The notes below the pieces were generated by a model, which had not been told where the DNA came from, did no database searches, and was given only the letters and a program-made list of their open reading frames with translations. The position numbers and the translations under genes were made by a program. Of a stretch of DNA of 55,391 bases, positions 1 to 55,391 are shown one piece after another. Location of the stretch: positions 1 to 55,391 of the forward strand of contig PLLC01000099.1 of assembly GCA_003141195.1 (NCBI GenBank), written 5' to 3'. The number at the start of each line of letters is the position of its first letter. Position 1 is the first letter of the stretch. The DNA comes from Syntrophaceae bacterium. Its GTDB lineage: Bacteria > Desulfobacterota > Syntrophia > Syntrophales > UBA5619.

Positions 1-21
1 ACCAGATTCCACCACTTCGGC
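1..21 (-). tRNA. tRNA-Leu, 5' end only (cut by window edge)
   Basis: Read on the minus strand, the first 21 bases give GCCGAAGTGGTGGAATCTGG followed by T, the usual start of bacterial tRNA-Leu (acceptor strand, then the D-stem beginning). The rest of the molecule lies beyond the window, so the anticodon is unknown. A tRNA-Leu directly after secG is a common bacterial arrangement (as in E. coli), and secG lies just upstream on the same strand, which supports the call. Confidence 0.75.
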
Positions 22-140
22 ATTCCCGTCTGACCCGGCATCGCCGCTTCGCGATACCCTGCCGACGTTGCCGGGAACTTACCCGTTTCAAATTGCTTTG
101 TCAATATCAAAAGAGCGCCGGACCTTTGCGTGCATACAGC

Positions 141-503
141 CTATTTCGCCGTTTGCGGAGCGGCCGGGGCCTGAGGCGCCGGGGCGGCAGCCGGGGCAGG
201 CGGCGCGGCAGGTTTCGGCGCCGGAACCGTTTTCTGCGCGACCGGTTTGGCGGCGCCTTCCATCAGCGAGTTTCCCTTGCGGGAAACCGAATAAGAAAGG
301 CTGAGCGAGGTCAGCATGAAGACGATGGCGACCGCGGTCGTCATCTTTCCCAGAAAGGTTCCCGGACCGCTGCTTCCGAAGACGGTCTGGCTGGACCCTC
401 CGAAGACCGCGCCCATGCTCGCGCCCTTCCCCGCCTGCAGGAGCACGACGAGGATCAGAACGATACATGCGATCACATGCACAATGGTTATCAGAATCTG
501 CAC
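141..503 (-). CDS. secG: SecG, protein-export membrane subunit
   Basis: SecG is the small auxiliary subunit of the SecYEG translocon in the inner membrane. The 120-residue product has two hydrophobic helices (about residues 1-22 and 50-72) around the family's conserved loop (LLQAGKGASMGAVFGG, SSQTVFGSSG). The C-terminal 40 residues are an Ala/Pro-rich tail, common in this family. I chose the GTG start at 503 because an AAGAGG Shine-Dalgarno precedes it and the protein then begins at the first membrane helix; the longer ATG start at 539 would overlap tpiA. It lies 13 bases after tpiA, as in many bacteria, and precedes a tRNA-Leu. Confidence 0.93.
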   Translation of the reverse strand: MQILITIVHVIACIVLILVVLLQAGKGASMGAVFGGSSQTVFGSSGPGTFLGKMTTAVAIVFMLTSLSLSYSVSRKGNSLMEGAAKPVAQKTVPAPKPAAPPAPAAAPAPQAPAAPQTAK

Positions 504-516
504 TTTTTCATACCTC

Positions 517-1275
517 TTAAATGGTTTGATATCCGACAAGCTGGACGAAAGAAGCGACGTCCAGGCTGGCTCCTCCGACCAGCGCCCCGTTGATGTCCGG
601 CTGGCGCATCAGATCGACGATATTCTTCGGTGTGACGCTTCCCCCGTATAGAATGGAGATCTCCGCCGCCTGTTCACTTCCATACCGGCCGGCGATCCAT
701 TCCCGGATGAGCCGATGCACCTCTTCCGCCTGCGCCGGGGTGGCCGTCCTGCCGGTGCCGATCGCCCAGACCGGCTCATAGGCGACCAGGACGCGGCTTA
801 TATCACCGGCGGTTAAATTATTCAATCCCTCTTTTAACTGCCGTTCGACAACGTTTTGCATCCGGCCCTCTTCCCGTTCCTGCAGGGTTTCCCCGATGCA
901 GAGGATCGGCTTCAGGCCCGCTGAAAGGGCGGTCCGGAGCTTCCGGTGGATGCGCTCATCTCCCTCGCCGAAGAGCGTGCGCCGCTCCGAGTGGCCGATG
1001 ATCACATACGCGCAGCCGGCTTCGCGGATCATTTCTCCGGAGATCTCCCCGGTGAAGGCCCCTTTCTCCGATTCATGGAGGTTCTGGGCGGCCAGACAGA
1101 CGGGCGACCCCCGGAGGAGCTCCGCCACGGTGTGTAGCGCCGTGAAGGGCGGGGCGATGATCACCTCCGGTTCCGGCGGGGCGGCGAGGGCGTTCCGGAG
1201 GCGCGAGGCAAAATCGATCGCCTCGGCGACCGTCTTGTTCATCTTCCAGTTTCCTGCGATGACCGGGCGGACCAT
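517..1275 (-). CDS. tpiA: Triose-phosphate isomerase
   Basis: Interconverts dihydroxyacetone phosphate and glyceraldehyde 3-phosphate in cytosolic glycolysis and gluconeogenesis. The 252-residue length is typical. All catalytic residues are present: Lys11 in GNWKMNK, His95 in VIIGHSERR, Glu167 in AYEPVWAIGTG, and the phosphate-binding YGGSV near the C-terminus. The ATG at 1275 has a GGAGG Shine-Dalgarno; the frame stays open to 1392 but the extra residues are unlike the family. It is co-directional with secG. The rest of the lower glycolytic set (gapA, pgk) is about 5 kb away on the same strand, separated by a pseudogene and a large gene on the opposite strand. Confidence 0.97.
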   Translation of the reverse strand: MVRPVIAGNWKMNKTVAEAIDFASRLRNALAAPPEPEVIIAPPFTALHTVAELLRGSPVCLAAQNLHESEKGAFTGEISGEMIREAGCAYVIIGHSERRTLFGEGDERIHRKLRTALSAGLKPILCIGETLQEREEGRMQNVVERQLKEGLNNLTAGDISRVLVAYEPVWAIGTGRTATPAQAEEVHRLIREWIAGRYGSEQAAEISILYGGSVTPKNIVDLMRQPDINGALVGGASLDVASFVQLVGYQTI

Positions 1276-1764
1276 TTTTCTATCCTCCAAATGAACGGCG
1301 GCTGTCGTGCGGGGCGGAACCTCCATCCAGCACGCATCACCGCTCTTGTTTCCGTATCGGGCAAAGACCCAAACGAACTTGCCGCGGATCACCCCCGCCG
1401 GGGGGCCTCCAAAATCTCCGAACAGGGGCTGCCCCTGAAGTCAAAGGATACGGCCCCTTCGCGGCGATGCCGATGATCCCCTTCATTCCCTTTCCACAGG
1501 GACCGTCCTTCGACAGTCCGCGACGACATTCCACCATCGATGACGGTGGATCATAGCCAGCCAGCCGATATTCGTCAATGTTTTTTTATTCCCGGATGCC
1601 GCCTGACGTGATCCGGGATGCCCGTCGCCTTCAGGCCTCGCCGCAACGCTTTTAGACGCAGGCGAACAACTCCTTCGCAAAGTCGGAGACAAGGACGACC
1701 TTGTCGGGATCGATCCGGACGTTTGATTCCGGATGGTTGTATTATCCGGGACTGGCGGAGGGAT
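1276..1764. other. Intergenic stretch upstream of tpiA
   Basis: No complete gene is visible. A short inverted repeat, CAGGGG-ct-GCCCCTG, lies near 1424-1438. On the minus strand a roughly 29-codon open stretch (about 1652-1740) encodes protein-like sequence including VRIDPDKVVLVSDFAKEL and then a stop, but it has no start codon and a stop just upstream, so it may be the tail of a decayed gene. The tpiA promoter must lie here, but I could not identify a convincing one. Confidence 0.4.
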
Positions 1765-2240
1765 TCAGAGACCCTTTTCTTCCGTCCCGATCTTTTCCCT
1801 TGCCGCGGAACAGACCATGCCGATCAGCGACAGAATGAAAAAGATCGTGAAGAGGGTGTGAAAACTGTTCAAAAATGCATCCGGGCGATCGTGTTGCTGA
1901 AGAACATGGCGGCGGCGATGCCTCCCGCGCCCCGTCCGGCGATGAGGACCCAGCCGTTCGTGGCGAAGGCGCAGACCAGGTGGGCAGCGAGGAAGGTGGC
2001 CATGCCGATTTTGAACAGAGGCCTTCGGCCGTAAATGTCGGCAAGCCGTCCGAAGGGGATCAGGAGAACGGCGTTCATTATCAGATAGGCCGAGACGACA
2101 TACTGGAGCCGGGCATGGTTCATGCCCAGCTCCCGGCCGATCGTCGGCAGGGCCACATTGATGGACGATCCCGTATAGGTCGCCAGGAAGGAGGCGCAGG
2201 ATACGGCCACGAAAACCAGTATCTTATCCCTTTTGTTCAT
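1765..2240 (-). pseudogene. MFS drug-efflux-type transporter, internal deletion
   Basis: The first 120 or so residues, from the ATG at 2240 (AAAGGA Shine-Dalgarno), are the N-terminal part of a major facilitator protein of the DHA2/EmrB type: helix 1, then helices 2-3 with motif A (GRLADIYGRRPLF). This frame stops at 1869. In another frame, about 1880-1765 encodes a last membrane helix and polar tail (HTLFTIFFILSLIGMVCSAA), exactly what the end of such a transporter looks like. The roughly 300 residues between are missing. The simplest reading is one deletion with a junction near 1875 that also shifted frame. It is divergent from the large gene starting at 2341. Confidence 0.8.
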
Positions 2241-2340
2241 CTCGAATTCCTTTGAAGAGGTTCCAAAAAATCGGCGACGGCCATTCATTTCGGAAAAGTT
2301 ATGAATTGCAATATTTGCCCATTCACGTTAGTCTGTCGGT

Positions 2341-5300
2341 ATGGCTACAAGCGAAAAGACCCGGCACCTGACGGCCCTGGAAATCAATCTTGAAAGAACC
2401 AAAGCGGTCGTGGATATCCCTGAAAAATACAGGATACTCCTAAGTGTCGTCAAGAACCATTACGGGGTGTCGAAGCGAACGGAAGAATTGCTCGTTGAGC
2501 TTCATCACCCCTTTGTGAACTGGGAGTACCTGCTGGTACAGCTCAAAGGCCTTTCCATAGGCGATTTTTATGATTTCAACACCCACGAAGATGGTTTATC
2601 CGCACTGAAATCCTTTGCAGATATTTATCTTACCGTCATCTCTTCGGCCGGCAACGAAGAGGTTAAAGACAACGCCGTCCGTTATTGCTTCGAATATCTC
2701 CATACCGTTCTTTCCAGCAGCGGCAACCTTCTGGAGAGAAACACGGCCCTGTTTCCACCCGTCTTTCGGTCTCTCGCCGATCTGTCGCGGACGCAGAGTC
2801 ATTTGTTGAAGAAATCATCGAGTTATATGAAGGCCATCGCCAGACTGATGATGGAGAATCATGTCGGAATAGATCTGAATGAGGTCAACCGACTCCTCTT
2901 TTCTGCCTTCAAAGCGACGTATCGGTACTGGCTTACGCAACCCGATCCTTCACAATGGTTTTCCCAGGATGGCGAGACCAAGGAAGATCACGACGCCTAT
3001 CGTGATCTGATCTCACCTCTTTCCCACGAACATATCCGCAGGCTGCTCTCCCGGTTAAAAGACCCTGATCAACATGCGGAGACCGCTGCGGATAAGCTTG
3101 CACCGTACCTGGACATGCCCGACCATGCGCAGATCGCAAACGGTTATCTTGTGATTGCCGATGCCCTTGAAAAATCAAGCGCCTTTGAGGGACGCCGTTA
3201 TCTCGTAAAGCTCCATTTTCTTTTCAATTTGATGAGTGTCGCCGGGCTGTCGGATATCCACAACGCGGGCCTGATCGAGATCAATCGCTGCCTGGGAAGG
3301 GCGTTGAAAGAAGAAAGCGATCGGAATATCCATGATCTTGTGCAAAAGATATTCCGTTTATTGAAAAAACCGGTCTCACAGAATCAATACCGGAGTTCGA
3401 TCCTCGATTGCGTCACCACACTGGCCAAAGAAATCTTTGAATTGAATCGCCACCCTCTTGTGGACACCTTCATCGAGGAGCTCGTGGCCTTCGGTTTTCA
3501 GCATCCCGACGTCAAGGGCTCGACCACCGAATGGCAGATCCAGGTGAACCCGGCCCATATTCAAAACATCCGCTCCTGGCTGGAGATTATTTCCCGGAAG
3601 CCGAGATGGACCAAGAAACTTCTCTCGGCCCTGATTATCAATTTGAAATTAAGAGGGGTTTTCGTTCGGGATACGGATCTTCTCCAGAAGGATATCTCCC
3701 GGCTCCTGAATGCCGATATCCTGCCCGCGTACAACCTGCTGAAGCAGCTTCTCAGAATCTTCCCGATCTATTTCACCGAGATCGGCGCAGAAGGGGAGCT
3801 CCGGACGATCTCCACGGCGGTGGATGAACTTTCCGCCAGAAACGACAGGCTCATCTATTTTCTGAGGAAGCAGTCTCACGTTGAAAGCAACAGCCGCCTG
3901 GTCCCCTTTATCGAAGACATTTTTCGTTACTGGAACTCGGGCGACAAGCCATTTCTGAAGAACCACCTGCCCGAGGAGGTTTACAGAGAGGTTCAGGCTG
4001 CGGGCGAATATTTCGACGACCTTCATGTCATATTCGGCGACCTGTTTCAGAAGATCCATGGCGACGTTGCGAAATTGCTTGAATGGGACCGCGAGAAAAT
4101 ATCAAAAGAGATCAACGGTGTCGCCGTCGTCAGCGAGAGAGAAAAAGAACGCGCCGAACTGATGATCCGGTTCTATCAGCTCCTTTATAACAAGTATTTC
4201 CATCAGTACGTGGATATCCTCAAAGACCTTGAAATGTCCTGTCTGCTGGATCTGCGGAAAATTCGTTCTCTCAAACGCTCCCTGCAGAAAAAGGATTATT
4301 ACAAAAGCCTGACCCTCGTTCTGGCGATGCTCGCCGTTCTGAAGGAGAAGGTCCTTTCATCCCAAAAAACGGACTATTTTGAAAATATCTATTATAAACG
4401 GCATATTGCCGCTGGAATCCCGTCCATGTACGGAACCTATCGCGAAGAAAAATTTGAAGCCATGGGGCTCACGTTTCGCCTTGAAAGCTTTGCCACGATG
4501 CTTTTTGAAAGACTGGTGGAATCCCTGAACCTCAAGTTCATCACCAAAAGCACCCTTTTGAGAATCCACGAATATCTCTGGCTCTACATCAAGGCGCTCG
4601 AACTGGAAGGTCTGGCCACGGAAGGACTTGTCGCCAAGCTGAGATACATTACGAGCGCCCTGCAGATCAGGCAGTTTTCCATCGATCAGTATATCGATAT
4701 CTTTCAGTTCATCGCCAAAGGCATTCAGGATATCACCCGCGATTACTATATCGATGCCCATCGCTCCAACCTGCCTGTCATTATCGGCCAACTGATCGAT
4801 GGCGACGAAACCAGGGACAAAAAAACCATAACGCCGAAGGACCAGAAGGTCTTTTATCAATACTCGGAAAACTTTGTCCGTTCCATCATCGCCTCCGCCT
4901 TCGGCCTGCAGGTCCTGGATAATTTCGTGAGCGCCGTCATCCGGACGCTGAGCGCCGAGCTTGAAAAATTCAAGGACAATAAAGAGATCCTCAATCTGGT
5001 CATGGCCTATATCCCGGAATTGGCCATCTCGACCCTTTATAAAAAAAACAAGGATGCCGACAATCAGATCCTCATCGGCAACAAGGCTTATTTGTTAAAG
5101 GAACTGATCTCCTTCAACCTCCCCGTGCCGCCGGGATTTGTCATCACCACGGAGGTGTTCCGGGGTTATGAAGGCGTTGTGGGATATAAATATATTTACA
5201 ACGATTTGAAGCGGAGGGTTTACAATGAGATCAAGGCGCTTGAACGGATTACCGGGAAGACATTCGGCAATCCCCAGAACCCCCTGCTGCTTTCCGTGAG

Positions 5301-6555
5301 AAGCGGCGCAACGATTTCACTTCCCGGGATGATGCGTTCCTTTCTCAATGTGGGGATCAATGAAACCATCGCGGAGGGGTTCGCCCGCAATGAAGATCAT
5401 CGGTGGGCGGCATGGGATTCATACCGGAGATTCCTGCAGACCTGGGGGATGTTCCAGGGGCTGGAAAGAAATATTTTCGACGAAATCATGATCCGTTACA
5501 AAAACCGCTATGCGGTTGCGAAGAAATTTCAGTTCACCCCGGAACAGATGCAACTGCTCGCCCTTTCCTATAAAGAGGCCGTGGTAAAAAGGGGCATCCG
5601 AATTCTGGATAACGCCTATCAGCAATTGCAGCACGCCATCCTTGACGTTTTCGCCTCCTGGCATTCCGAACAGGCGCGGATCTACCGCCATCAGATGCAT
5701 CTTTCCGACGAATGGGGCACGGCTGTCATTGTCCAGGCCATGGTATTCGGAAATTTGCACGAAAATTCAGGGTCAGGGGTGATCTTTACGCGGGATCCCA
5801 AGAGTTCCTCGCAGGATGTGGCCATCAACGGTGATTTCATCTTCCGCGTTCAGGGAGAAGATATCGTCTCCGGTCTTGTGGAAACATTCCCCATTTCGGA
5901 AAAACAGAGACTCTCGGAGAAAAGGGATTCCCTGATCTCCCTGGAAACGAAATTTCCGGAAATCTACAACGAACTGATCCGGATCGCAGAATTTCTGGTC
6001 TATGAAAAAGGATTCAACCAGCAGGAGATCGAATTCACCTTTGAGAACGCCACGAAAAAAGGGCTCTACATCCTCCAGACGCGAGACATGGTTCAGCGGG
6101 AAACCGCAAAGGTGAGAACCTTTGTCGGCGACGGCGATCTGGAACGATCTTTCCTCGGCATGGGCATCGGGGTCAGCGGTGGCGCCTTGACCGGAAGGGT
6201 GGTTTATTCTGAAGAAGAGATCGAACATTTCAGGGAGAAGGAGCCTGAAACCGCCCTGATCCTGATCCGTCCCGATACGGTTCCCGACGATGTCGGTATT
6301 CTTCTGAAGGCCGACGGCATTCTGACCGCGAGAGGCGGCGGCACGTCCCATGCGGCGGTCACGATTCCTCAACTGAATAAAGTCGGCGTGGTGGGGTTCA
6401 ACAAGCTTCACGTCTATGAGTCGGAAGGGTATAGCAAGGTCGACGGAAAAACCATACAGGGCGGAGATTTCATCAGTATCGACGGCTGGAGCGGGGCCGT
6501 CTATGCGGGAAAGCACGAAATCGGCGCCGATGAATCTTATAAAATCATCTTTTAG
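2341..6555 (+). CDS. Giant PPDK-like protein: ATP-grasp and phosphohistidine domains only
   Basis: A 1404-residue protein. About residues 910-1260 form the PEP-synthase/pyruvate phosphate dikinase nucleotide-binding domain (LIGNKAYLLKEL, PVPPGFVITTEVF, LLSVRSGA, GSGVIFTRDP, EIEFTFE, LYILQTRDM). Residues about 1275-1395 form the swivelling phosphohistidine domain, with probable catalytic His1337 in GGGTSHAAV. It then ends: the PEP/pyruvate-binding TIM barrel is absent. The first 900 residues are charged, helix-rich and not recognised. The enzyme could phosphorylate its own histidine, but the acceptor cannot be told from sequence. The ATG has no clear Shine-Dalgarno, but an in-frame stop 10 bases upstream excludes a longer start. 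It converges on the gap-like gene with a 21-base gap. Confidence 0.85.
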   Translation: MATSEKTRHLTALEINLERTKAVVDIPEKYRILLSVVKNHYGVSKRTEELLVELHHPFVNWEYLLVQLKGLSIGDFYDFNTHEDGLSALKSFADIYLTVISSAGNEEVKDNAVRYCFEYLHTVLSSSGNLLERNTALFPPVFRSLADLSRTQSHLLKKSSSYMKAIARLMMENHVGIDLNEVNRLLFSAFKATYRYWLTQPDPSQWFSQDGETKEDHDAYRDLISPLSHEHIRRLLSRLKDPDQHAETAADKLAPYLDMPDHAQIANGYLVIADALEKSSAFEGRRYLVKLHFLFNLMSVAGLSDIHNAGLIEINRCLGRALKEESDRNIHDLVQKIFRLLKKPVSQNQYRSSILDCVTTLAKEIFELNRHPLVDTFIEELVAFGFQHPDVKGSTTEWQIQVNPAHIQNIRSWLEIISRKPRWTKKLLSALIINLKLRGVFVRDTDLLQKDISRLLNADILPAYNLLKQLLRIFPIYFTEIGAEGELRTISTAVDELSARNDRLIYFLRKQSHVESNSRLVPFIEDIFRYWNSGDKPFLKNHLPEEVYREVQAAGEYFDDLHVIFGDLFQKIHGDVAKLLEWDREKISKEINGVAVVSEREKERAELMIRFYQLLYNKYFHQYVDILKDLEMSCLLDLRKIRSLKRSLQKKDYYKSLTLVLAMLAVLKEKVLSSQKTDYFENIYYKRHIAAGIPSMYGTYREEKFEAMGLTFRLESFATMLFERLVESLNLKFITKSTLLRIHEYLWLYIKALELEGLATEGLVAKLRYITSALQIRQFSIDQYIDIFQFIAKGIQDITRDYYIDAHRSNLPVIIGQLIDGDETRDKKTITPKDQKVFYQYSENFVRSIIASAFGLQVLDNFVSAVIRTLSAELEKFKDNKEILNLVMAYIPELAISTLYKKNKDADNQILIGNKAYLLKELISFNLPVPPGFVITTEVFRGYEGVVGYKYIYNDLKRRVYNEIKALERITGKTFGNPQNPLLLSVRSGATISLPGMMRSFLNVGINETIAEGFARNEDHRWAAWDSYRRFLQTWGMFQGLERNIFDEIMIRYKNRYAVAKKFQFTPEQMQLLALSYKEAVVKRGIRILDNAYQQLQHAILDVFASWHSEQARIYRHQMHLSDEWGTAVIVQAMVFGNLHENSGSGVIFTRDPKSSSQDVAINGDFIFRVQGEDIVSGLVETFPISEKQRLSEKRDSLISLETKFPEIYNELIRIAEFLVYEKGFNQQEIEFTFENATKKGLYILQTRDMVQRETAKVRTFVGDGDLERSFLGMGIGVSGGALTGRVVYSEEEIEHFREKEPETALILIRPDTVPDDVGILLKADGILTARGGGTSHAAVTIPQLNKVGVVGFNKLHVYESEGYSKVDGKTIQGGDFISIDGWSGAVYAGKHEIGADESYKIIF

Positions 6556-6576
6556 CCCCCCTTCATCCCCCATTTT

Positions 6577-7857
6577 TCAACGAAACAGGTTTTTATGGAC
6601 GTATACGGTCAGATCGCCGAGCCTGTTCGTGTAGCTGCCGTATTCATTGTCATACCAGCCGAATATCTTGGCGTGGACAACGGGGATCCGCAGGGTCGAT
6701 TGTGATGATGTTCTGAGAAAGGCGTCCGGCAGATCGGGGACATGGGCGAGATCGACATCAATGAATGCCGTTCGGATATGGTTGAATTGTCCTTCAATCA
6801 CGATGGCCGCATCCATTCCGATCAGATCGGTCGATACGTTCTGCTCCTCCGAATAGACCACCAGATGCTCGGGATCGTTCCCGGAGGCCTCCTTATAGAT
6901 GTCATTGAGCATGCCGGTGGTCAGGGGGGCAATTTTACCGTCTTGGTTTGCGCAGGTTTGAAAGGTCGCATTCAGGATGATCAAAGATTCCGTGTTCGTC
7001 GGCACCCGGATCGAATCCGCCATAAAACCGATATTTTTCACTTCCGGAATCACCTGGTTCAAGGCCTCGGCGGCATTGGTGGAAGTCAGGATGATGTTGT
7101 TGAGCGTGCTTCTGTTTTTGCGCAGATCCTTTTCGCCGGCCTTCGGTGTCTTATCGAGGATGCTCTGCGAGTTTGTGACCGCGTGAATCGTCGACATGGA
7201 CGCGGTGAGGATCTTGCGGGTCGCTTCATTTTCGAGAAGCGGTTTGAGCATGTGCGCCAGACCGGTTGTGGTGCAGGAAGCCGCGGAAATAATTTGGTGT
7301 TTCTTATAGTCAAAGGCGGTGTGGTTGATCCCGTAGATGAGCGTCACGGCGGAGTCGGGTACGGACAAGGACTTGTTTTTGATCTTGAATGCCGAAGAAT
7401 TGATCACCACCTTTGCCCCGCCGGCGAGATGCCCCTTCAGGGAGCCGCTTTTTTCGTCCGCCGTCAGGGTGGGGTCCTGAAATTTGCCCGTGCATTCCAC
7501 CACCACATCCACGCCGTGGTTCCGCCAGCCGATCTCGGCCGGGTTTCGCGCCTCCCTCAGGATGGTCACGGGGATGCCGTCGATGAGGAGCGTGCCTTTT
7601 TTTTCATCGACAATCCGGATCATCCTTTCCGCCTTGATGCCGTACAGGAACCGGTGGATGGTTCCGTAGGTCGCATCCTTTTCGATCAGTTGCGCGATGG
7701 CGGGAAGTCCTTTCCCGACGCCTCTTCCCACATTGACGAAGATCTCCTGAAAATATTTTCTTCCGACATGGTGCCACAGGGTAAGCTTGCCTATCCTCCC
7801 GAGGCTGTTGATGCCGAGAACCGGTCGCCTGTTTTCAAAAACCTCGACTTTCCCCAT
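6577..7857 (-). CDS. Second, atypical glyceraldehyde-3-phosphate dehydrogenase paralogue
   Basis: A 426-residue GAPDH-family protein, about 90 residues longer than gapA of the same operon. It keeps the Rossmann start (LGINSLGRIGK), catalytic Cys195 (SAASCTTTGLAH, where gapA has [12 protein letters not shown]) and His224 (STIHAVTNSQSILD). Inserts lie before and after the first nucleotide-binding strands, and where gapA has VND the strand ends VNVG, so the acidic residue that usually binds the NAD ribose seems lost. Cofactor or substrate preference may therefore differ; this is inference. The second ATG (7857) is preferred because AAGGAGGT directly abuts the first (7863). It is 122 bases after pgk, last in gapA-pgk-gap-like. 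Confidence 0.85.
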   Translation of the reverse strand: MGKVEVFENRRPVLGINSLGRIGKLTLWHHVGRKYFQEIFVNVGRGVGKGLPAIAQLIEKDATYGTIHRFLYGIKAERMIRIVDEKKGTLLIDGIPVTILREARNPAEIGWRNHGVDVVVECTGKFQDPTLTADEKSGSLKGHLAGGAKVVINSSAFKIKNKSLSVPDSAVTLIYGINHTAFDYKKHQIISAASCTTTGLAHMLKPLLENEATRKILTASMSTIHAVTNSQSILDKTPKAGEKDLRKNRSTLNNIILTSTNAAEALNQVIPEVKNIGFMADSIRVPTNTESLIILNATFQTCANQDGKIAPLTTGMLNDIYKEASGNDPEHLVVYSEEQNVSTDLIGMDAAIVIEGQFNHIRTAFIDVDLAHVPDLPDAFLRTSSQSTLRIPVVHAKIFGWYDNEYGSYTNRLGDLTVYVHKNLFR

Positions 7858-7979
7858 ACGCATACCTCCTTTCTGCTTTGAGAAACCATTGCGAACGTGC
7901 CTCTTCGCAAACCATAGACTTGCCCTCTTCTGTACGGGGGTGTGGGTTTTGAATCCGGTCATGATTCAAGGGGTAAGGG

Positions 7980-9170
7980 TTACTGGTCCTGCAATATTGC
8001 GATCCCTGGCAGTTCCTTCCCTTCGAGGTACTCGAGCGACGCCCCGCCGCCGGTGGAGATGTGGGTGATCTGATCGGCGACGCCCGCTTTTTCGACGGCG
8101 GATGCGCTGTCCCCTCCGCCGATGATGGTCACGGCCTTTGACGAGGCGAGCGCTCTGGCGATCTCGTTCGTTCCCCGGGCGAACGCTTCGATTTCAAAGA
8201 CGCCTACCGGCCCGTTCCAGATGATCGTGCCTGCGGACAGGATCGCCTCTTTGAATAGTTCAACGGTCTCGGGGCCGATATCGACGCCCATCATGTCCGC
8301 CGGGATCCGATCGATCGGGACGACCTTCGACGGCACGCCGGCGGCAAGTTCGGTCGTGATCACGACATCGACCGGGATGATGAGCTTCAGACGGGTCATC
8401 GCCTTGAGCTCCGCCCATATCCCCTTGGCCTGCTCGATGAACTTTTCTTCCACAAGCGATTTTCCGACCTCAAGACCCTGCGCCTTCAGGAAGGTGAAGA
8501 TCATCCCGCCGCCGATGATAAGCGTATCCACCTTCCGTGCGAGATTCCGGATCACCATGATCTTCGACGACACCTTTGCACCGCCGATGATCGCGACGAA
8601 CGGCCTTTGCGGATTGTCGAGGGACTTGCCCATGATTTCGAGTTCTTTTCGGATCAGAAAACCGCAGACGCCCGGCAGAATACGGGCGACCCCCTCGGTC
8701 GACGCATGAGCCCGGTGCGCCGTTCCGAAGGCATCGTTGACATACACATCCGCGAGGGCCGCGAGCCGTTTCGAGAAAGCGGCATCGTTCTCCTCTTCCT
8801 CCGGATGGAAGCGGACGTTTTCGAGCATCACAACCTCCCCGCTCACCATTTTTGAGATAGCGGTCTCGACCTCTTCCCCGATGCAATCATTGAGCTTGAT
8901 GACTTTCCTGCCGAGCAGTTCCTCCAGCCGTTTGGCGATCGGGTTCATCCGCAGCCCTTCCGTCGCCCCGTCGGGTCTTCCCAGATGCGAGACGAGGATG
9001 ATCTTTGCACCCCTGTCGATCAGGTAGCGGATGGTGGGCAGGGCCGCCCGGATCCGCATGTCGTCCGTGATGTTCTGCTGCTTGTCCATGGGGACGTTAA
9101 AATCGACCCGGACCAGAACCCTCTTCCCCTTCAGTTCCCCGTCTTTCAGATCCGAAATGCATTTTTTCAT
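7980..9170 (-). CDS. pgk: Phosphoglycerate kinase
   Basis: Transfers phosphate between 1,3-bisphosphoglycerate and ADP in glycolysis or gluconeogenesis. The 396-residue length is normal. The start shows the conserved [12 protein letters not shown] substrate-binding segment, followed by [25 protein letters not shown], the nucleotide-binding [10 protein letters not shown], and near the end NGPVGVFE and the [13 protein letters not shown] phosphate loop. The ATG at 9170 follows a G-rich Shine-Dalgarno by 7 bases; nine further in-frame codons upstream are not family-like. It lies 76 bases downstream of gapA, same strand. Confidence 0.97.
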
Positions 9171-9246
9171 CTTCTTGCCCCCCAATCGATACGACACGGC
9201 GGGAACGATTTTTCTTCCCGAAACCGTTCCTGCCGTTTCCCCTTTA

Positions 9247-10479
<1,233 letters not shown>

Positions 10480-10568
10480 CCATTTTCGCGACTTTCAGAC
10501 TTTTTATCGAGGGCGTCAGGGATGATCTTCCCGGGAATATCGATGTGGCCGAATCGGAAACCGATCCT

Positions 10569-11225
10569 TCAGCGGCTCTTCATCACGCCGACGCGGTCGC
10601 AGTAAGCTTCCATCGGACAATGGCTGCAGAGAGGCGAAACGGGGCGGCAGGTGTTCCGCCCGAAGGCGACGAGGAGCGTGTTGTAGCGGGACCAGTGTTC
10701 CGGGGGGAGTTTTGCCCGGAGGGCGAATTCCGTCTCTTCGGGGTTTTTTGTCCGGACGTAGCCCATACGGTTGGAGATCCGGTGCACATGGGTGTCCACG
10801 CAGAGGCCGGCCCCGCTGAAACCGAGGGAAACGACCAGGTTGGCCGTTTTTCGCCCCACCCCTTTGAGCGTCAGCAATTCCTCGATGCTGTCCGGTACGC
10901 GGGACTGAAAGCGTTCGATGAGTTCCCGGCAAACATGCCGGATCGTTTCTGCCTTGTTCCGGTAGAAGCCGACGGGATAGATAGCCCTCTGAATCTCCGC
11001 TTCCGAAAGCCGGAGCATCTCCGCCGGCGTGGAGGCCAGGGAAAAGAGCCTCTCCGTGGCCGCCGCCGTCACCTCGTCTTTGGTCCGGAGGCTGAGCAGC
11101 GTGGAGATGAGGATCTCAAAAGGATCACGGTGTTCCTCGGCCAGCTTTGTAACAATGGGAAGCTCCCGCTTCACCAGTTCCTGCTCCAGAAGGCGGATGA
11201 TTTCCGCCATGTGCCTGTCGTCCAT
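10569..11225 (-). CDS. nth: Endonuclease III, [4Fe-4S] DNA glycosylase/AP lyase
   Basis: Removes oxidised pyrimidines from DNA and cleaves the abasic site (base excision repair). The 218-residue protein has the helix-hairpin-helix and catalytic lysine (LTLKGVGRKTANLV), the catalytic aspartate (CVDTHVHRISNRMG), and four cysteines near the C-terminus spaced C-X6-C-X2-C-X5-C for the [4Fe-4S] cluster. It reads leftward and stands apart from the metabolic genes around it, flanked by repeats A1 and A2. Confidence 0.96.
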   Translation of the reverse strand: MDDRHMAEIIRLLEQELVKRELPIVTKLAEEHRDPFEILISTLLSLRTKDEVTAAATERLFSLASTPAEMLRLSEAEIQRAIYPVGFYRNKAETIRHVCRELIERFQSRVPDSIEELLTLKGVGRKTANLVVSLGFSGAGLCVDTHVHRISNRMGYVRTKNPEETEFALRAKLPPEHWSRYNTLLVAFGRNTCRPVSPLCSHCPMEAYCDRVGVMKSR

Positions 11226-11296
11226 AGGTGTTTCCGAAGCCGGGGCGGATCAGTCGTGATTCGCTCGTAAAAAGTCGGTAAGTTCACAAATCTGGA

Positions 11297-11462
11297 ACGG
11301 CTTCGCAAAAAGCCCCAGAGGCAAAGCGCGCAAATTCTGAGGAGTGAGGCGTACTTTCTTGTACGCCGCAAGCTTGCCCCGAGCTTGTCGCGGGGAAGAA
11401 TGCAGCGCAACGCAGCAGGCGCCTGCCCCTGCGAAAGCAGGGGGACTTTTTCTGAAACCGTC
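11297..11462. repeat. Dispersed palindromic repeat, copy A2
   Basis: Same family as A1 but inverted in the middle part. The left end reads ACGGCTTCGCAAAAAG, the right end CTTTTTCTGAAACCGTCA. It carries two embedded GC-rich modules, including CCCCTGCGAAAGCAGGGG, a perfect hairpin with a GAAA-type loop. A related outer segment precedes it (about 11262-11290). Its right end supplies the stop codon of fdhE: on the minus strand the terminal TGACGG of the element contains the TGA. Confidence 0.75.
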
Positions 11463-12300
11463 AGTCGTAGCCCTCGTCGTTGGCGAGCATATCCAGATGG
11501 AGCGTGGCGATGTCCTCCACGTCCAGGTCCGCCTTCTGCTTCACCTCCCGGAAGTCGACGATCTTGATGTACCGCTTGCACTCGTTGCAGACGTCGACGC
11601 GGTACCGCTCGTCCCCTTCGATCGTGAAATAGGCGAGGCTCTGCTGTTCCTCGTTGCCGCAGAAGGGGCATTTGATCCGTAGGTAGTTCCATTCGAAGCC
11701 GCACTGGTTGCAGAAAAGGTAGCGGCTTCCCTCCTCGTTCCGGATCTCGCCGATCTTGGGTTCCCGGCCGCAGACGGGACAGTAGCCCTCCGCCCAGTCC
11801 GCCTTTCGGACGGCGTCTCCGTAACGTGCCGCGACCTTCTCCAGGGCCGGCCTCAGGCTCTCTTCGATGAACAGCTCCACGAGGTCGAAGGAGGCCTCTT
11901 CCTCGTCGTCCGCCGTCTCTTCTTCTTCCAACGGCAGGGGATTGAAGGATTCGTAGATCAGGTCGTTGAAGCGGATCTCGCCCTCGAGGATCTTCCTCGC
12001 CATTTCACCGGTTTCCCCCGGCGCCCGCTTCTCGGCGATCTCCAGAAGGGCCAGAAAATACGCCTGGGGTTCCGCAAGGTCGCCGATGACCGAAGAAAAA
12101 TCGACGAGGGGAAATCCTCCCACCATCTTGGCTGCTATCATTTTTTCATTGACGGGGAAGATCTCCCTCTGCATCCGGCGCCGGTATTCCTCGCGCAGGA
12201 TCAGGATCTCCTCCAGGATATCGAGAAGCTCCGCGTAATGGGGGCTCAAATCTCTGTGGGTTTGTATCGTCTGCAATGCATCCTTCAATGCCGTCGCCAT
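11461..12300 (-). CDS. fdhE: FdhE-like formate dehydrogenase accessory protein
   Basis: FdhE proteins are cytosolic rubredoxin-like zinc/iron proteins needed for maturation of formate dehydrogenases. The 279-residue product has a helical N-terminal half (residues 1-170, with an acidic EEEETADDEEE patch) and then four CxxC motifs: CPVCG, CNQCG, CPFCG and CNEC, as in the family. The ATG at 12300 with AAGGAG upstream fits; 42 additional in-frame codons upstream look non-coding. No formate dehydrogenase genes are in the window, so the partner is elsewhere. The stop codon lies within the end of repeat A2. Confidence 0.85.
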   Translation of the reverse strand: MATALKDALQTIQTHRDLSPHYAELLDILEEILILREEYRRRMQREIFPVNEKMIAAKMVGGFPLVDFSSVIGDLAEPQAYFLALLEIAEKRAPGETGEMARKILEGEIRFNDLIYESFNPLPLEEEETADDEEEASFDLVELFIEESLRPALEKVAARYGDAVRKADWAEGYCPVCGREPKIGEIRNEEGSRYLFCNQCGFEWNYLRIKCPFCGNEEQQSLAYFTIEGDERYRVDVCNECKRYIKIVDFREVKQKADLDVEDIATLHLDMLANDEGYD

Positions 12301-12466
12301 GCCGGCTGCTCTCCTTATATTTTGAATGCCTGGCGCTCTATATCCCCTTTCCCCCCCAAGTTCAAGCGATATTTTCCGGGATCGCGCCTTTAAGATGCCG
12401 CTCCGCCATCTCAAATAATGTCCCATGAATTTGGGTAGGTGAACAGCGGACGGGGAAAAATGGAAC

Positions 12467-12500
12467 GGCGCCGGGAGGCCTCTTCAAGCCTCCCGGCGCC
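12467..12500 (-). terminator. Rho-independent terminator after the CoA-transferase gene
   Basis: Perfect 13-base inverted repeat (GGCGCCGGGAGGC and its complement) with an 8-base loop. Read leftward it is followed by a T-rich run (CGTTCCATTTTTCC). It lies 24 bases past the stop of the leftward CoA-transferase gene, which ends the nine-gene directon. Confidence 0.85.
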
Positions 12501-12523
12501 GCCATGGAATTCGAAGAGTACGC

Positions 12524-14530
12524 CTACTGCTCCTTCAACGCTTTCCCGGCTTTTTCCTGGCTGTCATAGATGTACGGAGCCAGACGGCGCTTCTTCAGTT
12601 CATCGCCCAGTTTCATCCTCAGGAAGGCGCTGGTGGTGTAACGGGTCACCCCCCGGTAGTACTTCATGACATCCTTGACCATATCGGTGTACTCATCCAC
12701 CAGTTCAGGCAAAATATTGAAGTTGTCGTAATTGACTATGGTATTGACCTTCTTGCCCAAGGGCGCCAGGATCTGCTCCACCTTTTTCCGGATAAGCCGG
12801 ATATCATTGCGGGAGCGGATATAGTAATTTTCAAAGTTCACGAAGAAAAAATTTTCCTCGGGATGATACACCAGACGGTCTTCCAGCGGCAGGCTCAGCA
12901 GATCTTCCTTGAGTCCCATCGTCCCGGGCAGGAAGATTCTTTCATCCATCCGTTTGGGTTTCTTCGCGATGATCGGCTTGAAATCCATCTGTTCCAGGAT
13001 GTCCCGTTGCAGATCGATGCCGGGGGCGATCTCCACCAGTTTCAGGCCTTTCTCGCAGAGGGTGAAGACACACCGTTCCGTGATATACATCACCGGCCGT
13101 TTCAGCGAGGCGGCATACCGTCCGCTGAAGGTTTTCTGCTGAACCTGTCGGACGAACTTTTTTTCGCGGCCTTCCTGGATAATCTGGAGTTTGCCGCCCT
13201 CGACGGAAATTTTCAATCCGCCCGCCGTAAAGGTTCCTACAAAGATGATCCGCTTTGAATTCTGGCTGATGTTGATGAAGCCGCCGGGTCCGACCAGGCG
13301 GGGACCGTATTTGCTGACGTTGATATTCCCTTCCTGATCCACTTCCGCAGCCCCCAGGCAGGCGACATCCAGACCGCCGCCGTCATAGAAGTCAAACTGG
13401 TAGGGCTGATCGATCAGGCAGTCCATGTTGATCCCCGTACCGAAGTTGAGGCCGCCGTTGGGGAGCCCGCCGATCACACCGGGCTCCGCCGTCAGGGTCA
13501 GGTATTCGATAATTCTTTCCTCGTTGGCCACCCGGGCCACCCCTTCGGGCATGCCGATGCCGAGGTTGACGATGCTGTTGGCCTTCAGTTCGAAGGCCGC
13601 CCGGCGCGCGATGATTTTGCGTTCGTCCATGGGCAGCGGCGGAATGGACAGGATGGGGATCTTGATCTCGCAACTCAGCGCGGGGTTGTAGGGTTCGGCA
13701 AAGGTCTGCCAATGATTCTCGGCGCTGGCGACGACCACGCAATCGACCAGGATTCCTGGGACCTTGACGTCTCTTGCCCGGAGGGTTCCCCGCTCCGCGA
13801 TCCTCTCCACCTGGGCGATGACGAAACCGTTGGAATTCTTGGCTGCCATGGCCATGGAAAGGGCGTCCAGCGTCAGGGCCTCTCTCTCCATGGTGATGTT
13901 GCCGTCCGCGTCCGCCGTCGTACCGCGAATGATGGCCACATGGATGGGAAAGGCCTTGTAGAATAGGTATTCCTGTCCCTTGATCTGGATGACCTCGATG
14001 AGATCATCCCCCTTGTTCTTCGTCAGGTCGTTGATCTTCCCCCCCTCCACCCGGGGATCCACGAAGGTTCCCATCCCCACGGTGGTGATCGTTCCCGGCC
14101 GGTGGGCGGCGATATCCCGAAAGAAGTGAGAGACCACGCCCTGGGGGAAGTTGTAGCCGAAGATCTTGTTTTCCCGGATGAGCTTCTGGAGTTTGGGAGC
14201 CAGACCGATGTGCCCGCCTATGACCCGCCTCACCAGACCTTCGTGACCGAAATGGTTCAGCCCCTTGTCCTTGCCGTCGCCCTGACCGGCCGCGTAGAGC
14301 AGGGTCAAGTTCTTAGGGCTGCCCGTTCTGATGTAGTAAGCCTCCAGTCGGACGGCGATCTCCTCGGCGAAACCTGCACCGATGAAGCCGCCCGTTGCCA
14401 CCGTGTCGCCGTCACGGATGATGCGGACGGCCTCTTCCGCCGAGACCAGCTTGCCTTTCTTCACACGCTGAGACGGCAGTTGCGACAGGACGGGATGGAC
14501 CAGTTTTCTTCCCGCTTTGACCGCCTTCAT
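12524..14530 (-). CDS. Family I acyl-CoA:carboxylate CoA-transferase with C-terminal extension
   Basis: Moves CoA between an acyl-CoA and a free carboxylate, activating acids without ATP. Of 668 residues, the first 530 or so match propionate/acetoacetate CoA-transferases of the YdiF type: the alpha half opens with GDTVATGGFIGAGFAEE, the beta half with SIVNLGIGMPEGVARVA, and the catalytic glutamate is probably Glu349 in TAEPGVIGGLP with GGLNFG after it. About 130 extra C-terminal residues (from about 535) are not recognised; similar enzymes usually end near 520. GGAGG precedes the ATG. It is last in the catabolic directon, separated from the usp gene by repeat B1. Confidence 0.88.
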   Translation of the reverse strand: MKAVKAGRKLVHPVLSQLPSQRVKKGKLVSAEEAVRIIRDGDTVATGGFIGAGFAEEIAVRLEAYYIRTGSPKNLTLLYAAGQGDGKDKGLNHFGHEGLVRRVIGGHIGLAPKLQKLIRENKIFGYNFPQGVVSHFFRDIAAHRPGTITTVGMGTFVDPRVEGGKINDLTKNKGDDLIEVIQIKGQEYLFYKAFPIHVAIIRGTTADADGNITMEREALTLDALSMAMAAKNSNGFVIAQVERIAERGTLRARDVKVPGILVDCVVVASAENHWQTFAEPYNPALSCEIKIPILSIPPLPMDERKIIARRAAFELKANSIVNLGIGMPEGVARVANEERIIEYLTLTAEPGVIGGLPNGGLNFGTGINMDCLIDQPYQFDFYDGGGLDVACLGAAEVDQEGNINVSKYGPRLVGPGGFINISQNSKRIIFVGTFTAGGLKISVEGGKLQIIQEGREKKFVRQVQQKTFSGRYAASLKRPVMYITERCVFTLCEKGLKLVEIAPGIDLQRDILEQMDFKPIIAKKPKRMDERIFLPGTMGLKEDLLSLPLEDRLVYHPEENFFFVNFENYYIRSRNDIRLIRKKVEQILAPLGKKVNTIVNYDNFNILPELVDEYTDMVKDVMKYYRGVTRYTTSAFLRMKLGDELKKRRLAPYIYDSQEKAGKALKEQ

Positions 14531-14565
14531 GCCTTGCCTCCTGGAGATACAAACGGTATCCCTGA

Positions 14566-14689
14566 CAGGCTGTTGAAAAACGCCCGTCTACTGCATTTCC
14601 CTCATCCTTCGCCGTTCAACGTACTAGAAAGTACGCCTCACGGCTCAGGATTTCGGGGGCCTTGCATCCAGACGTTTTTGAACAGCCTG
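14566..14689. repeat. Dispersed palindromic repeat, copy B1
   Basis: A 124-base element with near-perfect inverted ends: CAGGCTGTTGAAAAACG at the left and CGTTTTTGAACAGCCTG at the right. The inner core (CTCATCCTTCGCCGTTCAAC, AGTACGCCTCACGGCTCAGG) resembles that of type A, so A and B are two branches of one family. It fills most of the gap between the usp and CoA-transferase genes. Copy B2 at 48239-48361 is nearly identical in opposite orientation. Confidence 0.85.
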
Positions 14690-14697
14690 CTGATCGG

Positions 14698-15216
14698 TTA
14701 AATCTCCCCCAGGGTGATGTCGGTTTCCCCCTTCGGCAGCGGGATGATATAGACCGGCTTGCGGATCCGGCGGAGCACCTTCTCGGAGACGCTGCCGAGG
14801 AAGGTATGGCTGATCGCCCCCTTGCCGTTCGTCCCCATGATCACGGTGTCGCAACCCAGTTCATCGGTCTTGTCCAGGATCTCCGCGGCAGGGTCCCCGA
14901 AGACGACATGGATCCCGATGACCCTCTTGAGCGTCTCCGGGTCGTCGCTGAGTTCCCGTTCGGCGAACTGTTTCAGACGCTCTTTGATCCGCAGACGGAT
15001 ATTCTCCTGCGATTCCTTCCTTCTCTGGTCGATTTTCTCCTGATCGATGTGCATGAGCAGGAGCGCTTCCGTCTGCGGTGAAAGGGACTCGATGACGTGG
15101 AGGAGGTGGATTTTTGCGTCGTGCTTCCGCGCCGTGTTGACTGCGTAGCGGAAGGCGTAGGCTGAGTTCTTGCTCAGGTCGGTCGCGTACAGAACGTTTT
15201 GTATCTTCGGAATCAT
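14698..15216 (-). CDS. Universal stress protein, UspA family
   Basis: A 172-residue single-domain UspA protein. It begins with the family strand and loop (VLYATDLSKNSAYAFRYA) and ends with the ATP-binding G-2X-G-9X-G-S signature (MGTNGKGAISHTFLGSVSEKV), so it probably binds ATP. A charged helical insert lies at about residues 55-95. It starts 52 bases after the TRAP permease dctM on the same strand with an AGGAGAG Shine-Dalgarno. UspA proteins often accompany TRAP transporters (the TeaD type binds ATP and modulates uptake), so a role in regulating this transporter is a reasonable inference. Confidence 0.9.
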   Translation of the reverse strand: MIPKIQNVLYATDLSKNSAYAFRYAVNTARKHDAKIHLLHVIESLSPQTEALLLMHIDQEKIDQRRKESQENIRLRIKERLKQFAERELSDDPETLKRVIGIHVVFGDPAAEILDKTDELGCDTVIMGTNGKGAISHTFLGSVSEKVLRRIRKPVYIIPLPKGETDITLGEI

Positions 15217-15268
15217 ATTCTCTTCTCTCCTTTTTCATGTTGCAATTCGAAATGGACCCTCCCGCCGG

Positions 15269-16594
15269 TTATTTTCCGAACATCGCATGGGGCAGCCAGA
15301 CGACGATCTCCGGGAAGATCGTGCAGATTACAACTCCAATCGCCTGGAGGATCAGAAACGGGACGACGCCCCGGTAGATGTGGCCCAAATTCACCCCCTC
15401 GATCCCGAGCCCCGACAGGTAGAACAGCGCGTAGCCGAACGGCGGGGTCAGGAAGGACATCTGCAGGTTGATCGCGAGCATCGCGACGAACCAGAGCATG
15501 TCGAAGCCCAGTTGCTGGGCGACGGGCAGAAAGATCGGGAAGGTGATCATGACGATCCCGATCCAGTCGATGAAGCAGCCGAGGATGATGTAGATGATCA
15601 TGATCAGGATGTAGGTGCCCCATTTCCCGAGGCCCAGTCCCATGATCGCGTTGACCACGGCGGTGCCGCCGCCCAGCCCCAGAAAAACGCCGGTGAAGCA
15701 GGTTGCGCCGACAAGGATGATGATCACCATCGTGACCGTCCGGGAGGTCTGGTAGAGGCAGTCGGAAAAGTTTTTCCACGTCAGTTTCCCGTAGGCGATG
15801 ACCATGATGAAGGACGCGAAGGCGCCGACGCCGGCCGCCTCCGTCGGCGTGGCGATGCCGAAGAAGATCGCCCCGAGGACGAGGAAGATCAGCCCCAGCG
15901 GCGGGACGGCGTAGCGGAAGGTGTCCTTGATGCGTTTGGCAAAGGGGATCAATGCGAGCTCATCCGCGGGAACGGGAGGGCCAAGTTCGGGGTTGATCCC
16001 GCAGCGGATGGCGATGTAGATCATATAGAGGACGCCGAGCGTGACCCCGGGGATGACGCCGGACATGAGAAGCTTGCCGGCGGAGAGCGCCCCCTGGTCG
16101 GCCATCATGACGAGCATGATGCTGGGGGGGATGAGGATTCCCAGGCTCCCGCCCGCCGCGACCATCCCCATCGTCATCTCCTTCTGGTAGCCGTAGCGGA
16201 TCAGCATCGGTCCGGCGAGGAGTCCCATTGTGACGACCGACGCGCCGACGATCCCTGTGCAGGCCGCAAAGACGATGCAGACACCGATCACCGCGAGCCC
16301 CACGCCTCCCCGGATCGGACCGAGGAGAATCCGGAGCGCCTTGAACAGTTCGTCCGCCACGCCCGACATCGTCAGGAAATTCCCCATCAGGATGAAGAGC
16401 GTGATCGCCACGAGGACGAAGTTGTCCATCGTGCCGTAGATCCGGTCCATGAAGATCCCGAAGAACTGCGGTCCGATGAAGAAGAAACCGAACAGAACGC
16501 CGACCCCGCCGAGTGCGAAGGCCAAGGGGTGTCCCATGAAGAAGAAGATCACCAGCGCGACAAACATGCCGATGGCAGCCATTTCCGGACTCAT
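15269..16594 (-). CDS. dctM: TRAP transporter large permease (DctM)
   Basis: The 441-residue, 11-12 helix subunit that carries sodium-coupled uptake in TRAP transporters. Typical stretches are MGHPLAFALGG near the start, PMLIRYGYQKEMTMGMVAAGGSLGILIPPS at about 150-180 (given here as the family signature region), EAAGVGAFAS and the C-terminal LTPPFGYALFYLSG. Its ATG overlaps the dctQ stop by four bases (ATGA), so translation is probably coupled. It acts with DctQ and the periplasmic DctP encoded upstream. Confidence 0.95.
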   Translation of the reverse strand: MSPEMAAIGMFVALVIFFFMGHPLAFALGGVGVLFGFFFIGPQFFGIFMDRIYGTMDNFVLVAITLFILMGNFLTMSGVADELFKALRILLGPIRGGVGLAVIGVCIVFAACTGIVGASVVTMGLLAGPMLIRYGYQKEMTMGMVAAGGSLGILIPPSIMLVMMADQGALSAGKLLMSGVIPGVTLGVLYMIYIAIRCGINPELGPPVPADELALIPFAKRIKDTFRYAVPPLGLIFLVLGAIFFGIATPTEAAGVGAFASFIMVIAYGKLTWKNFSDCLYQTSRTVTMVIIILVGATCFTGVFLGLGGGTAVVNAIMGLGLGKWGTYILIMIIYIILGCFIDWIGIVMITFPIFLPVAQQLGFDMLWFVAMLAINLQMSFLTPPFGYALFYLSGLGIEGVNLGHIYRGVVPFLILQAIGVVICTIFPEIVVWLPHAMFGK

Positions 16595-17106
16595 TGGCTC
16601 ACCCCCTTTTCCTGAACAAGAACGTTGACGGTCTTGATCACCTCGGAGATCCCCTGCAGCAGCAGAAACAGGGCGGTGAGCGGGATGACCGTCTTGATCG
16701 GGTAGAGCGGCGGGCCCCAGATGCTCCAGGATGTTTCCAGCATGCTCCAGGAGTTCAGCGCATAGGAGACGCCGAAATAGAGCCAGACGCCGATGAACGG
16801 GAAGTACATGAAGAGGTAGCAGATCAGCGACAGGATCGCCTGGGTCTTCGGGGAGTAGCGACTGGTGACGAGATCGATCGTCACGTGTGATTTATACAGC
16901 AGGCCATACGCCGCAACGAGCATGAAATGCGCGCCGTAGAAGAAATTGCTCATCTCGAACGTCCAGACCGTGGGGTGCTGGAACGAGCGGGTGATCACCT
17001 CATAAACGACCAGCAGCGTCAGCGGGATCATAAGGTAGCTGCAGACGATCCCCGTCCAGCGGCTGAACGCATCGATCCTTTTGGATATGCCAAGCCATGT
17101 GTTCAT
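16591..17106 (-). CDS. dctQ: TRAP transporter small permease (DctQ)
   Basis: A 171-residue integral membrane protein with four predicted helices, the small subunit that forms the membrane complex with DctM. The family pattern of a tryptophan-rich amphipathic segment after helix 1 (VWTFEMSNFFYGAHFMLVAA) is visible. A GAGAGAGG Shine-Dalgarno precedes the ATG. It starts 83 bases after dctP and overlaps dctM by four bases. Confidence 0.92.
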   Translation of the reverse strand: MNTWLGISKRIDAFSRWTGIVCSYLMIPLTLLVVYEVITRSFQHPTVWTFEMSNFFYGAHFMLVAAYGLLYKSHVTIDLVTSRYSPKTQAILSLICYLFMYFPFIGVWLYFGVSYALNSWSMLETSWSIWGPPLYPIKTVIPLTALFLLLQGISEVIKTVNVLVQEKGVSQ

Positions 17107-17189
17107 ATCGGGAACCTCTCTCTCGGGAAGTGGGGGGGAGCGCCCGGTATCCTCCGGGCGCTCCGTTCGGTTCAGATCTGTTCAGACCC

Positions 17190-18290
17190 TTACTTCAGGC
17201 CGGGAAGTTTCGGTATGGTAAAGGGGTTGCGTCCCTGGGAAAACGGTTCCTGGGCATCCCGGGCAGTCCGGAAGTCCTTCAGGTACTGGAACATGGATAT
17301 GGCGGCCTTGCTGTAATCGGGGTTCTTTGCCGATTCATCCACGAGGTATTCCCAGGCGTACTCTTCGATCTTTTTGAGCTCGGCGTTGGAGAGCTTGAAG
17401 ATCTGCGTGCCCGCCTTCTTGAAGAGTTGCAAGGCCTCGATGTTGCCGGTCTCGTACCAACTGCTGATATAGGAGACATTGGCCATGGCCGCTTTCTCGA
17501 CGATCACCTTCAGGTCCGCCGGGAGCTTCTCCCAGACGCCTTTGTTGATCATGACGCCGAAGGTGGAGGAGGGCTGATGCCAGCCGGGACCTATGTTGTA
17601 TTTGGTGACCTCGCTGAAGCCCATCTTCCAGTCGATGGAGGGACTGCAGAACTCCGCACCGTCGATCGTCGCCATCTGGAGGGCCTGGTAGATCTCGCCT
17701 CCGGAGATCATGACCTGAGCCGCCCCCAATTTCTGGAGGACGTGCCCCTGGGCCTTTCCGGACATCCGGAGCTTCTTTCCCTTGTAATCGGCCAGGGTCT
17801 TGATCGGGACGCGGGCGCGGATGCCCGATTCCATCGGACTGACCGACGTGAGGAAATACATCAGGTTGTATTTTCCGAACAGGTCGTCGAACACCTTCTT
17901 CCCGCCGTAATGGTAGTACCAGTTGACGGCATCGTACTGGCAGAGCCCCATCGGATAAGAACCGAGGAGGTCGAAGGCGGAGTTTTTGCCGGCCCAGTAG
18001 CTCGGCCAGTCGCCGCCGCACTCCACGGAGCCCTTGGCGACGGTGTCGAAGACCGCGTTCGCCGGGACCAGTTCGCCGGCGGGCGAGACGGTGATCTGGA
18101 GGCGACCATTGCTCAGTTCGCCGACCAGCTTGGCGAAGTTCTTGTCCCCCTCGATCAGGTTGATGGCCGGCGTCCAGGTGCTGACCATCTTCCATTTGAT
18201 CGGTTGATCGGCGGCCGCGGCAATGCCGAGGCTGGTGCAGAAAATCGTTACCATCATGACGGCGATCAGGATTCCCAACCATTTTTTCAT
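17190..18290 (-). CDS. dctP: TRAP transporter periplasmic binding protein (DctP/TakP type)
   Basis: A 366-residue exported receptor that delivers a carboxylate to DctQM. It starts with a signal peptide (MKKWLGILIAVMMVTIFC, cleavage probably after AAA near residue 26). The mature protein has KGKKLRMSGKAQG, where the arginine should bind the substrate carboxylate, and the helix ATIDGAEFCSPSIDWKMGF followed by GPGWHQPS. This arrangement resembles TakP, the 2-oxoacid receptor of Rhodobacter sphaeroides, so a 2-oxo- or hydroxy-monocarboxylate is the likely ligand (inference). The ATG at 18290 was chosen by the GGGGGAAA Shine-Dalgarno and signal peptide. Confidence 0.92.
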   Translation of the reverse strand: MKKWLGILIAVMMVTIFCTSLGIAAAADQPIKWKMVSTWTPAINLIEGDKNFAKLVGELSNGRLQITVSPAGELVPANAVFDTVAKGSVECGGDWPSYWAGKNSAFDLLGSYPMGLCQYDAVNWYYHYGGKKVFDDLFGKYNLMYFLTSVSPMESGIRARVPIKTLADYKGKKLRMSGKAQGHVLQKLGAAQVMISGGEIYQALQMATIDGAEFCSPSIDWKMGFSEVTKYNIGPGWHQPSSTFGVMINKGVWEKLPADLKVIVEKAAMANVSYISSWYETGNIEALQLFKKAGTQIFKLSNAELKKIEEYAWEYLVDESAKNPDYSKAAISMFQYLKDFRTARDAQEPFSQGRNPFTIPKLPGLK

Positions 18291-18430
18291 AGCATTTCCC
18301 CCTTTTTTTAATGAGATCATGAAAACAATTTCCTGGGGCCGGCGGACGCATTCGCTCCTTTTCCTGTGTCCGCCGCCGGTATTCATCCGTGCGTTTTTCC
18401 GGGCGTCACCTCCTTTTCTTCTGAAATCTT

Positions 18431-20077
18431 TTATCGGGTCTCAACGGCCTTCATCTTTTCAACCTCCCGTCTGCGAAGCTCCCCCCGGATGATCTTGCCG
18501 GTGCTCGTCATGGGAAGCTCCGCCACGAACTCGATCTCCCGCGGGTACTCGTGGGCGGCCAGCCGGGTTTTCACGAATTCCTGGATCTCCCGGGCCAGCT
18601 CCTCCGAGCCGTTTACCCCGGCCTTGAGCACCACGAAGGCCTTGACCACCTCCGTGCGCACCTCGTCGGGTTTGCCGATGACGGCGGACATGGTCACGGC
18701 CGGATGCTTGAGCAGGCAGTCCTCGATCTCTGCGGGTCCGATCCGGTAACCGGAGGAGGTGATGACATCGTCTTTCCGGGCGACATACCAGATATAGCCG
18801 TCCTCATCCTTCTTTCCGAGATCTCCCGTGAGGGACCAGTCAAGGACGAATTTGTCCAGGGTGGCCTGGGGGTTCTGCCAGTAGTTGAGGAACATGACCG
18901 GGTCGGGGCGCAGGATCGCGATCTCACCGACCGTCCCCGGCGGGACGATATTCCCCTCCGCATCCACCACCTCCACGCGGTGGCCGGGGATCGGCTTTCC
19001 CATCGAACCCCGGCGGATGGGCATGATCTCGCAGCAGTTTCCCACGACGAGATTCACCTCGGTCTGGCCATAGAACTCGTTGATCTCCAGATCCATCACC
19101 TGGCGGCCCCAGTCGAGCAGCTCCTCGCCCAGGGTCTCGCCGCCGCAGCCGATCGTCCGCATCCGGTAGTCGTAGCGGCCCTTCGGGTCCTTGACCTGAC
19201 GCATCATCTTGAGGGCGGTCGGCGGCATGAAGGCGTTCCGGATGCCGTATTTGGCGATAAAATGAAAGGCCTGTTCGGGGTCGAATTTTTTGGCGCGGTA
19301 GGCGACGACGGGGACGCCGTGGTGCCAGCTCGGCAGGAGGACGTCAATCAGCCCGCCGATCCAGGCCCAGTCGGCGGGCGTCCAGTAGACGTCTTCCTTC
19401 TTCGGGAAGAAGTTGTGGAAGAATTCGACCCCCGGGACGTGACCGAGAACGACCCGGTGGGCATGGAGAGCCCCTTTCGGCGGCCCGGTCGTTCCCGAGG
19501 TGTAGATGATCAGGGCCGGATCGTCCGCCTTCGTCGGCACGGGTTCGAAGCGGGAGGCGCCCTTTTCCAGCTCCGCCCAGAAATCGATGGCGCCGGCCTC
19601 CGGCTTCCCCCGGGTGACGAAGAGAAGTTTCAGGTCGGGGAGGCGGTCGCGGATCTGGAGCACCTTCTCGACATTGGCCCCGTCGGTGATGACCGCTTTC
19701 GCCCCGCTGTTTCCGAGACGATATTCCAGGGCGTCAGGGCCGAAGAGGGTGAACAGTGGGATCGCGATGGCGCCCAATTTGTAAACGGCGACATGGGTGA
19801 TCGCCGTCTCAGGGCACTGCGGGAGCAGGATGCCGACCCGGTCGCCCCGGGCGACGCCGTGCGCCCGCAGGGCGTTGGCCAGACGGTTGGAGAGATTCTT
19901 GATATCCCAGAAGGTGTATTTTTCGGTCCGGCCGCCTTCGTCCTCATAGATGAGGGCGAGGCGGTAGCGCTCGTCCGCCCATTTGTCGCAGACATCGACC
20001 CCGATGTTGTAGTACTCCGGGATCTGCCAGTGGAAACTCCGATATACCTCATCGTAAGTGCTTTTCTTTTGCAGCAT
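18431..20077 (-). CDS. AMP-forming acyl-CoA synthetase
   Basis: Activates a carboxylate to its CoA thioester using ATP via an acyl-adenylate. The 548-residue protein shows the whole ANL-superfamily set: P-loop YTSGTTGPPKGALH near residue 210, FYGQTEVN, the SLTGDLGKKDEDGYIWYVARKDD hinge region (A8), and the catalytic lysine in STGKIIRGELRRRE near the end. The similarity looks closest to medium-chain/ACSM-type synthetases, but the acid used cannot be read from sequence. It lies between the ferritin-like gene (64 bases) and dctP (140 bases), so it may activate what the TRAP system imports. Confidence 0.92.
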   Translation of the reverse strand: MLQKKSTYDEVYRSFHWQIPEYYNIGVDVCDKWADERYRLALIYEDEGGRTEKYTFWDIKNLSNRLANALRAHGVARGDRVGILLPQCPETAITHVAVYKLGAIAIPLFTLFGPDALEYRLGNSGAKAVITDGANVEKVLQIRDRLPDLKLLFVTRGKPEAGAIDFWAELEKGASRFEPVPTKADDPALIIYTSGTTGPPKGALHAHRVVLGHVPGVEFFHNFFPKKEDVYWTPADWAWIGGLIDVLLPSWHHGVPVVAYRAKKFDPEQAFHFIAKYGIRNAFMPPTALKMMRQVKDPKGRYDYRMRTIGCGGETLGEELLDWGRQVMDLEINEFYGQTEVNLVVGNCCEIMPIRRGSMGKPIPGHRVEVVDAEGNIVPPGTVGEIAILRPDPVMFLNYWQNPQATLDKFVLDWSLTGDLGKKDEDGYIWYVARKDDVITSSGYRIGPAEIEDCLLKHPAVTMSAVIGKPDEVRTEVVKAFVVLKAGVNGSEELAREIQEFVKTRLAAHEYPREIEFVAELPMTSTGKIIRGELRRREVEKMKAVETR

Positions 20078-20141
20078 AGACTCCCTACCTTTTTTAAACA
20101 GTCGGCACTTCAGCACGCAGGATCTGATGACGCGGTTTTAT

Positions 20142-20573
20142 TCATGCATGCAACTTTTTAATCTTTCCGATCAGCTCCTCCTTTGCGGTCTGGAGTTTCT
20201 TCAGGGCCTTTGCGACCTCCGCAAGTTTGAGCTTTTCCGAGGCTGTTAGCAGAAATCGCGAAGCTGTCTTTTCGGCGGCGAGAACGGCCCGGATGCCATC
20301 GGCCGGGTTTTTGACCTCTTTCTTCGGCATTTCGGACGGAAAATCCTCGGCCTTCAGATTGCGGACCGGCTCCAGGATCATCTCGGTGATGTTTTCCCGG
20401 CGGATGGTTTCCAGCGTCCGGCGGTGCTTCGTTTTCACCTGGACGATCTCTTCCAGGGCTGGCCTAACGACGAGACAGTCCTTTCTCGCGAGCAGCTTTT
20501 CCAGAAAGGCGAGGGAACGGTCTTCCGTATCGATGGCAAAGGTCAGGATGGCGCTGAACGTGGACAGATTCAT
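20142..20573 (-). CDS. Small helical protein, ferritin-like/rubrerythrin-like
   Basis: A 143-residue, almost entirely helical protein. Its first helix (FAIDTEDRSLAFLEKLL) and the later KHRRTLETIRRENITEM recall the ferritin-like four-helix family of short rubrerythrin-type proteins, but a full set of di-iron ligands is not obvious, so metal binding is uncertain. The C-terminus is lysine-rich. The ATG at 20573 has a strong GGGAGGAG Shine-Dalgarno and begins 13 bases after the semialdehyde dehydrogenase stop, a tight operon position between two acyl-CoA enzymes. Confidence 0.7.
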   Translation of the reverse strand: MNLSTFSAILTFAIDTEDRSLAFLEKLLARKDCLVVRPALEEIVQVKTKHRRTLETIRRENITEMILEPVRNLKAEDFPSEMPKKEVKNPADGIRAVLAAEKTASRFLLTASEKLKLAEVAKALKKLQTAKEELIGKIKKLHA

Positions 20574-20586
20574 GGCCTCTCCTCCC

Positions 20587-22041
20587 TTAGAACCAGCGGG
20601 TGATGACGACCTTCGTGTCTGTGAAGAACTGGAAGACCTCCCGGCCGTGCCCCTTGATGTCGCCGAACAGCGAACCCTGCGTCCCGCCGAAGGGGAAGTA
20701 GGCCATCGGCGCGGCGATGCCGATGTTGATCCCAATCATGCTCGGGTTGACCCGGTATTTGAAGTCGCGGGCCGCCTTTCCGCTCGCCGTATAGAGACAG
20801 GCGGCGTTTCCGTAGGGGCTGCGGTTCGTGATGGCGATCGCCTCGTCGAGGTCCTTCGCCCGGACCAGGCTGACGACCGGCCCGAAGATCTCCTCGCGGG
20901 CGATGGTCATCTCGGGCGTTACCCGGTCGAAGACCGTGGGGCCGATGAAGAAGCCCTTCTCGCAGCCGGGGACCTTGATCTTCCGGCCGTCGAGGAGCAG
21001 TTTCGCGCCTTCGGCGACCCCCTTGTCGATGTAGGCAAGGATCTTTTCCTTGTGGGCCAGGCTGATGACCGGCCCCATATCGACCCCCTCCTCGAGGCCG
21101 TTGCCGACCCGGATCGCCTTGCAGGCGGCAACGAATTTCTTCTTCAGGGTCTCATAGACGTCGCCCACGGCGATTAGGACCGAGCCGGAGAGGCAGCGCT
21201 CGCCGGCGCATCCGAAGAAGGAGGTGATGATCGAGGGCATCGCCTTGTCCAGTTCGGCGTCCGGCATGATGACGACGGAATTCTTCGCGCCTCCCAGGGC
21301 CTGGACCCTCTTTCCCTCTTCGGCCGCCGTCTTGTAGATGTAGCGGGCCGTGGCGCTCTGGCCGACGAAGGAGATCCCCTGGATGCCGGGATGGCGGAGA
21401 AGGGCGTTAACGACGTCCCGGGAGCCGTGGACCATGTTGACGACCCCCTCGGGGAGGCCGGCATCGTCCACGGCCTCGAAGATCCGGGTCTGGGTCATCG
21501 GAACCACCTCCGACGGCTTGACTACATAAGTGTTGCCGGCAACGATGGCGTAGGGGAGGAACCACCAGGGAACCATCGCCGGAAAATTGAAGGGGGCGAT
21601 GCAGGCAAAAACACCCATCGGCTGACGTTCGGCGCAGGAGTCGATGTCCTTGGCCACGTCCTCGAGGTTGTAGCCGGTCATCATCGTTGTCACACCGGTC
21701 GCGTGCTCCACGTTCTCGATCATCCGGCGGACCTCGGCGCGGGATTCGTCGATCGTTTTTCCCTGCTCCAGGACGAGCGTCCGCGCGATGTCCTCAAAAT
21801 GCTCCTCGAAGGCGGTTTTCAGCCGAAACAGGTAACGAGCGCGGGACACGGGCGGGGTGCAGCGCCATTCCCAGAAAGCTGCCCTGGCTGCGGCCACGGC
21901 CCGATCCACGTCCGCGGCCGTCGAATAGGGCACACGGGCGATCTTCTCCCCCGTTGCCGGACACCAGACATCCCCCATCTGTTTTGATTTCGAGGTTTCC
22001 CACGCGCCGTTGACATAGTTCTTCACGACAGGCAGTGCCAT
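20587..22041 (-). CDS. mmsA: CoA-acylating (methyl)malonate-semialdehyde dehydrogenase
   Basis: Oxidises a 3-oxo-acid semialdehyde with CoA and NAD to an acyl-CoA (propionyl-CoA from methylmalonate semialdehyde, acetyl-CoA from malonate semialdehyde). The 484-residue protein has the aldehyde-dehydrogenase core: PFNFPAMVPWWFLPYAI, VVKPSE, FVGQSATARYIY, and catalytic Cys near residue 284 in FFGCAGERCLSGS. The MmsA-type GGAKNS replaces the general base glutamate loop of hydrolytic ALDHs, supporting a CoA-dependent reaction. A GGAGGG Shine-Dalgarno precedes the ATG. The neighbouring iron alcohol dehydrogenase could supply the semialdehyde. Confidence 0.92.
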   Translation of the reverse strand: MALPVVKNYVNGAWETSKSKQMGDVWCPATGEKIARVPYSTAADVDRAVAAARAAFWEWRCTPPVSRARYLFRLKTAFEEHFEDIARTLVLEQGKTIDESRAEVRRMIENVEHATGVTTMMTGYNLEDVAKDIDSCAERQPMGVFACIAPFNFPAMVPWWFLPYAIVAGNTYVVKPSEVVPMTQTRIFEAVDDAGLPEGVVNMVHGSRDVVNALLRHPGIQGISFVGQSATARYIYKTAAEEGKRVQALGGAKNSVVIMPDAELDKAMPSIITSFFGCAGERCLSGSVLIAVGDVYETLKKKFVAACKAIRVGNGLEEGVDMGPVISLAHKEKILAYIDKGVAEGAKLLLDGRKIKVPGCEKGFFIGPTVFDRVTPEMTIAREEIFGPVVSLVRAKDLDEAIAITNRSPYGNAACLYTASGKAARDFKYRVNPSMIGINIGIAAPMAYFPFGGTQGSLFGDIKGHGREVFQFFTDTKVVITRWF

Positions 22042-22080
22042 ATCTTCCCTCCTTCATTTGATATGAAAAAAATGCCTTCC

Positions 22081-22105
22081 TTCCCCTCCCGCTCGGGGAG
22101 GGGAA
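22081..22105. repeat. GC hairpin between alcohol dehydrogenase and mmsA
   Basis: TTCCCCTCC and its complement GGAGGGGAA form a strong stem with a 7-base loop. On the minus strand a run of seven T follows after about 10 bases, so it could attenuate transcription between the two genes. Similar C/G-rich hairpins occur at 26240-26268 and 39892-39910, so it may equally be a small repeat. Confidence 0.5.
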
Positions 22106-22127
22106 TGTGATTTCTGTATGGGCGGTC

Positions 22128-23291
22128 TTAGAACGCCTCGTAATAGAGCCCGACGATCTCCTGCGGCGTGGCGATGCGGGGGTTGTTCCCGGGGCTGCCG
22201 CTCGCGATCGCGTCCTTCGCCATCTGTTCCACGACCTTGTCCAGCTTCTTCTTTTCCACCCCCAACTTCTCCAGAGAGGGGATCTCGAGATCGGCGATCA
22301 GCTTCTTCACAAGCAGGGTTCCCTCCTCGGCGGCCTCCATCGGAAGCAATCCCGTCGTGTCGATTCCCATCGCCCCGGCAATCCGGGCGTACCGGTCGGG
22401 GTTCCCCATAAGGCTGAACTCCATGACGACCCCGAGCAGGGCGGCGTTGCTCAGGCCGTGGGGAACGTGGAAATAGGCGCCGACCGGCCGCGACATCCCG
22501 TGCACGAGGGCGACCGAGGCGTTGGTGAAGGCGATCCCGGCCTGCATCGCCCCCAGGAGGGTCTGGGTGCGGGCGTGGAGGTTGTTCGGATTCGCCCACG
22601 CCTGGGGGAGGTATTCGAAGAGCAGTTCGATGGCCGAGAGGGCCATGACGTCGCTCAGAGGCTGGGCCTTGAGGGAGACGTAGGCCTCGATGGCGTGCGT
22701 CAGGGCGTCGAGGCCCGTTGCGGCCGTGAGACCCCGCGGCATCCCGAGCGTCATCCGGGGGTCCACCAGGGCAACACAGGGCATCACATAGGGACTCCCG
22801 ATCAGCATTTTCACATCCCGCGTCGTGTCGGTGATGATCGTAAAGATGGTCACCTCGCTCCCCGTTCCGGCGGTGGTCGGTACGGCGATCAGCGGCAGAC
22901 CGGGCTGGCCGATCTTCCCGAGACCCATGTAATCCTGGATCTTCCCGGGGTTCGTGGCCATTACGGCAAGGGCCTTGGCCGTGTCGATCGAACTCCCGCC
23001 GCCGACGGCGACGATGACCTCGCATTTCTTTTTGCGCAGGAGTTTGAGGCCTTCGTCAATGAAGGCGAGGACCGGTTCGCTGGCGACCTTGTCGAAGATC
23101 ACGGCCTCGACGCCGGCCGCCGACAGGGATTCCAGGACCGGTTTGACGGTCCCCGCCTGCATGAGGATCGCATCGGTGACGAGGAGCACCCTTTTCGCAC
23201 CCATGCGTTTGGCCTCCGGTCCGGTCTGGGCGGCGGCGTTGTTGCCGAAGTGGATTACGGACGGCATCTGAAAGACTCTGGAACCGTTCAT
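22128..23291 (-). CDS. Iron-containing (group III) alcohol dehydrogenase
   Basis: An NAD(P)-dependent alcohol or hydroxy-acid dehydrogenase of 387 residues. It has the nucleotide-binding VAVGGGSSIDTAKA, the PTTAGTGSEVT loop, and the metal-binding region: Asp in VDPRMTLGMP, His in GLDALTHAIEAYVS, and two His in ALVHGMSRPVGAYFHVPHG. The family includes 1,3-propanediol, 4-hydroxybutyrate and hydroxyacid-oxoacid enzymes; the substrate is not fixed by sequence. Its place ahead of mmsA suggests oxidation of a hydroxy-acid such as 3-hydroxypropionate to a semialdehyde. It is the first gene of the leftward directon and has a promoter at 23406-23434. Confidence 0.92.
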   Translation of the reverse strand: MNGSRVFQMPSVIHFGNNAAAQTGPEAKRMGAKRVLLVTDAILMQAGTVKPVLESLSAAGVEAVIFDKVASEPVLAFIDEGLKLLRKKKCEVIVAVGGGSSIDTAKALAVMATNPGKIQDYMGLGKIGQPGLPLIAVPTTAGTGSEVTIFTIITDTTRDVKMLIGSPYVMPCVALVDPRMTLGMPRGLTAATGLDALTHAIEAYVSLKAQPLSDVMALSAIELLFEYLPQAWANPNNLHARTQTLLGAMQAGIAFTNASVALVHGMSRPVGAYFHVPHGLSNAALLGVVMEFSLMGNPDRYARIAGAMGIDTTGLLPMEAAEEGTLLVKKLIADLEIPSLEKLGVEKKKLDKVVEQMAKDAIASGSPGNNPRIATPQEIVGLYYEAF

Positions 23292-23405
23292 AAAAACCCT
23301 CCTTAATGAACTATCCCGAAAGCTTTGCTGACAAGGTTTTCAGGCCGGGCCAAGAATACGAAAAAGAAACATAAACCCATGATCATGGATCTGTGAAGCG
23401 CGGTC

Positions 23406-23434
23406 AAGATACTGAGCCGGGCCGGAATTGTCAA
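23406..23434 (-). promoter_or_regulatory. Probable sigma-70 promoter of the leftward catabolic directon
   Basis: On the minus strand TTGACA (23434-23429), a 17-base spacer, then TATCTT (23411-23406). The start would be near 23399, giving a leader of about 107 bases to the alcohol dehydrogenase gene. The -35 box is perfect, the -10 has two mismatches. Confidence 0.6.
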
Positions 23435-23772
23435 GAAAAAAAGAGGATGCATCCGCGACTCGGGATGCCGTGACTTTTTCGCTTGACACCCCCGGGGCGG
23501 GTCCTGTATGGGGGCAATACTACAATGTAAAGATCCGTGACATTCCGACGGCGATTGCGTATGAATGCACGGTGTTTCCCCTCCGGCTGCGGGGGGGATT
23601 GATGTGTCCGTTCGGTGAAATCCGGGGAACGGCCGCCGTTTCCGGAGGCCGTTGTGTGTCGGCTACTGCTGCTTCGGAGCAATGATAAAACTGATGCCGT
23701 CTGCCGCCCGGATCGGAGAAGATGCTCTCACCATAGGTTGGTCAATCGTCAGGAGAAAGAAGGGAACGGGTC
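23435..23772. other. Divergent control region between the two catabolic arms
   Basis: No gene is evident. On the plus strand TTGACA at 23483-23488 is followed after 18 bases by TATGGG (23507-23512), a weak candidate promoter for the rightward pair; a GC palindrome (CCCCCGGGGCGGG) fills the spacer. A short open frame (23428-23685) has no Shine-Dalgarno and is probably not translated. No regulator gene lies beside the region. Confidence 0.35.
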
Positions 23773-24756
23773 ATGGATGCAAAGCCAATTCAAGCGATCG
23801 GGATTCTGGGAACCGGCACGATCGGATCGAGCTGGGCAACCTTCTTCGCTGCGCAGGGGATGAAGGTCCGGATGCACGATGTCGATCCGGCCATCGTGGA
23901 GCGGGGGATCGGCAAGGCTTACGAAAACCTGGAGGCGCTTGTCCGATACGGACTCATGGAAAAAGAGCGCCTCGCCGCCGTTCAGGGGAACATCGCCCCG
24001 GCAGGGGACATGGCGGCGCTCCTGGATGGGATTGATTACCTCCAGGAGTCGGTGGCGGAAACTTACGAGGTCAAGGGAAAGGTGTATGCCGAGATGGACC
24101 GCCTGGCCTCTCCGCGGACGATCCTCGCGAGTTCTTCGTCGGGGCTTCTGATGTCGGAGATCCAGAAACACGTCGCCCGTCCCGGACGCTGCCTCATCGC
24201 CCATCCCTTCAACCCGCCGCATCTGGTGCCGCTGGTCGAGCTCGTTCCCGGCCAGAAAACGGATCCGGCCGTCGTGGAGCGGGTCAAACGGTTTTTCGAG
24301 GAGCGGGGCAAAATCCCCGTTGTTCTGAAACTGGAGGTCCCGGGCCATATCGCGAACCGCCTGGCGGCAGCCCTCTGGCGGGAGGCGATCGATCTCGTCA
24401 TACGGGGCGTCGCCTCAGTGGAGGACGTGGACAAAGCCCTCTATGCCGGTCCAGGCATCCGCTGGGCGCTCATGGGGCAGCACATGATCTACCACCTGGG
24501 CGGCGGCGAAGGGGGGTACGGCTATTTCATCGACCACATCGGCAAGGCGTTCGGGGCCTACTGGCGGGAGATGGCGACCTGGAGCGAGATCTCCCCGGAA
24601 TCGCGGGAACGTCTTGTGGAGGGTGTGCGGCAAGCGATGGGAGAGAGGGACGCCGCGGAGATCGCCCGCTGGCGGGATGAAAAGATCGTCGGCCTGCTCA
24701 AGGTGATCTACGGGAAACAGGAACCCAATACTGGTAAAAAGGGAGGGAAAACATGA
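23773..24756 (+). CDS. 3-hydroxyacyl-CoA dehydrogenase family protein
   Basis: A 327-residue NAD-dependent dehydrogenase. It opens with the Rossmann motif IGILGTGTIGSSWA, has the D of MHDVDP for NAD preference, the catalytic region IAHPFNPPHLVPLVELVPG and the C-terminal helical dimer domain. This version of the active-site signature is typical of the lambda-crystallin/L-gulonate 3-dehydrogenase/carnitine dehydrogenase branch as well as of 3-hydroxybutyryl-CoA dehydrogenases, so the substrate may be a free 3-hydroxy acid rather than a CoA ester. The start follows AGGAGAAAGAAGG. Its stop overlaps the start of the SDR gene by four bases. Confidence 0.88.
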   Translation: MDAKPIQAIGILGTGTIGSSWATFFAAQGMKVRMHDVDPAIVERGIGKAYENLEALVRYGLMEKERLAAVQGNIAPAGDMAALLDGIDYLQESVAETYEVKGKVYAEMDRLASPRTILASSSSGLLMSEIQKHVARPGRCLIAHPFNPPHLVPLVELVPGQKTDPAVVERVKRFFEERGKIPVVLKLEVPGHIANRLAAALWREAIDLVIRGVASVEDVDKALYAGPGIRWALMGQHMIYHLGGGEGGYGYFIDHIGKAFGAYWREMATWSEISPESRERLVEGVRQAMGERDAAEIARWRDEKIVGLLKVIYGKQEPNTGKKGGKT

Positions 24757-25607
24757 TGAAAGAAAGGGTCGATCTGAAGGAGCCCGTGATCCGAAAGAAG
24801 GATGTCTTGATTCTGGAGGACCGCTACTTCAAACCCGAGAACGTTTGCATCGTGACCGGGGCGTCGAGCGGCATCGGCCGGGCGACGGCGCTGGCGATGG
24901 CGGCCAACGGCCTGAAGGTGCTCTGCGCGGACGTCGATGAGGCCGGGGGGGCGGCGACGGTGAAGATGGCCGCGAAACTGGGCGGTGAGGCCCGGTTCTT
25001 CCGGGCCGATCTGACCCGCGACGCCTCGATCGAGGCCTGTGTCGCCGAGGCGGCGAAGCTGGGGAAAATAAAGTTTCTCGCGAACATCGCCGGGATCCAG
25101 CACATCGACGCCATCGAAAATTTCCCGATGGCGAAGTACGACCTCATGCAGGCGATCATGCTCCGGGCGCCCTTCTACCTGGCGAAGCTGGTCATTCCCC
25201 ACATCCGCAAGAGCCGGGACGGCGCCGGCGCCGTCGGCAACATGGCCTCCATCCACGCCCACATCACGACGCTGAACAAGCCGGTCTACAACATCGTCAA
25301 GTTCGGCATCCGCGGTCTGACCCAATCCATCGCAGCGGAAGGCGGCGGGAAGATCCGATCCTTCTCGGTGAGCACCGGGTTTATCTCGACGCCGCTCGCG
25401 CTCAAGCAGATCCCCGCCCAAGCCGCGCAGCGGGGGATCACGCAGGAGGCGGTCGTCCGGGACGTCATGCTCGGCAAGTCGCGGATCAAGGAGATGATGT
25501 CCCCGATCGAGGTGGCAAACCTCTTTGTCTTCGGTTTTTCGCATCACGGCAATTACCTCATCGGCGGCGACCTTCTCTTCGACGGCGGCGTCGTGAAGAC
25601 CTATTGA
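24753..25607 (+). CDS. Short-chain dehydrogenase, 3-hydroxybutyrate-dehydrogenase-like
   Basis: A 284-residue NAD(P)-dependent oxidoreductase. It has the TGASSGIGRATA cofactor loop near residue 35, CADVDE (acidic residue favouring NAD), NIAGIQH, the catalytic Ser in MASIHAH, and YNIVK (YxxxK). The GIQH after the NAG-type motif and the long loop before GGDLLFDGG are typical of 3-hydroxybutyrate dehydrogenases. About 25 extra residues precede the first strand. ATGA overlap with the upstream 3-hydroxyacyl-CoA dehydrogenase indicates coupled translation. Together they could oxidise 3-hydroxy acids to 3-oxo acids. Confidence 0.88.
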   Translation: MMKERVDLKEPVIRKKDVLILEDRYFKPENVCIVTGASSGIGRATALAMAANGLKVLCADVDEAGGAATVKMAAKLGGEARFFRADLTRDASIEACVAEAAKLGKIKFLANIAGIQHIDAIENFPMAKYDLMQAIMLRAPFYLAKLVIPHIRKSRDGAGAVGNMASIHAHITTLNKPVYNIVKFGIRGLTQSIAAEGGGKIRSFSVSTGFISTPLALKQIPAQAAQRGITQEAVVRDVMLGKSRIKEMMSPIEVANLFVFGFSHHGNYLIGGDLLFDGGVVKTY

Positions 25608-25632
25608 CAATCCGAACGGTTTCGATCTGCAA

Positions 25633-25662
25633 GGCGGGAGGCGGCGCTCCCGCCGTTTTATA
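25633..25662 (+). terminator. Rho-independent terminator after the SDR gene
   Basis: GGCGGGAG and CTCCCGCC form an 8-base stem with a 6-base loop, followed by GTTTTATA. It lies 25 bases after the SDR stop on the same strand and ends the rightward pair. Confidence 0.85.
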
Positions 25663-25795
25663 GAGGTTGCCTGTTGCCGGATTGACCTTTCGTGCGTCAC
25701 CGTTGTCTGCTCTGCACCGGTAAAAAATTAGGATGGCCGTCAGCCGCCGGCATAATATCCAATGCGTTTTGATGGTACAAGAAAGGAATTTTCAT

Positions 25796-26158
25796 GGACG
25801 AAGTTATGATGGTAGCCATTGTCGGTTTTCCTGTCGAGCATTGCTTTGGTCATTAGCGGTGTAATTGATACGGTCATTGCGGCCTTTTTAGGAGTCTTCG
25901 GCACGATCGCTTTTGAGGTGATGACCGACGTGGAGGCCTTTAAGATCGTTGACTGGAACGTCATCGTGCTGACCATGGTTTTATGGTGGCGACCCGGACC
26001 ATTCATCCGCCGGCGGAGCCCTCCTCATGGTACACAACCAAGCCGACCTCCACGCACCGTTGGATCCGGTTGGTATCGGCGTGCTCACGTTATTCATCGT
26101 CGCGGTGTTATGGAGTCGTCTGGGTCGCGGGAAAGCATATCCGATCAAATGGCGGTAG
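25796..26158 (+). pseudogene. Decayed membrane transport protein gene
   Basis: An AAAGGAA Shine-Dalgarno and ATG at 25796 start MDEVMMVAIVGFPV, then the frame stops. The next frame (from about 25822) gives a membrane segment (ALVISGVIDTVIAAFLGVFG) and DWNVIVLTMVLWW, resembling the start of ArsB/NhaD/SLC13-type ion permeases. A third frame, ending at TAG 26156-26158, gives GGALLMVHNQADLHAPLDP and a final helix GVGVLTLFIVAVLW-like segment with a basic tail. Protein-like pieces in successive frames over 360 bases, far shorter than any permease, indicate a gene with deletions and frameshifts. The exact family is uncertain. Confidence 0.6.
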
Positions 26159-26239
26159 GGATTGTTCAATCCGTCGTCAAGACATATCATTGTCGACTAT
26201 AATCGAAAGATCGTTTATTGGTCCGACGTCCCTTCCCCG

Positions 26240-26268
26240 CTGCCCCCTCCCGCGAGGGGCGGGGGCAG
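26240..26268. repeat. GC-rich hairpin downstream of the P-type ATPase
   Basis: CTGCCCCCTCCC and a complementary GGGGCGGGGGCAG form a strong imperfect stem around CGCGA. There is no T-run on either side, so it is more like the small GC palindromes at 22081 and 39892 than a standard terminator, although it sits 22 bases past the ATPase stop. Confidence 0.45.
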
Positions 26269-26289
26269 AAGGAAAGAGTCTTAAAGCGT

Positions 26290-29133
26290 TCAGGCCGCGG
26301 CAGACGCCATTGCCGCCTCCTGCTTCTTACGGTCGATATGATTCATGACATACTTCTGGACTTCGTTGGCGACCGCCGGGATCAAGACCAGCGGTATGAT
26401 CAGCGCCCATTCCGCGGCCGTCAGGGACACCGTGCCGAAGATCGGCTGGAGGGCGGGGATATAGACGACGGGAAGCAGAAGCAAAATCGAGAAGCCCACC
26501 GCATACTGCATATACTTGTTCGTGAAGACGCCTAATTTAAACAGCGGGTAGCGCTCGGACCGGGAGGTGTATGCCCGGAAGAGCTCCGACAGGATCAGGG
26601 TCACGAAGGCCATCGTCTCGGCGTTGACCACATCCGGCCCCATCCCCTGCTCCGCTTCCCACATCATCCCGCGCCAGTAGGCGATGAGAACCGCCGACGT
26701 GATGGCGACGGTCTGAACGGCCGTCCCGATGAGCATCTCCCGGTTGATCACCGGCTCCTGGGGCGGCCGCGGCGGCCTATCCATGATGTCCGGATCGCCC
26801 TTCTCCATCCCCAGCGCCAGCGCCGGCGCCCCGTCGGTGAGGAGGTTCAGCCAGAGAAGCTGGATCGCGGTGAGCGGCGAGGGCCACCCGGCGAGCGTCG
26901 CGATGAAGATGATGGCGATCTCCGCGAGGTTGCAGGAGATGAGGAAGTAGACGAATTTACGGATGTTGGAGTAGATGATCCGCCCCTGCTCGATCGCGCT
27001 CACGATCGAAACGTAGTTGTCGTCGGTGAGGACCATGTCGGCCGTCTGCTTGGTGACGTCGGTCCCGGTGATCCCCATCGCGACCCCGATGTTGGCACGC
27101 TTGAGCGCCGGGGCGTCGTTCACCCCGTCACCCGTCATCGAAACCACATCTCCCCGCGCCTTCAGCGCCTCCACGATACGAACCTTGTGGCTGGGCGCCA
27201 CCCGCGCGAAGACATCGACCTCGTGAATGATCTTCTGGAGCGCCGCATCGTCCATCGCCTCGATCTCCGCGCCGGAGATCACCCGACCGTTCGGGCGGAG
27301 GATACCGATCTCCTTCGCCACCGCCGCGGCCGTTGCCGCGTAGTCGCCGGTCACCATCACCGTCCGGAGTCCCGCCTTCCTTGCCTTCGCGACCGCAGGC
27401 GCAACCTCGGTCCGCGCCGGATCGATCATCCCCTGGAGCCCCAGGAAAATGCACTCCTTCTCGATCCCCGCCGGCGTCGGCTCCTCCGGAACCTCCGCCA
27501 ACGGCTTGTAGGCCATCGCCAGAACGCGCAGCGCCTCGGACGCCATCCGCGCATTCGCCGCGAGGATCTCTTTCCTCTTCTCCTCCGTCAGGAGCGAGGG
27601 CCCACCCGCGGTCTCGATCTGCGTACAGCAGTTGAGAACCAGGTCCGGCGCCCCCTTGACGACGGCGACATAGGCGCTGCCCGCCGAAGTGATCGGATCG
27701 GCCCCCTCCTTCGGCGCCTCCTTCAGGTCATGGATCGTCGTCATCCGCTTCCGGTCGGCGTCGAAGGGGATCTCGGCGACGCGGGGATGGAGCTTCTCCA
27801 GCTCGTTCCGCCAGAAGCCGACCTTCGCCGCGGCGACGACCAGCGCCCCCTCCGTGGGGTCGCCGACCATGCGGCAGGAGCGGGAGGCGTTCTCCTCCCG
27901 TTCCAGATCGGCATCGTTGCAGAGCCCCCCCGCCCGGAGCGTCGCCTGGAGAACGGAATGTTCCAGCGGGGAAACCGCTGTACAGTCACCCCCCTCCAGT
28001 TGGCATTCTCCGACGGGATCATACCCCCGGCCGGTCACCTGGTAGTCCTTGCCGTCCGCCCAGATCCGCGTCACCGTCATCTGATTCTGCGTGAGCGTCC
28101 CGGTCTTGTCCGAACAGATCACCGTCGCCGATCCCAGCGTCTCTACCGCCGGCAGCCGCCGTATCAGGGCGTGGCGGCGGACCATTTCCCGCATCCCCAA
28201 CGCCAGGCAGATCGTCACGATCGCCGGCAACCCCTCCGGAACCGCAGCGATAGCGAGACAGACGGCGATCATGAAGAGTTCCAACGCCTTGTCGATCATC
28301 GCCCGGTTCATCGTCAGGGAACCGGTCTCCATCACGAACCGGCCGAATCCGATCACAAACACCAGACCGCAGATCGCCAGGCAGGCAATCCCCAGCGTCT
28401 TCCCCAGATCGTTCAGCTTCTTCTGCAGCGGGGTCTCCTCCTCCTCGAACGACTGGATCATCTCCGCAATGAGCCCGATCTCCGTGTTCATCCCCGTCTT
28501 GACCACGATTGCTTTCCCGCGGCCGTAGTTGACCATCGTGCTCATGTAGGCGCTGTTGCTGCGGTCGCCCAGACCTGCGTCCTCGGCCAGGATCCGCTCG
28601 GCCCGCTTGTTCACCGGAACCGACTCGCCGGTCAGCGACGCCTCGTCCACCTTCAGGTTCGCCGTCTCCGCCAGCCGGACATCCGCCGGAATGACATTTC
28701 CCGCTTCCAACAGAACGACGTCGCCGGGAACCAGCTCGCGCGAGTGAACGGTGGTCCGATGGCCATCGCGGATGACCTGGGCGTCGGGGGCCGCCATCTC
28801 CTTCAGGGCGGCGAGTGCCGCCTCCGCCTTGCTCTCCTGGATCACCCCGATCGCCGCGTTGAGGACAACGATCGCCATGATCACCGCCGCCTCGATAAAA
28901 TCGCCCAGCGCCGCCGAAATGAGCGCAGCAACGATCAGGATGATCACGACGAACCCCTTGAGCTGATCCAGGAGTCGCGTCCAGAAGGAGACGGGGGGGC
29001 GTTCTTTGAGTTCATTGAATCCGAAGCGTTCTTGACGTTTGGCCGCCTCTGCCGACGTCAAGCCGCGCTCAGCATCGGTTTCCAGTGTCAGGGTAACATC
29101 TTCTAAACTCAGTGCATGCCACTTCTCGGTCAT
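26290..29133 (-). CDS. Calcium-type P-type ATPase (P2A)
   Basis: ATP-driven cation pump of the inner membrane, 947 residues. It has the N-terminal cation-ATPase domain (1-70), the TGE of the actuator ([15 protein letters not shown]), the helix-4 ion site [15 protein letters not shown], the phosphorylated Asp in [15 protein letters not shown] near residue 342, the [20 protein letters not shown] hinge, and a six-helix C-terminal cation domain. PEGL and the overall layout fit SERCA/PMCA-like bacterial calcium pumps; other divalent ions cannot be excluded. GGAGGT precedes the ATG. The leader is about 160 bases with a promoter at 29300-29328 and a strong RNA structure, so post-transcriptional control is possible. 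Confidence 0.93.
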
Positions 29134-29183
29134 CAGACTACCTCCAGCTCATGTATTTTGGGGTACGGGTCTTAACGTCTGGG

Positions 29184-29254
29184 GCAACCTGTGACAACGA
29201 ACGGGAGCGTCTCCCCCGTTCGCGTGAGCATCGGTCATTAATGGTACAGGTTGC
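29184..29254 (-). promoter_or_regulatory. Structured 5' leader of the P-type ATPase gene
   Basis: In the leader RNA an outer 9-base stem (GCAACCTGT at 29184-29192 with ACAGGTTGC at 29246-29254) encloses an inner 8-base stem (CGAACGGG 29198-29205 with CCCGTTCG 29215-29222). It begins about 39 bases after the predicted start site and ends 50 bases before the ATG. The nested stems suggest a cis-regulatory RNA, but I could not match it to the manganese (yybP-ykoY) or magnesium (M-box) riboswitch consensus. Confidence 0.5.
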
Positions 29255-29299
29255 ATTCCGCAAGGGATACGATTTCAAATCATAAATTACGCCGCGCGG

Positions 29300-29328
29300 A
29301 CTATAGGAAAAAGAAACCCGCCTGTCAA
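29300..29328 (-). promoter_or_regulatory. Probable sigma-70 promoter of the P-type ATPase gene
   Basis: On the minus strand TTGACA (29328-29323), a 17-base spacer, then TATAGT (29305-29300). Both boxes are close to consensus. The start site would be near 29293, about 160 bases before the ATPase ATG. Confidence 0.75.
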
Positions 29329-29508
29329 TAAAAAACACCTCAAAGGCCGGTGTCCTGCGGAAGGCCGCCGGTCGTTGTTTTTTGAGGGAGCGGTCCGGGG
29401 GGCAGGTCGGCGCCCCCGGGTTTATCCGGATTTTTTCGCGAGGATTCCGCCGGGGCAATCGGATTTTCTATGGCCAATCCCTTCGGGATGGTCTATGATT
29501 GCATCACT

Positions 29509-30024
29509 ATGATCCCTATTGTTTCCATTGTCGGCAAATCCAATTCGGGAAAGACCACCCTGATCGAGAAGCTTATTGTCGAGCTGACCCGCCGGGGCTG
29601 GCGGGTGGCGACGATCAAGCACAACCGCCATGGTTTCGAGATCGATCACGAGGGAAAGGACAGTTGGCGCCACAAGAAGGCGGGCGCCGTGACGACGGTT
29701 CTCGTTTCACCCCGTCAGGTCGCCGTCATTGAGGATGTCGAGATGGATTACGAGCTCGCCGAAATCCGGGAGCGCTACATCCGGAATGCGGACATCATCC
29801 TGGCGGAAGGGTACAAGGGGAATCCCCACCCTAAGATTGAGGTCTTCCGAAGCGAGCTCAGGCAGGAACGTCTCTGCGGCCCGGAGGACAACCTCATCGC
29901 GCTGGCCGGGGATCAGCCGGTTCCCGCGGGGGTTCCCTGTTTCGACCGGAACGATGCAACGGGGATTGCGGATCTGATCGAAAAACGCTTTCTCAAGGAG
30001 GCAGCCTATGATCACGATCAATGA
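29509..30024 (+). CDS. mobB: MobB, molybdopterin-guanine dinucleotide biosynthesis adaptor
   Basis: MobB is a GTP-binding protein that assists formation of the guanine-dinucleotide form of molybdenum cofactor. The 171-residue protein (from the ATG at 29509) begins MIPIVSIVGKSNSGKTTLIE with the P-loop, followed by VATIKHNRHGFEIDHEGKDSWRHKKAGA, the family's second signature, and ADIILAEGYKG. No Shine-Dalgarno is clear at this ATG or the upstream ones (29470, 29488); the choice rests on where family proteins begin. It overlaps the following MBL-fold gene by 17 bases. With fdhE it points to molybdenum or tungsten formate dehydrogenases. Confidence 0.88.
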   Translation: MIPIVSIVGKSNSGKTTLIEKLIVELTRRGWRVATIKHNRHGFEIDHEGKDSWRHKKAGAVTTVLVSPRQVAVIEDVEMDYELAEIRERYIRNADIILAEGYKGNPHPKIEVFRSELRQERLCGPEDNLIALAGDQPVPAGVPCFDRNDATGIADLIEKRFLKEAAYDHDQ

Positions 30025-30958
30025 ACTGGACCAGGTGGAGATCCTCACCCTCCAGGACAACTACATCGACATGACGGCCACAGACAACAGCGCAATGATC
30101 CACCGCGCCGGCGCCCGGGTGGCCGGGGAGATCCGGAAATCGATCCTCGCCGAACACGGCTTCTCTACGGTGATCCGCACGACGGCAGAGGGACGGACGC
30201 GGACGATGCTCTTCGATTTCGGCTTCTCCGAGATCGGCGCGGCGTTCAATGCAAGGACCCTGGACGTCCCGATGGGGGAGATCGAGGCGGTTGCCCTCTC
30301 CCATGGCCACAGCGACCATATAGGAGGCTTCCGGGAGATGATGGCCCTCATCGGCAGACCGGGGCTCGAATTCGTCGTCCATCCGGGGGCCTTCAAACCC
30401 TCCCGCTATGTGAAGTTCGGCGAGGGGCACAAGGCCTACTTCCCGCGGTTTACAAGGGAGATGGCGGAAGAGGCCGGAACAAGCGTCGTGGAGGCGAAGG
30501 AGCCCCGGCCGATGCTGGGCGGGGATGTCCTCTTCCTCGGCGAGATCCCGCGGCAAACGGACTTCGAGAAGGGAATGCCGAACGCCTATTATGAGGAAGA
30601 CGGCGTCGAGAAGAAGGACGCCATCGAGGACGACACCTCGATCGTTATGAACCTGAAGGGGAAAGGTCTCATCGTCCTCTCCGGCTGCGCCCACGCGGGA
30701 ATCGTGAACACGGTCCGGTACGCCCGCGATGCGACGGGGATCGAAACCGTCCATGTCGCCATGGGCGGCTTTCACCTCAACGGTCCGGTCTTCGAACCCA
30801 TCGTCGGTGTGACGATCGAGGCGCTTCGGGAGATCGCTCCCCGCTACATCGTTCCCACGCACTGCACGGGTCGGAAATCGATCCAGCGGATCGAGGAGGC
30901 CATGCCCGGAAGCTTCATCCTGAACATGGCCGGCACGCGTCTCACCTTCGCCGCTTAG
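30008..30958 (+). CDS. MBL-fold metallohydrolase (MJ0301/dihydropteridine-synthase-like branch)
   Basis: A 316-residue metallo-beta-lactamase-fold protein with the metal-binding SHGHSDHIGG near residue 98, SGCAHAGIVNTVRYA near 232 and a late PTHCTG. This arrangement belongs to the branch containing MJ0301, a methanopterin-pathway synthase, but most bacterial members are uncharacterised hydrolases, so no substrate is claimed. An AAGGAGG Shine-Dalgarno lies within the end of mobB, and the 17-base overlap suggests coupling and perhaps a role in pterin or molybdenum-cofactor metabolism (inference). Confidence 0.82.
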   Translation: MITINELDQVEILTLQDNYIDMTATDNSAMIHRAGARVAGEIRKSILAEHGFSTVIRTTAEGRTRTMLFDFGFSEIGAAFNARTLDVPMGEIEAVALSHGHSDHIGGFREMMALIGRPGLEFVVHPGAFKPSRYVKFGEGHKAYFPRFTREMAEEAGTSVVEAKEPRPMLGGDVLFLGEIPRQTDFEKGMPNAYYEEDGVEKKDAIEDDTSIVMNLKGKGLIVLSGCAHAGIVNTVRYARDATGIETVHVAMGGFHLNGPVFEPIVGVTIEALREIAPRYIVPTHCTGRKSIQRIEEAMPGSFILNMAGTRLTFAA

Positions 30959-31014
30959 ATAAGGATCCTGCCGCTGTTTGGTGAGCGGTAGTTCTGGAGT
31001 TGGGTTAGGGAAAC

Positions 31015-32349
31015 ATGGAAAAGGACATCATCCTGGATTCGATTGCCGACGGCGTTTTTACCGTCGACGACAACTGGCGCATCACCTCTTTTAACCGGGC
31101 GGCGGAGCAGATTACCGGCGTCCGCCGTGAAGATGCGGTCGGCCAGCGCTGCAAGGACGTGCTCAAGGCGGATGTCTGCGAAAAAGGCTGTATCCTCCGC
31201 AAAACCATTCAATCGGGTAAATCCATCGTCAACCGGACCGTCCATATCGTGGATGCCGCGGGGCGCCGCCTTCCGATCAGCATTTCCACGGCCCTTCTCA
31301 AGGATGAACAGGGCCGGATCGTCGGGGCCGTGGAGACGTTCCGGGACATCAGCGTCGAGGAGAAGCTCCGGAACGCGATCGCCGAACGGTACTCTTTCGA
31401 AGACATCATCTCGAAAAACAACCGAATGCATCAGTTGTTCGACATCCTGCCCGATGTGGCCGACAGCGCCAGCACGGTCCTTCTGGAGGGGGAAAGCGGC
31501 ACCGGCAAGGAGTTGTTCGCCCGGGCCATCCATCATTTGAGTCCGCGAAAGAAGCAGCCGTTCATCGCGGTGAACTGCGGCGCCCTTCCGGATACGCTGC
31601 TGGAATCCGAGCTCTTCGGTTACAAAGCCGGGGCCTTTACGGATGCCAAAAAGGACAAGCCGGGACGCTTCCGGCTGGCCGAAAGGGGAACCCTTTTCCT
31701 GGATGAAGTCGGGGATATTTCACCGGCCCTTCAGGTCCGGCTGCTCCGGGTGCTCCAGGAAAAGACCTACGAACCGCTGGGTTCGGTGGAGACCGTCCCG
31801 TCCGACGTCCGGATCATTGCCGCGACCAACAGGCGTCTGCAGGAGCTCGTCAAGGAGGGGAAATTCCGCGAAGACCTCTATTACCGCATCCATGTGATCC
31901 GAATGGAATTGCCGCCGCTGCGCGACCGGATGGAGGACATTCCGCTGCTGGCGGATCATTTCATCCACCATTTCAATCTGCTGCAAAAAAAGGAGATCTC
32001 CGGGCTGTCGGGCGAGGCCCTGGCCTGTTTCGTCTCCTATGACTACCCGGGCAATGTCCGGGAACTTCAGAACATGATCGAGCACGCCTTTATCCTCTGC
32101 AAATCGGGGTTGATCGAACCGCATCACCTGCCGGAAAATATTTGCCTGCCCCGCAGCATGGAGTCGTCCGGCAGCAACGAGACCATGAACATGAAAGACC
32201 TGGAAGCGGTCTTTATCACGAACATGCTGCGTCGGCATCAATGGAACCGTCTCCAGACGGCCAAAGCCCTGGGTATTCACAAAAGCACTCTCTTCCGCAA
32301 AATCAAGGCATTGCGGATTCAAATCCCCCCGCAGTCGCCAGCCACTTGA
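31015..32349 (+). CDS. Sigma-54-dependent transcriptional activator with Cys-bearing PAS domain
   Basis: A 444-residue enhancer-binding protein: PAS domain (1-115), AAA+ domain (about 130-365) and Fis-type helix-turn-helix (about 395-440, NRLQTAKALGIHKSTLFRKI). Walker A is GESGTGKE (159-166), Walker B LFLDE (227-231). The sigma-54 contact loop reads GAFTDA (206-211) rather than GAFTGA. The PAS domain carries Cys46, Cys55 and Cys59, which could bind a metal or sense redox state. In Desulfovibrio an activator of this architecture (DVU2106) controls the ORP operons; here it lies 2 kb upstream of an ORP-like cluster on the same strand, so it is the likely regulator of that cluster (inference). 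Only a weak Shine-Dalgarno (AGGG). Confidence 0.92.
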   Translation: MEKDIILDSIADGVFTVDDNWRITSFNRAAEQITGVRREDAVGQRCKDVLKADVCEKGCILRKTIQSGKSIVNRTVHIVDAAGRRLPISISTALLKDEQGRIVGAVETFRDISVEEKLRNAIAERYSFEDIISKNNRMHQLFDILPDVADSASTVLLEGESGTGKELFARAIHHLSPRKKQPFIAVNCGALPDTLLESELFGYKAGAFTDAKKDKPGRFRLAERGTLFLDEVGDISPALQVRLLRVLQEKTYEPLGSVETVPSDVRIIAATNRRLQELVKEGKFREDLYYRIHVIRMELPPLRDRMEDIPLLADHFIHHFNLLQKKEISGLSGEALACFVSYDYPGNVRELQNMIEHAFILCKSGLIEPHHLPENICLPRSMESSGSNETMNMKDLEAVFITNMLRRHQWNRLQTAKALGIHKSTLFRKIKALRIQIPPQSPAT

Positions 32350-32691
32350 AAGACATTATTTCTGCGACCTCTCTGCCGGAAAAGATCGCACAACTGCAAT
32401 TTTTCTCTTCCTGCAAGCACCCCGCAATTCATAACGGATCGTTCCAGAAGAGGATATGGCCCCGGAGGCCGAATGCCGTGCGGGAATCTTGTCTTCCTCT
32501 TGAGGTAATTGACCAAGTTGAATCGGGGCGCTTCGGTGGGGTCTGCCCAAATTACCCCGAAATACCAGCCGGGCTCGCCTAATGACCGAAATCGACATCG
32601 CTTCTATAAATCTTTTAAGGTTATTTTCACTACCATGTCCGCACGACTGAAATCAAATCCCACCCCGTCACAACAAGTTGTGAATGAACTA
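32350..32691. other. Intergenic stretch after the activator gene
   Basis: I see no gene, terminator or protein-like frame on either strand here. The base composition becomes more even than in the flanking genes. The following 120 bases hold a palindrome (32692-32711) and a promoter (32739-32767). Confidence 0.35.
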
Positions 32692-32711
32692 CCCCGCCGC
32701 AAGCGGCGGGG
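32692..32711. repeat. Perfect REP-like palindrome
   Basis: CCCCGCCGC-AA-GCGGCGGGG, a 9-base perfect stem with a 2-base gap, preceded by ACTA and followed by AATTATA. It lies 28 bases upstream of a promoter -35 box. The form recalls REP-like palindromes scattered in deltaproteobacterial genomes. Confidence 0.55.
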
Positions 32712-32738
32712 AATTATACCCTATGAGATTAAACCTCC

Positions 32739-32767
32739 TTGACATACAAGACGCCTTTCCGTATCCT
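32739..32767 (+). promoter_or_regulatory. Probable sigma-70 promoter of the exported rhodanese gene
   Basis: TTGACA (32739-32744), a 17-base spacer, TATCCT (32762-32767). The start would be near 32774, giving a leader of about 39 bases. Confidence 0.65.
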
Positions 32768-32812
32768 CAACTCGCGCAAAAGCAACTTCTTATCAATCAC
32801 AAGGATGAAGCC

Positions 32813-33400
32813 ATGAAGCAGGTGAAGAAAACGTTACTCTTGTCCTTGGCAGTAGTGTTTATTGTAAGTGCACTTGCCTATGCGCAGGGCTTTGAATACG
32901 AAGTAAACAAGCCTCACAAGGGAAAGGACGCAACCCCGATAGTGGCCTACATTATGCTCCTCAAAGACCCGGGGCACTCCTTCCTGGTGGATGTCAGAAC
33001 CCAGCCGGAATACCAGTTCCTGGGTCATCCTGAAAGGGCATACAATATTCCCGTACGCTTCTGGTCCGGCAAGCTGGGAGAAAAGGACTATATCGAGGTA
33101 GACAATCCCGATTTCGGCAAGGATCTCCTGGCCCGTTTCAATCCCAAGACCGATACCCTCTTCTTCATGTGCCGCAGCGGCAGCAGAAGCGTAGTAACCG
33201 CCGACGAGGCGGTCAAGGCGGGATGGCCGGAAGACAAGGTTTTCAGCATAATGGGCGGTTTCGAGGGTGACAAAATAACGTTCAAAAAGAGCGCTTACTA
33301 CGGGCAGCGCAAGCTGGGCGGTTGGCGCAATGAGGGGCTCCCCTGGACCTACGATATTGATAAGAAACTGGTCTACCAGCGGGATCTCGCCCAACAATAA
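32813..33400 (+). CDS. Exported rhodanese-like protein
   Basis: A 195-residue protein with a signal peptide (MKQVKKTLLLSLAVVFIVSA, cleavage probably after AYA) and a rhodanese domain: FLVDVRTQPEYQFLGHPERA and the catalytic loop FFMCRSGSRSV with Cys near residue 120. Rhodaneses of this kind carry sulfane sulfur; here it would act in the periplasm. The ATG follows AAGGATG at good distance and lies 46 bases after a promoter -10 box, so it is probably its own transcript. Its substrate is unknown; sulfur-handling genes follow in the ORP-like cluster. Confidence 0.88.
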   Translation: MKQVKKTLLLSLAVVFIVSALAYAQGFEYEVNKPHKGKDATPIVAYIMLLKDPGHSFLVDVRTQPEYQFLGHPERAYNIPVRFWSGKLGEKDYIEVDNPDFGKDLLARFNPKTDTLFFMCRSGSRSVVTADEAVKAGWPEDKVFSIMGGFEGDKITFKKSAYYGQRKLGGWRNEGLPWTYDIDKKLVYQRDLAQQ

Positions 33401-33501
33401 AGAACAAATCCCCTCTTCATAGGCCCACCCTGGATCGGGGTGGGCCTATGCCGCCCACTCATGGTGATCACAGGGATGCCATGCTCACAAAAGCGCCCCG
33501 A

Positions 33502-33811
33502 TCAACCTGGCAATGAAATCCGCATCACCTCGGAGATTCCCTCGCCAATCTCCAAAAGCTTCTGATCGCGATAAAACCTTTCCCAGTCAAATTCTCTCAT
33601 AAAAGCCGTAACCGCGATGGAGTTGCACCGCGTGATTGACAGAACGGCTCATTACCTCTGAGACGTATAGTTTGGCTATGGCCACCTCTTTGGTAAACGA
33701 TTTTCCGGCGTCCTTGAGCCACCAGGCTTTGTAGAGGAAGATCCTGGCCACTTCAATCTCCATAACCACATCGGCCAGTTTGAAGGCGTTGGCCTGAAAC
33801 TGATTACGGTC
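33502..33811 (-). pseudogene. Acyl-CoA dehydrogenase, 5'-truncated and frameshifted
   Basis: The minus strand encodes the C-terminal helical domain of an acyl-CoA dehydrogenase: ANAFKLADVVMEIEVARIFL, then KEVAIAKLYVSEV and AVQLHRGYGF. There an extra T in a TTTT run (near 33597) sends the frame to an early stop, while the next frame continues perfectly (MREFDWERFYRDQKLLEIGE, then GISEVMRI and stop at 33502). The usual glycine of LHGGYG is Arg. Everything before about residue 270 of a normal enzyme is missing. A relic of fatty-acid metabolism with no other such gene beside it. Confidence 0.88.
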
Positions 33812-33842
33812 AAAAATAATCTCTTGATTAACGATCGAAAGC

Positions 33843-34142
33843 TTACATATCGAAGGAGATATCATTTCTGTTTAGTACAAGGAAGAAACCTATGTCCCGC
33901 CAACATGATAATGTCCTAATGTTAGGCTGTAATTTTTCCCTAACGAAGGGGGGGTCTGTTTATCATCCCAGAATGCCTCTATCGGGGATATGGTTTTTCA
34001 AGCAGTTAGAACCAGATTCCCGCTGAGAATCGTTGCGGAAATGACAAAATGGGGAGTTTTGCATTGGCTCTATTGAATGCCTTTTTCCAAAAGGATTTCC
34101 GGAGACGCGTCTTCCCATTTTTGTCTGAGACCGCATCCAATA
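33843..34142. other. Intergenic stretch upstream of the ORP-like cluster
   Basis: No convincing gene. A degenerate match to the palindrome at 34143, GTTGCG-GAAA-TGACAA, lies at 34032-34047. Frames reading through 34049-34297 lack a Shine-Dalgarno and protein-like composition. Confidence 0.3.
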
Positions 34143-34158
34143 GTCGCAGAATTGCTAC
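34143..34158. promoter_or_regulatory. Candidate activator-binding palindrome upstream of the ORP-like cluster
   Basis: GTCGCA-GAAT-TGCTAC, an inverted repeat with one mismatch, about 120 bases upstream of the -24 element of a candidate sigma-54 promoter. The same palindrome (GTAGCA-GATA-TGCTAC) precedes the second candidate sigma-54 promoter at 42146. This is the right distance for an enhancer of a sigma-54 activator. Confidence 0.5.
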
Positions 34159-34277
34159 CTTTGCATGGATTTCGGGCCGTCATTCTCTGCTCAGCCGGGG
34201 GCGCCAGCCGGTATTGAATCGCGCAAGGGTTCGTTACCATTTGCTTTGTGGAGTTTATCAAACAGATTTCAGGATCA

Positions 34278-34293
34278 TGGCACATATCTTGAT
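34278..34293 (+). promoter_or_regulatory. Candidate sigma-54 promoter of the ORP-like cluster
   Basis: TGGCAC-ATATC-TTGAT: the -24 half is perfect and the GG-N10-G spacing is right, but the -12 element is GA instead of GC. The start would be near 34305, just before GGAGGG and the first gene at 34320. Confidence 0.5.
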
Positions 34294-34319
34294 TTAGATA
34301 GGCCCCGGAGGGAGTTTTT

Positions 34320-34751
34320 ATGAGAGTTGCGGTGACAGTCTGGGAAGATACGGTTTCAACGGTTTGCGATTTTTCCAGCCGTCTTCTGGTTTTTGATGTG
34401 ACGGGGGATGAGGTTAAAAACAGATCGTTCATCCCCTTTGAAACCGGGATTATGCCGGAAAGGGTGAACCAGCTCGAAGCGCTTGGGGTCGAGGTGCTGT
34501 TGTGCGGCGCCATTTCCCGGCCCCTGGAAAGGATGATCCGCGCATCCGGTGTGAAGGTGATCCCCTGTCTGCGCGGGTCGATCGAAGAGGTCATCGGGGC
34601 TTATCTGGACGGCGGCCTTTCCGATGCCCGCTTTACGCTCCCCGGCTTCGGCCCGGGGGCGATCCGTGTCCGGGGGAGGAGACGGCGTCGCGGTGGCGTC
34701 TGCCGATTGCCCGACATGGTGAAGGGCGACGATGGGGGAGGACGAGGGTGA
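34320..34751 (+). CDS. NifX/Orp-family protein, first of cluster
   Basis: A 143-residue protein. Residues 1-105 match the dinitrogenase iron-molybdenum cofactor (NifX/NifB C-terminal/MTH1175) fold: MRVAVTVWEDTVSTVCDFS, LVFDV, a helix, and VEVLLCGAISRPLERMI. This family includes the Orange Protein of Desulfovibrio, which holds a Mo-Cu-sulfide cluster, and NifX/NafY, which carry FeMo-co precursors. The last 35 residues are a basic, glycine-rich tail unlike the family. GGAGGG precedes the ATG. It follows a candidate sigma-54 promoter and heads the cluster. Metal content cannot be read from sequence. Confidence 0.82.
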   Translation: MRVAVTVWEDTVSTVCDFSSRLLVFDVTGDEVKNRSFIPFETGIMPERVNQLEALGVEVLLCGAISRPLERMIRASGVKVIPCLRGSIEEVIGAYLDGGLSDARFTLPGFGPGAIRVRGRRRRRGGVCRLPDMVKGDDGGGRG

Positions 34752-34798
34752 TTCAAGCCTTTTTTAAGACTACAAACCCGAGGGAAAGGACAGTAAAG

Positions 34799-35167
34799 AT
34801 GAAAGTAGCGATTACAGCCAGTGGAGAGGATCTCAACAGTAAGGTCGACCGCGTCTTTGGCAGGGCGAGGTATTTTGTGATTACGGATCCGGAGGAGACG
34901 AATGTCGAAGTTTTGGAAAACAGTCAGAATGTGAACGCGGCTCAGGGCGCAGGTATTCAAGCGGCCCGGCAGATGGCCGATAAATCCGTTAATGTCATCC
35001 TGACCGGCAATGTGGGGCCGAATGCCTTCAGGGCATTGGAAGCGGTTTCCATAAAGATTTACCAGTTTGAAAGCGACGTCCTGACGGTTCGCGATGCGCT
35101 GACCGCATGGAAAGAGGGGCGCTTGCAGGAAGTGAAGGCGCCTACTGCCAAGGGACATGGGTTTTAA
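34799..35167 (+). CDS. NifX/Orp-family protein, second of cluster
   Basis: A 122-residue single-domain member of the NifX/NifB C-terminal (MTH1175-like) fold: MKVAITASGEDLNSKVDRVF, then GRARYFVITD, GIQAARQMADKSVNVILTGN and a conserved NVGPNAFRALEA. In length and layout it is closer to the Orange Protein and MTH1175 than the preceding gene. It starts 47 bases downstream of that gene with an AAAGGA Shine-Dalgarno. Probably a carrier for a metal-sulfur cluster or cluster precursor (family knowledge plus inference). Confidence 0.86.
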   Translation: MKVAITASGEDLNSKVDRVFGRARYFVITDPEETNVEVLENSQNVNAAQGAGIQAARQMADKSVNVILTGNVGPNAFRALEAVSIKIYQFESDVLTVRDALTAWKEGRLQEVKAPTAKGHGF

Positions 35168-35255
35168 ACCAGGGGAGTTGAATCCCTGAAACGGTCATCC
35201 ATAAGCAGGTTCAGAATGTTCCTGTTTGTGGGGGACGAGATAGGGAGGTGATCGA

Positions 35256-35480
35256 ATGCCAAGAGGAGACGGAACAGGACCCAGAGGAATGGGAGCGGGC
35301 GGCGGAATGGGGCAAGGTCAGGGAGGCCGAAAACCCGGCCGTATGGGCGGACCCCGCGCGGCAGGACCGGCAGGCGCCTGCGTATGCCCGCAGTGTGGGC
35401 ACAAGGAACCGCATAAACGCGGAGTTCCCTGCACGGATCGGAAATGTCCCAAATGCGGGGCTGCGATGACCAGGGAATAG
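35256..35480 (+). CDS. Small glycine-rich protein with two CxxC knuckles (DUF5320-like start)
   Basis: A 74-residue protein. The start MPRGDGTGPRGMGAG is the hallmark of DUF5320-type proteins near Mrp/MinD genes in anaerobes. The second half has CPQCG-HKEPHKRGVPC and CPKCG, a likely zinc- or iron-binding ribbon. GGGAGG precedes the ATG. The following two genes share the same opening, so these are diverged copies. Function unknown; the position between NifX-like proteins and Fe-S ATPases suggests metal handling. Confidence 0.75.
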   Translation: MPRGDGTGPRGMGAGGGMGQGQGGRKPGRMGGPRAAGPAGACVCPQCGHKEPHKRGVPCTDRKCPKCGAAMTRE

Positions 35481-35515
35481 AAGAATAATCTTCCAAAAAA
35501 AGGGAGGATATGATC

Positions 35516-35752
35516 ATGCCAAGAGGCGATGGGACGGGCCCCGGGGGAATGGGGGCGGGGACGGGACGCGGTTTGGGCGGCTGCAGGGGGAGAGGAGTAG
35601 GCGCGTCAAAGGATCGCGGCGCCGGATTTCTGCAGAGGATCACGAATTCCGGATCAGGTTCGGAAGGCCGGTTGACAGGTCGTAGCAAAGGAATCGGCAT
35701 GACGGTTCTTGATGTGCTGTTTTCATTCTTCGAGCGCGCTTCCAGGAAGTGA
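35516..35752 (+). CDS. Small glycine-rich DUF5320-like protein
   Basis: A 78-residue protein starting MPRGDGTGPGGMGAGTGRGL, nearly the same as the preceding small gene, but without its cysteine knuckles. It ends in a short hydrophobic segment (GMTVLDVLFSFFERAS). The ATG at 35516 is preferred by comparison with its neighbours; another ATG lies two codons upstream, and GGGAGG serves either. No function is known. Confidence 0.68.
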   Translation: MPRGDGTGPGGMGAGTGRGLGGCRGRGVGASKDRGAGFLQRITNSGSGSEGRLTGRSKGIGMTVLDVLFSFFERASRK

Positions 35753-35821
35753 AGGCGCCGGCAGCGAATGATTGCAGCGACTTCTGATGACTTGTAAAAC
35801 ATCATAAAGGAGGTAAGGATT

Positions 35822-36181
35822 ATGCCAGGTGGAGATAGAACGGGTCCTGTGGGTAGGGGACCCATGACGGGACGGGGCGCGGGCTTCTGCGCCGGATACG
35901 GGGTTCCGGGATTTTCGAATCCCGGTTACGGTGCGGGCGGCGCTTTTTTCGGGGGGCGCGGCGGCCGGGGGCGGCGCAACCGCTTCTTCGCGACCGGCGT
36001 GCCGGGATGGCAGTATTTTGCCGGGAATCCGATTCCCGGCGGGATGTCCTTTTCCGAGCAGCCGGGGACGCCGCAGAATGAATTGGATGTCTTAAAGGGC
36101 CAGGCCCAGTATCTGGAAAACGGCCTGAAAGAACTTCAGGCGCGCATGGACGCTTTGGCGTCGAGAAACAAAACCGAATAA
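35822..36181 (+). CDS. DUF5320-family protein with C-terminal coiled coil
   Basis: A 119-residue protein. The family opening (MPGGDRTGPVGRGPMTGRGA) leads into a Gly/Arg/Phe-rich stretch and a C-terminal heptad region (residues about 85-112: NELDVLKGQAQYLENGLKEL) that should form a coiled coil. This is the classical DUF5320 layout. AAGGAGG precedes the ATG. Third in a row of related small genes, 86 bases before the first MinD-type ATPase. Confidence 0.8.
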   Translation: MPGGDRTGPVGRGPMTGRGAGFCAGYGVPGFSNPGYGAGGAFFGGRGGRGRRNRFFATGVPGWQYFAGNPIPGGMSFSEQPGTPQNELDVLKGQAQYLENGLKELQARMDALASRNKTE

Positions 36182-36266
36182 CCGTTTGGAGCGTCGGCAA
36201 AGGGTTATGCGCAACCCCCTTTCATCCCCTTGCCGGCGCTTCTTTTTTCAGTAAAAGGAGCATGTT

Positions 36267-37157
36267 TTGAAGATCGCCATTGCCAGCGGAAAGGGCGGGA
36301 CGGGGAAGACGACGATTGCCGTCAATCTTGCCCTGACCATCGCATCTTTGGGTCAGCCGGTCACTCTGCTCGATTGCGATGTCGAGGAGCCGAACTGCCA
36401 TCTTTTTCTCAAGCCGGAAATCACCGGATCTCGTTCGGTGACCGTTCCACAGCCGAAGGTGCTGGAGGAGCGGTGCAACGGTTGCGGCGTCTGCGCCGAC
36501 GTTTGTGAATATCATGCGCTGACCGTGATGAAAGGTCGGGTTCTGGTCTTCAGTGAACTCTGTCACGGTTGCGGGGCCTGCTTTTGGTTATGCCCGGAAA
36601 AGGCGATTGTCGAGGAGGGATATCCCATCGGGTCGGTTGAAGAGGGAAGCAGCCACGGTATCCGTTTTGTTCAGGGACGGTTGAATGTGGGCGAGGTGAT
36701 GAGTCCCGCCGTCATCCGCCAGGTGCGGGCGCAAGGTGATACAAAAGGCGTCTGCATCATCGATTCGCCGCCGGGAACATCCTGCCCCGTTGTGGAGTCG
36801 GTCCGGGGAACGGACTTTGTCCTGCTGGTGACGGAACCGACGCCCTTTGGCCTCAATGACCTGACGCTGGCCATCGAGATGGTGCGGGCGCTTGCGAGAC
36901 CCTTCGCCGTGGCCTTGAACCGTTGCGACGCAGGAGACGAGGGGGTCCGTTCCTATTGTGAACACGAGGGAATCGAGATCCTGTTGTCCATTCCCGATGA
37001 CCGGCGGATTGCGGAGAGCTATGCCCGGGGGGATATCGACCTCTCGAAGCTGACGGGGTACCGGGAGGTGTTCGATCGATGTTACCGGCGCATCGCGGCC
37101 CTGGTGAACGAAGGGCGGGACAGGGCGGATCAGGGAAAGAGGGTGCGTGTTGCATGA
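36267..37157 (+). CDS. MinD/Mrp-type ATPase with inserted 2[4Fe-4S] ferredoxin domain (first)
   Basis: A 296-residue P-loop ATPase of the ParA/MinD class. It starts KIAIASGKGGTGKTTIAVNL (deviant Walker A), has DCDVEEPN, and at about residues 70-110 an inserted bacterial ferredoxin with CNGCGVCADVC and CHGCGACFWLC, each followed by a proline or similar end. The rest resumes the ATPase (IIDSPPGTSCPV, VALNRCD). Equivalent ATPases in Desulfovibrio (DVU2103/DVU2104) belong to the ORP complex, linked there to septum positioning. It overlaps its paralogue by four bases, so the two probably form a heterodimer. Confidence 0.9.
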   Translation: MKIAIASGKGGTGKTTIAVNLALTIASLGQPVTLLDCDVEEPNCHLFLKPEITGSRSVTVPQPKVLEERCNGCGVCADVCEYHALTVMKGRVLVFSELCHGCGACFWLCPEKAIVEEGYPIGSVEEGSSHGIRFVQGRLNVGEVMSPAVIRQVRAQGDTKGVCIIDSPPGTSCPVVESVRGTDFVLLVTEPTPFGLNDLTLAIEMVRALARPFAVALNRCDAGDEGVRSYCEHEGIEILLSIPDDRRIAESYARGDIDLSKLTGYREVFDRCYRRIAALVNEGRDRADQGKRVRVA

Positions 37158-38038
37158 AAGAGGTTGTTGTGATCAGCGGCAAGGGCGGTACGGGAAAGAC
37201 CAGTCTGGTCGCGGCTTTTGCTGCGCTGGCCGAGCGGAAGATCCTGGTGGACTGCGACGTGGATGCGGCGGATCTGCATCTGGTGCTGAATCCGCGGATC
37301 GATCGCCGGGAGGATTTCACCGGAGGGAAAAAGGCCGCCATTCAGGAGGATCTGTGCACCGGTTGCGGCAAATGTCAGGAGGTGTGCCGCTTCGATGCGG
37401 TTTCGTCCGTTGCCGGTCCCGATGGGCAAAACCGGTTTGCGGTGGATCCGATTTCCTGCGAGGGTTGCGGCCTTTGTGCGCGCCTCTGTCCGGCAGAGGC
37501 GATCCGCTTTGAACCGGTCGTCAGCGGACAATGGTTCATCTCGTCGACGATCTACGGGCCCATGGTCCATGCGCGACTCGGCATCGCCCAGGCCAACAGC
37601 GGGAAGCTGGTCAGCCTGCTGCGCCGCGAGGCGCGGGGCATCGCGGAAAAAGAGGGGTTCAATCTGCTGATTGCCGACGGTTCACCCGGCATCAGGTGTC
37701 CCGTCATCGCTTCCATCACCGGGTCCGATCTCGTGGTCGCGGTGACGGAACCGTCCTGTTCCGGTCTTCACGATGTTCAGCGCGTCGTGGATCTGACCGG
37801 CCATTTCCGAATCCCCCTGATGCTCTGTATCAACAAATGGGACATCCACCCCGAGATGGCGGACCGGATCGAGCGGGAAACTGCGCAGCGGGGCGTCCGA
37901 ATGGCCGGAAGGATCCGTTATGATCCGGCAGTTACGCGGGCGCAGATCATGAAAACCACGGTCGTGGAGTACACCGGCGGCGCGATTTCCGTCGACATCC
38001 GGGCCGTTTGGAGAAATGTGGTCTACGCCCTCGGCTGA
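37154..38038 (+). CDS. MinD/Mrp-type ATPase with inserted 2[4Fe-4S] ferredoxin domain (second)
   Basis: A 294-residue paralogue of the preceding ATPase: KEVVVISGKGGTGKTSLVAAF, DCDVDAADLHLVL, ferredoxin insert with CTGCGKCQEVC and CEGCGLCARLC, then IADGSPGIRCPV and LCINKWD. The ATG at 37154 lies in an ATGA overlap with the first ATPase. Such pairs are a constant part of ORP-type and related clusters in anaerobic bacteria and archaea. The likely role is ATP-dependent assembly or transfer of a metal-sulfur centre. Confidence 0.9.
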   Translation: MKEVVVISGKGGTGKTSLVAAFAALAERKILVDCDVDAADLHLVLNPRIDRREDFTGGKKAAIQEDLCTGCGKCQEVCRFDAVSSVAGPDGQNRFAVDPISCEGCGLCARLCPAEAIRFEPVVSGQWFISSTIYGPMVHARLGIAQANSGKLVSLLRREARGIAEKEGFNLLIADGSPGIRCPVIASITGSDLVVAVTEPSCSGLHDVQRVVDLTGHFRIPLMLCINKWDIHPEMADRIERETAQRGVRMAGRIRYDPAVTRAQIMKTTVVEYTGGAISVDIRAVWRNVVYALG

Positions 38039-38080
38039 CATTCACCTGGCGTCGCCGGGAAGAAAATCGTCCCGGGTCGC

Positions 38081-38108
38081 ACCCGCAAGCCCCGTCCTGT
38101 GGGCGGGG
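38081..38108. repeat. Short repeated GC hairpin, copy 1
   Basis: ACCCGCAAGCCCCG, eight bases, then CGGGG-type complement. Almost the same sequence (ACCCGCAAGCCCCG again) occurs at 44156-44183, each about 40 bases after the last gene of a run. It may be a terminator-like repeat; no T-run follows. Confidence 0.5.
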
Positions 38109-38297
38109 AGTTTCACGAGTCCGGCGGAGCGGCGCACACAGAAGAATCTGTAATAATATAAAAATTATGGAGCGAGATGTGGTTGAAAATGAGCGAAGCG
38201 AAAAAGAGGAACCAGCAGGAGGAGACGAAAAGGAGACCTTTTCGGCGCAGGAGGGTTGCAGGAGGGTTGAGGGATGCGTTGCCTGGAAGGGTAAATG

Positions 38298-39074
38298 ATG
38301 AAACGCGATTATCGATATATTTTCGGTCCCGTCTCCTCTTGGCGGTTGGGGGCTTCCTTGGGAATCGACCTGCTTTCCCAGGAGAGAAAAATCTGTAATT
38401 TTGACTGTCTCTACTGTCAGTTGGGCGGGACGCAAGCGCCGACCCGGAAGAGGCGGTTGTATGTTTCCACGGATAAAGTTCTGGCGGAAATAGACGAGTT
38501 ACCCGATGTGGCCATCGACACGATCACGTTCTCCGGCAGGGGAGAGCCAACTCTGGCGCAAAATCTGGGAGAGACGATCCTGGCAGTCAGAGCGATCAGG
38601 CGGGAACCGGTCGCTGTTTTGACCAACGCGTCGCTCATGGGCAGAGAAGATGTTCATGAGGAACTGCGGTGTGCGGATATCGTCATTGCCAAACTGGACG
38701 CCAGTTCTCAGGCCATTTTCCAGATTGTGAACCGGCCTGCGCCGGGGATCGGGTTCGGCGACGTCGTGACCGGTCTGAAGAAGTTCCGCGCCGATTATGG
38801 GGGAAAACTGGCCCTGCAGATCATGTTCATCCGTGAAAACAGGGATGCCGCACAGCAGATTGCCGGGATCGCCGAAGGGATGTGTCCGAATGAGATACAA
38901 ATCAACACGCCGTTGAGGCCTTGCCGGGAGTCTCCGCTTTCGCCGGAGGTTGTCGGCGGGATCGTCCGGTATTTCCATGCATTTCGGACCGTTTCCGTAT
39001 ATGAATGCGAACGGCCGTCGGTACTGTCGCTCAGTCCGGAAGAAACGCTGCGGCGGAGGGGCAAGGTGGTCTGA
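38298..39074 (+). CDS. Radical SAM protein (COG0731 type)
   Basis: A 258-residue radical S-adenosylmethionine protein. The cluster motif is CNFDCLYC near residue 38, followed by the GRGEPTL SAM-binding strand and PLRPCRESP near residue 210. The opening RYIFGPVSSWRLGASLGIDL is typical of the COG0731 branch, found near Mrp/MinD and NifX-like genes in anaerobes; its reaction is unknown. ATGATG offers two starts; the second has the better distance from GGAAGGG. It is 260 bases after the second ATPase on the same strand. Confidence 0.88.
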   Translation: MKRDYRYIFGPVSSWRLGASLGIDLLSQERKICNFDCLYCQLGGTQAPTRKRRLYVSTDKVLAEIDELPDVAIDTITFSGRGEPTLAQNLGETILAVRAIRREPVAVLTNASLMGREDVHEELRCADIVIAKLDASSQAIFQIVNRPAPGIGFGDVVTGLKKFRADYGGKLALQIMFIRENRDAAQQIAGIAEGMCPNEIQINTPLRPCRESPLSPEVVGGIVRYFHAFRTVSVYECERPSVLSLSPEETLRRRGKVV

Positions 39075-39099
39075 AGAAAGGATGCTGGGGTGAGGAACC

Positions 39100-39348
39100 A
39101 TGCCGATTTACGAATATGAGTGTCTGGGTTGCGGACGCCTGTCCGAGTTCATTGAAGGGGTTTCCGGCGAGGCGACTGACAGGATGTGCAAGCATTGCGG
39201 CAGCGTCTCGCTGAAGCGTATCCTGTCGAAGGGCGTTACCTCCCGGAACGACGGAATGATCGGGAATCGGGGAGGAAAAACCTGCTGCGGCCGGGAAGAG
39301 CGTTGCGGTAGTCCGCCGTGCAGCGAGCCGGGGAGCTGTTGCCGATAG
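39100..39348 (+). CDS. FmdB-type zinc-ribbon protein
   Basis: An 82-residue protein starting MPIYEYECLGCGRLSEF with CxxC, then CKHCG: the FmdB regulatory-protein zinc ribbon. After this 45-residue ribbon it has a second cysteine-rich tail (CCGREERCGSPPCSEPGSCC), with seven Cys in 20 residues, not usual in the family and suited to binding metal. Starts 25 bases after the radical SAM gene. Confidence 0.83.
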   Translation: MPIYEYECLGCGRLSEFIEGVSGEATDRMCKHCGSVSLKRILSKGVTSRNDGMIGNRGGKTCCGREERCGSPPCSEPGSCCR

Positions 39349-39397
39349 AGGCGGCGGAGGCCGCCCGGTTTGCATTTCAGCAAGGAGAGGAGAGGGA

Positions 39398-39850
39398 ATG
39401 GAACAGAAAGATCAAATCAAAATTGGAATCATCATCTGCGACCGCTATCACCGTTGCGCGGGCGGCAAGTGCTTCCGGGCGCTGCGGGAGAGAGCAGGCG
39501 CCTTCAGCCTTTATCGTGACAGGGATGCGAGCCTGGTGGGATATGCGACCTGCGACGGGTGCCCCGGCGGCAACATCGAGTATGCCCCGGAGGAAATGGT
39601 CCGCAACGGGGTCAACGTGATCCATCTGGCGACCGGACTGATCGTCGGCTATCCGCCCTGCCCGAGGATCGGTTTCTTCAGGGATTTCATCCAGTCGCGA
39701 TTCGGAATCGCTGTCGTCTTCGGCACCCATCCGATTCCCCAGAAATACTATCTGGTACACCAGGGTCTTCACACCTGGGATTCCCCGTTCTGGCAGGAAG
39801 TCACCCGTCATGTCATCGCCGACGAGGGTATCCGCCGTGCGTATGACTGA
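39398..39850 (+). CDS. CGGC-domain protein
   Basis: A 150-residue protein with the CGGC-domain pattern: IIICDRYHRCAGGKCFRALR near the start and GYATCDGCPGGNIEYAPEEM near residue 50, then HLATG and PPCPRI. The conserved cysteine and histidine residues are taken to bind a metal; the function of the family is unknown. It lies 49 bases after the zinc-ribbon gene. Confidence 0.85.
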   Translation: MEQKDQIKIGIIICDRYHRCAGGKCFRALRERAGAFSLYRDRDASLVGYATCDGCPGGNIEYAPEEMVRNGVNVIHLATGLIVGYPPCPRIGFFRDFIQSRFGIAVVFGTHPIPQKYYLVHQGLHTWDSPFWQEVTRHVIADEGIRRAYD

Positions 39851-39891
39851 GCGTGAGCGATGGATGCGGATGCCTGCCCCATCCGGAATCC

Positions 39892-39910
39892 CTCCCGCAG
39901 GGGGCGGGAG
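39892..39910. repeat. Short GC hairpin
   Basis: CTCCCGC and GCGGGAG around AGGGG, about 40 bases after the CGGC-protein stop. It resembles the hairpins at 22081 and 26240. No T-run follows on the plus strand. Confidence 0.4.
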
Positions 39911-40043
39911 AAAATCTGAAATGGAACCGCTGCTCGATTCATGGTAGAAGCAGACATTACGGACGTTCGGGATCATCTCGAAATGGTTGATATCCTGCTG
40001 CGGGAGGATATTTCATTCAAATTTCATAAGGGAGGTCAAGACA

Positions 40044-41744
40044 ATGGAGAAAAGAAGAAGGATCGTGATTGTCGGAGGTTCCGCCGCCGGTCCCAAGGCA
40101 GCGGCAAAGGCCAGGAGAATCGATAACGATGCCGAGGTGATCATCCTGCAGAAGGATGCGGACCTGTCCATGGCTTCCTGCGGCTATCCCTATTACATCG
40201 GCGGGTACTTCGACGACCGGAACATGCTCATCTGCACCCCCACGGGGGTGATACGGAACCCCCAGTTCTACCTGAACGCCAAGGATATCGCGGCCAGGGT
40301 GAACACGGAGGTGACCGCCATCGACCGGAAAGCGCGAACCGTCTCTTTCCGGAACACGCTGACCGGGGAAACGGGGGAGATGGCCTACGACAAGCTGATC
40401 CTCGCGACCGGTTCCGTGCCGCAGATGCCTCCCGTTCCGGGCGTGGAGCTGGAGGGGATCACCACGCTCCAGTCCATGAAGGACGCTGATTTTCTCCGCA
40501 AAGTCAGGGACGAGGGGAAGATCAAAAAGGCGGTGGTCATCGGCGGCGGCCTGATCGGGATCGAGACCTGCGAGGCCCTTCATCTGGCCGGCATCGGGAT
40601 CACCGTGATCGAGCTCCTTCCGCAGTTGCTGCCCTTTCTTGACTGGGAGCTTGCAAAGCTGGTTGAAAACCATGTGAGGGCCAAGGGGGCAAACGTCATC
40701 ACCGATAACGGCATTGCCGGGTTTCTCGGCGAGAATGGGAAACTGACGGGGGTCAAGCTTCAGAACGGGACGGAACTCTCCTGCGAGCTGGCGGTCGTGG
40801 CGATCGGTGTCCGTCCCAACGTGAAACTGGCTAAGGAAGCAGGCCTCAAGATTGGGGAGACGGGTGGAATAGAGGTCGATGCCTACATGCAGACCACGGA
40901 CCCCGACATCTATGCGGTCGGAGATTGCGTCGAAACGCTCCACCGGATCACCGGGAGAAAGGTCCTGGCCCCCTACGGCGATCTGGCGAACCTCCAGGGG
41001 CGCGTGGCGGGTGAGAACGCCGCCTCTGAAAACAGCGTGACGTTTCCCGGAACGATCCAGACGGGGATCTGCAAGGTCTTCGATTACGCGGCGGGTTCGA
41101 CCGGTCTCTCCGAATCGAATGCCAAGCGGCTGGGATACGACGATATCGTCACCGTCATTAACGCCAGCCCCGACAAGCCCGGTTTTATGGAGGGGAAACT
41201 CCTGGTGACGAAGCTCGTCGCGGACCGGAAGACGGGTATGATCCTCGGCGCCCAGTGCATCGGTCCCGGAAATGTGAACCGGCAGATCGCCCAGTGGGCG
41301 ATGGCCATCCAGGGCCGATTGACCGTCGAGGATGTCGTCAATGCCGATCTTCCTTACGCGCCGCCCTTTTCGCTGGCGATCGACCACGGCATCGCCGCGG
41401 CGCACATCCTGCAGAACAAGATGAAGGGGAGAATGAAGGGGATCTGCTGTGCGGAAGTTCATCGGAAGGTGACAAGCGGAGAGCGCCCCTTCCTCATCGA
41501 TGTCAGGCAGCCTGGGGAGTTCGAGCAGATGCGCCTCGGGATCGGCGAGACGCTCATACCCCTCGGCGCCCTCCGCAAGCGCCTCAGTGAGCTTCCCCAG
41601 GACAAAAAAAAGGAGATCGTCTGCTACTGCAAGATCTCCCTGCGGGGCTACGAGGCCGCCCTTGTCCTTGAGGGGAACGGATGGAAGAACGTGAAGGTCA
41701 TGGAAGGCGGCGTGATGGCGTGGCCGTATCCGCGGGAAAAATAA
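40044..41744 (+). CDS. CoA-disulfide-reductase-like flavoprotein fused to rhodanese
   Basis: A 566-residue FAD/NAD(P)H-dependent enzyme. It has the FAD motif IVIVGGSAAGPKAAAKARR, the single active-site Cys46 in SMASCGYPYYIGG (the CoADR-type residue, not a CxxxxC pair), the NAD motif AVVIGGGLIGIETCEAL, FAD-binding DIYAVGDCVE and a dimerisation domain. From about residue 480 a rhodanese domain follows (FLIDVRQPGEFEQMRLG, catalytic Cys in VCYCKISLRG). Such fusions reduce CoA disulfide, CoA persulfide or polysulfide. AAGGGAGG precedes the ATG at 40044. In this cluster it could supply or control sulfane sulfur for metal-sulfide assembly (inference). Confidence 0.92.
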   Translation: MEKRRRIVIVGGSAAGPKAAAKARRIDNDAEVIILQKDADLSMASCGYPYYIGGYFDDRNMLICTPTGVIRNPQFYLNAKDIAARVNTEVTAIDRKARTVSFRNTLTGETGEMAYDKLILATGSVPQMPPVPGVELEGITTLQSMKDADFLRKVRDEGKIKKAVVIGGGLIGIETCEALHLAGIGITVIELLPQLLPFLDWELAKLVENHVRAKGANVITDNGIAGFLGENGKLTGVKLQNGTELSCELAVVAIGVRPNVKLAKEAGLKIGETGGIEVDAYMQTTDPDIYAVGDCVETLHRITGRKVLAPYGDLANLQGRVAGENAASENSVTFPGTIQTGICKVFDYAAGSTGLSESNAKRLGYDDIVTVINASPDKPGFMEGKLLVTKLVADRKTGMILGAQCIGPGNVNRQIAQWAMAIQGRLTVEDVVNADLPYAPPFSLAIDHGIAAAHILQNKMKGRMKGICCAEVHRKVTSGERPFLIDVRQPGEFEQMRLGIGETLIPLGALRKRLSELPQDKKKEIVCYCKISLRGYEAALVLEGNGWKNVKVMEGGVMAWPYPREK

Positions 41745-41761
41745 CAGGACTCGGAAGCATG

Positions 41762-41797
41762 GCGAAAGGAGAAGTTCCGCGGGACTTCTCCTTTCGC
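41762..41797. terminator. Strong hairpin after the CoA-disulfide reductase gene
   Basis: GCGAAAGGAGAAGT and its exact complement form a 14-base stem, 17 bases past the stop. There is no clean T-run after it on the plus strand, so termination is likely but not certain. Confidence 0.6.
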
Positions 41798-42011
41798 TCC
41801 TTGCCTGTGCCTGTCGCGTACCGGCTGTTGGACCTGACAAGCAGCCGAAGATGATCGACATATCGGGATATTTGAAGGTCCTTCCGACCAGCAACTGAAG
41901 GTTCGCCGATTCCTTTTCGGTTTCATCTTTGCCAAGTCCGGCGATTATAGGCGGACGATTACCCAGCCAGCACAAGACGGATAAAAAGGTCGAGGTTGTC
42001 CTTTTCTGCGC

Positions 42012-42060
42012 ATTGCGTTTTTGCGATACAACAAGGGAATATGAGTAGCAGATATGCTAC
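42012..42060. promoter_or_regulatory. Candidate activator-binding palindromes upstream of the MRP-ORP gene
   Basis: The perfect palindrome GTAGCA-GATA-TGCTAC lies at 42045-42060, 86 bases before the -24 element of a candidate sigma-54 promoter. A weaker relative, ATTGCG-TTTT-TGCGAT, lies at 42012-42027, centred 33 bases (about three helical turns) upstream. The same palindrome, with one mismatch, occurs at 34143-34158 before the first ORP-like operon. Confidence 0.5.
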
Positions 42061-42145
42061 CCGCAACCCTTTTGAGCGAAGCCTCCTTTTGCTCATCTCA
42101 CGATATCCAGTGAAGATTATCTCTATTTCACAGACAAGTCGTTCC

Positions 42146-42162
42146 TGGCATGGATTATGATT
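42146..42162 (+). promoter_or_regulatory. Candidate sigma-54 promoter of the MRP-ORP gene
   Basis: TGGCAT-GGATT-ATGATT: GG and GA are separated by 10 bases, the sigma-54 spacing, with the same GA in place of GC at -12 as in the candidate at 34278. It would give a leader of about 100 bases. Confidence 0.38.
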
Positions 42163-42272
42163 ATCCCCCTGTCGGTACGAGATTGTTCCGCCGCTGGCGC
42201 TGCATATTCAAACGAAGCCGGTGATCGGCGGCGGATCATTCATCATAAGACACTGTGGAGGTTTGAAGAGAC

Positions 42273-43547
42273 ATGAACTGTGGCGAAAAAAAGAGCGGTT
42301 GCGAAGCGGTAGGTGGACAGGCAGCCGATGAGAAACTCAAGATGTTCACGGAGGACGAGGCGCTTGTCCGTCGCCTCTCCAAAATCAAACACAAGATCCT
42401 GGTTCTGTCGGGAAAAGGCGGCGTGGGGAAAAGCACCGTTTCCGTGAACCTTGCTGTGGCCCTGGCCATGGAAGGCTGGAAGACGGGTCTTCTGGATGTC
42501 GATTTTCACGGCCCCAGCGTTCCCATGCTCCTGCACCTGAAGGGGGAGCTTTTCAAAGCGGCGGACGGAGACGGGATGCTGCCTGTGGAAAGCAGCTATG
42601 GAATCAAAGTGGTTTCCCTCGGATTTGCCCTCGGCAATTCGGATGAAGCGGTTATCTGGCGAGGCCCGATGAAAATGGGCGTCATCAAACAGCTCCTGAC
42701 AGATGTGCAGTGGGGCGAACTGGACTATCTGGTCGTCGATTTTCCTCCGGGAACGGGGGATGAACCCCTTTCCATCGCGCAGCTCATTCCCGAAAGCGAC
42801 GGCGCCGTGATCGTCACGACGCCCCAGGATCTCTCCCTTCAGGACGTGCGGAAGTCCATCAATTTCTGCCGTCAGCTCAAGATTCCCGTTCTGGGGGTGA
42901 TCGAAAACATGAGCGGGCTTATGTGTCCGCACTGCGGGAAGATGATTGAGGTCTTCAAGAGCGGCGGCGGGGAAGCCATGGCCAAGGAGATGGGCGTGCC
43001 CTTCCTCGGCCGAATCCCGATGGACCCGCAGATCGTCGGGGGGTCCGATGAGGGAAAGCCCTTCGTCTATCATTACAGAGAGACCGAGTCCGCCCAGGCT
43101 TTCATCCGGGCGATCCAGCCCGTTTTGCAGTTGCAGGAGCAAAGCAAACCTGAGACAGACCGGATTTCCCGGATGCCTCAACCCATCAAGGAGAAAGAAA
43201 TGAAAACACTGAAGATCGCCGTTCCCATGGCGGCCGGCTCTCTGTGCCAGCACTTCGGCCATTGTGAGCAGTTCGCCCTGTTCGACGTGGATGCGGACAA
43301 CAAAACCATCCTGAAAACGACCATGGTCGTCCCACCGCCCCATGAGCCTGGGCTTTTGCCGACGTGGCTGCAGGAACAGGGGGCCGATATCATCATCGCC
43401 GGCGGCATGGGATCGAGGGCGCAGGAACTGTTTGTCGGCAAAGGTATTCACGTTGTCACCGGCGCATCGTCGGAGGCCCCGGGAAAGGTGGTGGCCGAGT
43501 ACCTCCGCGGCGAGCTGACGACCGGAGCCAATGTCTGCGATCACTGA
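42273..43547 (+). CDS. MRP-ORP fusion: Mrp/NBP35 ATPase with C-terminal NifX/Orp domain
   Basis: A 424-residue two-domain protein. Residues about 1-290 are an Mrp/NBP35 iron-sulfur carrier ATPase (HKILVLSGKGGVGKSTVSVN, DVDFHGPS, VVDFPPGTGDEPL, ENMSGLMCPHCG with the CxxC that bridges a cluster between subunits). Residues about 308-424 are a NifX/Orp-type domain (LKIAVPMAAGSLCQHFGHCE with Cys and His, FALFDVD, GADIIIAGGMGSRAQELF). This is the layout of the MRP-ORP protein of Desulfovibrio, partner of the ORP complex. The short start MNCGEKKSGCE also has two Cys. GGAGG precedes the ATG. It is followed 22 bases later by the arginine decarboxylase gene. Confidence 0.92.
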   Translation: MNCGEKKSGCEAVGGQAADEKLKMFTEDEALVRRLSKIKHKILVLSGKGGVGKSTVSVNLAVALAMEGWKTGLLDVDFHGPSVPMLLHLKGELFKAADGDGMLPVESSYGIKVVSLGFALGNSDEAVIWRGPMKMGVIKQLLTDVQWGELDYLVVDFPPGTGDEPLSIAQLIPESDGAVIVTTPQDLSLQDVRKSINFCRQLKIPVLGVIENMSGLMCPHCGKMIEVFKSGGGEAMAKEMGVPFLGRIPMDPQIVGGSDEGKPFVYHYRETESAQAFIRAIQPVLQLQEQSKPETDRISRMPQPIKEKEMKTLKIAVPMAAGSLCQHFGHCEQFALFDVDADNKTILKTTMVVPPPHEPGLLPTWLQEQGADIIIAGGMGSRAQELFVGKGIHVVTGASSEAPGKVVAEYLRGELTTGANVCDH

Positions 43548-43569
43548 GGCGGAAGGAGGCCGGCGTTCA

Positions 43570-44115
43570 ATGGGCTTTGTTCCCCGGGGAATGTTTTTGA
43601 CCAAAGGGGTGGGCAGGCACCGGGAAGAGCTGCACTCGTTCGAACTCGCCCTCAGGGATGCCGGCATTGAAAAGTGCAACCTGGTTCAGGTGTCGAGCAT
43701 CCTGCCGCCGGGCTGCCGGCTCATTGCGAAGGCACGGGGAATCAAAGAGATTCGTCCCGGCGCCATCACCTTCTGCGTCATGAGCCGTTGCTGCAGCAAT
43801 GAGCCGGGTCGGCTTCTGTCCGCCTCCGTCGGTTGCGCCGTTCCGGCGGACAAGAGGGCTTACGGCTATATCAGCGAACATCACGCCTTCGGCCAGACGG
43901 GTAGGCAGGCGGGCGATCGCGCGGAGGACCTGGCTGCGGCCATGCTGGCCTCGACGCTCGGCATCGATTTCAACGTGGACGAAAGCTGGGACGAAAAAAG
44001 GGAAATCTTCCGGATCAGCGGCAAGATCGTCGGCACCCGGAACATCACCCAATCCAGCATTGTGAAGAGCGGTGGGTACACCACCGTCATGGCCGCGGTG
44101 GTGTTTGTTTTTTGA
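43570..44115 (+). CDS. Pyruvoyl-dependent arginine decarboxylase
   Basis: Self-cleaving enzyme that makes agmatine from arginine using a pyruvoyl group formed from an internal serine. The 181-residue length and sequence fit PvlArgDC: KGVGRHREELHSFELALRDA, the cleavage region LVQVSSILPPGC (Ser-Ser near residues 43-44), GYISEHHAFGQTG and the C-terminal core. The GGAGG Shine-Dalgarno lies 8 bases or so before the ATG at 43570. This enzyme type is common in archaea and found in some bacteria (Chlamydiae, Bacteroidetes, Desulfobacterota). It directly follows the MRP-ORP gene, probably on one transcript; the link is unexplained. No agmatinase is in the window. Confidence 0.88.
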   Translation: MGFVPRGMFLTKGVGRHREELHSFELALRDAGIEKCNLVQVSSILPPGCRLIAKARGIKEIRPGAITFCVMSRCCSNEPGRLLSASVGCAVPADKRAYGYISEHHAFGQTGRQAGDRAEDLAAAMLASTLGIDFNVDESWDEKREIFRISGKIVGTRNITQSSIVKSGGYTTVMAAVVFVF

Positions 44116-44155
44116 AAGACAGGCCTCAAGAGACGCCTTGTGACCGGTAGCTTGA

Positions 44156-44183
44156 ACCCGCAAGCCCCGCCCGGCGGGCGGGG
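44156..44183. repeat. Short repeated GC hairpin, copy 2
   Basis: ACCCGCAAGCCCCG followed by a complementary GGGCGGGG, nearly identical to 38081-38108. It lies 41 bases past the arginine decarboxylase stop. Confidence 0.5.
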
Positions 44184-44299
44184 TGATCCGGTTGTCACGC
44201 GGCGCTTTCCGATAAAAAAGGGGATTGTTTCATCCTCTCCCCCGTGCAAACTGTGTGGATATCTTCCTCTGTCATTTCCCGTCCCGATGACGGGGGCCT

Positions 44300-46468
44300 T
44301 CATTCCTTGATCTTCTCCGCCAGGATGTCCGCGACGTGCTTCATCCGGACGCCGGGGAGCTGCTTGTCGAGGCCGCCCTGGATCTGGACCATGCAGCCCG
44401 AGCAGGCGCAGGCGGCGATCTCCGCGCCCGTATCCCGAATGTTGTTGATCTTCTGCTCCAGGATCGGCATGGAGAGCTCGGCGTACTTCACCCCGAAGAT
44501 CCCCGACATCCCGCAGCACTTGTCGGCGTCCTTCATTTCGATCAGTTCGCAGCCGGCGGCCTCGAGGAGTTGCCGCGGCTCCTTGTCGATCATCAGGACC
44601 CGCTTCATGTGGCAGGAGTCGTGGTAGGTCACCTTCGGCCCGCCGCCGGTTTTCGTCAGCCGGCCGCGCTTCCCGTATTCCTCGGCAACGAAGCTACAGA
44701 ACTCCCGGACCTTTTTCGCCATCGTTTCCGCCTTCGGACCCCACTCGGGATCGTCTTTCAGAAGCTCCGCGTACTGCTGGAGGGATTCCGTGCAGGTGGG
44801 GCAGGCGACAATGATCACATCGGGATTCTGCTCCTCCAGTGCCCTGATATTTTCCTTCGCAAGCTTCTTTGTCGTCTCCACGTCCCCCAGGGCGATCACG
44901 GGCTTTCCGCAGCAGCTCTGCCCCTCGGGGAAGAGCACCTCCATGTTCAGATCCTGGAGGACCTTGAAGACCGACTCCCCCGTCTCGGGGAAGACGAAGT
45001 CGATCGTGCAGCCGCTGAAGAAGACGATGCGCTTGTCCGGTTTGTCGATCTTTTTCGTGATTTTCCCGATCCGGTTGCGCAACGGCGTGTCGGCAATCGC
45101 CGGGAGACTCCGGTCTTTGGCCATCCCCGCCAGGAACAGCGGGAGGTGGCGGATCAGCCGCCCCGACTGGAAGGGCTTCTGGCCGATCGCGGCGAGCCGG
45201 AGGAGCCCATGGAAAAGCTTCCGGTTCGAGACAACGTTTTCGAAGGTCTGTTTGAGGAGGAAGGGGAGGCCTTTCTCCTTCACGTTCCGGATGCGAAGCT
45301 CCTCGATGAGGCCGGGGATATCGATCTTTCCCGGACAGACGGTCGTGCAGCGGCGGCAACCGATGCACAGCTCTTGGAACTGCTCGAACTCTCCCATTCC
45401 GCTGAGGAAGGCCGTCAGGATCGCCCCGATGCCGCCCGCATAGGTATGGCCACCGTAAACATGGCCGCCGATCAGCGTGTAGACCGGGCAGACGTTCAGG
45501 CAGGAGGCGCAACGGACGCACTGGAAGATCTCCTTGAACTTGTCGTCGTGGGCCGCCTTGAGCCGTCCGTTGTCGAGGAGGATGATGTGCATCTCCTTCT
45601 CCTCCTCGACCCATTTTCCGTCCCTTTTGACCATCGCGGGCGTCGGGCCGGCGATCATCGTCATATAGCTTGTCATGAGCTGGGCGGTGGCGCTCCGGGG
45701 GAGGACCTTGAGGATCGTCGCCGCATCCTTGATCGTGGGGATCAGCTTCTCGTAGCCGATGATCACCACGTGGATCCGGGGAAGGGTCGTCACCATTCGG
45801 GCGTTTCCCTCGTTGGTTACGATGCCGATCGCGCCGTTTTCGGCGATCCCGAAGTTGGCTCCGGAGATCCCCATGTCCGCCTGGAGAAATTTCTCCCGGA
45901 GTTCCGTGCGCGCCGCCTGAACCATGAAGGCGATGTCCGGTGGAATGACCGTTTTCAGTTCCTTCGAGAAGTATTCAGCCACCTGGAAGCGGCTCAGGTG
46001 GATGGCGGGCATCACCATGTGGGAAGGTTTCTGGCCGGCCAAAGCCACAATCCACTCGCCGAGGTCCGTCTCCGTCGTGGAGATCCCGGCGGTCTCCAGG
46101 TGTTTGCTCAAATCGATCTCCTCGCTGGCCATCGATTTCGATTTGACGATCCTCTTGACGCCCTTTTCCTTACAGAGGTTGACGAGATATTCCTTGACGT
46201 CGTTTCCGGTCTTCGCCCGGAAGACCTTCACGCCCCGCTTCGTCGCCTCCGCCTCGAAACGGTCGGCGACCTCCTCGATCCGCTCGACGGTGTCGATCTT
46301 CATCTGCCGGAGGGCGTCGCGGAGGGTCTCGATGTCGCCGGCGTTCTCGTATGCCTTGGCCCGGGCGATGGGATAGGCCTCCGAGAAGCGCCCGAGGGCA
46401 TCGCGGAGGGTCTCATCCTTCAGCTTTTCGGAGATTTCCTTCCGGAGGTTTCTCATTTCGGTTTCCAT
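44300..46468 (-). CDS. LutB-LutA fusion, lactate-utilisation iron-sulfur protein
   Basis: A 722-residue fusion. Residues about 1-300 are the LUD domain of LutB/LldF (DMGISGANFGIAENGAIGIV). Residues about 325-410 are a 2[4Fe-4S] ferredoxin (CVRCASCLNVCPVY, CIGCRRCTTVCPGK). Residues about 480-720 hold two CCG domains typical of LutA/LldE and heterodisulfide-reductase subunits (SGCTIDFVFPETG..SCCGKP; YHDSCH..CCGMSG). In most bacteria LutA and LutB are separate; the sum of lengths agrees with a fusion. With LutC it would oxidise lactate to pyruvate, passing electrons to the membrane. Its start shares one base with the lutC stop. Confidence 0.92.
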   Translation of the reverse strand: METEMRNLRKEISEKLKDETLRDALGRFSEAYPIARAKAYENAGDIETLRDALRQMKIDTVERIEEVADRFEAEATKRGVKVFRAKTGNDVKEYLVNLCKEKGVKRIVKSKSMASEEIDLSKHLETAGISTTETDLGEWIVALAGQKPSHMVMPAIHLSRFQVAEYFSKELKTVIPPDIAFMVQAARTELREKFLQADMGISGANFGIAENGAIGIVTNEGNARMVTTLPRIHVVIIGYEKLIPTIKDAATILKVLPRSATAQLMTSYMTMIAGPTPAMVKRDGKWVEEEKEMHIILLDNGRLKAAHDDKFKEIFQCVRCASCLNVCPVYTLIGGHVYGGHTYAGGIGAILTAFLSGMGEFEQFQELCIGCRRCTTVCPGKIDIPGLIEELRIRNVKEKGLPFLLKQTFENVVSNRKLFHGLLRLAAIGQKPFQSGRLIRHLPLFLAGMAKDRSLPAIADTPLRNRIGKITKKIDKPDKRIVFFSGCTIDFVFPETGESVFKVLQDLNMEVLFPEGQSCCGKPVIALGDVETTKKLAKENIRALEEQNPDVIIVACPTCTESLQQYAELLKDDPEWGPKAETMAKKVREFCSFVAEEYGKRGRLTKTGGGPKVTYHDSCHMKRVLMIDKEPRQLLEAAGCELIEMKDADKCCGMSGIFGVKYAELSMPILEQKINNIRDTGAEIAACACSGCMVQIQGGLDKQLPGVRMKHVADILAEKIKE

Positions 46469-47082
46469 CAGGCGTCACCTCCCTTCGGTTCCTCATCTAC
46501 CGCGATGATCGCAAAGCGGCTGGGGCCGTGGACCCCGATGGTCAGCACCCGTTCGATATCGGCGGTGCGGCTGGGGCCGGTGATGAAGCCGACGTAGCCG
46601 CGATCGAAGGATTGGGAAATGATATCAAAGGCCTCGGTGATTCCGGGGACGATATGGGCGCTCTGGAGGAAGACGACATGGAGGGGCGGGAGGATCGTGA
46701 CCAGGCGGGTCGCGATGTCGTAGCCATCCTGAAAGACGCTGCCCGTCTCGGCGATCCCGAACTCCACCCCCGAGATGCCGATGTCGGCGGTGTCCGCATG
46801 GGCGGCGATATCGGCGGCTTCAGTATAGACAGTTACCCCCCGGGAACGCAGCGCCGCCGTGATGCCGGCCGCCTCCTGGAGGGGGCTCTCGACGACGACC
46901 GCCTTCCTGGCCTGGACGGCGTCGACGAGCCGGATGAGGGCTTCTCTGGCCTCTGCTGCCGCGGGAACACGAAATACTTCGCCGGACACCGCCTTGGCCC
47001 GCATCTCGAATTCGGGGAAGAGATGCGCCCCCGAATTTTCGGCGGGAAAGTGCCGTTTCCAGATCTCATGGGTTATTTCCAT
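46468..47082 (-). CDS. lutC: LutC, lactate-utilisation protein
   Basis: A 204-residue LUD-domain protein, the third part of the LutABC (LldEFG) lactate oxidation system. It shows the family's core ADIGISGVEFGIAETGSVFQ, LHVVFLQSAHIVPG and the final ITGPSRTADIE and GVHGPSR. The ATG at 47082 follows GGAGG by 8 bases; the upstream frame is not family-like. It is transcribed first, followed by the LutB-LutA gene with a one-base overlap. No permease or LutR regulator lies beside the pair. Confidence 0.9.
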   Translation of the reverse strand: MEITHEIWKRHFPAENSGAHLFPEFEMRAKAVSGEVFRVPAAAEAREALIRLVDAVQARKAVVVESPLQEAAGITAALRSRGVTVYTEAADIAAHADTADIGISGVEFGIAETGSVFQDGYDIATRLVTILPPLHVVFLQSAHIVPGITEAFDIISQSFDRGYVGFITGPSRTADIERVLTIGVHGPSRFAIIAVDEEPKGGDA

Positions 47083-47178
47083 GATATTCAGCCTCCATGA
47101 ACGTAAACGAAAAACGAATCTAACCCTATGAAAAAACAAGTTTCTGTGATTGTGAAGGGTGTCTTGTTACCCGGACAG

Positions 47179-47207
47179 GGTATAGCGGAAACACCGCCGC
47201 GAGTCAA
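47179..47207 (-). promoter_or_regulatory. Probable sigma-70 promoter of the Lut operon
   Basis: On the minus strand TTGACT (47207-47202), a 17-base spacer, TATACC (47184-47179). The start would lie near 47172, about 90 bases before lutC. Confidence 0.6.
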
Positions 47208-47216
47208 ACGAAAACC

Positions 47217-47245
47217 GCCTCCGCGACGACTGCCGCCGCGGAGGC
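47217..47245 (-). terminator. Rho-independent terminator for a small leftward gene
   Basis: GCCTCCGCG and its complement CGCGGAGGC form a 9-base stem with an 11-base loop; read leftward it is followed by GGTTTTCGTTTG. It lies 48 bases past the stop of the small open frame at 47293-47484 and directly upstream of the Lut promoter, insulating the two. Confidence 0.65.
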
Positions 47246-47292
47246 GCTGATCTGAGGTTTCATGGATAGCGTTCACCAGATTTGCGGAAACC

Positions 47293-47484
47293 CTATAAGA
47301 CGCATATTAAGGATGCACCATCAGTCTTCCGAGGAAAGTCATCGACAATCTCGAGGCATATCTGAACCGTGCATTTTTCCCCTCGTGACTTGAAATGAAA
47401 AATATGATATTGATCCCGGGCGTCTGATAACGCTTTGCGGCCGGCAACGTCATAGACGGCTCCGCCCCTTTGTCCCGGGATCAT
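47293..47484 (-). CDS. Possible small protein of unknown family
   Basis: A 63-residue frame with protein-like composition (ALSDARDQYHIFHFKSRG, then CTVQICLEIVDDF). I do not recognise it. No strong Shine-Dalgarno precedes the ATG, but a terminator lies just downstream on the same strand, which supports transcription in this direction. It borders repeat A3. It could also be the tail of a longer, lost gene. Confidence 0.4.
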   Translation of the reverse strand: MIPGQRGGAVYDVAGRKALSDARDQYHIFHFKSRGEKCTVQICLEIVDDFPRKTDGASLICVL

Positions 47485-47527
47485 TCATGGCGATCTCGTA
47501 AAAAGCCTTAAAAGTCGAAAAAATGGG

Positions 47528-47671
47528 ACGGCTTCGTAAAAAGTCCGCAGGCAAGGCGCGCGAATCCTGAGGAATGAGGCGTACTTTTCCGTACGCCGCA
47601 ATAAGCCTGCCCCTGCGAAAGCAGGGGAAGGATGAAGCGCAACGCGGCATCCTGATTTTTACGATGCCGTC
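47528..47671. repeat. Dispersed palindromic repeat, copy A3
   Basis: About 144 bases. Left end GACGGCTTCGTAAAAAGTCC, right end TTTTTACGATGCCGTC. It contains the family core and the hairpin module CCCCTGCGAAAGCAGGGG. The sequence TCATTCATGGC occurs on both sides of the element (near 47482-47492 and 47670-47680), as a target duplication or as part of an outer segment; a related outer segment (47485-47525) precedes the left end. It lies between the small leftward frame and the ACT-domain gene. Confidence 0.78.
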
Positions 47672-47786
47672 ATTCATGGCTGCGGCTCCCAGGACAAAAG
47701 GGGTTGCGGTTCATCCCGTACCCGTTGGGCATACCCGTATGGACAAAAGAACAAACGGTAACGGTCAACACTGAAAGGAGGATCCT

Positions 47787-48212
47787 ATGATGAACCTGAT
47801 GGTCAAACGTGTGGATGTGTGGGCGGCTGGTATCAAGGACGAACCCGGCGGTTTGGCGAAGATACTCGCCGGCCTGCGGGAGGCCGGTGCAGATCTCGAC
47901 TTTGTCGTCGCGAGGCGGGCGCCGGAGAAGCCCGGCATGGGGGTCGTGTTTGTCACCCCGCTGCGCGGCGATGCGGAGGTCGCTGCGGCCGCTACATTGG
48001 GCTTCAACGTCACAAGCAGCCTCCAGTCGTTGCGTGTCGAGGGAGAGAACAAGCCGGGAGTTGCCGCGGAGCTGGCGAAAAAGCTTGCAGCAGCGGGGAT
48101 CAACCTCCACGGACTCTCGGCGGCTGTGATCGGGTCAAAGTTCATTCTGTACATTGGCCTGGACACCGCCGAAGACGCCGCGAAGGCTGCCAACCTCCTC
48201 AAGCAGGCATAG
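47787..48212 (+). CDS. Tandem ACT-domain protein
   Basis: A 141-residue protein with two ACT domains, at about residues 6-65 (VWAAGIKDEPGGLAKILAGL) and 75-138 (RVEGENKPGVAAELAKKLAAAG), each in the usual beta-alpha-beta-beta-alpha-beta pattern with DEPG or NKPG after the first strand. ACT domains bind amino acids or similar small ligands, usually in regulators. No catalytic domain is attached, so it may be a free-standing sensor subunit. AAAGGAGG precedes the ATG. It stands alone between repeats A3 and B2. Confidence 0.87.
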   Translation: MMNLMVKRVDVWAAGIKDEPGGLAKILAGLREAGADLDFVVARRAPEKPGMGVVFVTPLRGDAEVAAAATLGFNVTSSLQSLRVEGENKPGVAAELAKKLAAAGINLHGLSAAVIGSKFILYIGLDTAEDAAKAANLLKQA

Positions 48213-48238
48213 CAGCATGTTGAAAAAGTCTCTTTTGC

Positions 48239-48361
48239 AGGCTGTTCAAATATGCCGGGATGCAAGGCCCCCGAAATCCTGAGCCGTGAGGCGTACTTTT
48301 GGGTACGTTGAACGGCGAAGGATGAGGGAAACGCAGCAGATGGGCGTTTTTCAATAGCCTG
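48239..48361. repeat. Dispersed palindromic repeat, copy B2
   Basis: A 123-base element in opposite orientation to B1. Ends are CAGGCTGTTCAAATATGCC and GGCGTTTTTCAATAGCCTG. By eye only about a dozen bases differ from the reverse complement of B1, so the two diverged recently. It lies 26 bases after the ACT-domain gene. Confidence 0.85.
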
Positions 48362-48426
48362 ATAGTACAAAACCGTAGTCGATCGAGAACAAACAGAACT
48401 CTGCCCGATCCATAGAGAGCGGCCTT

Positions 48427-48455
48427 GTGAAAGCCGGTCTTTGCGCCGGCTTTCA
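48427..48455. terminator. Hairpin between the ACT-domain and ThyX-like genes
   Basis: GTGAAAGCCGG and its exact complement form an 11-base stem with a 7-base loop. No T-run follows, so it is only a possible terminator. Confidence 0.4.
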
Positions 48456-48548
48456 CGAGCCGGCTCATTCTCAAGGAGAAGGAGGGTATCCAGCCACCAT
48501 TCAAGCTCCCTGTCTCTGTGATACTGCTTGCAGCGATCTTGCTTGTTT

Positions 48549-48713
48549 CTATCGTACAGGCTGTGGCCACGGCTCGGTGGAGACCCGAAGTTTTAACGCA
48601 CCGCTCTGGGCGGGCGTCTCCTCGCCCTCCATAATTTCCGTCATAACGGCCATCATCGCCACTTCCCGCAGGTCTTCACCCGTGGCCCCTTTCGCGATTC
48701 CTTCCCGGATCAT
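48549..48713 (-). CDS. Possible small protein or gene remnant
   Basis: A 54-residue frame on the minus strand (MIREGIAKGATGEDLREVAM, then a MAVMTEIMEGEE segment). The GATGEDLREVA pattern recalls the helical turn of carboxymuconolactone-decarboxylase/AhpD proteins, but it is far too short and has no Shine-Dalgarno. It may be the relic of such a gene. It faces away from the ThyX-like gene. Confidence 0.3.
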   Translation of the reverse strand: MIREGIAKGATGEDLREVAMMAVMTEIMEGEETPAQSGALKLRVSTEPWPQPVR

Positions 48714-48796
48714 GAGTTAAGATTTTCTTGCCACCGGTCGCGGGCGATGGTATCGTTACAACTCTTCCGATCAAACGATGGGGGTGGATGAAGATG

Positions 48797-50314
48797 AAGG
48801 TTATTCTCGCAGGCCACAACATCGATCACGAAATCATCGAGGAATTCAATAACTTGCAGCCGGAGCGGCAGGATTTGACGCCGGAGACCGTTGCCGCCGC
48901 CTATGCCCGGATCAGCCGGAACCCGAGGCCCGTCAACGAGCTCCGGCAGATCGCCCGGGGCGAGGTGGAAAAGGCCCGCGCCTCGAACCGGAACATCGTC
49001 TTCGAAATGGGGCACAGCTCCATCGCCGAGCACGCCGTCTTCAACCTCGACATCCTGAAGGTCTCCCGCCTCCTCGTCGAAGAGATCGAAAGGTTCCGCC
49101 TCGCCTCCTACACCGAAAAGTCCCAGCGCTACGTCCTGCTTCAGGAAGATTTCGTCATCCCGGAAGAGGTGCGGGATGCCGGTATGGAAGAGGCCTTTGT
49201 CGCGGCTGTCCGGCTGCAAAACGGCTTCTACCATACGCTCTATGAAAAGCTCCGCCCCTGGGTTTTCGACCGGAATCCCGGGCTCGCCGCCGATCCGGCG
49301 AACCGGTTGCTCCTCGAAGGGTGGGCCAAGGAGGACGCCCGCTACTGCCTCCCGCTGGCCACGGAGACGCAGCTCGGGATGACCGTGAACGCAAGGAACA
49401 TCGAGCTGATGATCCGCCGCCTCGCTGCCTGCCCCCTGATGGAAGGACATGAGTACAGCCGCCGGCTTTACGACGCCACAAAGGGGGTCGCCCCGTCGCT
49501 CGTCCGCTACACGGAACCGACACCCTACGATCGCGAGACGCGGGAGGCGCTCCGGACGGAGGCGGCAGGGATCATCTCGAAAATTTTAGCAATTTCCTCC
49601 GGCGCGAAACTGGGAAAGGGGTGTGATCCACCGGCTGCGGCCGGCGCCGGAACGGCGGATGACCTCGTCCGCCTGCTCGATGCGACGCCGGCGGCCGACG
49701 AAAAGATTGCGGCGGCGTTCCTCCACAGAGCCTCAGACCTCCCGCTCGCGGAATGCCTGCAGATAGCAGCGCGGATGAACCGCGAAGAGCAGGAATCGCT
49801 GATCAAAACGGCCCTCCGGCGGATGAAGGCCTACGACGCCGCCCCAAGGGAATTCGAGCACGTGGGACTGACCTTTGAGCTCACCATCAGCGCGACCTGC
49901 TTTGCCCAGGTGAAGCGACACCGGATGGCTACGATCACCGCCCAGGAGTACAACCCGGCGCTCGGCGTCACGATCCCGCCTTCCATTGCGGCGATCGGCA
50001 TGGAAAACGCGTTCCGGGAGATCTGCACCCGGACGGAAGAGACCTGGGAGCAAATCCGCCGGCATTCACCCGCCGCGGCCGCCTACATCCTGACAAACGC
50101 CCATCGGCGCCGGGTCATGATGAGGGTCAGCGCCCGCGAGCTCTACCACCTCGCCCGCGTCCGGGCGGACGGCCACGCCCAGTGGGACATCCGGGAGACG
50201 GCCGAGCGGATGGTCGCGCAGGGACGGGAGGTCATGCCGCTCACCCTGACCCTCGCCGCGGGGAAGGACGGCTTCGACGCCCTCTACGCCCGGGTCTTCG
50301 CCGACGACGCCTGA
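48797..50314 (+). CDS. Tandem ThyX-like protein (degenerate thymidylate synthase X fold)
   Basis: A 505-residue protein with two ThyX-like halves. The first has GHSSIAEHAVF near residue 73 and RFRLASYTEKSQRY (100-113), where true ThyX has RHRxxSxNxxSxRY; His is replaced by Phe. The second has FEHVGLTFELT and KRHRMATITAQEYN (from about 372), which keeps RHR but loses the later Ser/Arg. Normal ThyX is 210-250 residues and tetrameric; this looks like a duplicated, fused form whose dUMP and FAD sites may be split between halves or lost. Whether it makes dTMP is uncertain. The ATG at 48797 sits 8 bases after GGGGGTGG. Its stop codon falls in the first bases of repeat A4. Confidence 0.82.
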   Translation, partial: KVILAGHNIDHEIIEEFNNLQPERQDLTPETVAAAYARISRNPRPVNELRQIARGEVEKARASNRNIVFEMGHSSIAEHAVFNLDILKVSRLLVEEIERFRLASYTEKSQRYVLLQEDFVIPEEVRDAGMEEAFVAAVRLQNGFYHTLYEKLRPWVFDRNPGLAADPANRLLLEGWAKEDARYCLPLATETQLGMTVNARNIELMIRRLAACPLMEGHEYSRRLYDATKGVAPSLVRYTEPTPYDRETREALRTEAAGIISKILAISSGAKLGKGCDPPAAAGAGTADDLVRLLDATPAADEKIAAAFLHRASDLPLAECLQIAARMNREEQESLIKTALRRMKAYDAAPREFEHVGLTFELTISATCFAQVKRHRMATITAQEYNPALGVTIPPSIAAIGMENAFREICTRTEETWEQIRRHSPAAAAYILTNAHRRRVMMRVSARELYHLARVRADGHAQWDIRETAERMVAQGREVMPLTLTLAAGKDGFDALYARVFADDA

Positions 50315-50397
50315 CGGCTCCGCAAAAAGTCCGGATGCTGCGTTGCGCTTCATCCTTCCCCTGCTTTCGCAGGGGCAGGCTTATTGCGGCGTACGCG
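50313..50397. repeat. Dispersed palindromic repeat, copy A4 (right-truncated)
   Basis: Starts GACGGCTCCGCAAAAAGTCC and follows A1 through the core, with the hairpin module CCCCTGCTTTCGCAGGGG inserted, up to GCGGCGTACG, after which similarity ends; a TCATTCATGG stretch seen beside A3 recurs near 50423. The TGA stop of the ThyX-like gene is formed by the element's terminal TGACGG. It lies between convergent thyX-like and nifS. Confidence 0.7.
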
Positions 50398-50446
50398 GGC
50401 CGTCTTGCATTGTTCCGGCATATCATTCATGGGGATTCCCGCTCCT

Positions 50447-51628
50447 TTACGCGCTCACGCAGGCCTGCGCGATGGAGGTCCAGTAGGGGGACATGCTCCG
50501 CAGCCTCTCGATGATGGGGGGCAGCTTCTCGATCACGAAATCGATCTCCTCCTCCGTGGTGTAGATGCTCAGGCTGAACCGGATGGAGCCGTGGGCCATG
50601 GTGAAGGGAACGCCCATCGCGCGGAGCACGTGGGATGGCTGCAGGGACCCGGAGGTGCAGGCCGACCCGGAGGAGGCGCAGATGCCGTGCTCGTTCATGA
50701 GCAGGAGGATCCCTTCTCCCTCGACGAACTCGAAGCTGATATTCGTCGTGTTGGGAAGTCGCTGCTGAATGTCCCCGTTGACCCGGCATTTCGGGATGCG
50801 GGTCAGGAGGGCAGACTCCAGCCTGTCGCGCAGCCGCTTCACCGTTGTGTTTTCCGCATCCATGTCGCGGGCCGCCAGTTCGCAGGCCTTTCCCAGCCCA
50901 ACGATGCTGGGGGTGTTCTCCGTGCCGCCCCGGCGCCCCTTCTCCTGATGCCCCCCGATCAGAAACGGGGAAAAACGCGTTCCCTTGCGGACGTAGAGCA
51001 CGCCGATCCCCTTGGGGGCGTGGAGCTTGTGACCAGAGAAAGAGAGCATGTCGATGGCGCTCTTCTGCAGGTTGATCGGGATCTTGCCGGTTGACTGCAC
51101 CGCATCGGTGTGGAACGGAATGCCCCGTTCACGGGCCAGCTCCGCCGCCTTCTCCACCGGGAAGATGACCCCCGTTTCGTTATTGGCCCACATGAGGCTG
51201 ACCGCCGCCGTATCGGGCGTCAGGCTGCCGACGAACTGTTCCATGTCGAGGATGCCGTTCTTGTCGACGGGCAGTTCCGTGATCCGGTAGCCCTGACCGG
51301 CAAGATTGGCGCAGAGGGACTTGACGGCGGGGTGCTCCACCCGGCTGGTCACGATGTGGCGCCTTTCAGGATACGTCGCCAAGGCCGAGCGGATGGCGGC
51401 GTTGTCGCTCTCCGTGCCACAGCTCGTGAAGATAATTTCGTCAGGCGTTGCGCCGATGAGCGCCGCGACCTGCTCGCGGGCCTCGCGGATCTTCCAGGCG
51501 ACCTGGCCGCCGAAGGAGTGCATGCTGGAGGGGTTGCCGTAAAGGTCATGGAAATATGGGAGCATCGCCTCGAGCACCTCGGGAGCCACCTGGGTCGTGG
51601 CATTGTTGTCCAGATAGACGGTTTTCAT
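50447..51628 (-). CDS. nifS: Cysteine desulfurase, NifS/IscS class
   Basis: PLP enzyme that removes sulfur from cysteine and gives it as persulfide to a scaffold. The 393-residue protein has YLDNNATT at the start, PLP-binding Lys201 in SFSGHKLHAPKG, GGHQEKGRRGGTENT and active-site Cys324 in CASSGSACTSGSLQPSHVL, the group I (NifS/IscS) loop. GAGGAGG precedes the ATG, which overlaps the nifU stop by four bases. It forms a two-gene Fe-S assembly unit with nifU, the usual ISC-type minimal set in anaerobes. Confidence 0.96.
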   Translation of the reverse strand: MKTVYLDNNATTQVAPEVLEAMLPYFHDLYGNPSSMHSFGGQVAWKIREAREQVAALIGATPDEIIFTSCGTESDNAAIRSALATYPERRHIVTSRVEHPAVKSLCANLAGQGYRITELPVDKNGILDMEQFVGSLTPDTAAVSLMWANNETGVIFPVEKAAELARERGIPFHTDAVQSTGKIPINLQKSAIDMLSFSGHKLHAPKGIGVLYVRKGTRFSPFLIGGHQEKGRRGGTENTPSIVGLGKACELAARDMDAENTTVKRLRDRLESALLTRIPKCRVNGDIQQRLPNTTNISFEFVEGEGILLLMNEHGICASSGSACTSGSLQPSHVLRAMGVPFTMAHGSIRFSLSIYTTEEEIDFVIEKLPPIIERLRSMSPYWTSIAQACVSA

Positions 51629-52452
51629 GGGGCCACCTCCTCGATGATCAAATCGGGTGAAACCAGATCCCGCAGTTTTGCCTCGACGAAGTGCTTCAGC
51701 GTGATGTCGGACGCCTTGCAGGCGGCGCAGGCGCCCCGCACGGCGACGATGACCCGGTTGCCGACGACGTCGATGAGCTCGATGTCGCCGCCGTCATGCT
51801 TCAGGGAGGGCCTGATCTCCCGTTCGAGGGCCTCCTCGATCCTCTTGATCTTCTGGATGTTGGTCAGTTTCGGCGGCGCCACCGGTTTGGCCTCCGCCCG
51901 CACCCTCTCGATGATCTGCCGGATGGCGTCATGGCAGTTGCCGCAACCGCCGCCCGCCTTGGTGTAGTTCGTCACCTCCTCGACCGTCGCGAGGTTGTTC
52001 TCCCGGACGGCCCGCTCGATCTCCCGATCCGTCACCCCGAAGCACTCGCAGATGATCTGCGCACCCGGCTCCTTGGCCGGCGCCCCCTGGTAATTCTCGA
52101 TCGCCTTTTCGAGAGCCTCCTTCCCCATGACGCTGCAGTGCATCTTCTCCTGCGGCAGGCCGCCGAGGTAAGCGGCGATGTCCTGATTGGTCACTTTCTT
52201 GGCTTCCTCCAGCGTCATCCCCTTGATCATCTCGGTGAGTGCCGAAGAGGAGGCGATGGCGCTGGCGCAGCCAAAGGTCTTGAACATCGCCTCTTTGATC
52301 CGCTTGTTCTCGTCGAGTTTGAAGGAGAGCTTGAGGGCGTCCCCGCAGGCGATGGAGCCGACCTCGGCAACGCCGTCCGGATTTTCCACTTCCCCGACGT
52401 TCCGGGGGTTGAGAAAATGTTCCCGGACCTTGTCCGTGTATTCCCACATCAT
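51625..52452 (-). CDS. nifU: NifU, modular Fe-S cluster scaffold
   Basis: A 275-residue three-module NifU: an IscU-like N-terminal scaffold with Cys36, Cys62 and Cys106 (GSIACGDAL, FGCASAIASSS, KMHCSVMG), a central [2Fe-2S] BFD-like module with Cys135, Cys137, Cys170 and Cys173 (CECFG, GGGCGNC), and a C-terminal Nfu module with Cys242 and Cys245 (CAACK). All expected cysteines are present. AAGGAG precedes the ATG. It works with NifS, encoded immediately downstream. No nitrogenase genes are here, so it probably serves general Fe-S assembly. Confidence 0.96.
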   Translation of the reverse strand: MMWEYTDKVREHFLNPRNVGEVENPDGVAEVGSIACGDALKLSFKLDENKRIKEAMFKTFGCASAIASSSALTEMIKGMTLEEAKKVTNQDIAAYLGGLPQEKMHCSVMGKEALEKAIENYQGAPAKEPGAQIICECFGVTDREIERAVRENNLATVEEVTNYTKAGGGCGNCHDAIRQIIERVRAEAKPVAPPKLTNIQKIKRIEEALEREIRPSLKHDGGDIELIDVVGNRVIVAVRGACAACKASDITLKHFVEAKLRDLVSPDLIIEEVAP

Positions 52453-52478
52453 TCGCTCCTTAAAGGTTGCTCTGATCT

Positions 52479-53096
52479 TTACACTTTGCGGAACAGTCTG
52501 GCCGCGATCTCCGCAACGTGCTTACCCTGGAAACGCGCCGCAGCGAGTTCGTTTTCGCTCGGCAGCCGTTTGCCGTCTCCCCCGGCGATCGTGGAAGCCC
52601 CGTAGGGCGACCCTCCCGTAATCTCGTCGATCCGCATCTGCCCTGCAAAGGCGTACGGAAGGCCGACGATCACCATGCCGTGGTGCAGGAGCGTGACATG
52701 GAAAGTGAGGATGGTTGATTCCTGCCCGCCATGCTGGGTTGCGCTGCTGGTGAAAACGCTGCCCACCTTGCCGACCAAGGCGCCTTTGGCCCAGAGTCCG
52801 CCGGTTGCATCGAGGAACTGGCGCATCTGGCCGCACATGTTGCCGAAGCGGGTCGGGGCGCCGAAGATGATCGCGTCCGCCGCGGCCAGTTCCTCCACCT
52901 GACAGATGGGCACATGGGCCAGGGATTTTTGCGTTTCCAGCGCGCCCATCTTTTGCAGGACCTCTTCCGGGAGGGTTTCCGGGACGCGGCAGATCCGGAT
53001 CTCGGCGCCGCTCACGCTGCCGGCCCCTTCCTTCACGGCCTCCGCCATCCGGGAGATATGGCCATACATGGAATAATAGACGATTAAAACGTTCAT
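52479..53096 (-). CDS. wrbA: NAD(P)H:quinone oxidoreductase, WrbA type
   Basis: FMN flavodoxin-like enzyme that reduces quinones by two electrons. The 205-residue protein starts [20 protein letters not shown] (FMN phosphate loop), with [34 protein letters not shown] and [15 protein letters not shown], all WrbA signatures. The start at 53096 follows AAAGGAG. It lies 26 bases upstream of nifU on the same strand, so it may be cotranscribed with nifU-nifS; WrbA is usually tied to oxidative stress, which would fit. Confidence 0.94.
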
Positions 53097-53234
53097 GATG
53101 CGCTCCTTTCCTTTCAAGAGGTTACTTCTTTTCTCCGCAACAACCATTCTTGACGACGATCATTTTAGAAATGGTAACATATCCCATCCTTTTTGAAAAA
53201 CGATATCCATCCAAGTCCCTCCGGGTACGGAGGT

Positions 53235-54299
53235 TCACTTCTCCGCCGTCTGTTTCCGCATTTGCTCCCCGAGGAGCTGCTGGAGGCTGGCGACAGACTT
53301 GGAGTTCGATGCCCCCTCCACCGTCTTCAGGGCGATGTCCTGGACCTTCTGATAGGCCGCTTCCAACTGCGTCGTCAGGGCGGTGATCCTTTCACCCTGC
53401 TCCTTGGCGGTCTTTTCCAGGGAATCGATCCGGGTCTTGTGGACGTTGCGCTCGCCCTCATACTCCTTCTTCAGCAGTTCTTCACGGGTCCTGGTTTCGA
53501 GGAGCAACCTCTCCGAGGTTTCCTTGACGGCGCGACCGACGGCCGTTTCCAGCTCCTTGGGGAACTGGGCGGCCTGCTTCCGGAGATCATTCAACTCCGC
53601 CTCCTTTTCGGCAATTGCAGCCTCGCGAGACTTTAGCTCATTCTCTAATTGTTCCTTCTTGTCCTTGAGTTCCTTCTCCAGCTTGGCCTTTTCGTAGGTA
53701 AACCGGTCGGTCACGAGCTGCTGCTCCCGCTGGAACGCGTAATCGAACTCCTCCTTCTCCCTGGTCTGTTTCTTTTTCTCCGCCGCATCCCGCTCCTTGA
53801 CGGCGCCGTCGCGCTCCTCCTGCTCTTTTTCCCAAGCCGCGCGCGTAGTTTCGATCTCCTGCCGCAGGTCACTCTTTTGGGTTTCCATCTCATCGGTGAA
53901 CTCCTGGCGCTTCTGATTCTGGGCCTCGATGAGGGCCGCAAGTGTCATGGCCTCTTTCTCGATCTCATAGAGCTCCCGGAGCTCCGTTTCCTTGGCGGCA
54001 ATGGCGTTTCGGATGGCCACAAACCGGTTCACTTCCCCTTCCATCTGGTCAGCGATCCGGGTCAGCGTCTTGCCAATATCGATCTTCAGATTGCCGATCT
54101 CCCCGGCAACCTCTTCCGTCGTCAGGGATTCGGCCACCTGAAGGGCCTCTTTGGTCTTCTTCTCCTCGATCTTCTTTTCCGGTTTAAGTTCTCCCGCCTG
54201 CTTTTCCTCCATCTGCTTCAGAAGGGTGTTGTAGGCATGGAGCATCTCCTGTTTCGTGCTGGTCATTGCCAGCTTTTTGTGTTCCTTCTTCTCGTCCAT
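53235..54299 (-). CDS. Long coiled-coil protein of unknown function
   Basis: A 354-residue, highly charged protein with no signal peptide or membrane helix. From about residue 60 to 340 it is almost unbroken heptad-like Glu/Lys/Ala/Leu sequence (EKDAAEKKKQTREKEE-like runs, EKELKDKKEQLENELKSREA), predicted to form a long coiled coil. I recognise no family. The start MDEKKEHKKLAMTSTKQEM at 54299 follows AAAGGATGGG. It is 138 bases upstream of wrbA on the same strand. It could be a structural or scaffold protein. Confidence 0.75.
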   Translation of the reverse strand: MDEKKEHKKLAMTSTKQEMLHAYNTLLKQMEEKQAGELKPEKKIEEKKTKEALQVAESLTTEEVAGEIGNLKIDIGKTLTRIADQMEGEVNRFVAIRNAIAAKETELRELYEIEKEAMTLAALIEAQNQKRQEFTDEMETQKSDLRQEIETTRAAWEKEQEERDGAVKERDAAEKKKQTREKEEFDYAFQREQQLVTDRFTYEKAKLEKELKDKKEQLENELKSREAAIAEKEAELNDLRKQAAQFPKELETAVGRAVKETSERLLLETRTREELLKKEYEGERNVHKTRIDSLEKTAKEQGERITALTTQLEAAYQKVQDIALKTVEGASNSKSVASLQQLLGEQMRKQTAEK

Positions 54300-54445
54300 A
54301 TTCCCATCCTTTCTCTCGAGTATGAAAATCCGGTTCATGCGTACTTTGATTTGATAATCTGGTTGAAATGGGTTTATCTGAGTTACATCTACAAGTCAAT
54401 AGTAGGAACCGTATTCAGGAATTGAAGAATACGGGTTGAAAGCGA

Positions 54446-54506
54446 GCATAACGTGTTGTGCTCTGCCGCCCGAGGGACGAAGGTCGGCAGCAGTGCTTTG
54501 TTCGGC
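54446..54506. repeat. attC-like hairpin
   Basis: GCATAAC at the left and GTTCGGC at the right resemble the outer core sites of an integron attC, with CTGCCG and CGGCAG pairing inside and a 15-base loop; the 61-base length is in range. Each core deviates by one base from the consensus (RYYYAAC and GTTRRRY). There is no integrase in the window. Confidence 0.3.
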
Positions 54507-54548
54507 CTCCGTTCTACTCGTCTTCCGGGTCGGGATCCAAAATCTCCC

Positions 54549-54576
54549 TTGACAAGCAAAAACAGCCCCCTATACT
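54549..54576 (+). promoter_or_regulatory. Probable sigma-70 promoter upstream of the intron fragment
   Basis: TTGACA (54549-54554), a 16-base spacer, TATACT (54571-54576). The start would be near 54583, about 20 bases before the intron-like RNA at 54602. No coding gene follows on this strand. Confidence 0.6.
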
Positions 54577-54601
54577 TCGACCCCTCGAAACCAATGTCTT
54601 A

Positions 54602-54860
54602 GTGCGCCAAGCAAAGCTTGGCGAATCCAGTTGGTTGAGAAGCCAGTCTGACAAAGTTAGCCGACCGTCAGAACCGAGTTTTGCATTTATGCAGGTAACT
54701 GCATGGGTGAAGCGTAAACAGGATGACCGCAGGCCGTAATGCGAAAGCGTGAAGGTGTTCAGCCTCGAAAATGCTTATGTTGTGGAGCGAGCCCAGGTGA
54801 TTAAGACCACGGAAGGCAGCAATCTCTTATCAAAGGCCATTAGCAGACACGGCTGTTTCT
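54602..54860 (+). mobile_element. Probable group II intron, 5' fragment (domain I)
   Basis: From GTGCGCC at 54602 the sequence has the form of a bacterial group II intron 5' end (consensus GTGYG): CGCCAAGC-AAA-GCTTGGCG hairpin, ATGCAG-GTAA-CTGCAT hairpin, and the segments GCGTAAACAGGATGACCGC, TAATGCGAAAGCGTGAAGGT and GTGGAGCGAGCC typical of domain I. No reverse transcriptase frame and no domain V follow, because the next gene (stop at 54884, minus strand) begins at once. It is thus a truncated copy that cannot splice alone. The right edge is approximate. An unrelated structured RNA is the alternative. Confidence 0.6.
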
Positions 54861-54883
54861 TTATCCCGGTTGCATGACGGCGG

Positions 54884-55360
54884 CTATTTCACAGTGTACC
54901 CGCGACCGTCAAGGCAAGCACCCTGCGCCCGTTGATAGTCTGCACACATTTGATTCCGTTGGGCTTCCAGCATGTCCCCAGCAGATGATTGCGTCGGGTC
55001 GTAGCCTGTCTGACTCACAGCCCAGCTATGGCATTCGTAACGATCCTTTGCCTGTAGCTCTTCGCTCTGGCCCTGCCGGGGATAGACAAAGATTCTTTCA
55101 GTCGACAATGGCGTTACCGATGGCGCTGGTTGAACATACACCGGAGGCTGGTCTTGGATGACCACTGGTGGAGGTGCGTAATAGGGTGAATAATAATACG
55201 GCGCCAGAATTGCTGCACCTCCTATTATAGCCCAAGGCAACCACCAACCACCTCCATGGCCACCGCCGCCCCAACCCCCTCCTCTTGCTTCACTGGGCAA
55301 TGGGTTAATGAGAAAGATGGCCATTGTGAGAATAAGAACCGCACAGGCAACTTTCTTCAT
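54884..55360 (-). CDS. Exported glycine-rich protein (DUF6515-like)
   Basis: A 158-residue protein with a signal peptide (MKKVACAVLILTMAIFLINP, cleavage probably after SEA), a Gly/Trp-rich segment (GGGWGGGGHGGGWW), one hydrophobic stretch (AIIGGAAILA), a Tyr/Pro-rich linker, and a C-terminal domain with YPRQGQSEELQAKDRYECHS and GYDPTQ, and cysteines near 109, 138 and 148. The C-terminal pattern is shared by small envelope proteins of proteobacteria with unknown function. AGGAAG precedes the ATG. It stands alone beside the intron fragment. Confidence 0.78.
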   Translation of the reverse strand: MKKVACAVLILTMAIFLINPLPSEARGGGWGGGGHGGGWWLPWAIIGGAAILAPYYYSPYYAPPPVVIQDQPPVYVQPAPSVTPLSTERIFVYPRQGQSEELQAKDRYECHSWAVSQTGYDPTQSSAGDMLEAQRNQMCADYQRAQGACLDGRGYTVK

Positions 55361-55391
55361 ATTTCACTTCCTTGCTTGCTTCGGTAAATGT

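Follow-up and report, generated by a model that had tools for sequence, protein, structure and literature searches.

The window, a 55,391-nucleotide stretch of contig PLLC01000099.1 from a Syntrophaceae bacterium, encodes a 1404-residue PPDK-like protein (PPDKL) beside genes for two GAPDHs, phosphoglycerate kinase and triosephosphate isomerase. The PPDKL reading frame has no internal stop, and alignment shows that its ATG start matches the starts of its orthologs. The features discussed here are the following:

517..1275, minus strand: tpiA, triosephosphate isomerase, from a reading of the sequence; its homolog adjoins the PPDKL gene in relatives
2341..6555, plus strand: PPDKL, 1404 aa, from the ORF, domains and orthologs
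2341..5016, plus strand: PPDKL residues 1-892, predicted all-helical solenoid with no family or specific fold match
3451..4785, plus strand: PPDKL residues 371-815, conservation peak of the N-terminal region (82 sequences) and proposed acceptor site
4384..4452, plus strand: PPDKL residues 682-704, signature loop NIYYKRHIAAGIPSMYGTYREEK
5017..6135, plus strand: PPDKL residues 893-1265, PPDK-type ATP-grasp domain with a complete ATP site
6136..6552, plus strand: PPDKL residues 1266-1404, phosphohistidine (swivel) domain
6349..6351, plus strand: codon of PPDKL His1337, the equivalent of PPDK His455
6577..7863, minus strand: gapB, divergent GAPDH, ~428 aa when started at Met34 of its ORF, in tail-to-tail orientation to PPDKL
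7980..9170, minus strand: pgk, phosphoglycerate kinase (PGK)
9247..10254, minus strand: gapA, ordinary type I GAPDH

The initial annotation of this locus proposed that PPDKL keeps the ATP-grasp and phosphohistidine domains, with His1337, and has lost the third catalytic domain of PPDK; Pfam, alignment of an AF2 model and sequence conservation all bear this out. Pfam matched PPDK_N at residues 956-1182 (1e-30) and PEP-utilizers at residues 1306-1385 (7e-12), and the PEP/pyruvate barrel (PEP-utilizers_C) was absent from PPDKL in both the Pfam search and the model. In the AF2 model, which spans residues 205-1404, residues 893-1401 align with residues 1-522 of PPDK (5lu4_B, Z of 38.2) and residues 893-1404 with residues 2-524 of 1kbl (Z of 37.4, rmsd of 3.5 over 468 residues), and the C-terminus of PPDKL falls at the point where the barrel of PPDK would begin. 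His1337, invariant across 82 family members, occupies the position of PPDK His455 in the alignment. K915, R987, E1229, E1231, Q1246 and R1248 correspond to PPDK K22, R92, D321, E323, Q335 and R337, and the replacement of Asp by Glu at E1229 (D321) is the only ATP-site change among these residues. The homology is beyond chance, as 83 complete homologs align at 22-89% identity. Among NCBIfam models, PPDKL scored far better against PPDK (372 bits) than against PEP synthase (83 bits) or rifampin phosphotransferase (34 bits), and all of these scores lie under the respective cut-offs: 371.6 bits versus a curated 843.45 for TIGR01828 (PPDK) and 34.4 versus 999 for NF041857 (rifampin phosphotransferase), with NF004531, tested for a VadK-like truncated PPDK, likewise at 306.5 versus 456. 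Of the features of PPDK, PPDKL has the ATP-grasp residues and the catalytic His and lacks the barrel, and this restriction to the PPDK ATP and histidine domains is the feature it has in common with VadK-like proteins.

The description of some 900 unrecognized helical residues in front of these domains also held. The first 900 residues have no significant Pfam match, a carbohydrate-binding domain being likewise absent, and residues 1-897 are predicted to be all-helical (mean pLDDT of 82.4, pTM of 0.74). A PDB sequence search with the N-terminal region returned merely a designed repeat (E of 0.29). The structure prediction and fold search advocated in the initial annotation yielded generic helical solenoids and no known domain; the top match was to CRM1 over 163 residues, with a Z of 9.1 that falls in the range considered non-specific for helical repeats. 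Judged on the predicted structure, this outcome is no evidence of a new fold. Helical solenoids are commonly protein-binding scaffolds. Most of the invariant charged residues of the N-terminal region (82 sequences) lie within residues 371-815: H406, D444, D446, E484, R488, D495, E496, R500, R509, K510, H513, E515, K618, E681, K686, R687, H688, E702 and K704. Part of this set is common to paralogs at only 22% identity. The conserved loops at residues 392-401, 442-445, 479-484 and 682-699 are the least confident parts of the ligand-free model, and the search pattern GIPSMYGT was taken from the signature loop. From the density of invariant charged residues in the sequence it is plausible that the N-terminal region is the putative acceptor-binding part of the protein. 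Their pattern suggests a small-molecule site, although it could instead reflect protein docking.

The main clue to the role of PPDKL is one that the initial annotation, partly supported overall, did not contain, namely the adjacent divergent GAPDH partner, GapB. PPDKL occurs in 115 of 395 sampled Desulfobacterota genomes (~30%), in 6 of 297 Acidobacteriota genomes and in a single Calditrichota MAG. Both proteins are encoded in 114 of the Desulfobacterota genomes, PPDKL alone in one (76% complete) and GapB alone in two (MAGs that are 79% and 62% complete), a co-occurrence with a Fisher p of ~1e-96 over the 395 genomes, uncorrected for phylogeny. All six PPDKL-bearing Acidobacteriota genomes also encode GapB, and the pairing spans about 36 families, including genomes of 1.6-1.8 Mb. 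The gapB gene lies directly 3' of the PPDKL gene in convergent (tail-to-tail) orientation at 54 of 60 named-genome loci with room for it, and directly 3' and co-directional at 13 of 19 distant loci, which often show the order gapA-PPDKL-gapB-pgk-tpiA on the same strand. The two still co-occur where they are unlinked, for example in the complete genomes G074 and G251, and their evolutionary distances are closely correlated (r = 0.965, 49 genomes). The Calditrichota PPDKL (1 of 40 genomes) lies on a 4.9-kb contig that may be a stray, and a true GapB was not found there. We consider it very probable that PPDKL and GapB are functional partners, and their near-perfect pairing suggests an uncharacterized two-protein step in sugar synthesis. 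Two paralogs (L174 and L175) carry part of the conserved N-terminal set in genomes without a true GapB; the module as a class is therefore not specific to GapB.

GapB retains catalytic Cys230, His260, Thr295 and Arg319 (ORF numbering), and the type I GAPDH catalytic pair, Cys230 and His260, is kept in at least 50 of 51 sequences. Its score against TIGR01534 (type I GAPDH) is 282.7 bits, under the cut-off of 367.2. At the NAD-type Asp32 position GapA has Asp whereas GapB has an invariant N-x-G-R, from which we infer that GapB is NADP-type and would use NADPH. The substrate phosphate site reads T-N-D in GapA versus T-N-S, T-G-S or T-S-S in GapB, which is missing the usual Asp after Thr and has extra segments. 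In three complete Thermodesulfobacterium-like genomes (G088, G124 and G282) GapB is the sole Gp_dh_C (GAPDH-fold) protein, so that, short of an unrelated enzyme taking on that role, it must catalyze the GAPDH reaction. GapA is also retained in most pair-bearing genomes, and PGK is present in 80 of 80. That PPDKL replaces PGK was rejected as a general rule on the latter count.

We propose that PPDKL is a dikinase-type phosphotransferase that would autophosphorylate His1337 from ATP, releasing AMP and probably PPi, and would pass the phosphoryl group on to an acceptor bound by the N-terminal helical region in place of the PEP/pyruvate barrel. The earlier suggestion that the acceptor is not pyruvate gains support at the sequence level, as the third domain is missing and no standalone PEP/pyruvate domain that could act in trans was found in relatives. 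PPDKL and the divergent, NADP-type GapB would act together in gluconeogenesis as near-obligate partners. In PGK/GAPDH, ArgB/ArgC and LysC/Asd, a kinase forms an acyl phosphate that is then reduced by an enzyme of the GAPDH fold. By this logic the likeliest, still hypothetical, acceptor would be 3-phosphoglycerate, converted to 1,3-bisphosphoglycerate with the drive of two phosphoanhydride bonds, and GapB would reduce the product to glyceraldehyde-3-phosphate in a gluconeogenic route parallel to that of PGK and GapA. A dikinase working with GapB, perhaps by way of 3-phosphoglycerate, is the best explanation as a whole, with a probability of about one in three. The specific reaction sequence from 3-phosphoglycerate to glyceraldehyde-3-phosphate is tentative; more doubtful is an undescribed bypass of PGK/GAPDH in which a 3-phosphoglycerate dikinase (ATP to AMP and PPi), its helical acceptor domain new to the PEP-utilizer superfamily, is coupled to an NADPH-dependent reductase. 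With PGK always present, there is no strict need for a second kinase at this step. In Syntrophus, PPi is high and the AMP/ATP ratio is 5.9 (PMC4992975), conditions under which added drive for 3-phosphoglycerate reduction would be sensible. A literature search, with most subscription papers outside its coverage, returned nothing relevant on the PPDKL/GapB pair or on a phosphoglycerate dikinase.

The main rival, possible if equally tentative, is that PPDKL is a regulatory kinase whose autophosphorylation at His1337 tracks the ATP/AMP/PPi state and which would control GapB (or GapA/PGK) either by binding through the solenoid or by phosphorylating the target protein. VadK (Rv1127c) is a direct precedent (PMC13400623), the solenoid is a fold typical of protein binding, and the constant presence of PGK leaves no catalytic gap. 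However, a regulator would be expected to have been lost in some lineages, which is at odds with near-perfect pairing over so many families; the invariant set, rich in K/R/H/D/E, is closer to a small-molecule site, and only 17 residues precede the ATP domain of VadK, which has no comparable N-terminal region. Alternatively, PPDKL may use another acceptor, such as a phosphorylated carboxylate, a sugar phosphate or a polymer, with GapB taking the matching aldehyde. The altered phosphate site and extra segments of GapB indicate that its substrate may differ, and related small-molecule dikinases take varied substrates (PMC12167813; PMC4844700), but the neighboring gapA, pgk and tpiA and the three complete genomes with GapB as the sole GAPDH-fold protein make this unlikely.

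Operation in the reverse direction is less likely again: GapB would oxidize glyceraldehyde-3-phosphate, and PPDKL would form ATP from 1,3-bisphosphoglycerate, AMP and PPi, recovering PPi released by acyl-CoA or sulfate activation. The hosts of PPDKL include groups that form PPi during substrate or sulfate activation. The PPDK reaction is reversible. Syntrophus, with high PPi and AMP, uses Acs1 to make ATP from AMP and PPi (PMC4992975). However, the NADP-type site of GapB favors reduction, and GapB is retained where GapA has been lost. We take the genomes that lost GapA to resemble organisms that need gluconeogenesis, not sugar breakdown. A split PPDK or PEP synthase, with PPDKL as one half and the barrel encoded elsewhere, is highly improbable. 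PPDK is the closest match to the ATP and histidine domains of PPDKL, but the full-domain PEP-utilizers_C matches in 41 pair-bearing genomes lie in frames of at least 585 aa (the sizes of PtsI, PPS and PPDK), the exception to such frames being one 37-residue fragment in G000. The searches found no PEP-utilizers_C at all in the complete genome G074, which encodes PPDKL and GapB, and complementation in trans is thus refuted for that genome. The window genome itself encodes a separate full PPDK. A genome-specific frameshift in this normal PPDK was rejected, because N bases in the assembly account for the break.

In glycolysis and gluconeogenesis the triose-phosphate step tends to be regarded as fixed, and the PPDKL/GapB pair would be an unannotated component in the central carbon metabolism of many anaerobes, whether as a new route to 1,3-bisphosphoglycerate linked to AMP and PPi or as a new switch that controls GAPDH through phosphohistidine. 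The 3-phosphoglycerate dikinase route, if true, would be a strongly driven gluconeogenic bypass for energy-limited anaerobes. PPDKL would also add a new type of acceptor or partner domain to the PEP-utilizing enzymes, and its genes may carry a wrong PPDK annotation.

Among known systems, PPDK (TIGR01828; 1kbl) has the same succession of ATP-grasp and phosphohistidine domains, the ATP-site residues and the catalytic His (Z of 37-38, residues 893-1404), whereas PPDKL is missing the barrel, has 892 added N-terminal residues and scores 372 versus 843 bits. VadK of Mycobacterium tuberculosis, whose gene lies close to those of the methylcitrate cycle, is a PPDK reduced to the ATP and histidine domains; it phosphorylates itself at His422 and binds two enzymes of that cycle, methylcitrate synthase and dehydratase (PMC13400623). 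It resembles PPDKL in its PPDK origin, its two domains and the position of its gene beside metabolic partners, but it is missing the large N-terminal region and belongs to the methylcitrate cycle, not to triose phosphates. VadK (PMC13400623) and HpeHI/phenylphosphate synthase (PMC12167813) are closer precedents than the rifampin phosphotransferase and glucan water dikinase cited in the initial annotation. The latter comparison holds only loosely. An acceptor-binding domain of its own is indeed present in rifampin phosphotransferase (PMC4844700). The domain order of glucan water dikinase differs. Rifampin phosphotransferase and HpeHI/PpsAB would share with PPDKL an ATP-grasp and swivel-His, a non-pyruvate acceptor site and dikinase chemistry (AMP), but their acceptor domain is of another type and in another position, and sequence similarity is weak. 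Glucan water dikinase is a dikinase with a large N-terminal region, carbohydrate-binding modules and no PEP barrel, in which the histidine domain precedes the nucleotide domain; PPDKL has the reverse order and no Pfam carbohydrate-binding match in residues 1-900. In Bacillus subtilis, Fillinger et al. (2000) reportedly described a gluconeogenic, NADP-dependent GapB beside a glycolytic, NAD-type GapA. PGK/GAPDH and the B. subtilis GapB follow the same logic of a kinase with a GAPDH-fold reductase, whereas the PPDKL/GapB pair combines a longer, divergent GAPDH with a relative of the dikinases.

The PPDK-like gene (PPDKL) is an unbroken open reading frame of 1404 residues with a divergent GAPDH gene at its 3' end:

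2341-6555, plus strand, PPDKL, PPDK-like protein
6577-7863, minus strand, gapB, divergent GAPDH, directly 3' of PPDKL and tail-to-tail with it in the window

The only Pfam matches in PPDKL, PPDK_N and the PEP-utiliser mobile domain, both fall in its last third, and NCBIfam models ranked PPDK far above PEP synthase and rifampin phosphotransferase, with every score below its cut-off. A profile of the C-terminal part matched solved PPDK structures across the ATP-grasp and histidine domains, and in an AF2 model of residues 205-1404, residues 893-1404 superposed on PPDK 2-524 (1kbl, Z 37.4). The protein ends where the PEP/pyruvate barrel would start. The frame, domain matches, profile alignment and superposition thus bear out the initial annotation as to content, position and the missing third domain; the observation itself is confirmed, while its interpretation, in which the N-terminal region may bind the acceptor, is supported in part. 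PPDK residues K22, R92, D321, E323, Q335, R337 and H455 correspond to K915, R987, E1229, E1231, Q1246, R1248 and H1337 of PPDKL, and across 82 aligned members all of these are invariant except E1231, which is nearly so. Because the catalytic residues are kept in these members, autophosphorylation would be expected. Computationally, PPDKL combines a PPDK-type ATP-grasp and swivelling-histidine engine, its sites intact, with a new, conserved N-terminal region, and it has no pyruvate domain.

That region (residues 1-897) was predicted to form about 45 helices (mean pLDDT 82.4), and fold searches with it returned nothing more specific than helical solenoids of a generic kind (karyopherins, for example), with scores that the tool itself classes as non-specific. 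Many charged residues between 371 and 815 are invariant, including R488, R500, R509, K510, H513, K618, K686, R687, H688 and K704, so that, judged by conservation, the region is probably more than a mere spacer. R488, R500, R509, H513 and K618 are also among the residues kept in two paralogues just 22% identical to PPDKL. Some of the strongest motifs lie in the loops of lowest model confidence (392-401, 442-445, 479-484 and 682-699), which would be consistent with ordering on binding of a ligand or partner. In the phylum search, the region occurred in frames of about 1370-1590 residues, that is, joined to the C-terminal domains; the exceptions were broken or contig-end genes. The two paralogues (L174:7872-12329 in G365 and L175:7733-12364 in G437) share the architecture and come from one Desulfobacterota family, without a true GapB. 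Each adjoins a gene for a 592-residue protein, in L174 a GAF and sigma-54-activator protein. A dikinase of this related kind may use a different acceptor or serve in regulation.

GapB scored 282.7 bits against a type I GAPDH cut-off of 367.2. Its catalytic Cys and His are retained, as are Thr and Arg in the phosphate sites, and it carries extra segments. Replacement of the Asp that ends the second Rossmann strand is an established sign of NADP(H) use in GAPDH; an invariant N-x-G-R stands there in GapB in place of the Asp of ordinary GapA, which suggests NADP(H) as its cofactor. GapB was convergent with PPDKL and within 3 kb in 54 of 60 named-genome loci with enough downstream sequence, and co-directional in 13 of 19 distant Desulfobacterota loci, where the usual arrangement is gapA-PPDKL-gapB-pgk-tpiA. 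The adjacency has therefore outlasted a change of orientation. PPDKL and gapB likewise lie side by side in the same direction in four Acidobacteriota loci (L196, L197, L198 and L200).

PPDKL-bearing loci in named genomes belonged mostly to Syntrophales and relatives (Syntrophus, Smithella, Syntrophorhabdus), with single matches each in Acidobacteriota and Calditrichota. The N-terminal profile matched 117 of 395 Desulfobacterota genomes, 115 of them strongly, and PPDKL was found in 6 of 297 Acidobacteriota genomes and 1 of 40 from Calditrichota. In the same 395 genomes, GapB (E <= 1e-80) was present in 116, PPDKL in 115 and both in 114; the unpaired cases, PPDKL alone in G171 and GapB alone in G065 and G136, are all incomplete MAGs. 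In about 25 of the 114, including the complete G074 and G251, a reading of the two place lists puts the genes far apart or on different contigs, so the pairing takes more than linkage to explain. Each of the six PPDKL-bearing Acidobacteriota genomes has GapB, and pairwise distances for one protein correlate with those for the other (r = 0.965, 49 genomes), shared descent contributing to this value. GapB, a GAPDH-fold protein, is by computation a near-obligate partner of PPDKL in triose-phosphate operons, and the finding is widened to a broadly distributed two-gene system. Where the operon is split (G074, G251 and G295; families f35 and f95), gapB is still beside pgk, and in the latter two genomes PPDKL is still beside gapA. 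G159 has a second gapB-pgk copy (C1:505473-507924) distant from its complete operon.

PGK was present in 80 of 80 pair-bearing genomes and a GapA-type GAPDH in most. In G088, G124 and G282, which are about 1.8 Mb in size, 100% complete and on these grounds perhaps Thermodesulfobacterium-like, GapB is the sole protein with a GAPDH catalytic domain. It carries out the GAPDH step there if this does not fall to some unrelated enzyme, for example aldehyde:ferredoxin oxidoreductase or GAPN. In the complete G124 genome PPDKL is broken into two frames (C1:683619-685566) while gapB is intact; the break may be a sequencing error, or the genome may offer a useful case of GapB working alone. A split PPDK was excluded, as full-domain PEP-utilizers_C matches in 41 genomes lay in frames sized like PtsI, PPS or PPDK, with none in G074. 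The window genome also encodes an ordinary PPDK in a separate gene, divided over two frames (L046:8274-10986, on G000:C54); since assembly N bases adjoin the break, this looks like an assembly flaw, not a broken gene. Within the window, a 139-residue major-facilitator transporter fragment between tpiA and PPDKL (1869-2288, minus strand) is apparently a gene remnant. Downstream translations read by eye (12524-25607) include a CoA-transferase, universal stress protein, TRAP transporter parts, AMP-forming acyl-CoA synthetase, aldehyde and iron-containing alcohol dehydrogenases and 3-hydroxyacyl-CoA dehydrogenase, a content that would fit fatty-acid or syntrophic metabolism.

We propose that His1337 would be phosphorylated, that the N-terminal region would supply an acceptor or partner site, and that GapB may act with NADPH in the reductive direction. 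In a common pattern, a kinase forms an acyl phosphate and a GAPDH-fold enzyme then reduces it. On this model 3-phosphoglycerate is the candidate acceptor; the pair would convert it to glyceraldehyde-3-phosphate at the price of ATP to AMP and PPi. PPi and the AMP/ATP ratio are high in Syntrophus (PMC4992975), and such a route would suit cells of this kind, needing added drive for gluconeogenesis. The chief rival, in which PPDKL is a histidine kinase that regulates GapB, has a published parallel in VadK (Rv1127c of Mycobacterium tuberculosis). VadK is a PPDK cut down to its ATP-grasp and histidine domains, and it binds the methylcitrate enzymes of neighbouring genes (PMC13400623). Given the strictness of the PPDKL-GapB pairing and the likeness of the invariant PPDKL residues to a small-molecule site, catalysis is slightly favoured over regulation.

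A literature search, with most subscription papers outside its coverage, found no description of the large helical region or the GAPDH partnership. Lacking the barrel, PPDKL is not a PPDK. Rifampin phosphotransferase (PMC4844700) and HpeHI, CreHI and PpsAB (PMC12167813) show that the ATP-grasp/swivelling-histidine engine has repeatedly been fitted with other acceptor domains, and PPDKL fits this kind.
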